A DNA stretch of 41,707 bases from Hyphomicrobiales bacterium (GTDB taxonomy: Bacteria > Pseudomonadota > Alphaproteobacteria > Rhizobiales > Rhodomicrobiaceae). Position 1 is the stretch's first letter. Every line of letters starts with the position of its first letter. The stretch covers positions 1 through 41,707 of the forward strand of contig PMBZ01000129.1 in the NCBI GenBank assembly GCA_003153975.1. The letters are read 5' to 3'. Both the position numbers and the translations under genes were made by a program. Below, piece after piece: positions 1 through 41,707 of this stretch. Under the pieces are notes generated by a model. It ran no database searches and was not told the origin of the DNA. It saw only the letters and a list, made by a program, of their open reading frames with translations.

Positions 1-588
1 CACAACGGCAAGCAGGTCGATTTCCGTAACGTCATCCTCATCATGACCACCAATGCCGGCGCGGCCGAGATGTCGAAGTCGGCCATCGGCTTCGGCAGCA
101 CGCAGCGCGTGGGCGAGGACGAGGAAGCGATCAAGCGCATGTTCACGCCGGAGTTCCGCAACCGGCTCGACGCTGTGATCCCGTTCGGCAGGCTGTCGCG
201 CGAGATGATCGGCAAGGTCGTCGAGAAGTTCATCTTCCAGCTCGAAGCGCAGCTCGCCGACCGCAACGTCATGATCGAGATGTCGCCCGAGGCCATGGAG
301 TGGATCGCCAACCAGGGCTTCGACGAGCTTTACGGCGCCCGGCCGCTCGCCCGCGTCATCCAGGAGCACATCAAGAAGCCGCTGGCGGAGGAACTCCTGT
401 TCGGCAAGCTCGAAGGCGGCGGAACGGTTCGCGTGGTCGTGGCCGAGAAGGAGGGCGTCAAGGCGCTTTCGTTCGAGGTCATCGAGAGCAAGCCGCTCGT
501 CAAGGTCGAGGACACGGATGGCGCCGACGGGGATGGCGACGGCCGCACGCCCACGGCGCTTATCCCGAAGGTGCCGCTGAGCCGGTGA
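1..588 (+). CDS. clpA: ATP-dependent Clp protease ATP-binding subunit ClpA, C-terminal part (5' truncated by window)
   Basis: Reading frame is open from base 1 (HNGKQVDFRNVILIMTTNAGA...); motifs MTTNAGA, FTPEFRNRLDAVIPF and GARPLARVIQEHIKKPLAEELLFG are typical of the ClpA AAA2/D2-small region. Confidence 0.95.
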   Translation, partial: HNGKQVDFRNVILIMTTNAGAAEMSKSAIGFGSTQRVGEDEEAIKRMFTPEFRNRLDAVIPFGRLSREMIGKVVEKFIFQLEAQLADRNVMIEMSPEAMEWIANQGFDELYGARPLARVIQEHIKKPLAEELLFGKLEGGGTVRVVVAEKEGVKALSFEVIESKPLVKVEDTDGADGDGDGRTPTALIPKVPLSR

Positions 589-801
589 TCGTCTTGCGGA
601 GCGGGTGCCGAACGAAGCGGATAGTGCCAACGCCGGCCTCCTGTCCCCTTGCCCCCTCCATGACGATCGACTCTCTATGCGCCGCACGAACGCAGGCCTT
701 CTCAAGGCGTTCCGCCATGCGCGACAGGCTCCCGCCGCCGCGATGGGCGCTGCCAGAGGGATTGCGATAATGTAACCGCCACGGCACAAGGAGCGAAAAC
801 C

Positions 802-1209
802 ATGGCGCTTGAGGGGGTGGTCACAATTCCCAGCAATTACGGCCCGAAGGAAACCGTCGAGCGGCTCAAGGCCGGTATCGCCGAGCATGGGCTCGATTTG
901 TTCGCGGAAATCGACCACGCCCGGAACGCCAAGGAAGCGGCACTTACGCTTCCGCCAGAAACGGTGCTTGTGTTCGGCAGCGCTGCCGCCGGCACGCCGC
1001 TGATGCAGGCCAATCAGGCTGCGGGCATCGATTTGCCGCTGAAGGCCCTGGTTTGGCGCGATGCGGCGGGCGCGACCTGGATTGCCTATAACGACCCTGT
1101 CTGGATTGCCGAGCGCCATGGCCTTTCCGCCGGGCTTCGGCAGAACGCGGACAAGATGCGCCAGGGGCTGGAGGCTATCGCCGCCAAAGCGGCTGGATCG
1201 CTCCAATAG
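802..1209 (+). CDS. DUF302 domain-containing protein
   Basis: 135 aa; VERLKAGIAEHGLDLFAEIDHA...VLVFGSAAAGTPLMQANQAAGIDLPLKALVW is the DUF302 pattern. Confidence 0.85.
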   Translation: MALEGVVTIPSNYGPKETVERLKAGIAEHGLDLFAEIDHARNAKEAALTLPPETVLVFGSAAAGTPLMQANQAAGIDLPLKALVWRDAAGATWIAYNDPVWIAERHGLSAGLRQNADKMRQGLEAIAAKAAGSLQ

Positions 1210-1312
1210 GAGGCCCGGAAAACCGATTTTCTTAATGGCCTTGATTTATGTTGCACTGCAGCATAACCTATTTTTGTGCAATATCAGGCAGAAGGCCAGA
1301 AAGCGCCGGGAA

Positions 1313-1888
1313 ATGTTCTTCCTTTTTCCTCTCGTAGGAGAGCCCGCCGCCGTGCCGGCAGTAAAGCGCGGGCAGCAGTACATGGCCTTGGCATTGCTGC
1401 CGCAGCTCCGTGGCGTGCGTGCAGAAGCGCGGCCTGAAAACGGTCTTGCTGATGCTGTCTCGCAGGCAGGAAGCCTTGCCGTCGAGCTTTTGAAGCGGGC
1501 GCTCAGCTCGATGACTTCGTCGCTGACCGCGCTCGGCAACCATGCGAACGCCCTGTTCTCCCAGGTCGCGGCAGCACTTGCCTATGAGCGGATGGCACGC
1601 GAAACGGCTTCATTCTTTGGGGCATTCTGGCTTGATTTCGCTCAACCCAGAGCGCTGCCAAGTTTTGCAGGGCCAAGGATTGCACCCGCCAGGCCGCCAC
1701 TGTTCGCTTGTTCCGGCGTTCCACGGAAACAACTAACCCCTGCGCTTCCCAATCCCTGGGGCGCATTTGCGGAAGCGCTCGATATGTGGACCAGCCTTTG
1801 GGCACCGGCTGCGGCACCGCAGCGGCGCGCTTCCTCCAACGCAACCTTCGGCGTTCCAGGCTTCGCTTGGAGCTTCACCCTCGGCTAG
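1313..1888 (+). CDS. hypothetical protein, possibly phasin-like / granule associated; start uncertain (1235, 1313 or 1382)
   Basis: Open frame on + with helical, Ala/Leu-rich middle (AVSQAGSLAVELLKRALSSMTSSLTALGNHANALFSQVAAALAYERM) and aromatic C-terminus (NPWGAFAEALDMWTSLWAP...FGVPGFAWSFTLG). Other frames are also open here, so it is tentative. Confidence 0.35.
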   Translation: MFFLFPLVGEPAAVPAVKRGQQYMALALLPQLRGVRAEARPENGLADAVSQAGSLAVELLKRALSSMTSSLTALGNHANALFSQVAAALAYERMARETASFFGAFWLDFAQPRALPSFAGPRIAPARPPLFACSGVPRKQLTPALPNPWGAFAEALDMWTSLWAPAAAPQRRASSNATFGVPGFAWSFTLG

Positions 1889-2024
1889 CGTCCCTTCTCC
1901 GGATTACCGCCCCATTTGCCGTTCACTCGCGAAGGCAGCCGGAAACATAAGCCACACCAGCGGCGCGGACTGGGTTGCTGAGCGCTATTGCCATTCGCTG
2001 AAAGGCAATAGCGCCAGATCGAAA

Positions 2025-2228
2025 CTACTTCTTCTTCGCTTTGGTGCACTTGCCTTTCGCCGAACCCTTGCCTGCCGTCCAGGTGCAATCCGGAGCCGTG
2101 CACTCTGCCTCGGCGCGCTTGGTGCACTTTACGGTCTTGGTCGCGACGGGCTTGGCGGTCTCAGCATGAGCGGCCATGGAACCGGCCGTAAAGAAAGCCG
2201 CAACAATTGCGGCCGAAAGAATGCGCAT
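2025..2228 (-). CDS. small secreted Cys/Lys-rich protein with signal peptide
   Basis: MRILSAAIVAAFFTAGSMAAHA signal peptide, then KCTKRAEAECTAPDCTWTAGKGSAKGKCTKAKKK; four Cys. Confidence 0.7.
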   Translation of the reverse strand: MRILSAAIVAAFFTAGSMAAHAETAKPVATKTVKCTKRAEAECTAPDCTWTAGKGSAKGKCTKAKKK

Positions 2229-2314
2229 GAATGCCTCCTCGAATCATCATCGATCCATACGGATCTTTTTTTACCCTAATGAAGTTTTATTAGGTTGCAA
2301 GCGAAGTAAGTGCT

Positions 2315-2908
2315 TCAACGCAAGCTCCACACAAGGGCTTGTTCCAGCCGGTCGTCGCCCCAGAAAAGCTCGCCGGCGCTTGTGGTAAAGCTTGGTGCGC
2401 CGAATATCCCGGCGGCCTGCGCCTCCCCGGTATTCGCCCGCAATTTCTCCTTGATGTGTGGCGCTTGTGCGCGGGCCATCGCGTTTTCCGCATTGGCGCC
2501 TGCCACTTCAAGCTCCGTAGCCAACACCGCGGGCTCGGAAATATCGCGGCCATCGGCGAATCCGGCCCGGTAAACGCCCTTCACGAACTCCGGCCCCCAG
2601 CCCTCTTCGAGCCCCACCAGCGCGAGCCGCGCGGCGTGGAGGCCGTTTTGCGGGAAGGGCTCGGGCAGGCGGAATTGGAGTCCGCGCGCTTCGGCCATGC
2701 GCCCGATGTCGCGCACCATGTATTTGCCCTTGGCGGGATAGAGGTTGAACGGCGAACTGTCCCAGCCTTGGGCCTTGAAAATCGGGCCAAGCAGGAACGG
2801 CTTCCAGGCGATCTCCACGCCGGCTTTTACCGCCAGCTCCTCGATCCGCATCGCGGAAAGGTAGCTGTAGGTGGATGCGAACTCGAACCAGAATGTGAGC
2901 TTTGGCAT
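2315..2908 (-). CDS. 2-hydroxychromene-2-carboxylate isomerase (DsbA-family, GST kappa-like)
   Basis: FWFEFASTYSYLSAMRIEELA...WKPFLLGPIFKAQGW...GIFGAPSFTTSAGELFWGDDRLEQAL is characteristic of the family. Confidence 0.92.
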   Translation of the reverse strand: MPKLTFWFEFASTYSYLSAMRIEELAVKAGVEIAWKPFLLGPIFKAQGWDSSPFNLYPAKGKYMVRDIGRMAEARGLQFRLPEPFPQNGLHAARLALVGLEEGWGPEFVKGVYRAGFADGRDISEPAVLATELEVAGANAENAMARAQAPHIKEKLRANTGEAQAAGIFGAPSFTTSAGELFWGDDRLEQALVWSLR

Positions 2909-3105
2909 GCCTTTGCGTCCTCCTTTGCTGGCTTCCGCATGGCACGCTTCAATTGCGATTTCCCAGTAGAGCGGCTTGCCCTTGAAGAACCATACAACGA
3001 AGAGATAGATCGGTTATGGGGCAAGCGTGACGAGCTAACCGAAATTCGCAGCCCGCCCACCGGCGGGTGGGCCGTGACCACAACTTATGACGGGCTGAAT
3101 CTGAC

Positions 3106-3840
3106 ATGCGAGGGGGTCTTTTGCATCTGCAATCGCCAGGAACGGACGCGCTCCCGGAAAGAGCATCCGGCGCCGGCAAGCCGGCAATTCAAATCGAGTT
3201 CGCGGGGCTTGCGCTGACGCTCGACCACTCGGGCGCCGCTTACGCCAGCGCGCAAGGCACGCTCATCGTGGCGGATCTGCATCTGGAAAAGGGGTCGCGC
3301 GCCGCCTCCAAGGGCCGCCTGCTGCCCGCGCTCGACAGCCGCGACACGCTCTTGCGCCTGAAGCGCGCCGTCGAAGCCTACCGGCCGGAGCGCGTCGTCT
3401 GCCTTGGCGACAGCTTCGACGACAATCTCGCGAGCGAGCGCATGGCGGACGCGGACAAGGACGGGCTGGCCTCGCTTTGCGCCTCCGTTGGCGAATGGCT
3501 CTGGCTTAGCGGCAATCACGACCCCGAAGCGCCGATCTTTTGCGGCGGCGGCACGGCGAACCAGATCGAGATCGGCGGCGCGATCCTGTGCCACGAGCCG
3601 GCCGCCGCCCGCGCCTCCCCACAGATCGTTGGGCATCTCCATCCCAAGGCCAGCGTGCCGGCGGGCGGCTGCCACTTCTCGGGTCCCTGCTTTTGCGTTT
3701 CGGAGGATCTGCTCATCATGCCGGCCTTTGGCGCTTATGCCGGCGGGCTTTCATGCCGCTCCCGCGCCATCCGCTCGCTGTTGAAATCGGCGCCAAAACT
3801 TTTCATGCTCCATGCCTCGAAGCTTTGGCGCGTCGCCTGA
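3106..3840 (+). CDS. pdeM: ligase-associated DNA damage response endonuclease PdeM-like metallophosphoesterase
   Basis: VADLHLEKGSRAASKGRLLPALDSRDTL, VCLGDSFDD, WLSGNHDP and VGHLHPKA metallophosphoesterase motifs in the PdeM arrangement. Confidence 0.88.
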   Translation: MRGGLLHLQSPGTDALPERASGAGKPAIQIEFAGLALTLDHSGAAYASAQGTLIVADLHLEKGSRAASKGRLLPALDSRDTLLRLKRAVEAYRPERVVCLGDSFDDNLASERMADADKDGLASLCASVGEWLWLSGNHDPEAPIFCGGGTANQIEIGGAILCHEPAAARASPQIVGHLHPKASVPAGGCHFSGPCFCVSEDLLIMPAFGAYAGGLSCRSRAIRSLLKSAPKLFMLHASKLWRVA

Positions 3841-4125
3841 TGCGATCCTGGAGGGCGTTAGCCTCTTCTGGCGGCCGCCCATGCGATTGAGGCTTCACCT
3901 GACCCCTAATGAATAGTAAATTTCATGTAGGTATCGATTATAGTTAATTCGGTTATGGTAAATACCTTGGGACTATGTTTTTTACACCCACATTTTTGCA
4001 AATTTTTTCTCGCTTTTGCCCGATTTTCACGTTTGAAAAGTGCCGTTAAATATAGACGAATATTTGCAATTAACCAAAGAAAACGCCACCATCGCCGCCC
4101 ATCCGCAGCCGCGCACGGCGCATTT

Positions 4126-4144
4126 TATATTGTAATTCAATATA
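4126..4144. repeat. 19-bp perfect inverted repeat TATATTG-TAATT-CAATATA in an AT-rich intergenic region
   Basis: Read directly from sequence; lies between pdeM and the convergent L,D-transpeptidase gene. Confidence 0.6.
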
Positions 4145-4318
4145 TTAGGTGCGACGCGCCCGCTTAACGCCATCTCAAGATGTTTTTGCTAAAATACTTC
4201 AAGAATTGAGAGGCTCCTTTTCTGCCATCGAAAATAGGCCCCGGCGCCCGCCAGGAGGGTTAATTTGGCGTTACGTCGAAGCTTGCAACCGCCATCCTGG
4301 GCCAGCACCCGCGCTGGA

Positions 4319-5479
4319 TTACAGCTGCCCCGGCCCGCCGGCGCGGGCGGGGTGGTGCCTCACGTGCAGGATGCTGCTTTTCCAGCCGGCACTTCGCGTC
4401 CTCCTCAACCTCAGCGCCTCGAAGGTGCGGAATCGTGGATATTCCCCAGGGCGGGCTGCCACACCGTCTTGCGCCGCATACCTCTGGCTGGCTCGCCAGG
4501 CTCTCAAGCCGGCAGTCCGCGCCACGCGCTCAAACGCTCTCTGCCGGCTGCCGCCGGTTTGCGCGGCCTGCTCAGCCGCACTTCCCGGACCGGCTGCGGC
4601 ATGCAGCGGTGTGACCACCTCGGCCTGCTGGGGCGCTTCCACGACTGCCCCGGCAACCGGCGTTTGCTGCATGGAGCGGCTCTTGCCCTCCCGCCTGCCG
4701 GTGGCATTGTCGAGCGGCTTGCAGCCGGGAAGGTGCACGGCATGGCGCTGCCGGTCGCCGCGCCGGTCGGAGAAGTAGTAGCGGCCGTCGCAAATCCAGG
4801 CCACGGGCGGCAGCCTGTCCCGTTCGAACAGGAGATCGGCGCGCCGCAAATCGGCCCAGAACTCATTCATGCGCAGCGTGTCGTCTTTCTCCGGAGCCAA
4901 GGCGGAGAACCGGAACGGCAGGGCCAGGACAGGCACGTAAACCTGGCCGCCGCGAAGCGCCGCGCGCACGGCGCCATAAACATCCTCGACATTCTCGTTC
5001 TGGATCGCGAAGCAGCCGATGGAGCCGCAGCCGCCATGAATGAGAATGCCGGAGCCGCCCCTGCCGTTCAGATTGTCGAAATTGTTGGGATAGTTGATAT
5101 TCATCGCCCGGTCCCAGCGCGGGTTTACGATGAGATCGGAGGTTGTGATCCGGTAAAGTCCTTCCGGCGACTGCCTGTCGCCCTCGTAGAATTTCGGGCC
5201 GAGGCCACCAGACCAGCGGCAAATTCCGTAGGTTTTGAAATGCACATAGCGAGGGCCACGCTGGACCCAAAGCTCCATTTCGGAGGTTTGCTTGTAAACG
5301 CGGAGGAAGATGGGAGAGCCCAGTTTCAGGCCTCTTTCCTTGAACTCGTTGGCAAGCTCAATTTCCCGCGCTGCAACCGATTCCGGGTGCCAGGACTTGC
5401 TAGCCGCATGAGCCTCTGCAATTAACGGTACAAAAATCGCCAACGGAAATAATAGACAATCAACTCGACGCAACTTCAT
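4319..5479 (-). CDS. L,D-transpeptidase (YafK-like, YkuD catalytic domain) with long low-complexity C-terminal tail
   Basis: Signal-like N-terminus MKLRRVDCLLFPLAIFVPLIAEAHA, and catalytic HGGCGSIGCFAI (HGxxxSxGC). Start chosen at ATG 5479 rather than 5551. Confidence 0.88.
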   Translation of the reverse strand: MKLRRVDCLLFPLAIFVPLIAEAHAASKSWHPESVAAREIELANEFKERGLKLGSPIFLRVYKQTSEMELWVQRGPRYVHFKTYGICRWSGGLGPKFYEGDRQSPEGLYRITTSDLIVNPRWDRAMNINYPNNFDNLNGRGGSGILIHGGCGSIGCFAIQNENVEDVYGAVRAALRGGQVYVPVLALPFRFSALAPEKDDTLRMNEFWADLRRADLLFERDRLPPVAWICDGRYYFSDRRGDRQRHAVHLPGCKPLDNATGRREGKSRSMQQTPVAGAVVEAPQQAEVVTPLHAAAGPGSAAEQAAQTGGSRQRAFERVARTAGLRAWRASQRYAAQDGVAARPGEYPRFRTFEALRLRRTRSAGWKSSILHVRHHPARAGGPGQL

Positions 5480-5953
5480 TTCGACTCCTTTTTCGCTTCG
5501 CCGCGTGCCTCCAAATTCGCGCACAACATGATGCTTATTCCCACGCCGCATGGGAAACGAGCTGGCCTATCCATGGGTTGAATTGTGATATTAATATGGC
5601 CTATTGCGTGCAGGCCGGCGCTTTTCTGTTGCTCAACACCCACAACGGTTCAAGGAATGGCGGCTCGCGCAGGCACGCCCGGTCAGTCTTTATATCTTAG
5701 AATCAATATGTTGCCAGCAGGCACCCCCGCGCTCCGCGTTGTTGCGCGCCAATGCTCTGGATCGCCATTTTTGTCACAGTAACGATAACGGCGGCGGCCG
5801 GGCAGGGAAACGCCGCGCCGTGCCTTCGCAGCACCGGCCCCTTTGGAACGATCCGCCCGCCTTACCACTTTTTAATCTGCCGGCAAGCGGCTTGTAACCT
5901 GAACCCGCCTATATCAACTTGACGATTAATTACGCAAGGGGAGTAGGAAGCCG

Positions 5954-7519
5954 ATGGCGTCCGGATCAATCCAAGGCAGTACGGGCAGATTTCTTTCCGG
6001 CCGGCGGCTGAAGCCGCTGAGCGCGATCGCGGGGGCGGCGCTCCTGGGTGCGGGCCTTCTGGCCGTGGCGCAGCAGACGGCGTTTATAGCCGCAGCCGCC
6101 GCGCAGGAGCAGCGTCCGCCGAGCTTCGCCGATCTAGCCGAGAAGGTGCGGCCGGCCGTCGTGAGCGTCAACGTCAAGTCCGCCGGGGCATCGGGAGAAG
6201 CTTCCGGCCGCGAGGCGCCGGTACCGGATCTGCCGGAGGATTTCCGCGATTTCTTCGACCGCTTCAAGAAGGGGCAGCCGGATCGCCACCCGATGCGCGC
6301 GCAAGGCTCGGGCTTCCTGATCTCCGCGGACGGCTATGTGGTGACCAATCATCACGTCGCGGATAAAGCCGACGAGATCGAGATCACCTTCGAGAACGAG
6401 AAGAAGTACAAGGCCAAGGTCATCGGCAGCGACCAGCGCACCGACATCGCGCTGCTCAAGATCGACAGCAAGGACAAGTTCGACCGTTGGCTCGAATTCA
6501 CCGACACCGCGCCGCGCGTCGGCGACTGGGTTCTGGCGGTTGGCAATCCGTTCGGCCTTGGCGGCACGGTGACGGCCGGTATCGTCTCGGCCCAGGGCCG
6601 CGACATCGGCTCCGGCCCCTATGACTTCCTTCAGATCGACGCCGCGGTGAACCGCGGCAACTCCGGCGGCCCCGCCGTCAATCTCGATGGCAAGGTCGTC
6701 GGCGTGAACACCGCGATCTACAGCCCGAGCGGCGGCAGCGTCGGCATCGCGTTTGCGATCCCCGCAGCCACGGCACGCGACGTCGTACAGAAGCTCAAGG
6801 ACAAGGGCAAGGTCTCGAGCGGCTGGCTCGGCGTCCAGATCCAAAATCTCGACGACAACCTCGCCGAAGGGCTTGGCCTGAAGGATGGCAAGGGCGCTCT
6901 CATCGCGAAAATCCTGGCCGACGGCCCCGCATCCAAGTCCGAACTCAAGATGGAGGACGTCATTCTCGAAGTTAACGGCAAGCCGGTCTCCAATTCCCGC
7001 GACCTGGCCCGCACGATCGCGGCGCTCAATCCTGGCGGCGACGCCCGGCTGCACATCTTCCGCAAAGGCCAGTATCACGACGTGACCGTGAAGCTCGGCG
7101 AGTATCCGGATGCCGAGAAGGTTGCCTTCATGGGCGGCAACAGCGACGAGGATGCCGGCAAGGAGGTCGAGGATCTTGGCCTGACGCTCATGCCCGCCCC
7201 CGATCTGCCGGGAAGCAAGTCGAAGGAAGGCGTCGCGGTTGCGTCCGTCGATCCGAACTCGAAGGCCGCCGATCAGGGCATCAAGCGCGGCGACATCATC
7301 CTTGAGCTTAACAGCAAGCCGGTTTCGTCCGTCGAGGATGTGAGTGCCGGCATCCGCGAGGCCCGCGAGAAGGGTAAGCGCGTGGTGCTCCTGCAAATCC
7401 GGGGCCGCGACAAGCAATCCCGCTTCCTGGCGCTTCCGCTCGATCAGAAGCCCAAGCGCGGCGGCGACAAGGATAAGAACAAGGACCGCGACGACGATAA
7501 GGATGGCGGCAAACACTAA
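5954..7519 (+). CDS. degP: Do/DegP-family serine endopeptidase (trypsin-like + two PDZ domains)
   Basis: Catalytic triad contexts VVTNHHVADKA, RTDIALLKI and NRGNSGGPAVN, plus two PDZ domains. Confidence 0.95.
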   Translation: MASGSIQGSTGRFLSGRRLKPLSAIAGAALLGAGLLAVAQQTAFIAAAAAQEQRPPSFADLAEKVRPAVVSVNVKSAGASGEASGREAPVPDLPEDFRDFFDRFKKGQPDRHPMRAQGSGFLISADGYVVTNHHVADKADEIEITFENEKKYKAKVIGSDQRTDIALLKIDSKDKFDRWLEFTDTAPRVGDWVLAVGNPFGLGGTVTAGIVSAQGRDIGSGPYDFLQIDAAVNRGNSGGPAVNLDGKVVGVNTAIYSPSGGSVGIAFAIPAATARDVVQKLKDKGKVSSGWLGVQIQNLDDNLAEGLGLKDGKGALIAKILADGPASKSELKMEDVILEVNGKPVSNSRDLARTIAALNPGGDARLHIFRKGQYHDVTVKLGEYPDAEKVAFMGGNSDEDAGKEVEDLGLTLMPAPDLPGSKSKEGVAVASVDPNSKAADQGIKRGDIILELNSKPVSSVEDVSAGIREAREKGKRVVLLQIRGRDKQSRFLALPLDQKPKRGGDKDKNKDRDDDKDGGKH

Positions 7520-7534
7520 AGTCCCAACAGAAGG

Positions 7535-7553
7535 CGAGGGGGCATCCCCCTCG
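7535..7553 (+). terminator. Candidate intrinsic terminator hairpin CGAGGGGG-CAT-CCCCCTCG downstream of degP
   Basis: Perfect 8-bp stem with 3-nt loop, followed by a T-containing tract (tcttccatttt). Confidence 0.7.
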
Positions 7554-7615
7554 TCTTCCATTTTCCCCTGCCTATTTCTCAAGGGTACATTCCTACTCCC
7601 GCCCAGGGTGTCAAA

Positions 7616-8296
7616 ATGCGAGTTTTGATCGTTGAGGACGACCGCACAGCGGCCGATTTCCTTGCAAAAGCGCTCGGCGAGGCCGGCTACCAGACAGAGA
7701 TCGCAGGCGACGGCGAAGCAGGCTTCGAACTGGCGGCCACGCAAAGCTTCGGGGTGCTGATCGTCGACCGCATGCTGCCCAAGCTCGACGGCTTGACGCT
7801 GGTCGAGCGGCTCAGGGCGCGGGGCGACCGCACGCCCGTGCTGATCCTAAGCGCGCTGGGCGCGGTGGACGACCGTGTGAAGGGCCTGCGCGCGGGCGGC
7901 GACGACTATCTGCCCAAGCCCTATTCGCTGGTCGAGCTGGTGGCGCGCGTCGAGGCGCTGACAAGGCGCGGCCCCTCGGAAGGCGCGGTCACAACCTATA
8001 CAGTGGGCGATCTCGTCCTGGACCGGCTCTCGCACAAGGTCTCGCGCGGCGGCGAGACGATCCTTCTGCAGCCCCGCGAATACCGGCTGCTCGAATATCT
8101 CATGCGGCATGCGGGCCAGGTGGTCACGCGGACGATGCTCCTCGAAAATGTCTGGGACTATCACTTCGATCCACAGACCAACGTGATCGACGTGCACATC
8201 TCCAGGCTTCGCGGCAAGATCGACAAGGGACAGGACAAACCGCTGCTGGAAACGGTGCGCGGGGCGGGCTACATGATCCGCAATGACCGCCACTAA
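7616..8296 (+). CDS. OmpR-family two-component response regulator
   Basis: Receiver (VEDDRTAADFL, LIVDRMLPKLDG, ILSALG, YLPKPY) plus winged-helix C-terminus (QPREYRLLEYLMRHAGQVVTRTMLLENVW). Confidence 0.95.
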   Translation: MRVLIVEDDRTAADFLAKALGEAGYQTEIAGDGEAGFELAATQSFGVLIVDRMLPKLDGLTLVERLRARGDRTPVLILSALGAVDDRVKGLRAGGDDYLPKPYSLVELVARVEALTRRGPSEGAVTTYTVGDLVLDRLSHKVSRGGETILLQPREYRLLEYLMRHAGQVVTRTMLLENVWDYHFDPQTNVIDVHISRLRGKIDKGQDKPLLETVRGAGYMIRNDRH

Positions 8297-9764
8297 ACTC
8301 GAAAAGCTGGTTCCGCGCGTCGTTTTCGCAACGCCGTTCCGGCTTTTCGCCATCTACATCTCCCTGTTCTGCGCCGCGGTTGCCGCAACCTTCATCTACG
8401 TCACCGTTTCCATGCAGGGCTTCCTCAATGGCGAGGCCGAAACGGCGGTGCATGCCGAATACGAAGCCCTTGCTGCACATTACCGCGAAGGCGGGCTCGC
8501 CTCGCTCGCCGCCAATATTTCGGAGCATTCGGCCTCTTCCAGCGGCACGCTTTATCTTTTGACCGATAGCGATGGCAGGCGGCTCGCGGGCAACCTCGAC
8601 AACGTCGCGGCTCCCCTGTGGAATTCAGAGGGCGCGGCCCAGTTCGCCTATCGCAAGCGCGAGGATGGCCGGGTCAGCGAGCGGCAGGCGCTTGGCTTCG
8701 TGGCGCGCTTTCCCGGCGGCCTGCACCTTATCGTGGCGCGGGACATCGAGAACCAGGAGACGCTCAAGCGCTTGCTCCGGCGGGCATTTCTCCTGGGCTA
8801 CGCCTTCATCGTCGTCATCGGCATCGCAGGCGGCGTCATGGTGAGCCGCAGCATCTTGCGGCGCGTGGACGCGGCCTCGAACACGGCGCGGGCGATCATG
8901 CAGGGCAATCTTGCCCAGCGCATCCCGGTCACGGGGCGCAAGGACGAGTTCGAGCGCCTGGCCTTGAGCCTGAATACCATGCTCGACCGCATCCAGGACC
9001 TGATGACCGGCCTCAAGGATGTCTCGGACAATATCGCGCACGATCTCAAGACCCCGCTCCACCGCCTGCGCACGCGTGCCGAGCGCGCCCTGCAATCGAG
9101 CCGCTCGCCCGAAAACCTGGCCGACGCGCTGGGCTCGGTCATCGAGGAGGCGGACACGCTCATCCAGACGTTCGACGCGCTCTTAAGCATCGCGCGGCTT
9201 GAAGCCGGCTCCCGCTCGGAAAGCTTCGGGCCACTCAATGTCTGTAGCTTGACTCGCGATGTGGCCGAGTTGTACGAGCCTGCCGCGGAGGAGCGCGGGC
9301 TTTCCTTGCAGCTGTCTTGCGCGGGCGATGTTATGATGTGCGGAGAGAGGCACTTGATCGGGCAGGCGCTGGCGAACCTCTTGGACAACGCGATCAAATA
9401 TGCGGGGCCGCTGGCGGAGGCCCAGGTGCGGGAGGGCGGCGCGCCGCTTGCTGTGAATGTGAGTTTCGAGGACAAAGGGGATACCGTGGATATTGTGGTG
9501 GCCGACCGGGGCCAGGGCATTCCGCAAATCGACCGGGAGCGCGTTCTGCATCGCTTCGTGCGGCTACAGCCTAGCCGCTCCATTCCCGGCAGCGGCCTGG
9601 GGTTGAGCCTCGTGGCCGCGGTGGCGCGCCTGCATGGCGGCTCGATCTCGCTTGAGGATAACGAGCCAGGCCTCAAAGTGCGCCTCTCTCTTAAAAAAAA
9701 TCTGCCGCCGCGGGGTACCATGACCAGCGCCCAGCTTGAGCCGGTGCCGAGCCATGTCGATTAG
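8283..9764 (+). CDS. HAMP-containing sensor histidine kinase
   Basis: Two TM segments, HAMP, H-box DNIAHDLKTPLHRL, N-box NLLDNAIKYA and G-box GSGLGLSLV. Confidence 0.95.
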   Translation: MTATKLEKLVPRVVFATPFRLFAIYISLFCAAVAATFIYVTVSMQGFLNGEAETAVHAEYEALAAHYREGGLASLAANISEHSASSSGTLYLLTDSDGRRLAGNLDNVAAPLWNSEGAAQFAYRKREDGRVSERQALGFVARFPGGLHLIVARDIENQETLKRLLRRAFLLGYAFIVVIGIAGGVMVSRSILRRVDAASNTARAIMQGNLAQRIPVTGRKDEFERLALSLNTMLDRIQDLMTGLKDVSDNIAHDLKTPLHRLRTRAERALQSSRSPENLADALGSVIEEADTLIQTFDALLSIARLEAGSRSESFGPLNVCSLTRDVAELYEPAAEERGLSLQLSCAGDVMMCGERHLIGQALANLLDNAIKYAGPLAEAQVREGGAPLAVNVSFEDKGDTVDIVVADRGQGIPQIDRERVLHRFVRLQPSRSIPGSGLGLSLVAAVARLHGGSISLEDNEPGLKVRLSLKKNLPPRGTMTSAQLEPVPSHVD

Positions 9765-12639
9765 CCCCGGTCCTTTTTCCGTACGCCTGAGCGACGGGCC
9801 GCTCGACGATGAAGCAGGTAGCGGCCGCTACTGGCTTGAACGGATCTGTACTGCGCTGAAGGACCTGCCGCCCTTCCCGGCCCGGGTCGCAAACTTCCTG
9901 AGCGGCGTTTTCGCCGGCTCACCCTACCTCGCGGGCCTCGCGGAACGTTATCCGCAACTCCTCGCCAAAACGCTCTACACGGCCCCGGAAACCCATTTCG
10001 ATGAAATCCTGGCGCGAACGGCACAGGAAGCCGCCCAGGCGGAAGCGCAGCGCGACATCATGCGCATTTTGCGCCAGGGCAAGACCGAGATCGCCTTTCT
10101 GATCGCGCTCGCCGACCTGGCGGGCATTTGGACCGTGGACGAGGTCACGCGCAGGCTGACCGAAGCCGCCGATCTTTTCGTTGGCGCGGCCGTCCGCTTC
10201 CTTTTGAACCGGGCCGCCCAAATGGGCAAGTTCGTGCCCCCCGATCCCGCGAATCCCGAGAATGGCAGCGGGCTTATCATCCTGGCGATGGGCAAATACG
10301 GAGCGCATGAACTCAACTATTCGAGCGACATCGACCTGATCGTCTTTTATTGCCGCGAATGCGCGCGCCTTGGCCCGGCTATCGAGCCCAGCACATTTTT
10401 CGTCCAGCTCACCCGCGACCTCGTCCACATCCTGCAGGAGCGCACGGCGGACGGCTACGTCTTCCGCACCGATCTGCGGCTGCGGCCCGATCCTGGCTCC
10501 ACGCAGGCGGCGATCGCGACCGAGGCCGCTTTCCGCTATTATGAAAACCTGGGCCAGAATTGGGAGCGGGCGGCGCTCATCAAGGCGCGGCCGGTGGCTG
10601 GCGACATTCCCGCAGGCAACGCCTTCCTGAAGGCCTTGGAGCCCTATATCTGGCGGAAATATCTCGACTTTAACGCCATCGCCGACATCCACGCGATGAA
10701 ACGGCAAATCCACGCCGCCAAAGGGCACGAGCGGATTGCGATTGCCGGCCATAACCTGAAGCTCGGGCGCGGCGGCATCCGCGAGATCGAGTTTTTCGTG
10801 CAATCCCAGCAGCTCATCGCGGGAGGCCGGCAGATGGTGCTGCGCACGCGCGAAACGCTGACCGGGCTGAAATTGCTTACGGACTTCCACTGGATCGGCC
10901 CAGCCGTCCGCGACGACCTGACCGTGGCCTACCGCCACTTGCGGCGCCTGGAGCACCGCTTGCAGATGATGGCGGACCAGCAGACTCATACGCTGCCCGC
11001 GCACGAGGAGGAGCTGGCCAAGTTCGCACGCTTTGCGGGCTACCTGAGCCCGGAAGGCTTCTCCGCCGAGTTGCGCAGCCACATGCAGAAGGTGGAGGCG
11101 CATTACGCCGCCCTGTTCGAAAGCACGCCCGAGCTGACCCCGCAGAACGTGAAGGGCAATCTCGTCTTCACGGGCGACGGCGAGGACCCTGGAACGGTGG
11201 ACACGCTGATGAGGCTCGGCTTCAAGAACCCATCCGCGGCAATAGCGGCCGTGAAAGGCTGGCATTACGGCCGTTACCGGGCGATGCGCAGCGAGCGGGC
11301 GCGCGAAATCCTCACCGAGTTTACGCCGGCGCTGTTCGAAGCGCTCGGCGATACCAGCGACGCGGACCTGGCGCTTGGCACCTTCGACGACTTCTTGAAA
11401 GAGGCGCCGAGCGCGCTCCAGCTCTTTTCCATGCTGCGGGCCAATCCGCATCTGTTGCGGCTTATCGCGCAAATCATGGGCTCCGCCCCCCGGCTCGCGC
11501 ACATTTTGAGCCGCCGCCGGCGCCTGATGGATGCGATCCTCGATCCCGGCTATATTGGTGAAAGCCCCTCCGAGGCGGAACTTAAAGCGCTGATCCGGCG
11601 TGAGATTTTCGAGGCCGATAACTACGAGGACCGCCTCGACCGGGCGCGCGTCACGGGCCAGGAGCAGGCCTTTGCCATCGGTGCGCTGCTTCTGTCGCGC
11701 CAGCTTACGCCGGAGCAGGCGGGCGAGGACTATTCGCTAATCGCCGAGGCGGTGATCGAAAGCCTGCTCGACGCGGTGCAGGCGGAATATGGCGGCGCGC
11801 TGCCAGCCCCGGCGGTGATCGGCATGGGCAAGCTGGGAGGGCGCGAGATGGCTGCCTCCTCCGACCTGGACCTGATCGTGGTCTACGACACCCCGCCTGA
11901 AGTGGCTTCGCAAGCCTCGCACCATTACGCGCGGATGACGCAGCGGCTGATCGCGGCACTCTCCGCACCTATGCCCGAAGGCGTGCTCTATGAGGTCGAT
12001 ATGCGGCTCAGGCCTTCCGGCAAGGCCGGGCCGGTGGCCGTGCGGCTCGACGGCTTCCTCGCCTACCAGCTCAAGGAAGCCTGGACCTGGGAGCATCTGG
12101 CGCTGACGCGCGCGCGGCCGGTCGCAGGCCCCGAGGATTTACGGACGCGGCTGACGGAGGATATCCATCAGATCCTCACCATACGCCGCGACCGCGCCAA
12201 AACTGCCGCGGATGTGCACGAAATGCGGGGCCGCATCGAAGCCGAAAAGGGCACCACCGACATCTGGCAGTCGAAGACGCACAGGGGCGGGCTCGTCGAC
12301 GTGGAATTCATCGCGCAGTTCCTCCAGATCGTGCACGCGGCGGACCAGCCCCAAATCTTGAGCACGAACACCTCGCAGGCGCTGCACAATCTCGTCGAGG
12401 CCGGCATTCTGAGCCGGGTGGACGGCAGCGCGCTCTTGAATGCGGTGGAGCTATATCAGGACGTGGCGCACATTCTGCGGCTCTGCACCGAGGGCTCATT
12501 CGACCCCAAGACAGCGCCCAAGGATTTGATCGGGCTTCTCCTGCAAACGACCGGCGAGCCGGACATCGGCCGGCTGGAAGCGCGGCTTCAGGATACCTAT
12601 GCCGGCACCGCGCAACTTTTCACCGAGCTGGTCGCCTGA
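9754..12639 (+). CDS. glnE: bifunctional [glutamine synthetase] adenylyltransferase/deadenylyltransferase
   Basis: Two nucleotidyltransferase motifs: GKYGAHELNYSSDIDLIVFY and GMGKLGGREMAASSDLDLIVVYD. Start at ATG 9754 overlaps the kinase stop codon. Confidence 0.96.
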   Translation: MSISPGPFSVRLSDGPLDDEAGSGRYWLERICTALKDLPPFPARVANFLSGVFAGSPYLAGLAERYPQLLAKTLYTAPETHFDEILARTAQEAAQAEAQRDIMRILRQGKTEIAFLIALADLAGIWTVDEVTRRLTEAADLFVGAAVRFLLNRAAQMGKFVPPDPANPENGSGLIILAMGKYGAHELNYSSDIDLIVFYCRECARLGPAIEPSTFFVQLTRDLVHILQERTADGYVFRTDLRLRPDPGSTQAAIATEAAFRYYENLGQNWERAALIKARPVAGDIPAGNAFLKALEPYIWRKYLDFNAIADIHAMKRQIHAAKGHERIAIAGHNLKLGRGGIREIEFFVQSQQLIAGGRQMVLRTRETLTGLKLLTDFHWIGPAVRDDLTVAYRHLRRLEHRLQMMADQQTHTLPAHEEELAKFARFAGYLSPEGFSAELRSHMQKVEAHYAALFESTPELTPQNVKGNLVFTGDGEDPGTVDTLMRLGFKNPSAAIAAVKGWHYGRYRAMRSERAREILTEFTPALFEALGDTSDADLALGTFDDFLKEAPSALQLFSMLRANPHLLRLIAQIMGSAPRLAHILSRRRRLMDAILDPGYIGESPSEAELKALIRREIFEADNYEDRLDRARVTGQEQAFAIGALLLSRQLTPEQAGEDYSLIAEAVIESLLDAVQAEYGGALPAPAVIGMGKLGGREMAASSDLDLIVVYDTPPEVASQASHHYARMTQRLIAALSAPMPEGVLYEVDMRLRPSGKAGPVAVRLDGFLAYQLKEAWTWEHLALTRARPVAGPEDLRTRLTEDIHQILTIRRDRAKTAADVHEMRGRIEAEKGTTDIWQSKTHRGGLVDVEFIAQFLQIVHAADQPQILSTNTSQALHNLVEAGILSRVDGSALLNAVELYQDVAHILRLCTEGSFDPKTAPKDLIGLLLQTTGEPDIGRLEARLQDTYAGTAQLFTELVA

Positions 12640-12672
12640 GCGCCGGGCGGCGCAAGAAACGGGAAACGCACC

Positions 12673-13743
12673 ATGTCCGAGGGACTTCAAGCCCGCCGCT
12701 GGGTGATGACGGCGGTTGGCGTGCCATTCGAGAGCGAGACGTTCTGGGCGAAGGCCGGCCCCAACGAGGTGGTCATCGGCATTGCCGGCTGCGGCGTCTG
12801 CCACACCGACCTCGGCTATCTTTGCGGCGGCGTCCGCACCAACCATCCGCTGCCGCTGGCGCTTGGGCACGAAATCTCGGGCCGGATCGTCTCGGCAGGC
12901 GAAGGCGCGAACGGCTGGCTCGGCAAGGCGGCGATCGTCCCCGCAGTTCTGCCCTGCGGCGAATGCGGCGTTTGCAAGCGCGGCCTGCCGAACATTTGCC
13001 GCAAGCAGAAGATGCCTGGCAACGACATCCACGGCGGCTTCGCCTCGCACATCGTTGTGCCCGCACGCGGCCTTTGCCCGGTCGACGAGGCGCGGCTGGA
13101 GAGGGCCGGCCTCAGCCTCGCGGACATTTCCGTCGTCGCCGATGCTGTCACCACGCCCTATCAGGCCATCGTACGCGCGGGCGTCCGGCCCGGCTCGCTA
13201 GCCATCGTCGTGGGGGTTGGCGGCGTGGGCGGCTATGCGGCTCAGATAGCGGCAGCTTTCGGTGCCACGGTGGTTGCCGTCGATGTCGATGCGGCGAGGC
13301 TTGAGATGATCGGCAAGCACGGCGCGGCGCTCACGCTCAACGCGCGCGAGCATGATCGGAAGGCTCTGAAAGCGCGCATCAATGAATTCTGCAAAGCGCA
13401 AGACCTGCCGCAGACGGAGTGGTTCATCTTCGAATGCTCCGGCACTCCGTCTGGGCAATCGACCGCGTTCGGACTGCTCACCTTCGGCGCAACCTTAAGC
13501 GTCGTGGGCTTCACCATGGATCAGGTGGAAGTGCGGCTCTCCAACCTCATGGCCTTCGACGCCCGCGCCATCGGCAATTGGGGCTGTCCGCCCGAGCTTT
13601 ACCCTGCCGCGCTCGATCTTGTGCTCGACAAGCGCATCGAGCTTGCCTCCTTCGTCGAGCAGCACCCCCTGGCTGAAATCGAGCGCGTCTTCGCGGATGC
13701 GCACGCGCACCGGCTCACGCGCCGGGCCATCCTCGTTCCTTGA
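12673..13743 (+). CDS. had: 6-hydroxycyclohex-1-ene-1-carbonyl-CoA dehydrogenase (Zn-dependent ADH family)
   Basis: ADH signature [35 protein letters not shown], structural Zn Cys motif [15 protein letters not shown]; context in benzoyl-CoA cluster. Confidence 0.92.
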
Positions 13744-13800
13744 CAAATTCGGCGGCGCTAACGCCCTCTGGGTTCCTTGAGCGCAAATTTGGAGACCACC

Positions 13801-14892
13801 ATGCCGGCGCGGCTCAACGATCACGATATCGTCCCCTTCGAGACGGTCCCTGGCGTCGCTTACGAAAAGCGGCCCGCGCGGCGCCCGGACGGCAGCATCG
13901 CCGAGGGGCTGTTCAACGCCTGGATCTGGCTCGACAATCCGGGGCAGTATAATTCCTACACCACCGATATGGTGAAAGGCACGATCCGCGCTTTTCGCGC
14001 CGCCTCGAATGCGCGCGACGTGGTGGCGGCGGTGTTGACGGGCGTGGGCGGCAAGGCGTTCTGCACGGGCGGCAACACCAAGGAATACGCGGGATACTAC
14101 GCCGGCAATCCGCAGGAATACCGGCAATATATGCGGCTCTTCAACGACATGGTGTCGTCCATCTTGACTTGCGATAAGCCCGTGATCGCGCGCGTCAACG
14201 GCATGCGCATCGGCGGCGGCCAGGAAATCGGCATGGCCTGCGACTTTAGCATCGCGCAGGATCTCGCCCGCTTCGGCCAAGCCGGCCCGAAGCACGGTTC
14301 GGCGGCCATCGGCGGCGCGACGGACTTCCTGCCCGTGATGATCGGCTGCGAGCGTGCGATGGAGTCCGGCACGCTGTGCGAGCCCTGGTCCGCGCACAAG
14401 GCTTACCGCCTCGGCATGATTATGGACATCGTGCCGGCGCTGAAAGTGGACGGCAAGTTCGTCGCCAATCCGCTGGTCGAGACGGAGCGCTATCTCGACG
14501 AATACGGCCGGATCGTCCACGGCGAGCCCAAAACCGGCGAGGCGCTGGAGCAAGGCAAGGCGGTTCTGGCGCGCGGCACCGTCGATCTGACACTCCTCGA
14601 TGAAAAGGTCGAAGTGCTCTGCTCGAAGCTTCTCATGACCTTCCCCGAATGCCTGACCAAGAGCTTCGAGGAACTGCGCAAGCCCAAGCTCGACGCCTGG
14701 AACCGCAATAAGGAAAACAGCCGCGCCTGGCTCGCGCTCAATATGATGGCCGAGGCGAAGACCGGCTTCCGCGCCTTCAACGAGGGGCCGAAGAACAAGC
14801 GCGAAATCGATTTCGTGGCGCTGCGGCAGAAGCTGGCCAAGGGCGAGCCCTGGACCGAGGCGCTCACGGAAGAGCTTCTGCCGAAGGCGTGA
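13801..14892 (+). CDS. oah: 6-oxocyclohex-1-ene-1-carbonyl-CoA hydrolase
   Basis: Long crotonase-family protein (NAWIWLDNPGQYNSYTTDMVKG..., GGNTKEYAGYYAGNPQEYRQYMRLFNDMV, MRIGGGQEIGMACDF); Oah-like; sits beside had and dch. Confidence 0.92.
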   Translation: MPARLNDHDIVPFETVPGVAYEKRPARRPDGSIAEGLFNAWIWLDNPGQYNSYTTDMVKGTIRAFRAASNARDVVAAVLTGVGGKAFCTGGNTKEYAGYYAGNPQEYRQYMRLFNDMVSSILTCDKPVIARVNGMRIGGGQEIGMACDFSIAQDLARFGQAGPKHGSAAIGGATDFLPVMIGCERAMESGTLCEPWSAHKAYRLGMIMDIVPALKVDGKFVANPLVETERYLDEYGRIVHGEPKTGEALEQGKAVLARGTVDLTLLDEKVEVLCSKLLMTFPECLTKSFEELRKPKLDAWNRNKENSRAWLALNMMAEAKTGFRAFNEGPKNKREIDFVALRQKLAKGEPWTEALTEELLPKA

Positions 14893-14900
14893 GCCAAACT

Positions 14901-15008
14901 CCCTCTCCCCTTGGGGAGAGGGTTGGGGTGAGGGGGTCTTTGCAAGGTTTGTACTTGCGGCGAATCCCCCCTCTTCCTGTCCTTCTCCCCGAGGGGAGAA
15001 GGGACGCT
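14901..15008. repeat. Intergenic palindromic (REP-like) repeats between oah and dch
   Basis: CCCTCTCCCC-TT-GGGGAGAGGG (14901-14922) and CCTTCTCCCC-GA-GGGGAGAAGG (14981-15002). Confidence 0.8.
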
Positions 15009-15060
15009 AACACAACGGCCGCGGATACAAGCGGCTCGATTAACCCTTTGAGTAAGCACG

Positions 15061-15828
15061 ATGAGTGATCCGGTTAGAGTCTGGTTCGAGCGCGATGGGC
15101 GTCTCTTGCGCCTGCGGCTCAACCGCCCCAAGGCGAACGTGCTCGACGCCGCGATGATAAGCGCGCTCGACGCCGCGCTTGCGGAGCATGGCGGCAAGCC
15201 CGGCCTGCTTGGCATCCTGATCGACGCGGAAGGCCCGCATTTCTCGTTCGGCGTGAGCGTCGAGGAACATTTGCTGGCCCAGTGCGCTGCGATGCTTAGC
15301 GGTTTCCACCGCCTTGTCCTGCGCGTGCTCGGCTCGCCGGTCCCGGTGCTGATGGCCGTGCGCGGGCAATGCCTCGGCGGCGGGCTTGAGCTGATTTCGG
15401 CCGGGCACCTCATTTTCGCAAGCCCCGATGCGCGGCTCGGCCAGCCCGAAATCCAGATCGGCGTGTTCGCACCTGCCGCTTCCTGCCTGCTGCCGGAGCG
15501 GATCGGCTTGGCGGCGGCGGAAGACATGCTGATCTCGGGCCGCTTACTCGCGGCTGAAGAGGCTTTCCGCGCCGGTCTGCTCACGGAGGTTGCGGCCGAT
15601 CCGGAAGCCGCCGCGCTCGAATACTTCGACAAACACCTCGCACCCAAAAGCGCAAGCTCGCTCCGGTTCGCGGTCCGCGCGGCACGCGAAGCGCTTGTGA
15701 ACCGCGTCACGGCGCGGCTTGCCGAGGTTGAGCACCTCTATCTTACGGAACTCATGGGCACGCGCGACGCCGCCGAAGGCCTCGAAGCCTTCCTCGCCAA
15801 GCGCCCGGCCCAATGGAGCGGTACCTGA
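15061..15828 (+). CDS. dch: cyclohexa-1,5-dienecarbonyl-CoA hydratase (enoyl-CoA hydratase/isomerase family)
   Basis: Crotonase fold (LRLNRPKANVLDAAMISALDAAL, VRGQCLGGGLELISAGHLIFASPDARLGQPEIQIGVFAP) in a bcr operon, with 1-nt TGATG overlap to bcrC. Confidence 0.9.
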   Translation: MSDPVRVWFERDGRLLRLRLNRPKANVLDAAMISALDAALAEHGGKPGLLGILIDAEGPHFSFGVSVEEHLLAQCAAMLSGFHRLVLRVLGSPVPVLMAVRGQCLGGGLELISAGHLIFASPDARLGQPEIQIGVFAPAASCLLPERIGLAAAEDMLISGRLLAAEEAFRAGLLTEVAADPEAAALEYFDKHLAPKSASSLRFAVRAAREALVNRVTARLAEVEHLYLTELMGTRDAAEGLEAFLAKRPAQWSGT

Positions 15829-17012
15829 TGGAGGATACGTCTCCCTCGAAAACAGCGGAAATCGCCGCGCGCTGCGAGGAAATATTCACCGATCTCGACT
15901 TCAACGCGGCGCGGAAATGGAAAGCCGGAAAGCCCGGCCGCAAGGTCATCGGCTTCATGCCCTTCTACGTGCCGCGCGAACTGATCCACGCCGCAGGTGC
16001 GCTGCCGCTCGGCATCCTGGGCGGTGGCGACCAACTCGAAGTGATCCACGGCGACGCCTATTTCCAGAGCTACATCTGCCGCATCCCGCGCTCGACCGTC
16101 GAGCTTGGCATTTCCGGCCGCCTCGATTTCGTGGACGGCATGCTGTTCCCGTCGATCTGCGACGTGATCCGCAACCTGTCTGGCATGTGGAAGCTCATGT
16201 TTCCGAGGGTTGCGGCGCGCTATGTGGACCTGCCGCAAAACTTCGACGGCGAGGTTGGCGGCGAGTTCTACCGCTCCGGCCTGCAAGAGCTGCGCCACTG
16301 GCTGGCGGACATCGCGAGCCATCCGGTAACGGACGAGGCCATCCGCGCTTCCGTCGCGGTTTACAACAAGAGCCGCGCGCTCATCCGCGAACTGTACGCC
16401 CTGCGGGCCGCGGAGCCGTGGAACGTGCCATCGGCGGAAGTTTACCTGCTGCTGCGTGCCGGACTGGTGCTGCCGGTCGAAGAGCACAACGAGCTGGTGC
16501 GCACTTACATCGACGCGGCCCGGAGCCGGGACCGGCCGTTCAAGGACAACTCCCGCGTGGTCGTAAGCGGCGTGTTCTGCGAGCAGCCGCCGCTGAACCT
16601 CATCAAGTCCATCGAGCTTTCGGGCTGCTACATCGTCGGCGACGACTTCATGCTAGTCACGCGCTGGGAAAAATCGGACACGGCCGAAGACGGCGATCCG
16701 ATTGCAGCGCTCGCCAGCGCCTACCTGCACAACTCGCTGTCCACCTCGGCGAAGTACGAGCCGGATGCGGCCAGGAAAGGCGCCTACCTCATCGAGAGTG
16801 TGCGGAAGAACCGCGCCGAGGGCGTGATTTTCGCGATGCCGAGCTTCTGCGACCCGGCGCTGCTCGAACGGCCCATGCTGCAGAACGCGCTCAAGGCAGC
16901 AGGCATCCCATTCATCGCGTTCAAATACGCCGAGAACTCGGGGCAGATGCAGCCGATCCGCGAGCAGGCAGGGACGTTTGCGGATTCGATCAAGCTTTGG
17001 AGCGGGGAGTGA
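15828..17012 (+). CDS. bcrC: benzoyl-CoA reductase subunit C
   Basis: 2-hydroxyacyl-CoA dehydratase D-component family: GRKVIGFMPFYVPRELIHAAGALPLGILGGGDQLEVIHGDAYFQSYICRIPRS; operon position. Confidence 0.93.
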   Translation: MEDTSPSKTAEIAARCEEIFTDLDFNAARKWKAGKPGRKVIGFMPFYVPRELIHAAGALPLGILGGGDQLEVIHGDAYFQSYICRIPRSTVELGISGRLDFVDGMLFPSICDVIRNLSGMWKLMFPRVAARYVDLPQNFDGEVGGEFYRSGLQELRHWLADIASHPVTDEAIRASVAVYNKSRALIRELYALRAAEPWNVPSAEVYLLLRAGLVLPVEEHNELVRTYIDAARSRDRPFKDNSRVVVSGVFCEQPPLNLIKSIELSGCYIVGDDFMLVTRWEKSDTAEDGDPIAALASAYLHNSLSTSAKYEPDAARKGAYLIESVRKNRAEGVIFAMPSFCDPALLERPMLQNALKAAGIPFIAFKYAENSGQMQPIREQAGTFADSIKLWSGE

Positions 17013-17059
17013 CGTTGCCACGACGTTGCAAAGCAGGTCGCGGCCTTCCCCCTCTCTCC

Positions 17060-17077
17060 GAGGGGAGAAGGGACGCT
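17060..17077. repeat. REP-like half-repeat GAGGGGAGAAGGGACGCT between bcrC and bcrB
   Basis: Identical 18-mer to 14991-15008 (oah/dch junction). Confidence 0.75.
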
Positions 17078-17118
17078 GTGGCAACCGTGGCCTGAAGCAT
17101 CTTAGGACGGAACAAAAC

Positions 17119-18432
17119 ATGAGCACGATCATCACGCATCCGAAGGTTGCCAAGGCCTGGGTGTTCAAGGACGCCTCGATGGCCAAGCAGAAGGAGATGA
17201 TGAACCGGCACTACGGCCGGTTGGCTGACGCGCCCCAGACCGGCGAGAAGGTGGCTTCGACCTTCGTGCCCGGCAATCTCAACGAGCTGTTGATGTGCTT
17301 CGGCTTCGCCGTCAACCTGCCCGAGATCAACGCCATCCAGAACGGCCTTCGGAAGACCAGCGGCAACTTCGTGATGGAAGCCGAGAAGATCGGCCATTCC
17401 GAGGACGTCTGCACCTATGTGAAGTCCGACATCGGCATGATGGCGCGCGGCAATATCGGCCCGAACGGCCGCAGGCTGCCGGACCCGGACGTGCTGCTGC
17501 TCTCCTGTACCGGCTGCTTCACCTTCATGAAGTGGTTCGAGCTGTTGCGGGAACGGTACCGCTGCGAAACCATCATGTTCCACACGCCCTATATGGCGGA
17601 CGGCAAGATCGCGCCGGACATGGTCAAATACATGGTCAAGCAGCTTGAGAAGGATGTCATTCCCAAGCTCGAACGGGTCTCCGGCGTCAAGTTCGACATC
17701 GACCGCCTGCGCGAATACCTCAAGAAGTCGGCGCGGGCCGAGGACGATCTCGTCTGGGTGCTGCAATCTGCCAAGGCCACGCCATCGCCCATCGACGCCT
17801 ATTTCGGCGGCATCTACTACATCGGCCCGATCTTCGGCGCCTTCCGCGGCACGGACGACGCCATCGAGTATTACAAATTCCTGCGCGAGGAGATCGAAGG
17901 CCGGCTCGCCCAGGGCAAAGGCCCAGTGACGCCCGGCGGCGATATGGGCAAGGAGCGTTACCGGCTCGTGGTGGAAGGTCCGCCGAACTACACGAACTTC
18001 CGGCAGTTCTGGAAGATGTTCTACGAGGAAGGCGCCGTGGTGGTGGCTTCGAGCTACACCAAGGTTGGCGGCACCTACGATTTCGGTTTCCGCCACAACC
18101 CGGACAAACCGCTGGAGAGCCTCGCGGAATACTGCCTCAACGTCTACACCAACCGGAGCCTGCCGATGCGCGTGGACATGCTCGAAAACTACATCGGCGA
18201 GTATGAGGCGGACGGGCTGCTCATCAACTCGATCAAGAGCTGCAACAGCTTCTCGGCCGGCCAGCTTCTGATCATGCGCGAGGTGGAGCGCCGCACCGGC
18301 AAGCCCGCGGCGTTCATCGAAACCGATCTCGTCGACCCTCGCTACTTCTCGCCCGCCAATGTGAAGAACCGGCTCGAAAGCTACTTCCAGATGATCGAGC
18401 AGAAGCGCGCCCGCGCCCGCGCCGCCGGGTGA
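17119..18432 (+). CDS. bcrB: benzoyl-CoA reductase subunit B
   Basis: 2-hydroxyacyl-CoA dehydratase D-component family; KQKEMMNRHYGRLADAPQTGEKVASTFVPGNLNELLMCFGF...PPNYTNFRQFWKMFYEEGAVVVASSYTKVGG. Confidence 0.94.
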   Translation: MSTIITHPKVAKAWVFKDASMAKQKEMMNRHYGRLADAPQTGEKVASTFVPGNLNELLMCFGFAVNLPEINAIQNGLRKTSGNFVMEAEKIGHSEDVCTYVKSDIGMMARGNIGPNGRRLPDPDVLLLSCTGCFTFMKWFELLRERYRCETIMFHTPYMADGKIAPDMVKYMVKQLEKDVIPKLERVSGVKFDIDRLREYLKKSARAEDDLVWVLQSAKATPSPIDAYFGGIYYIGPIFGAFRGTDDAIEYYKFLREEIEGRLAQGKGPVTPGGDMGKERYRLVVEGPPNYTNFRQFWKMFYEEGAVVVASSYTKVGGTYDFGFRHNPDKPLESLAEYCLNVYTNRSLPMRVDMLENYIGEYEADGLLINSIKSCNSFSAGQLLIMREVERRTGKPAAFIETDLVDPRYFSPANVKNRLESYFQMIEQKRARARAAG

Positions 18433-18471
18433 CGAAGAGATAGAGAGACGAAGGTGTGCAGGTTTCAAGGC

Positions 18472-18577
18472 CCCCTCACCCCAGCCCTCTCCCGCGAGGG
18501 GAGAGGGAGCAGGCTGTGCCCGTTGAGAGGGCGTCCCCCTCTCCCCTCGCGGGAGAGGGGACAGGGGTGAGGGGGGC
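18472..18577. repeat. Long near-perfect inverted repeat (arms ~37 bp) between bcrB and bcrA
   Basis: Arm 1 CCCCCTCACCCCAGCCCTCTCCCGCGAGGGGAGAGGG; arm 2 is nearly its reverse complement (CCCTCTCCCCTCGCGGGAGAGGGGACAGGGGTGAGGGGG). Confidence 0.85.
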
Positions 18578-18608
18578 TTGAGACATGGATTTCAGAGAAA
18601 GTTGGCAC

Positions 18609-19910
18609 ATGAAGACTTTCATCGGCATCGACCTGGGCTCGACCACGGCAAAGGCCGTGCTGCTCGACGAGAACCGGACCGTGATCGGGCGCGGCATCAC
18701 CAACTCGCGCTCGAACTACGGCACGGCGGCCCGCGTCGCCGCCGGCGAAGCGCGGATCGACGCGCGCTTCACGCTGCTGCGCCGTTCGCTTGCCCCGGCC
18801 GCGGGCGAGGCGGGCGCGGCTGGGTTCCTCGCCGCTCTGGAGCGCGCCTTCCGCCTTGAGCAGTTCCTGGAGCAACTCGCCGATCTTGAGGAGACATGCC
18901 TCGGCCAGCTCAAGAGCGAGCGCTTCGCGGCAACGGCGGGGGCCTTGAGCGAGGTGCTGAAGGCGGTGTTCCAGCGCGTGCGCGAGGAGGCGCCGGAGCT
19001 TTACGCACCGGGTGCCAGGCGCAAGCCGGACTTCTTCCGCGATATCGCCGGCTCGCGCTTCCACGCACATTCGGAGATTGCGGCCAAAGAGGCGGGCGTG
19101 GCGCTCGATACGCTGCTCGACGCCTACGACAAATCCATCGTCGAGGTGGAGAACCGGCCGCCGTCAGGCGATTTGTCCGCGAAACTCAAGCGCGCCGCCG
19201 CCCGCGCCGCCGAAAGCGAGGGCGATGCCTCGCACCTACCGCAGGACCGGATAGAGGACGCGCTCGGCATCGAGCTGGAGGAGACCTACCTTGTTGGCAC
19301 CGGCTATGGCCGCGCGACACTGCCCTTTTCGAAGGAGCACATCCGCTCGGAGATCCTTTGCCACGGCCTCGGCGCGCATATGATGTACCCCAGAACCCGC
19401 ACCGTGCTCGACATCGGCGGGCAGGACACCAAGGGTATCCAGGTAGACGGGAACGGCATCGTCGAGAACTTCCAGATGAACGACCGCTGCGCGGCGGGCT
19501 GCGGCCGCTATCTGGGCTATATCGCGGACGAGATGAACATGGGCCTGCACGAACTGGGGCCGCTCGCCATGAAGTCCAACCGGCCCGCGCGCATCAACTC
19601 CACCTGCACCGTGTTCGCGGGCGCGGAACTGCGCGACCGGCTTTCGCTGGGCGAGAAGCGCGAGGACATCCTGGCAGGCCTGCACCGCGCCATCATCCTG
19701 CGCGCCATCTCCATCGTCTCGCGCTCGGGTGGGGTGACGAACGAGTTCACCTTCACCGGCGGCGTCGCCAAGAACGATGCGGCGGTGCGCGAACTGAGGA
19801 AGCTCGTCGAGGAGAACTACGGCGGCGTCACCATCAACATCGACCCCGATTCCATCTACACGGGCGCGCTCGGTGCGGCGGAATTCGCCCGGCGCGCCGC
19901 GGGCGCTTGA
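18609..19910 (+). CDS. bcrA: benzoyl-CoA reductase subunit A (BadF/BcrA ATPase)
   Basis: ASKHA ATPase: [80 protein letters not shown]. Start at ATG 18609 preferred over 18585. Confidence 0.94.
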
Positions 19911-19922
19911 GGAGGTACCTGT

Positions 19923-20846
19923 ATGCCCATTACCGCTGGGATCGACGTTGGCAGCGGCGCCATCAAGGTGGTGCTTTTCGAGGTGGAAGACGGCAGCGAG
20001 ACATTGCGCTCAAGTAGCGCGGCGCGCGATAGCGCCGGGAACTCGCGCTCAAGTAGCACGGAGCGCGGAAGCGCCGGAAAGTGGCTTGGCAAGCGGGTGG
20101 AGCGCGTGCGCCAGCGCGATCCGCTTGTGCTCGCCGCGCAGGTCTACGACGGCCTGCTTGCCGGAAATGGCCTGAAGCGCTCCGATGTTGGCTACTGCGC
20201 AACCACGGGCGAGGGCGAAGCGCTCGACTTTCACACCGGCTATTTCTATTCGATGACGGCGCATGCGCGCGGCGCCATTTATCTGCGGCCGGGCGCATGC
20301 GCGGTGCTCGATGTTGGTGCATTGCACGGCCGCGCGATCCGCATCGACGGGCGCGGCAAGGTGCTCACCTACAAGATGACGAGCCAATGCGCCTCGGGCT
20401 CGGGCCAATTTCTTGAAAACATCGCGCGCTATCTGGGCATCGCGCAGGGCGAGATCGGCAGCCTGTCGAAACAGGGCACGAACCCTGAGCAGGTTTCTGG
20501 CATCTGCGCGGTGCTGGCCGAAACCGATTCAATCAACATGGTCTCGCGCGGCATCGCGGCGCCCAACATCCTGCGCGGCATCCACGAATCCATGGCCAGC
20601 CGGCTTGCCAAGCTCCTGAAAACCATCGGCAAGCTGGAGGGCGGCGCGGTGCAGATGACCGGCGGCCTTGCCCTGGACGACGGCCTGGTCAGCGCCATGC
20701 AAGCCGCGCTTGAGAAAGAGAAGCTGGCGGTGCCGTTGGAAACGCACGCCGACGCGATCTATGCGGGCGCCATCGGGGCCGCACTGTGGGGTGCGTTCCG
20801 CTGGGAGAAGCTGCAACTCATGGGCGTCGCCGCCAGCGCCGCTTGA
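19923..20846 (+). CDS. bcrD: benzoyl-CoA reductase subunit D (BadG/BcrD ATPase), with in-frame tandem repeat insertion
   Basis: ITAGIDVGSGAIKVVLFEVE, CATTGEGEALDFHTGYFYSMTAHARGAIYL, CASGSGQFLENIARYLGIA, MTGGLALDDGL. Confidence 0.94.
   Translation: MPITAGIDVGSGAIKVVLFEVEDGSETLRSSSAARDSAGNSRSSSTERGSAGKWLGKRVERVRQRDPLVLAAQVYDGLLAGNGLKRSDVGYCATTGEGEALDFHTGYFYSMTAHARGAIYLRPGACAVLDVGALHGRAIRIDGRGKVLTYKMTSQCASGSGQFLENIARYLGIAQGEIGSLSKQGTNPEQVSGICAVLAETDSINMVSRGIAAPNILRGIHESMASRLAKLLKTIGKLEGGAVQMTGGLALDDGLVSAMQAALEKEKLAVPLETHADAIYAGAIGAALWGAFRWEKLQLMGVAASAA
20006..20083 (+). repeat. Two tandem 39-bp units (32/39 identical) inside bcrD, encoding LRSSSAARDSAGN / SRSSSTERGSAGK
   Basis: Direct comparison of 20006-20044 with 20045-20083; second copy carries GCGCTC-N10-GAGCGC inverted repeat. 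Confidence 0.85.
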
Positions 20847-20926
20847 CCGCTCGTAAAGCGGCCGGGGGCTTCGGGGGGGGCATGCAACCCGATTTGCTAT
20901 CGCATCCTCAGTGGAAGGCAAAAACG

Positions 20927-21883
20927 ATGATTTCAAAATCCGCAAGCGCCGGCTCGGTCCGGTCTCTCGTGCCGGACGATTTCGAGCGTGTGGTCCAGAT
21001 TGACCGCGAGCTTTCGGGCATGTCGCGGCGCGGCTTTTTCGAGAAGCGGCTGCGCTGCGCCAAGGCGTATCCCAAAGCCTTCGTCTCGCTGGGTTACGAA
21101 GAGGACGGCGTGCTTGAGGGCTTCGTCATGGCCCACCTGCTGGACGGCGAGTTCGGCGGCACCGAGCCCGCGGGCATCCTCGACGCCATCGGCACCACGG
21201 AGAAAGTCCGTGGCCATGGCGGCGCGCGGGCGCTGCTGGGCCAGCTCATCGAAAAGCTTAAGGGCCGCGGCGCGATGGAGTTCAGGACGCAGCTTCTCTG
21301 GCAGGACCAGGCGCTGATCCAGTTCTTTGCCTCGGCCGGCTTCGTTCTGTCGCCGCGTCTGGTCCTTGGCCGGACTTGCTCAAGGATGGAGGGCGAGGTT
21401 GCTCCGGGCGTCTTGCGCCAAAACGGCCAGGAGGATCGGCCACACGATCGTGTGCCCGTCCGCACGCTCAATGCGGCGGATCTGTCCGCGGTGGTTGCCA
21501 TCGACCGGCGCATCACCGGGCGCGACCGCACGGCCTACTACCGGAGCAAGTTCGACGAGGTGCTGAACCAAACGGGCATCCGCATGTCGACGATCGCCAC
21601 GGCGGACGAAACAACCGCCGGCTTCATCATGGCCCGCGTCGATTACGGCGAATTCGGCATAGCCGGGCCGGAGGCGGTGATCGATACCATCGGCGTCGAT
21701 CCCGATCTGCAAAGGCGGGACATCGCCTCCGCGCTCTTGGCGGTGCTGCTTGGAAATCTGCAGTCGCTCAAGGTCGAGACGGTGCGCACCGAGGTGCCGT
21801 GGAACAGCTACACGCTGCTTGCATTCCTAGAAGCGCGCGGCTTCCGCCCGGCGCAGCGGCTAAATCTCTCCCGCTCTTTGTGA
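20927..21883 (+). CDS. tandem GNAT-fold N-acetyltransferase (two GNAT domains)
   Basis: Two halves each start with VR-L--AD(D/L)---VV-IDR and contain an acetyl-CoA-loop region (TTEKVRGHGGARALLGQLIE; GVDPDLQRRDIASALLAVLL). Upstream starts at 20882 or 20786 are possible. Confidence 0.85.
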   Translation: MISKSASAGSVRSLVPDDFERVVQIDRELSGMSRRGFFEKRLRCAKAYPKAFVSLGYEEDGVLEGFVMAHLLDGEFGGTEPAGILDAIGTTEKVRGHGGARALLGQLIEKLKGRGAMEFRTQLLWQDQALIQFFASAGFVLSPRLVLGRTCSRMEGEVAPGVLRQNGQEDRPHDRVPVRTLNAADLSAVVAIDRRITGRDRTAYYRSKFDEVLNQTGIRMSTIATADETTAGFIMARVDYGEFGIAGPEAVIDTIGVDPDLQRRDIASALLAVLLGNLQSLKVETVRTEVPWNSYTLLAFLEARGFRPAQRLNLSRSL

Positions 21884-21896
21884 AGTGAAAGGCGGC

Positions 21897-22085
21897 TCAG
21901 CCATGAAGCAGCAAATAAAGGAAATAGGCGCCAAGCGCGATCACAAGACTCGATAATAGATAAAGGAACGGAGTGGCCGCTGTGCGCAGTTCGTCGTCGA
22001 GCACGAGGCCGCTCTCTTCGTTCGTCCGCGCTTGGTCGTCCGGCGGGCCGGCGTTGCCGTTAGCGCTGCTGCTATTCTCCCCCAT
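21897..22085 (-). CDS. small single-pass membrane protein, hypothetical
   Basis: 62 aa; acidic soluble N-terminus then FLYLLSSLVIALGAYFLYLLLHG. Convergent with the GNAT gene. Confidence 0.6.
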   Translation of the reverse strand: MGENSSSANGNAGPPDDQARTNEESGLVLDDELRTAATPFLYLLSSLVIALGAYFLYLLLHG

Positions 22086-22362
22086 CTATTCGTCCTCCTC
22101 GCTTGGCACCCGGTACATCCGCCTGCCCGCGGAGCCTGCCTTCAGCCAAGCCCAAATTAGCGCGTCTTACCAGTCAGCCATCCTCGTCTTCGCCCTGTGG
22201 TTGCCGTTAATATAAAGGCATTATCAATAAAGGGAAAGATAGACACACATTTTCTTAACCACCTAACCGCCGGAATGGCCACGCTTCGAAAAGGCTCGGG
22301 GAAGCTGGGGCACTGAAGGAGGCGTGCATTGCGCCGTTTCCGCGAATGCCTATAGTTGGCGC

Positions 22363-25329
22363 ATGACGAATCTCGCTCACGATGGCCGTCCAAGGCCCGC
22401 GCAACACGAAGGTGCAGCAGCCATTCCGCCCGGCAGCCGCGTTTTTCTCATCGACGGCTCCGGCTACATTTTCCGCGCCTTCCACGCGCTGCCGCCTTTG
22501 ACGCGGCCTTCCGATGGGCTGCCGGTTGGCGCGGTGCACGGCTTCTGCAACATGCTGTGGAAGCTTTTGCGCGAGGCCAAGAACGGGAAGCGGCCCACGC
22601 ACATCGCGGTGATTTTCGACGCCGGCAGGGTGAGCTTCCGCAACGAAATTTACCCCGACTACAAGGCGCACCGGCCCGAGACGCCGCCGGAGCTTGTGCC
22701 GCAATTCCCGCTGATCCGCGACGCGGTGCGCGCCTTCAACGTGGCCTGCGTCGAGCAGAAGGGCTTCGAGGCCGACGACATCATCGCGACCTATGCGCGA
22801 GAAGCCGCCGAGGCTGGCGGCGAGGTGGTGATCGTCTCCTCCGACAAAGACCTGATGCAACTCGTGCGCCCCGGCGTCTCCCTGCTCGACACCATGAAGA
22901 ACAAGGAGATCGCCGAGCCGGAGGTGCTTGAGAAATTCGGGGTGACGCCGGACAAGGTCGTGGATGTGCAGGCGCTCGCGGGCGACAGCACCGACAATGT
23001 GCCGGGCGTGCCGGGCATCGGCATCAAGACCGCCGCCGAACTGATCCGCGAATATGGCGATCTCGAAACGCTGCTCGCCAAGGCGCCGCTCATCAAGCAG
23101 AAGATGCGGCGCGAGCGGCTGATCGAATTCGCGGAGCAGGCACGGATTTCGCGGCGGCTGGTGGAACTGGACAGACACGTACCCGTGGAGCTGCCGCTCG
23201 ATCATGCCGCCGTCGAGGAGCCGGACCCGCATGCGCTTATGGCGTTCATGCAGGCGATGGAATTCAATTCGCTGACCAAGCGGGTCGCTGACGCCTTCGG
23301 AGTCGAGCCGCCCGCGCCGGGCGACGCGCCGCCACGCGCCGAGCCTATGCCGCAAGCGCCGGCATCCGCCGATGCACCTGCGGAAAAGGCCGCGCCTGTA
23401 TCCGGCCCGGTGGCAGAGCTGCGCCGCGTGCAGGATTGGCTGCGGTCCATCCCGTTCAACCACGCCGGCTACACGCAGATCACGGATCTGCAAACGCTCG
23501 ACGGCTGGATCGCCGCCGCCACGGAGCAAGGCTTTGTCGCCTTCGATACGGAGACGACGGACCTGGACGCCGTGGCCGCGCGGCTTTGCGGCGTGGCGCT
23601 CGCCCTTGAGCCGAACCGCGCCTGCTACATCCCGCTCGCGCACCGCGCCGGCGACGGCCTCGACCTTGCCGGCATAGGCCAGATCGAGCAGCTCCCGCTG
23701 GACCAGGCGATCCCGCGCCTCAAGGCACTGCTCGAAGACGAGAGCGTGCTCAAGATCGGGCAGAACATCAAATACGATCTCGTGGTCATGCGCCGCTATG
23801 GCGTGCGTCTTTGGCCTTACGACGACACCATGCTGATGGCCTATGCGGTGGACCAGGGCCGGGGCGGTCTCGCGGGCTTCGGCATGGACGAACTGTCCAA
23901 GCGCCATCTCGGGCACACGCCCATCGCGTTTACCGATGTCGCGGGCAAGGGCAAGACGCAGGTCACGTTCGATTGCGTGCCCGTGGACAAGGCCACCGAA
24001 TATTCCGCCGAGGATGGGGACGTAACCCTGCGCCTGTGGCACCTGTTCAAGGCGCGGCTCGCGACGGAAGGCATGGCGGCGGTCTACGAGACGCTGGAGC
24101 GGCCGATGCCTCTCATCCTGGGCGAAATGGAGCTTGCGGGAGTGCGCGTGGATCGCGCGGTGCTCTCGCGGCTTTCGGGCGAATTCGCGCAAAGCCTCGC
24201 GCGCTTCGAGGACGAGATCTATGCGCTCGCGGGAGGGCGCTTTAATATCGGCTCGACGATGCAAGTCGCGGATCTGCTGTTCGGCAAATTCGGCCTGCCG
24301 GGCGCCAAGAAGACCGCGACGGGCAAATGGAGCACCGGCGCGAAGGTGCTGGAAGAGCTGGTTTCGAGCGAGGAGTTGACCGAGGATCAGCGCCGCCTGC
24401 CTGCCAAGCTCCTGGAATGGCGCCAGCTCGCCAAGCTCAAGAGCACCTACACGGACTCGCTGCCCCAGCATATCGACGCGGAGACGGGCCGCATCCACAC
24501 CTCCTATGCGCTGGCCTCGACCTCGACGGGCCGGCTCTCCTCGACCGAGCCGAACCTGCAAAACATCCCCGTCCGCACCAAGGAAGGCCGGCAAATCCGC
24601 AGCGCCTTCATCGCGGAGCCCGGAAGCGCGCTTATCTCCGCCGACTACAGCCAGATCGAGCTGCGCGTGCTCGCCCACATGGCGGACATTCCCGAGCTGA
24701 AGCGCGCCTTCGCCGAGGGGCTCGACATCCACGCCATGACGGCGTCGGAGATGTTCGGCGTGCCCATCAAGGACATGCCCAGCGAAATCCGCCGCCGCGC
24801 CAAGGCCATCAATTTCGGCATCGTCTACGGCATTTCGGCCTTCGGCCTGGCGCAGCAGCTCGGCATCGGGCGCGGCGAGGCAGGCGACTACATCGCCAAG
24901 TATTTCGAGCGCTTCCCCGGTATCCGCACCTATATGGACGCGACGCGCGCCAAGGTCCGCGAGGACGGCTATGTCGAGACGCTGTTCGGGCGGAAGATCT
25001 ATTTCCCGGAGATCGACACGCCGCAGCGGAATATGCGCGCGTTCTTCGAGCGGGCGGCCATCAACGCGCCGATCCAGGGGACGGCGGCGGATATTCTGCG
25101 GCGGGCGATGATCCGGATGCCGGAGGCGCTGGCGAAGGCGAAGCTTAACGCGCGGATGCTGCTGCAAGTGCACGACGAGCTTGTGTTCGAGGCGCCGGAT
25201 GGCGAGGTGGAGGCCACGATCAAGGCCGCGGTCCGGGTTATGGAGCGCGCAGCCGAGCCCGCCGTGGCGTTCTCCGTGCCGCTGAAGGTGGACGCCCGCG
25301 CTGCCCACAACTGGGATGAGGCGCATTGA
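22363..25329 (+). CDS. polA: DNA polymerase I (5'-3' exonuclease, 3'-5' exonuclease and polymerase domains)
   Basis: FLIDGSGYIFRAFHALPPL, FDTETTDLDA, STGRLSSTEPNLQNIPVRT, SADYSQIELRVLAH and LLQVHDELVFEAP. Confidence 0.97.
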   Translation: MTNLAHDGRPRPAQHEGAAAIPPGSRVFLIDGSGYIFRAFHALPPLTRPSDGLPVGAVHGFCNMLWKLLREAKNGKRPTHIAVIFDAGRVSFRNEIYPDYKAHRPETPPELVPQFPLIRDAVRAFNVACVEQKGFEADDIIATYAREAAEAGGEVVIVSSDKDLMQLVRPGVSLLDTMKNKEIAEPEVLEKFGVTPDKVVDVQALAGDSTDNVPGVPGIGIKTAAELIREYGDLETLLAKAPLIKQKMRRERLIEFAEQARISRRLVELDRHVPVELPLDHAAVEEPDPHALMAFMQAMEFNSLTKRVADAFGVEPPAPGDAPPRAEPMPQAPASADAPAEKAAPVSGPVAELRRVQDWLRSIPFNHAGYTQITDLQTLDGWIAAATEQGFVAFDTETTDLDAVAARLCGVALALEPNRACYIPLAHRAGDGLDLAGIGQIEQLPLDQAIPRLKALLEDESVLKIGQNIKYDLVVMRRYGVRLWPYDDTMLMAYAVDQGRGGLAGFGMDELSKRHLGHTPIAFTDVAGKGKTQVTFDCVPVDKATEYSAEDGDVTLRLWHLFKARLATEGMAAVYETLERPMPLILGEMELAGVRVDRAVLSRLSGEFAQSLARFEDEIYALAGGRFNIGSTMQVADLLFGKFGLPGAKKTATGKWSTGAKVLEELVSSEELTEDQRRLPAKLLEWRQLAKLKSTYTDSLPQHIDAETGRIHTSYALASTSTGRLSSTEPNLQNIPVRTKEGRQIRSAFIAEPGSALISADYSQIELRVLAHMADIPELKRAFAEGLDIHAMTASEMFGVPIKDMPSEIRRRAKAINFGIVYGISAFGLAQQLGIGRGEAGDYIAKYFERFPGIRTYMDATRAKVREDGYVETLFGRKIYFPEIDTPQRNMRAFFERAAINAPIQGTAADILRRAMIRMPEALAKAKLNARMLLQVHDELVFEAPDGEVEATIKAAVRVMERAAEPAVAFSVPLKVDARAAHNWDEAH

Positions 25330-25407
25330 TGTGTAGAGGAAAGCTCAACGATCCAAGCACAGGAAGCGCATCTAATAAGTCTGCCCCTTTACACACTACA
25401 ATGTAAA

Positions 25408-25525
25408 CCTGGGAGGCATTAACCCGGATGGGTGTTATCCAGGTGCGAATCCTTGCCTAATACAGAGCACCGTTACTACGATCAGGCTCAGGAGGCCCCA
25501 TACGATTAGCGGTGGAACCAGAATA
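25408..25525 (+). other. Candidate structured RNA/DNA element in the intergenic region after polA
   Basis: CCTGG...CCAGG stem (25408-25412/25439-25443) enclosing TAACCC-GGAT-GGGTGTTA, overlapping GGTGC...GCACC and AGGCA...TGCCT pairings; contains GGTGCGAATCC. Confidence 0.25.
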
Positions 25526-25909
25526 AGCGTCGGACTCCACAACCAAAGCGCCTATCGTCTTGGCTGCTGCCCGTTACACCATCTAGTGAGCGCCGCCATC
25601 TTTGTGCGGATTTACGCCGCCGCTAACAGGAATCGAGTGGGAAGGCTGAAGCCACACTATCGCTCGCCCAACCGGAATGACAGGCCCCCTCCGTTGCATA
25701 ATTTTTTTCCGCATTGAAACAGTGTGTCATTCCGCGGCTTATCTTTCTTGATAAGTATTTGCAGAAAGCAGCAAAACACGTTCAGGATTATATAGGTGCA
25801 CTCTTTTTTGCGCATAACCGCATCGTATGTACTCACATTTTATTCTTAATAGTCACGTTTTCTTCTTAATCGGTATGCAACGTGAGCCGCGGGCAGGATT
25901 GGAAGGTGA

Positions 25910-26068
25910 ATGAGCGAAGTGGAGTTGATATCAAGAACACCCGAAGCTGGCGCGCGTTTCGAGGAGGTTTGGAAAGGGCTGGAAGCGCAATCGTATACTA
26001 GTACACGTCCCACGGGAAATCCCACCCCATTTGCCGCGAGCGCCGCCACGCGAACTTCCGGCCGGTAA
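25910..26068 (+). CDS. Candidate 52-aa small ORF upstream of the AT-rich hydrolase
   Basis: ATG 25910 preceded by GGAAGG; MSEVELISRTPEAGARFEEVWKGLEAQSYTSTRPTGNPTPFAASAATRTSGR; no family recognised. Confidence 0.25.
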   Translation: MSEVELISRTPEAGARFEEVWKGLEAQSYTSTRPTGNPTPFAASAATRTSGR

Positions 26069-26158
26069 GCTGCACCAGCAGGTTGCTGAAAGGTTTTTTC
26101 AAGTCGCATCAACGCAAATGCCTGACATCGCCCCACTTCTTTCAAGGAGCTGAGTTTT

Positions 26159-27028
26159 ATGTACTGCTTGCAGCCGTCTGGAAGGACCGTTTCAGACCTA
26201 TTTGTAAGACATGTTAACGATGAGCGAAGGGTTGCGAGATTACTATTTGTAATGGGAGCCACTTGGCACAATAGGTGCATGTTTGATATAGATGCCAATG
26301 AAGAAAGCATGGCTGATATATTAAACAACATGGGCATCGAGACCTATGCGTTTAATAATTTTGGTATAGGTCCGGAAGAAAAACCTGATCCTATCCGTAA
26401 TTTCCATCAGAAGAATATAGACAAGGCTATAGAGACAATTAAGCGTTATAGCATAGACTATGTATTGTTATATAGTTATGGGTGTTTAATGGCTTCAGAA
26501 ATATTGCGGGAAGTCAAAGTCAAAGGGACGATATTGCTCGATCCGTGCCCTAGAGGGCAGGGGCTTGTGAAGCAAAAACTTGACGGTGGTAAGTTACTGG
26601 TTGCAAAATCTGCAATTTTTAAAGGTCTCAAGGAAGTTGCCAAGTCTCCGATCAACGATTCTATGTTAGAAGCGTATCTGGAAAATTTGTGCGACGGTGA
26701 GTATCTAACTACGGCGGAGTATCCAGTTACTGAATCTATTGCCCGTAGGGATGACTTTTTGTCTGAAGATAACATCCTCGATCTGTACAAAACTGGTCCG
26801 GTAAGGGCTGTGTTTACCAGTGGCGTATCGGATGAAGTGCAGGCAGTGTTTCCTAGAGAAGGATTTATATACTATCCCAATGCGTCGCATTGGATACTCA
26901 TCGAAGACGATAGGTACCAATTAGCCAGAGACGTATTTAAGTTTATTAAGGAAACTAGCACATGCAAAAAGTCCGAATATAAAGTGCCAAATCAAATGCA
27001 GGATAGCTCCACCCTGCTGGGGATTTAA
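26159..27028 (+). CDS. alpha/beta-hydrolase-fold protein of unrecognised family, markedly AT-rich gene
   Basis: LLYSYGCLMAS nucleophile-elbow-like motif, ILLDPCPRG after a beta strand, late His in PNASHWIL; AAGGAG Shine-Dalgarno upstream of ATG 26159. Confidence 0.75.
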   Translation: MYCLQPSGRTVSDLFVRHVNDERRVARLLFVMGATWHNRCMFDIDANEESMADILNNMGIETYAFNNFGIGPEEKPDPIRNFHQKNIDKAIETIKRYSIDYVLLYSYGCLMASEILREVKVKGTILLDPCPRGQGLVKQKLDGGKLLVAKSAIFKGLKEVAKSPINDSMLEAYLENLCDGEYLTTAEYPVTESIARRDDFLSEDNILDLYKTGPVRAVFTSGVSDEVQAVFPREGFIYYPNASHWILIEDDRYQLARDVFKFIKETSTCKKSEYKVPNQMQDSSTLLGI

Positions 27029-27117
27029 AAATATGGATTAAAATATCTGACGGGCGGCCTGCAAGGGGCGGCAGCCCGTCAGGGCTGGGCGGTGTTTTGT
27101 CCATCGTCATCTTGATG

Positions 27118-27987
27118 TCATCGCCATCGCAGCACAGCAAGCGTGCTGGCCAAGATGATCAACACTCCCGCACCTGTAACGCCGTCGGGGATCTCGCCGA
27201 AGAATAAGCTGCCAATCAGGCCCGCCCAGATCATCTGCGAATTGTCGACTGGGCCCACCACGCTGGCTTCGCCAATCTGGTAGGCGCGAAAGATGGCGTA
27301 TTGAGCCAAGCTGCCGAGAAGGCCGACTGTAACCAGCTCACTCCATTGCAACGGGTTGGGAGCGTGCCACACCATTGCTGCCGGCCACGCGGTGCCGGCC
27401 ACCGAAGCCAGGGTGAACCAAAACAGCAGCGTTACCGGCTGCTCTGTCTTGGACAGCTTTTTCACCAGCAGCAGGACCACCGCCATCGAGAAGGCTGCGT
27501 AGACTGCCGCCGCCGCACCGTCCGGGGAAATGGCGGTGTTCTGCGCCAGGGCGGCCCCAGGATGCAGCAGCACGATCACTCCGCCAAATCCTGTCAGCGT
27601 TGCCAGGCCCCGCCGCCACCCTATTGTCTCGCCGAGAAACAGGATGGCCAGCACGACGAGGAACAGTGGCCTCGTGAAGCTCAGCGCCGCGGACAAGGCC
27701 AGCGGCAGGGCTGTCATCGAGTAGAAATATGCCATCAGCGACGTTATCCCGATGGCGCAACGCACAAAATAGAGGAACGGCCTGCCGGTGCTCAGGGGGG
27801 CGCGGTTTTTTCCCACTAAGAACGGCAACAGGGCAAGCAGGCCGAACACGCTGCGGAAGAAGGCGATTTGAAATGCGTGAATTCCCGTGCCGCCCAGGTA
27901 TTTGCTGAAACCGCTCATGGCGGCCAACGTGGCGGCAGACAGCAGCAGCCACAGGGCGCCGCGCTGATTCGCGGATAGGCTGTTCAT
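27118..27987 (-). CDS. DMT-family (EamA) transporter
   Basis: ~10 hydrophobic segments; FLYFVRCAIGITSLMAYFYSMTALPLALSAALSFTRPLFLVVLAILFLGE... and GSLAQYAIFRAYQIGEASVVGPVDNSQMIWAGLIGSLFFGEIPD. Start at ATG 27987. Confidence 0.93.
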   Translation of the reverse strand: MNSLSANQRGALWLLLSAATLAAMSGFSKYLGGTGIHAFQIAFFRSVFGLLALLPFLVGKNRAPLSTGRPFLYFVRCAIGITSLMAYFYSMTALPLALSAALSFTRPLFLVVLAILFLGETIGWRRGLATLTGFGGVIVLLHPGAALAQNTAISPDGAAAAVYAAFSMAVVLLLVKKLSKTEQPVTLLFWFTLASVAGTAWPAAMVWHAPNPLQWSELVTVGLLGSLAQYAIFRAYQIGEASVVGPVDNSQMIWAGLIGSLFFGEIPDGVTGAGVLIILASTLAVLRWR

Positions 27988-28956
27988 TTTCAAGGCCCAA
28001 GCTTGAGATGGAGAAAACCCGCCCAGCAACCTCCGGGCGGAACAACAACCGGCCAGTCATGCGCTGCGGGACAGCGGGCAGATTGTATTGTGTGGTCTCG
28101 ATCGGTACCACTCCTGGCGCCTCTGCGCCGTAAGCCAAAGCCGGCCCGAATCCGGGGGCATCGGCGATCACCTCATCAACGCGATCGAAGCCTCCTCCCT
28201 TGGAACATCGCCAAACCAGCGGCGCTTAGTGTCGCTGCCTGAGCCGCCTTCTGTCAAGCCGCCAAAACCGCGCCAAAACAGCGCCGCTTGCATCGCGCAT
28301 AGCAACGGGGCGCGGGCCTGAGCAAACGGATCCAGCGTATCTCATTGAAAAGCCGCCAGAGTCTTGGGCTGCTGCCGGGCACTGCGAAATAGTTGAGAGG
28401 CCGCTTGAGGAGCGTGTTCGGTCAATCTCCGGTTACGGAGCCAATCCATGGACAGCCCTGCCCGCATTGCGCCACGCTTTGGCCTGGGAAAAACAGTCCC
28501 ATGCCAAGTTGAGAATTGCCGATGACGCTCGCCTTGAAGATGTGTTTAAGCTGGTGAAGGTCCAGAATGCGCACTAAAGGTCATGAGATCGTTGTAAGCG
28601 GCCTGCCCGTGGAATTGTGGCTCGTGTATTCCGTTCAGCGCAAATTTGCTGCCATTTCCTGCCACCGCTTCGTCCCACATGCGCCGGATTTGTACTCATA
28701 CGGTCCGTGCGCGCGCGTTTGGCGGCACGGAGGCTTGGCTTGAATGCTGCATCGATGAAGCGGCGACGGAGCGCCGCACCCGCGGTGGTCTGCATGGCCG
28801 CCACGGCGGCACCAAGCGCGCCTGGGCTTGAGCGCGGCGATAAAGCTATCGAAAGCGGCGGCAAGCCGCTTGCGAGTTCTGCCTTGGTCAGGGTGCGTGG
28901 CTTGCACGAGGGGTAGCCGGGCTGACCGCTTAGGCAATGTAAACTTGGGGCGTGGG

Positions 28957-31900
28957 ATGTGGGTTGGTATCGTTTTGGGGATATTGATTGGGGCGGCCTC
29001 CGGTTCGCTTCCGGCCGTGGCGATCATGGCGATCGTTGGCGGCGCGGTTGGCCGGGCGGTGTCTCGGTCGCTCGCAAAGGAAGCTGCCGGCGATAGTGCA
29101 AAGCCAGAGGAATCGAAGCGCGAGCTGGAAGCTTTGAGGGAGCAGGTGCGTCAGGCGAACCGGCGCATCGATCAGCTTGAGATGCGGCTGCATGAGGCGG
29201 GAATTCCCGAGGCTGCCGCCTGGTGGCAAGCAACACCGGAGGCAGTGACGCCGCCACAAGCTGCCGCCCAAGAGCCGCGCGAGGTGCTTCCAGCCGAAGA
29301 TGACGAACTGTCCGGGCATACTCTGGCCACCGCCGGGGAGACAGGTTCCAGTCCGCCTGCCGGAGCCATAGTGCTCGGAGCGACAGGCATCCCGATTGTA
29401 TATTCGGCACCGGAGGAGGTTGCGGCAAGCGGCGAAACCGCCAGCGAGACGGCTTCCGAACCCCCCCCCAGCCAGCAGCCTGCCTGGGACCGCTTCGATG
29501 ATCGAAACGCCGAACCGCCAGCCCCGGCAATACCGGCGTGGCTCTCCGAATTCACCGCCCGCTGGATCACCGGCGGCAATCCGCTCGTCAAGATCGGTGT
29601 GCTGATCCTCTTCCTCGGCCTGGCCTTCCTGCTGCGCTATGTCGCCGAGCACACCACCGTGCGGATCGAATTCCGCTACGCGGGCGTGGCGGCTGCCGGC
29701 ATCGCCTTGCTGCTGGCCGGCTGGCGCTGGCGCCACAGGGAGGACAGCTACGGCCTGACCCTGCAAGGGGCGGGCATCGGCGTCCTTTATCTGACGACGC
29801 TGGCCGGCATGAAATTGCATCCGCTGATCCCTCCGGAGGCCGGTTTTGCGATGCTGACCGGCGTCGCGGTCTTCGCAGCCCTGCTCGCCATCCTGCAAGA
29901 TGCGCTGACGCTGGCACTCGCCGCTTCGCTGGGCGGTTTCGCCGCGCCGGTTCTGGCATCCAGCGGCAGCGAGCACCATCTAGGGTTCTTCGCCTATTTG
30001 ACGGTCCTGAACCTCGGCATCGCGGTTATAGCTTGGTTCAAGGCGTGGCGGCTGCTGAACCTCACCGGCTTCTTCTGTACCGCTTTCCTGGTGGCCTCCT
30101 GGGGAGCGAAATATTATGAGCCGGCGTTGTTCAGCCTCGCCGAGCCCTTCCTGCTTTCGCTGTTTGTGCTCTACGTGCTGATCGCCTTTCTCTTCGCGCG
30201 GCGCACGCTGGCGGATGCACCGGCGGATTCCGGCGCTTCCTTCGAGGAGCACGTCCAGCAGGCGGCACCTCAGGTCAGCTCTGTCGATGCCTCGCTGGTG
30301 TTCGGCGTGCCGATGTCGGTCTTCGGCATGCAGTACCAGATGGTGCGCGGCTTCGAGAATGGCCCGGCTTTCAGCGCACTCGGTTTTGGGCTGGCCTACA
30401 TCTTCCTGGCCTACGTGCTGTTCCGCCGCACCGGCATGCGCTATGCGCTCTTGAGCGAGACAATGATTGCGCTTGCTGTCATTTTCGGCAGCCTGTCCAT
30501 CCCGCTCGGACTGGAAGGCACGTGGACCTCCGCGGGCTGGGCAATCGAAGCGGCGGGCGTGTTTTGGGTCGGGATGCGCCAGCAAAAGGTCCACGCGCGG
30601 CTGTTCGGCCTGCTTTTGCTGATCGGGTCGGCAGTGTTCTTTGTCCGGGAGCTAACCCCGGGCGGCGATGCCACCGTGCTTGGCGGCTCCTGGTTCGGCT
30701 GTCTGATGCTCGCCTTGTCGGCATGGTGGTGTTATCGCCTGCTACGCGGGGCGCCTGCCGGGCACCTGCACGGCTTCGAGCAATATCTGCGCCCCTGGCT
30801 GTTGGCTGCCGGCTGCCTTTTCGCCGCGCTGATGCCGTTCCTGCTGCTTCAGATGAATTGGGCCAGCACGGCGCTGGCCCTCCTCGGCGCACTGGCTGTC
30901 GTTGCGGCCCGGCCTATCGCTGAGCGCCACCTGATCGGCTGGGGATGCGTTTACCAGTTGCTGGCGGGCGGGCTCTATCTGCGCACGTTGCAAAGTGCGG
31001 ATGGCGGGACAGCCCTGGCCAACGGCTGGATGGGCCTCTTCACCGCCGGCCTGATAGGTGTTGCCCTTCTGGTTGCTGCTTGGACGGTGTTGCGCCAGCA
31101 AGACCGGGAGGACGGCGGGGCAAACGCTCTTGGCGGGCTGACCGCCCTGGTTCTGCTGGGCGGCTTGGCATTTATCAACCTGGCGCCGCTTTTCGTCCTT
31201 CCCTGGCGCTTCGGGGCGATGGTCTGGCCCGTGACCGGCGTTGCCACGCTTTGGTGGGCGATCCGCAGCCGGCAAAGGGCGGCGCTTGCCTTTGCGCTCG
31301 GGTTGCAGCTCGTAGCCGGCGCTGTCAGCCTGGGCAGCCACCTGACCTTGCTCGGAGGCATGCGCACTCCGATCGACGCAACGCCCTTTATGCACAGCGG
31401 CTTCTTGAGTCCGCTGCTGATCGGCGTGGCCGCCTTCATTGCCGCCCGGCTGCTGCATCGCCGGGAGGACGAACCGTTGTCCACCGCACTTGGCTGGGGC
31501 GCAATGTCCTGGTCGGCCGTCTGGTGGGCCTTTGCCTGGGAAGCCGAGTTGAACCGGCTACTGCCCCAGGAAGCGCTTGCGCCGTGCCTCATTGGGCTCA
31601 CCGCGACTACCGCCGGATTGTGGGGGATGCTGGCCAGGTTTGGAAACTGGAGGCAAGTGGGGCAGGCAACCATCGCCTATCTGCCGGTGCTGGCGCTGCT
31701 GCTTGCCTACCAGCTAGAGGCGGATGCCTGGCACCCGCTGGAAGGCTGGGGTGCCTTGTTCTGGCCAGCAGCCCTCTTCATGCACGGACTTCTGCTGCGC
31801 GGTCAGAAGAGCTGGCTGCCGGCCGGACTGCAAGGGGCGGTGCACGCCGCCGGCGTCTGGCTGTTCGTCGTGATCGCGGCGCTGGAGTTGCACTGGCAAC

Positions 31901-32649
31901 TGGCGCACATGGGCGGCGCCGATAGCACCTGGGCGATGCTCGGCTGGCTGCTTGCGCCGCTCGCCTACCTGTGGGCCATGAGCAGCGGGACACTGCGCCG
32001 GATTTGGCCGCTTCGCGATTTCCGGGATGCCTATGCGGTGGCCGGAGCCTTGCCGGTGACGGTTTTCCTCCTCGGCTGGACCGGGGCGAGCGCACTTATA
32101 GGCGAAGGCGCGGCGCCCCTGCCCTATATTCCGTTGCTCAACCCGCTGGAAACCGGCCAGATCGCGGTTCTGCTCGGGATTGCGCTCTGGTGGCGTTCGC
32201 TGCACGATCGCCGGGTGTTCCGGGAAAACGGCGCGATCCTGGCTGCCGTTCTGGGGGCTACAGCCCTTATGGCCATCAGCAGCGCGGTGGCGCGTACCTG
32301 TCACCTGTGGGGCGGCGTTCCTTGGGAATTGCCTGCCTTGCAGAACTCGATGCTGGTGCAGACCTCATTGTCCATCGTCTGGGGCACCATCGCCATCGGT
32401 TCGATGCTAACCGGCCATCGCGCCGGCGTGCGCGGGGTCTGGATTGCGGGAGCGGCCCTGATTGCGGCGGTAATAGGCAAGCTGTTCCTTGTCGAACTGG
32501 CGGCGCATGGCAGTGTCGAGCGCATCGTATCCTTTATCGGGGTCGGTTTGCTGTTGCTGCTGGTTGGCTATTTCGCTCCTCTGCCACCCCGGCATGGCGC
32601 GGAAGAGGGCGAAGCGCTGGAACGGCAAACCTCCAGTGAGGCACCATGA
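28957..32649 (+). CDS. DUF2339 domain-containing multi-pass membrane protein
   Basis: MWVGIVLGILIGAASGSLP..., coiled-coil, WITGGNPLVKIGVLILFLGLAFLLRYVAE and many TM helices. Confidence 0.92.
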   Translation: MWVGIVLGILIGAASGSLPAVAIMAIVGGAVGRAVSRSLAKEAAGDSAKPEESKRELEALREQVRQANRRIDQLEMRLHEAGIPEAAAWWQATPEAVTPPQAAAQEPREVLPAEDDELSGHTLATAGETGSSPPAGAIVLGATGIPIVYSAPEEVAASGETASETASEPPPSQQPAWDRFDDRNAEPPAPAIPAWLSEFTARWITGGNPLVKIGVLILFLGLAFLLRYVAEHTTVRIEFRYAGVAAAGIALLLAGWRWRHREDSYGLTLQGAGIGVLYLTTLAGMKLHPLIPPEAGFAMLTGVAVFAALLAILQDALTLALAASLGGFAAPVLASSGSEHHLGFFAYLTVLNLGIAVIAWFKAWRLLNLTGFFCTAFLVASWGAKYYEPALFSLAEPFLLSLFVLYVLIAFLFARRTLADAPADSGASFEEHVQQAAPQVSSVDASLVFGVPMSVFGMQYQMVRGFENGPAFSALGFGLAYIFLAYVLFRRTGMRYALLSETMIALAVIFGSLSIPLGLEGTWTSAGWAIEAAGVFWVGMRQQKVHARLFGLLLLIGSAVFFVRELTPGGDATVLGGSWFGCLMLALSAWWCYRLLRGAPAGHLHGFEQYLRPWLLAAGCLFAALMPFLLLQMNWASTALALLGALAVVAARPIAERHLIGWGCVYQLLAGGLYLRTLQSADGGTALANGWMGLFTAGLIGVALLVAAWTVLRQQDREDGGANALGGLTALVLLGGLAFINLAPLFVLPWRFGAMVWPVTGVATLWWAIRSRQRAALAFALGLQLVAGAVSLGSHLTLLGGMRTPIDATPFMHSGFLSPLLIGVAAFIAARLLHRREDEPLSTALGWGAMSWSAVWWAFAWEAELNRLLPQEALAPCLIGLTATTAGLWGMLARFGNWRQVGQATIAYLPVLALLLAYQLEADAWHPLEGWGALFWPAALFMHGLLLRGQKSWLPAGLQGAVHAAGVWLFVVIAALELHWQLAHMGGADSTWAMLGWLLAPLAYLWAMSSGTLRRIWPLRDFRDAYAVAGALPVTVFLLGWTGASALIGEGAAPLPYIPLLNPLETGQIAVLLGIALWWRSLHDRRVFRENGAILAAVLGATALMAISSAVARTCHLWGGVPWELPALQNSMLVQTSLSIVWGTIAIGSMLTGHRAGVRGVWIAGAALIAAVIGKLFLVELAAHGSVERIVSFIGVGLLLLLVGYFAPLPPRHGAEEGEALERQTSSEAP

Positions 32650-34091
32650 AAACAGCGATTGCTTTGATCCTTTCCGCGTTCGTTGCCACTTCCGCCGCGG
32701 CGCAGACGCCGCCGCGGCCGGAGGACTTTGCCTATCGGGGCGCTATCGAAATCGGCGGCACTGGACCGTTCCATCAGTTGACCCTGCCGCTGGCTGTGTA
32801 TCAGGGTGCGGCCAGCGCGGGCCTTGCCGATTTGCGGGTGTTCAACGGGCAGGGCGAACTGGTGCCATACGCTTTGCTGCTCAATGAAGCGCAAAGCGTC
32901 ACGAACCAGACCGAGAGTGCCGCGCCGTTTTTCCCGCTGCCCGTGCCTGGCAAGGATTCTCAAGGAGCGGGCGGCATATCGGTGACCGTACGCCAGTCCG
33001 CCGATGGGAGCCTTGTTTCCGTCCGGCAGCAGGCGGCGGCCAAGGCGGAGCCGGGCGGCATGGCCGGAGGTGCTGTCATCGACGCCAACGCGCTAAAGGG
33101 CCGCAGCATCCGCTCGCTTCGCCTGGTTACCGGGGCCAGTGCCGTGCCTTTCCATTCCTTCAAGCTTGAAAGCAGCCAGGATCTGCAGCACTGGCAAATG
33201 CTTAAGCACGACGGCCAACTGGTGCATCTGGAACATTCCGGCCATCGTGTCGACAGCGACCGCGTTGAATGGGACAGCGGCGCCAGCCGGTATTTGCGGC
33301 TGCTCTGGGACGATCCCAAGCAGGCGCCTGAAATCAAGTCGGTGTTCCTTGGCACCGTGGAAAGCAGCGTCAATCAGCCGGTTCGCATCTGGTCGGAGGA
33401 GATGGCGCCGCTACCCGCCCAGCCCGGCATATTCGAATACGCATGGGCCGGGCAAATGCCGCTGGAGAAGGTCCGGATCAACCTGCCGCAGATCAATACG
33501 CTGGCCCCTTTGGACATTCAATATCTCCCCCTACAACAGCGCCACGCGCCGCAGCTTGGCTGGCATCGCCGCCGTGAGGAGGCGCGCTGGGTGAACCTGA
33601 CGCAAACAGTGGTCTACCGGCTGCAAGCACCGCAGGGCGAAGTGAAGTCCGCCGATATCGAGTTGTACGGCACGGTGGCAAATCGCTTACGCTTGGTGAC
33701 GAATGCCCGCAGCGGAGGTATGGGCACCACGCCGCCAGCCTTGCAAATCGGTTTCGTACCGCATGTGCTGGTTTTCCTGGCGCGGGGAAATGGCCCCTTC
33801 ACGCTTGCTTGGGGTGCCAGCCGAATCGAACCGGCCAACCTGCCGCTGTCAACCTTGGTGCCTGGCTACGACGCAAAGGCCCCTCTGAACGCAGGTCCAG
33901 CCAGCCTGCCTCCATCCGGTATCGTTCAAGTCAAGCCAACCCCACTGGCTGGCAATGCCGCGCCGGAAACGTCATCCCCGCCCACCAAATGTATTTTGTG
34001 GGCTGTGCTGTTGGGCGGCTTGCTCGTGCTCGCCGGTATGGCGCGGTCGCTGATCCAGCAACTGCGCCAACCCCCGAAAGCGAAGCCCTGA
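32646..34091 (+). CDS. DUF3999 domain-containing protein (signal peptide, C-terminal TM)
   Basis: Signal peptide, then PRPEDFAYRGAIEIGGTGPFHQLTLPLAVYQGAASAGLADLRVFNGQGELVPYAL; 4-nt overlap with the DUF2339 gene; C-terminal TM. Confidence 0.9.
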   Translation: MKTAIALILSAFVATSAAAQTPPRPEDFAYRGAIEIGGTGPFHQLTLPLAVYQGAASAGLADLRVFNGQGELVPYALLLNEAQSVTNQTESAAPFFPLPVPGKDSQGAGGISVTVRQSADGSLVSVRQQAAAKAEPGGMAGGAVIDANALKGRSIRSLRLVTGASAVPFHSFKLESSQDLQHWQMLKHDGQLVHLEHSGHRVDSDRVEWDSGASRYLRLLWDDPKQAPEIKSVFLGTVESSVNQPVRIWSEEMAPLPAQPGIFEYAWAGQMPLEKVRINLPQINTLAPLDIQYLPLQQRHAPQLGWHRRREEARWVNLTQTVVYRLQAPQGEVKSADIELYGTVANRLRLVTNARSGGMGTTPPALQIGFVPHVLVFLARGNGPFTLAWGASRIEPANLPLSTLVPGYDAKAPLNAGPASLPPSGIVQVKPTPLAGNAAPETSSPPTKCILWAVLLGGLLVLAGMARSLIQQLRQPPKAKP

Positions 34092-34261
34092 GTCCAAAGG
34101 CCTGGAGGGGAAGCAGGCCTTTATGCGTCTCCAGAGACTTTCACGTCTTTGGCCGCCATGGGGGGGCCTCCGGCTTTTCGACAGGCAGACGCTCCCGCAA
34201 AGCAGGTTCTATAAGCAAATCTTGAGGGTATCGCTGAAGGCGAGTCCCGGGGAGTATAGTA

Positions 34262-34408
34262 TCAGAAAGTCTTTTTCTTACCGCCCGCATTCGGGGTCGA
34301 GTTTGTCTTTGTCAGATTTGGTGCGAAAGACGCAGCCACCGATTCTTTGGGCTTCACCGCTTTAGGCTTTTTGGCTTCGCGGTTGCTTCGCTTTTGGCCT
34401 TTTGACAT
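34262..34408 (-). CDS. small basic protein (MSKGQKRSNREAKKPK family), hypothetical
   Basis: MSKGQKRSNREAKKPKAVKPKESVAASFAPNLTKTNSTPNAGGKKKTF; resembles short Lys-rich proteins seen in Rhizobiales-type genomes. Confidence 0.7.
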   Translation of the reverse strand: MSKGQKRSNREAKKPKAVKPKESVAASFAPNLTKTNSTPNAGGKKKTF

Positions 34409-34494
34409 GGCGTTTCCTGGTTGGTGAGATTGGTTCGAATTTCGGAGTGCGGGTAACAACGCGCCGGGTCAGTGGCGCCCGCGAAGTCCGCAGT

Positions 34495-34878
34495 CTATTG
34501 CTGGGGCGTCAAATCGCTTTCGGTAACGACACGCTCGTGCCGTTCCTCAGCATTTTTTATGCGGTAACGCGGCTCAACTTGAAAACCGGACGCCGGCATA
34601 AGGTGACGAACCTCGCAATTTCCCGAAATTGCATTTTGTATACTGCTTGGAGCGAAATGGACTATTTGACCGACGGCGAATTTGTGAGACAAATCTGCCT
34701 CCTCCAGGCTGGAGTTAAACGAGATGTTCCGCGATAGAAGCTTTGGTACCGCGAAACCGGCTGATGTCTGTCCGGGACGAAAAACAGGCGGCAATCGTAC
34801 CGCCATCCGCAAACTCCTTTCTTGAGACTGGAATAAATATGTTTCAAGAAATGAATAGTTCTTGCTGGAATTTGACAT
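34495..34878 (-). CDS. small hypothetical protein; C-terminal domain VGQIVHF...YRIKNAEERHERVVTESDL
   Basis: C-terminal ~60 aa matches a recurring small alphaproteobacterial protein pattern (VGQ-V-F----...YRIK-A---HERV--E--L). Start uncertain. Confidence 0.6.
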   Translation of the reverse strand: MSNSSKNYSFLETYLFQSQERSLRMAVRLPPVFRPGQTSAGFAVPKLLSRNISFNSSLEEADLSHKFAVGQIVHFAPSSIQNAISGNCEVRHLMPASGFQVEPRYRIKNAEERHERVVTESDLTPQQ

Positions 34879-35529
34879 ATTTCAATTTGCTCATCGAACG
34901 TATATCGGGAGAGCGTCTCGATAGGGCAAGCGTCGATTAGAAAAATATTTTCAAGCCAATTCAGGTGCTAAAGCACAAAAAAGTACCATCGGGAGCTACC
35001 TAATGCCAAGAGCCGCAGGTGGAACCTGTCCATGGGTGGAAACGCCCGGCAAACCAGATAACCAAGAGAACGCAATATTTTCCGGCGCGCCCGCGCCGTT
35101 TCAACACGCAGGGCCATTATCGCGGGGTGACGGCACCTTCACGATATATTACTGACATTGCGTTTCCATGCAATGAATAAAGTTGCAAATAGTGCTTGTA
35201 TTTTATCGGCGCCGGGCCACATTAACCGAACCACGTATAGAAATAATCGACGATACGCAAACAATATTATCTTTTGCAATCGAGATTGCGCCCTCGCACA
35301 GCTTAGCTGCGCAAGTAAAAACTCGCGCTTGCAGGGATTTTGTACGGCGTGAACAGCTAGCCCGTGTGTCCTACAAATTTGGCGGCTTTTGCCTGGAGCG
35401 GCCTGTGTCACCGGAACGGTGAAATCAGGTTATCTGCCCGGGCGCCTCAGGCCGCAAGCTCGCCCATAACGGCCGGGTCTTCGATCTCAGGCTATTGGGG
35501 AAGGAGCGCTCGCAAACCAGGAGAAAAAC

Positions 35530-36489
35530 GTGACGATCGAACATGCCCGCATGCAGGTCGTACACAAACCCTGGGGAAGCACCGATCTCCAGCCTTGGAG
35601 CGAGCTTGAGGGCGACGGCATCCCGATAGGCGAACTGTGGTTTCAACGTGCCGATCCGGCCGCGCCATCCCCCGCATTGCTGCTCAAGCTGCTGTTCACG
35701 AACGAGACGCTCTCCATCCAGGTTCACCCGGACGACGCTTTCGCGCAGTCAATCGGCATGGCGCACGGCAAGACCGAGGCTTGGTATATTCTTTCCGCGA
35801 CGCCCGGCGCCGAAGTTGCCGTCGGACTGAAGGGGCAGCTTAGCGCCGCGCAATTGCGAGCGTCCATCGAGGACGGGTCGATTGCAGATCTGGTTCAATG
35901 GCACTTGGTCCAGCAGGACGATGCCGTTTTTGTCCCCGCCGGCACAATTCACGCCATCGGCCCCGGACTGGTGATTGCCGAGATCCAGCAGCGAAGCGAC
36001 GCTACCTTCCGTCTTTTCGATTATGGCCGCCAGCGCGAGGTTCACGCCGGTAACGCTGTGGCGGCCGCACATGCAGGGCCGGCAGAATGCCAATCCATTC
36101 AAAGACGCCTCACCGATGCCAGAACCCTGCTGGTCGCCAGCCCGCATTTCGTACTTGAGCGGATCGACCTCTTATCGAAATCGAACTGGGAGCTTCACGC
36201 CCGGCACGAGACGTGGCTCCTTGTCCTTGAAGGCCACGCCAGGATCGGGCTGATGAATACATTCGCCGGCGAAGCGATGTTCCTGGAAGCGGAGGACACC
36301 AGCATCGAGGTTGGTGCCGAAGGCCTGAAGGGACTGTTGGCCTATTTGGCCACCGAGCCCAGTACCAGCCTTTTGCAAGGCTGGGAAAGACATCAAGGGA
36401 GTTCTCCGGCACACCGTTTTTCGCAGCCTCCCCTTCTTCACCGGACAATAGCGGCTCCGCCGGTCCGCTCAACGGAGGCCCGGCCATGA
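35530..36489 (+). CDS. manA: class I mannose-6-phosphate isomerase
   Basis: KPWGSTDL, LLLKLLFTNETLSIQVHPDD, GKTEAWYIL and VFVPAGTIHAIGPGLVIAEIQQRSDATFRLFDYGR. Confidence 0.9.
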   Translation: MTIEHARMQVVHKPWGSTDLQPWSELEGDGIPIGELWFQRADPAAPSPALLLKLLFTNETLSIQVHPDDAFAQSIGMAHGKTEAWYILSATPGAEVAVGLKGQLSAAQLRASIEDGSIADLVQWHLVQQDDAVFVPAGTIHAIGPGLVIAEIQQRSDATFRLFDYGRQREVHAGNAVAAAHAGPAECQSIQRRLTDARTLLVASPHFVLERIDLLSKSNWELHARHETWLLVLEGHARIGLMNTFAGEAMFLEAEDTSIEVGAEGLKGLLAYLATEPSTSLLQGWERHQGSSPAHRFSQPPLLHRTIAAPPVRSTEARP

Positions 36490-38780
36490 CCCAGCTCAGC
36501 CGCATAGCATTCATCGGGAATTCACTGCCGCGCCACTGCGGGATCGCCACCTTCACGACCGATCTGCAACAGGCGATTGCGGCGTCCAGCGCGGACGTGG
36601 AAACCTGCATAGTGGCGATGACCGACAACGGTAACGCCTACGACTACCCTTCCGCCGTCCACCATCAGATCAGGGACGAAAAGATCGAGGATTACGTGCG
36701 CGCGGCCGGTTTCCTGAACGCGGGCCGGTTCGACGCCGTTTCCCTCCAGCACGAATTTGGGATTTTCGGCGGTGAGGCAGGCAGCCACATCATGGCGCTG
36801 CTTTCGCGGCTGACCATGCCGGTCATCACGACGCTGCATACGGTTCTCGCCGAGCCGGCACCGGCATACCGCGATGTTCTGGACCGGGTTGTGGATGCGT
36901 CGTCGCGAATCGTCGTGATGGCGGAGAAAGGCCGCAAGCTGCTACGCGCCGTATACCAAGTACCGGCGGAGAAGATTGAGGTCATACCGCACGGTATTCC
37001 CGGCTTTGCGTTCATCGAGCCTGACCAGGCGAAGGCCAGATTCGGCTTCAGCGGCAAGCCGGTCATCCTGACGTTCGGCCTTCTTTCTCCCAGCAAGGGC
37101 ATTGAAGTCATGATCGACGCGATGCCCTCGATCCTGAAGAGCAGCCCCGATGCGGTGTATATCGTTCTGGGGGCGACGCACCCCCATCTCGTCCGGGATC
37201 AGGGCGAGGTCTACCGCGAGAGCCTCGTTGCGCGTGTTCGCGAACTCGGTATCGAGAACCACGTCGTATTCCTCGATCAATTCGTCGATAAACCGACGCT
37301 GCTCGCCTACATCTCGATGTGCGACGTCTACGTCACGCCATATCTCAACGAGGCGCAGATGACGTCGGGCACATTGGCCTACAGCTTCGGGCTGGGAAAG
37401 GCGGTCGTCTCGACGCCCTATTGGCACGCGCGGGAATTGCTGGCCGGCGGACATGGCATACTGGTTCCATTCGGCGACGCCGCCGCCATCGGTAGCGAGA
37501 TCGCGGCATTGCTAACCAGCGATACCCGGCGGCAGGCCATGCGCGAACGCGCCTATGCGAGCAGCCGCTCGATGACATGGGAGCGAAACGCAGAGCGCCA
37601 CCTTGCCGCGTTCGAAAGCGGGCGGCGGGCGCACCGGCCGCGGGCGATCTTGCGGACCGGCCAAAGCGTGCCCCCTCGCGGCGGCCACGCTGCGCCAGAG
37701 ATGCGCATCGGCCATTTTCTGTCCATGTGCGACGGCACCGGGCTCTTCCAGCACGCGGTCCATTGCGTGCCTGACCGTTCCCACGGCTATTGCGTCGATG
37801 ACAATGCCCGGGCGCTGCTATTGGCTTGCGCGCTTAACAATCCAAGTGAGGAACGCCTGCCGGAAGCATTGACGGCCCGGCTGGCGGGGTTCGTCCAGCA
37901 TGCCTGGAATCCAGACACGAGGCGGTTTCGCAACTTCATGAGCTTCGACCGGCGTTGGCTCGAAGACCGCGGCTCGGAGGACAGCCACGGGCGAACTCTT
38001 TGGGCCTTGGGCGAGTGCGCACGCAGCGACGCCAGTGCATCGCGAAGGCGCTGGTCCGCCTCCCTGTTCGCCGAAGCACTGCCGGCTGTGGAGGCATTTC
38101 GCTCACCACGCGCTTGGGCTTTTACTTTGCTCGGGTTGGATGCCTATTGCGAAGCCGTTCCAAGCGACTCCCTTGCCGGACGCATCCGTCATCTTCTGGC
38201 TGACAGGTTGATTTCCATGATGCGGGTGGTGGAGACGAGGGACTGGGTATGGTTCGAGGATGGACTTGCCTACGACAACGCCCGTTTGCCCCAGTCCCTG
38301 ATCGTTACGGGGATTTCCACAGGGGTACCCGATTACGTCGATGCCGGATTGCGATCCTTGCGCTGGCTCATGACGATACAAAGAGCGCCATCGGGCTGTT
38401 TCAGACCTGTCGGCTCGGATAGCTTCGGCCACAAGCGGAAGCAGCCAAAGCCGTTCGATCAGCAGCCTTTGGAGGCCACGGCGACAATCTCAGCCTGCCT
38501 TGCGGCTTGGCGTGCGGACGGCAATCCCGAATGGAAGGCAGGTGCCGCGCGCGCATTCGCATGGTTCCTCGGCAACAACGATCTCTCGATGTCTCTAGCC
38601 GATCTGGAGACGGGGAGCTGCCGGGATGGGCTGCATTGCGACCGGCCGAACGAGAACAGAGGCGGCGAATCCACCGTGTCCTATCTACTCAGCCTCGCGG
38701 AGATCCGCCAGCTTGCGCGCGCCAGTGGGGATCGTGCGAACCTCGTACCATTTCCGGAGTTGCGCGTGCAAATTTCCTAA
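36486..38780 (+). CDS. GT4-type glycosyltransferase fused to a C-terminal (alpha/alpha)-barrel-like domain
   Basis: N-terminal GT-B: PRHCGIATFTTDLQQAI, VSLQHEFGIFGGEAG, VILTFGLLSPSKGIEVMIDAM, YLNEAQMTSGTLAYSFGLGKAVVSTPYWHARELL. C-terminal HGYCVDDNARALLL...DSHGRTLWALGE. 4-nt ATGA overlap with manA. Confidence 0.88.
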   Translation: MTQLSRIAFIGNSLPRHCGIATFTTDLQQAIAASSADVETCIVAMTDNGNAYDYPSAVHHQIRDEKIEDYVRAAGFLNAGRFDAVSLQHEFGIFGGEAGSHIMALLSRLTMPVITTLHTVLAEPAPAYRDVLDRVVDASSRIVVMAEKGRKLLRAVYQVPAEKIEVIPHGIPGFAFIEPDQAKARFGFSGKPVILTFGLLSPSKGIEVMIDAMPSILKSSPDAVYIVLGATHPHLVRDQGEVYRESLVARVRELGIENHVVFLDQFVDKPTLLAYISMCDVYVTPYLNEAQMTSGTLAYSFGLGKAVVSTPYWHARELLAGGHGILVPFGDAAAIGSEIAALLTSDTRRQAMRERAYASSRSMTWERNAERHLAAFESGRRAHRPRAILRTGQSVPPRGGHAAPEMRIGHFLSMCDGTGLFQHAVHCVPDRSHGYCVDDNARALLLACALNNPSEERLPEALTARLAGFVQHAWNPDTRRFRNFMSFDRRWLEDRGSEDSHGRTLWALGECARSDASASRRRWSASLFAEALPAVEAFRSPRAWAFTLLGLDAYCEAVPSDSLAGRIRHLLADRLISMMRVVETRDWVWFEDGLAYDNARLPQSLIVTGISTGVPDYVDAGLRSLRWLMTIQRAPSGCFRPVGSDSFGHKRKQPKPFDQQPLEATATISACLAAWRADGNPEWKAGAARAFAWFLGNNDLSMSLADLETGSCRDGLHCDRPNENRGGESTVSYLLSLAEIRQLARASGDRANLVPFPELRVQIS

Positions 38781-38836
38781 GTGCCCATTCAAACCGGCCG
38801 TCCCGAAGCGCCAGGACGGCTAAAATCGAGGGTATT

Positions 38837-40138
38837 GTGCCAAAAGCCACTTTCCTGAACCGTCAGGCTCTCTATCTGCGCCCCGATCCGGCCAGGGTCG
38901 TCGTGCGCCCGTTCAAGCCGGCGACCGAACCGCGGGATCTCAACCCCGCCGACAAGAGGCGGGCGAACCATATCGTCGACCGCGTTCTAGGGCTTGATCC
39001 CGAGACGGCGCGCAGTCAACTTGCTGAAATTCTAGAGAATTTTCAAGGCCGGCACCGCCACCTGCTAAGAACGTTCGAGGCGCGTGCCGGCGAAATGGAA
39101 GACGCCTTTGCCACGCATGCCGATTTCACCAAGATACAGCGTCAACTGGTCGGTGCTTATTTCGTGCATGAATATTCCTTTGAAGCATCGGCATTATTCA
39201 ATCCGAGCATTGTCGCGCATCCCGATCAGTCCGGCGCGCCGGAAGGCGGGCTCCGCTTCATCCTAAGCCTTCGCGCTGTGGGTGAAGGGCATATTTCATC
39301 GCTGACGTTTCGATCCGGGTCCATTGCGGCCGACGGCAGCGTAAGCGTCGATCCGAGCGCCCGTCTTGCCTCAATTCCCAAAGTGCGAAGCCGGGTCTCG
39401 CGTCCGGATGGGGAAGATGTCGAGGTGGTCTTCGAGCCGGACGAGGATATCAGCGAGCGAGTGATCTTTCCGGTTACCGCATCCCAGTCGAACGGGATTG
39501 AGGATGCCCGCTTCGTGGAATTCAACGATAACGGGCGGAAAATATTCTATGCAACATACACCGCCTACACCGGCTTGGCGATACGATCCGAGTTGATCGA
39601 AACCACCGACTTCATTTCTTTCAAGATGTCGCCTTTGAAGGGGTCTGCCGCGCGGAACAAGGGCATGGCCTTGTTCCCCCGTAAGATTAACGGCAAATAT
39701 GCCATGATCGCCCGCCAGGACAACGAGAACCTTTACCTTATCTATTCGGACGATATGGAAACCTGGGACGGCGGCCAAGCCATTTTGAAGCCGGAGTTCC
39801 CGTGGGAATTCGTGCAGATCGGCAATTGCGGTGCGCCGATCGAACTAGACGAAGGCTGGCTGCTGCTCACCCATGGCGTCGGTCCGGTCCGGAAATATTC
39901 GATCGGAGCGGCTCTCCTCGACAAGCGCGATCCATCCAAGGTTCTCGCGCGATCCGCTGAGCCGCTGGTGCGGCCCGATCCATCCGAGCGCGAGGGATAC
40001 GTCCCCAACGTCGTTTACACATGTGGAGCCATGCGGCACAATGGCCAGATCGTCCTGCCATACGCGGTCTCCGACACCTTCTCGAATTTCGCGACAATCA
40101 AGATCGCCGCACTGCTGCAGAACATGGCAAAAAGCTAA
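38837..40138 (+). CDS. glycoside hydrolase family 130 (beta-mannoside phosphorylase-type) protein; GTG start likely
   Basis: ASALFNPSIVAHPD, GIEDARFVEFNDNGRKIFYATYTAY, KGMALFPRKINGKYAMIARQDNENLYLIYSDDMETW and IGNCGAPIELDEGWLLLTHGVGPVRKYSIGAALLD. Confidence 0.88.
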   Translation: MPKATFLNRQALYLRPDPARVVVRPFKPATEPRDLNPADKRRANHIVDRVLGLDPETARSQLAEILENFQGRHRHLLRTFEARAGEMEDAFATHADFTKIQRQLVGAYFVHEYSFEASALFNPSIVAHPDQSGAPEGGLRFILSLRAVGEGHISSLTFRSGSIAADGSVSVDPSARLASIPKVRSRVSRPDGEDVEVVFEPDEDISERVIFPVTASQSNGIEDARFVEFNDNGRKIFYATYTAYTGLAIRSELIETTDFISFKMSPLKGSAARNKGMALFPRKINGKYAMIARQDNENLYLIYSDDMETWDGGQAILKPEFPWEFVQIGNCGAPIELDEGWLLLTHGVGPVRKYSIGAALLDKRDPSKVLARSAEPLVRPDPSEREGYVPNVVYTCGAMRHNGQIVLPYAVSDTFSNFATIKIAALLQNMAKS

Positions 40139-40152
40139 GACTTCCGAAGCAG

Positions 40153-40176
40153 CCTCTCAGCCGGTTTGCTGAGGGG
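40153..40176 (+). terminator. Hairpin CCTCTCAGC-cggttt-GCTGAGGGG downstream of GH130 gene
   Basis: 9-bp stem with one G-U wobble, immediately after the stop codon; weak T tract. Confidence 0.5.
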
Positions 40177-40245
40177 GCTTAGACCAGCTCGATCCTGGCG
40201 CCGCCTTGGGTGCCTCGGAATATTGCAGGCTGCAAGCCACCGCAA

Positions 40246-40364
40246 CCCGCGCGCTTCTGCTCGAAGGGCTGGAGCTGAGCGTAAGCGAGCATTAGCGCCG
40301 CCCGCCAGAGTTCAACCCGCCGCCATCGACCGCCAGCCGGGCGGGGTTGCGAGAAGCGCGCGGG
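40246..40364. repeat. Exact 13-bp inverted repeat CCCGCGCGCTTCT ... AGAAGCGCGCGGG flanking ~93 bp with nested pairings
   Basis: 40246-40258 vs 40352-40364; nested CAACCCGCC / GGCGGGGTTG. Confidence 0.7.
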
Positions 40365-40560
40365 ATGACACGCTGCCCGGAAACAGCGTTCGATTTATCG
40401 GCAAATTGGAACTAACCATTCCGGCTTGCGTTGAAAATGGCTAAAGCACCTTCGCCTTATTACGTATGCCTCGGTCAACCGGATTGTTATTGAAGCCCCT
40501 GCTGCACTGCGGTAAGAAACGTTAAATCCAACTGCATGCAGTGTTAAGAGGGATTGAATA

Positions 40561-40995
40561 ATGGCGAACGCGAAGCAGAACGCGGCGGGGCCAGGTTCCC
40601 GGCCCATGGCGCGGCCTCTCTCTCCCCACCTGTCGATTTTCCGGCCCTACGCGAACATGACGATGTCGATCCTGCATCGCATGACCGGCGCGGCCAACTA
40701 CTTCGGCAGCGTGCTCCTGGCGGCATGGCTCCTCGCGGCAGCCACCAGCGATGCCTGGTTCAATACGGTGAACGGACTTCTGGCCACGCCCATCGGGCTG
40801 ATCGTGCTATTCGGTTTTAGCTGGTCTGTCATGCACCATCTCTTGGGCGGCGTCCGGCACTTCATCTGGGACACGATCCACGGTTTCGGCAAAGGCAGCG
40901 TGAAGCTGCTTTCCTGGCTGAGCATTATCCTTTCTCTGGCGATTACCGCCGCGATCTGGATGATTGCCGTCTCATACTGGGGGAAACTCATATGA
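40561..40995 (+). CDS. sdhC: succinate dehydrogenase cytochrome b556 subunit
   Basis: RPLSPHLSIFRPYANMTMSILHRMTGAANYFGSVLL; HHLLGGVRHFIWD. Confidence 0.96.
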   Translation: MANAKQNAAGPGSRPMARPLSPHLSIFRPYANMTMSILHRMTGAANYFGSVLLAAWLLAAATSDAWFNTVNGLLATPIGLIVLFGFSWSVMHHLLGGVRHFIWDTIHGFGKGSVKLLSWLSIILSLAITAAIWMIAVSYWGKLI

Positions 40996-41375
40996 CAGCT
41001 TTGCGCACTCCCCTTAAAATGGTCCGCGGCCTGGGCTCGGCCAAAAGCGGGACGGACCACTTCGTTTTACAGCGCGTCACGGGCGCCGCGAACATGGTGC
41101 TGACCGCGTTCCTGGTCTACGCGGCGCTGCACCTCGTTGGCGCCTCCCGCGCCGAGGTCAAGGAGTTCTTCTCCCAGCCATGGGCGGCCATCCTGGGTAT
41201 CCTGTTTGCGCTCTCCGCCAGCATCCACATGCGGACCGGAATGCAGGTGATCATCGAGGACTATGTCCATGGCGGCGGCAAGGTGCTGATCCTGCTCTTG
41301 CTCAACACGTTCTTCTCCCTCTCCGTTGGCGCGGCCATTTTCCTCGCCGTGATCAAGCTTTTTATCGGGGTTTAG
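40992..41375 (+). CDS. sdhD: succinate dehydrogenase hydrophobic membrane anchor subunit
   Basis: TPLKMVRGLGSAKSGTDHFVLQRVTGAANMVL; HMRTGMQVIIEDYVHGGGK. Confidence 0.95.
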   Translation: MTALRTPLKMVRGLGSAKSGTDHFVLQRVTGAANMVLTAFLVYAALHLVGASRAEVKEFFSQPWAAILGILFALSASIHMRTGMQVIIEDYVHGGGKVLILLLLNTFFSLSVGAAIFLAVIKLFIGV

Positions 41376-41378
41376 CTG

Positions 41379-41707
41379 ATGCCTGACCGTGCAAAACCGC
41401 GCCACACAAGCGCCGGGGTGCTTCCCGTTTTCAACGCCGGCGGCAGGGCCTACCCCTTCATCGACCACATCTTCGACGTGGTTGTGGTGGGAGCTGGCGG
41501 CGCGGGCCTGCGCGCCACGCTCGGCTGTGCCGAGGCAGGCCTCAAGACAGCCTGCATCACCAAGGTGTTCCCGACCCGCTCGCATACGGTCGCGGCGCAG
41601 GGCGGCATCGCCGCCGCACTCGGCAATATGGGCCGCGACGATTGGCGCTGGCATATGTACGACACCGTGAAGGGCTCGGACTGGCTCGGCGACCAGGACG
41701 CCATCGA
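41379..41707 (+). CDS. sdhA: succinate dehydrogenase flavoprotein subunit, N-terminal part (3' truncated by window)
   Basis: [52 protein letters not shown]. Confidence 0.95.

Follow-up and report, generated by a model that had tools for sequence, protein, structure and literature searches.

The window analysed here, a stretch of 41,707 nt from a Hyphomicrobiales bacterium, carries at positions 12673-21883 eight intact open reading frames, all on the + strand, in the order had-oah-dch-bcrCBAD plus a GNAT acetyltransferase gene, with glnE and polA on either side. The contiguous, co-oriented arrangement given in a preliminary description of this DNA is thus borne out. Very likely, these genes constitute a class I (ATP-dependent) benzoyl-CoA reductase operon joined to a Dch-Had-Oah module, which would receive its substrate from a ligase encoded on another contig (C7), would have arisen as an old mosaic and would include the GNAT in its pathway. 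As judged from the sequence, this is probably a working gene set for the oxygen-free breakdown of benzoate-type aromatic rings. The features of the locus are the following:

9736..12639, + strand: glnE, upstream flank (NF010706, 1207.7 bits)
12673..13743, + strand: had, 6-hydroxycyclohex-1-ene-1-carbonyl-CoA dehydrogenase (TIGR03201, 558.8 bits, cut-off 338.65)
13753..13789, - strand: one REP-like repeat copy in the had-oah gap (repeat search)
13801..14892, + strand: oah (bamA type), 6-oxocyclohex-1-ene-1-carbonyl-CoA hydratase/hydrolase (TIGR03200, 658.3 bits, cut-off 464.45)
14905..15008, no strand: GC-rich palindromic repeats in the oah-dch gap (repeat analysis)
15061..15828, + strand: dch, cyclohexa-1,5-dienecarbonyl-CoA hydratase (TIGR03189, 389.6 bits, cut-off 292.5)
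15828..17012, + strand: bcrC, benzoyl-CoA reductase subunit C (TIGR02263, 704.8 bits, cut-off 421.15)
17050..17077, no strand: GC-rich palindromic repeat in the bcrC-bcrB gap (93% like 14981-15008)
17119..18432, + strand: bcrB, benzoyl-CoA reductase subunit B (TIGR02260, 844.4 bits, cut-off 486.55)
18459..18587, no strand: long inverted repeat in the bcrB-bcrA gap (47-nt arms, 77% complementary)
18609..19910, + strand: bcrA, benzoyl-CoA reductase subunit A, ATPase/activator type (TIGR02259, 774.2 bits, cut-off 578)
19923..20846, + strand: bcrD, benzoyl-CoA reductase subunit D with an insert of about 26 residues (TIGR02261, 452.6 bits, cut-off 312.85)
20004..20076, + strand: two REP-like repeat copies, in tandem and in frame inside bcrD (repeat search)
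20927..21883, + strand: tandem two-domain GNAT acetyltransferase, distinct from BadL (Pfam Acetyltransf_1 and Acetyltransf_7)
22324..25329, + strand: polA, downstream flank (Pfam DNA_pol_A, 508 bits)

The identity of the enzymes was judged by comparing their bit scores against NCBIfam equivalog models with the cut-off of each model, and all seven (Had, Oah, Dch, BcrC, BcrB, BcrA and BcrD) exceed it; the four reductase subunits named in the preliminary description are therefore identified as such. Furthermore, alignments against 41-43 relatives show that BcrA-D, Dch, Oah and Had retain every fully conserved cysteine, and particular Bcr cysteines are predicted from their family to bind FeS clusters. 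For oah, an alternative upstream start (TTG at 13777) is possible. The bcrC start at 15828, read from the sequence, overlaps the dch stop, and 15813 is a possible alternative. It is almost inconceivable that the bcr-like genes encode 2-hydroxyacyl-CoA dehydratases with their activators, or a double-cubane reductase. Indeed, the Pfam families HGD-D and BcrAD_BadFG are common to all these systems, and BcrC also matches the HadC (185 bits) and double-cubane (113 bits) models; however, these scores fall far under the respective cut-offs of 700 and 350 bits, the Bcr equivalogs score much higher (705-844 bits for BcrC and BcrB), and the cluster has separate ATPase subunits, BcrA and BcrD, in one operon with Dch, Had and Oah. 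Neither a placement of BcrA-D outside benzoyl-CoA reductase nor one of Oah, Had and Dch among unrelated enzymes, the two outcomes that could have overturned the first reading, was found. HGD-D and BcrAD families are likewise shared with the Azoarcus bzd-type and the mbd-type reductases, but the BzdN, O and Q models remain far under cut-off on the source genes.

The proposed route from the 1,5-diene to the 6-oxo compound, as in Thauera and Magnetospirillum, is upheld by these equivalog matches and by the lack of any BadI match at E <= 1e-60 in the source genome (88.8% complete). A benzoate-CoA ligase is absent from the window, as had been noted, and a search of the genome located one on contig C7 (689 bits, cut-off 375), next to an acyl-CoA dehydrogenase, a MaoC protein and an NfnAB/GltA-like electron-transfer protein. 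KorA was found neither in the window nor on C7. The C7 ligase would supply the reductase substrate; BcrAD would hydrolyse ATP and deliver low-potential electrons to BcrBC, which would convert benzoyl-CoA into cyclohexa-1,5-diene-1-carbonyl-CoA. Dch would then hydrate the diene, Had would oxidise the Dch product to the 6-oxo compound, and Oah would add water and open the ring, yielding 3-hydroxypimelyl-CoA. These reactions, like the substrate and the expression of the genes in the source organism, are predicted from sequence. The main substrate might instead be another aryl-CoA such as 3-methylbenzoyl-CoA, given that MbdN, from 3-methylbenzoyl-CoA reductase, is the solved structure nearest to BcrC (E 1.2e-57). 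This ranking carries little weight because no PDB chain of Bcr itself matched, while the equivalog matches are to Bcr and the genome encodes a ligase of the benzoate-CoA ligase family; we hold such a substrate to be highly unlikely.

The locus is rich in repeats. With REP-type repeats defined as interspersed palindromes of 20-40 bp present in many copies, the bcrD repeat belongs to this type: it occurs in 19 copies, versus 1 in a reversed-pattern control, and folds as a hairpin. The insert of about 26 residues in BcrD consists of two such repeats in tandem and is missing from about 50 relatives, and position 107 of the protein is Tyr here and His in 41 relatives. In addition, GC-rich palindromes fill the 168 bp between oah and dch, the 106 bp between bcrC and bcrB and the 176 bp between bcrB and bcrA, so that the operon, described earlier as compact, is so only in part; in the congener G001, bcrC, bcrB, bcrA and bcrD are separated by just 3, 14 and 21 bp. 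The in-frame copies in bcrD, the palindromes in three gaps and the loss of an otherwise invariant His could point to a decaying or inactive cluster. On the other hand, 8 of 8 frames are open, the conserved cysteines are retained, the bcrD-type repeat also lies in frame within rimP (housekeeping) and cobN (biosynthesis), and the BcrD of one relative (L071) bears an unrelated insert at the same loop. Decay is thus very unlikely, and we favour a working operon.

At the upstream border, had begins 33 bp after the end of glnE at 12639. No tRNA and no Rfam match were found in the window, and no integrase or transposase among the open reading frames scanned against Pfam, a scan which took in part of the small ones; the earlier remark that integrase, IS and tRNA are absent agrees with this. 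At 0.61-0.66, the operon has the same GC content as the DNA around it, and a recent island of odd composition was rejected on this flat profile. No sigma-70-like promoter emerged from a scan that covers alphaproteobacterial promoters poorly. The preliminary description had the cluster inserted between glnE and polA. Its flanks are correct; a simple insertion at an ancestral glnE-polA junction is not supported, because four congeners lack this neighbourhood: DegP-RR-HK-glnE is kept in all four, and none has polA within the next 6-12 kb.

Three congeners (G001-G003, the Rhodomicrobium vannielii-type cluster) share the genus and the seven-gene order with the source, which could suggest vertical inheritance within the genus. 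However, their cluster is only about 61-79% identical, occupies a different locus and lacks the tandem GNAT, and it has the ligase downstream and BadM-BadL adjacent, unlike the source operon. An apparent BcrC-BcrB fusion in congeners (an 876-aa "open frame") was ruled out by a stop codon between the two. In the BcrB and Oah trees, the congener versions branch apart from the source and group with Rhodospirillaceae (support 98 and 96), allied to Magnetospirillum, while the source cluster groups with Rhodoblastus and other Hyphomicrobiales; some tree rows are MAGs. On these placements, the source cluster and that of the three bcr-bearing congeners are not orthologs by descent, and the source version differs from the usual one of the genus, which leaves common vertical inheritance highly improbable. 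The trees do not conflict with the idea that the acquisition was old or scarless, although they assign neither donor nor date.

Individual genes of the cluster differ in their affinities. Oah sides with acidophile-type clusters, and BcrB and BcrA with Hyphomicrobiales, in groups named post hoc, after the trees were seen. AU tests rejected swapped placements for Oah, BcrB and BcrA; the alternative was not rejected for BcrC (p 0.058) or BcrD (p 0.17). The cluster looks like an old mosaic, common to Rhodoblastus, two Rhodopila MAGs and G254, apparently composed of Hyphomicrobiales-type bcrB and bcrA and acidophile-type oah, with bcrC and bcrD probably also of the acidophile type. Plasmid-borne relatives were sought and rejected, as none of 72,556 plasmids gave an Oah match at E <= 1e-80.

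The same gene order is found in Thauera aminoaromatica, Azoarcus taiwanensis, Magnetospirillum fulvum and many other Proteobacteria. Compared with the Thauera/Magnetospirillum bcr operon, which is alike in its seven enzymes, their order and the route, the source differs in that its ligase is encoded on another contig, that neither the window nor C7 gave a match to BadM or BadL, and that it has intergenic palindromes, the BcrD insert and a fused tandem GNAT right behind bcrD. The R. palustris bad cluster (badDEFGAB with badHIK) is alike in its class I reductase, whereas the source uses Dch-Had-Oah, lacks BadI and has the ligase outside the operon. The source BcrB falls in a Hyphomicrobiales clade that also contains BadI-bearing genomes, R. 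palustris itself being absent from the trees.

The preliminary description correctly placed a GNAT gene at the end of the operon and left its role unexplained. Of 398 genomes of the order, 21 have bcrB, and 18 of these carry the tandem GNAT, which was found in 0 of the 377 others (Fisher p 2e-28, uncorrected for relatedness). Its structure model (pLDDT 84) matches tandem GNATs of varied function in the PDB (7q3a, 2wpw, MshD), which gives the fold and not the substrate, and we found no published function for it. BadL, the GNAT of the R. palustris bad cluster, is required for growth on benzoate (PMC6191541), and the window protein shares with it the fold and the linkage to benzoate genes, as well as about 28% identity with the BadL-like protein of M. 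fulvum. It might accordingly be BadL, the aminobenzoate acetyltransferase that acts via BadM to lift repression of the bad operon. Nevertheless, BadL is a single-domain protein that clusters with the Rrf2 regulator BadM, of which neither the window nor C7 holds a match. Moreover, the single-domain GNATs beside Rrf2 in M. fulvum, G084, G254, Rhodoblastus and the congeners form a separate branch (support 100), and several genomes carry both types. Identity with BadL, very improbable on these grounds, was rejected. Instead, this terminal GNAT probably has a role in the benzoyl-CoA pathway, which is the least certain part of our reading and is drawn from co-occurrence alone. Most likely, it would exert control by acetylating either a pathway enzyme or a small aromatic amine. 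More broadly, we see an even chance that the tandem GNAT, fused or as two adjacent genes (N-then-C), is dedicated to anaerobic benzoyl-CoA metabolism throughout Proteobacteria and Myxococcota, as a component not yet characterised. It would then act alongside BadL as a second step, of acetylation control or of detoxification, and would be retained in this order wherever class I benzoyl-CoA reductase occurs, Rhodomicrobium-type congeners excepted.

The operon itself is an ordinary, further example of a well-known and widespread pathway. What it adds is that two unrelated versions of one seven-gene operon occur within a single genus, and that bcrB and bcrA seem to have been exchanged singly between lineages, despite their products needing to fit partner subunits. 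Finally, a GNAT family of no known function tracks benzoyl-CoA reductase almost perfectly.

All eight genes of the operon proposed in the preliminary description were recovered in their places in the window (had-oah-dch-bcrCBAD and a terminal GNAT gene, 12673-21883, forward strand). The seven enzymes (Had, Oah, Dch, BcrC, BcrB, BcrA and BcrD) all score far above the NCBIfam equivalog cut-offs, a margin so wide that chance matches are no concern. Conserved cysteines and histidines were checked by comparing each enzyme with 34-43 relatives. Every fully conserved cysteine is kept, and the sole fully conserved histidine to be lost is that at residue 107 of BcrD (window 20241-20243), which is tyrosine here and histidine in all 41 BcrD proteins compared.

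The window is the complete contig C61 of a 4.77 Mb genome in 268 contigs, estimated to be 88.8% complete. Two findings support the assignment of C61 to this genome: its glnE region is 68-92% identical to that of congeners, and more than a dozen other contigs have a repeat family in common with it. The GC content of the operon equals that of its surroundings. As had been claimed, the scanned parts of the window gave no tRNA, integrase or transposase; they gave no Rfam match either. Separately, the stretch 26001-27028 has 44% GC vs about 62% around it and contains a 289-aa ORF without Pfam match; it is possibly a recent import.

A REP-like hairpin repeat of 30-39 bp was found in 19 copies in the genome; the reversed pattern matched 1 time, and congeners have 0-2 copies. 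The repeats in the operon are:

13753-13789, one copy of the REP-like repeat
20004-20076, two tandem copies of the REP-like repeat, in frame inside bcrD
14905-15008, GC-rich palindromic repeats filling an operon gap
17050-17077, GC-rich palindromic repeats filling an operon gap
18459-18587, GC-rich palindromic repeats filling an operon gap

The copies in bcrD add about 26 residues, and about 50 relatives are without the insert. The hairpin also lies in frame within cobN, rimP and a TIR-FGE gene (repeat loci L189, L197 and L198); intragenic REPs are known in other bacteria (PMC3733652). The three gaps filled by palindromes here are, in contrast, nearly absent from congener G001.

Dch, Had and Oah form the gene set of the 1,5-diene to 6-oxo route, and BadI was not found in the 88.8% complete genome; both results agree with the route originally proposed. 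Among the 18 bcrB-bearing genomes of the order searched, Oah is present in 12, including this one, and 6 pass the BadI cut-off. One genome, G254 (loci L132 and L138), encodes Oah as well as BadI, and with them the key ring-opening step of either route. Substrate activation is encoded outside the operon, on contig C7, which has genes for a benzoate-CoA ligase (689 bits) and a MaoC protein. C7 also encodes an acyl-CoA dehydrogenase that shares its family profile with one from the M. fulvum cluster, and an NfnAB/GltA-like protein that includes a ferritin domain and could serve as ferredoxin reductant; an assembly gap runs through the gene for the latter. Many of the 80 loci retrieved for comparison have the gene order of this operon. 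Wright and Madigan, in a 1991 paper cited in PMC11946414, reportedly described the use of aromatics by R. vannielii, and a 2013 study (PMC3794298) grouped the BamA of this species with those of Thauera, Magnetospirillum and Geobacter. Given this recurrence and the earlier literature, the operon counts as an ordinary representative of a known type.

The preliminary interpretation was mainly right, with corrections needed for insertion, ligase location and ancestry. The ligase sought in the rest of the genome does exist, and its place is C7. As for insertion between glnE and polA, the DegP-response regulator-kinase-glnE block is kept in 4/4 congeners and polA appears in the following 6-12 kb in none of the four; beyond glnE, G001 and G004 have zwf-, pgl-, edd- and eda-like genes (named by sequence inspection). 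Since these congeners do not share the glnE-polA neighbourhood, a clean insertion into it is not demonstrable.

The seven enzyme genes recur in unchanged order in three congeners, at a different locus and about 61-79% identical; in the fourth congener PF06050 gave no match. G001 has a further system, unseen in the other congeners: a second HGD-D protein pair (L105, G001:C1:3929413-3933663) enclosing an activator-like protein about 43% identical to the C-terminal part of BcrA. In the BcrB tree the congeners group with Magnetospirillum and other Rhodospirillaceae (support 98), and the window falls inside a Hyphomicrobiales clade (100), nearest to Rhodoblastus, G254 and two Rhodopila MAGs. Its Oah has the same neighbours (95); this group joins Acidicaldus and other acidophile-type clusters (99), apart from other Hyphomicrobiales. 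Placing Oah among the Hyphomicrobiales is rejected by the AU test (p 0.0002), as is placing BcrB or BcrA among the acidophile-type clusters (p 0.00009 and 0.0008, respectively). BcrC and BcrD group with the acidophile-type clusters (98.9 and 97.8), and for these two the AU test does not reject the alternative placement (p 0.058 and 0.17). The groups were defined post hoc from quick trees in which some rows are MAGs. The simplest reading is an old bcrB-bcrA exchange, common to the window, the Rhodopila MAGs, Rhodoblastus and G254.

The terminal gene (20927-21883) encodes two GNAT domains, modelled by AlphaFold2 with confidence as a tandem fold (pLDDT 84); the nearest PDB entries are tandem GNATs of varied functions. 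We rejected its identification as BadL: a different, single-domain GNAT adjoins an Rrf2 gene in M. fulvum, G084, G254, Rhodoblastus and congeners, as in the published BadL-BadM pair (PMC6191541), and the GNAT tree keeps the N domains, the C domains and the BadL-like proteins apart, each set on one side of a branch. Across 398 genomes of the order, the tandem GNAT (matched at E <= 1e-15) occurs in 18 of the 21 with bcrB vs 0 of the 377 others (Fisher p 2e-28, uncorrected for relatedness); the three exceptions are all congeners. The pair lies within the fetched flanks of 21/54 named bcrB loci, including Thauera, Azoarcus, Magnetospirillum, Sedimenticola and Anaeromyxobacter, with N before C every time, either fused or as two adjacent genes (the window; loci L013, L018, L026, L028, L029, L173 and others). 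A Geobacteraceae MAG (L070) likewise has a C-type domain next to oah. No description of this pair was found in the literature searched; G. metallireducens bamK, an 'N-acetyltransferase' induced on benzoate (PMC1924859), could be a relative. The operon itself being ordinary, what deserves follow-up is the tandem GNAT linked to bcr.
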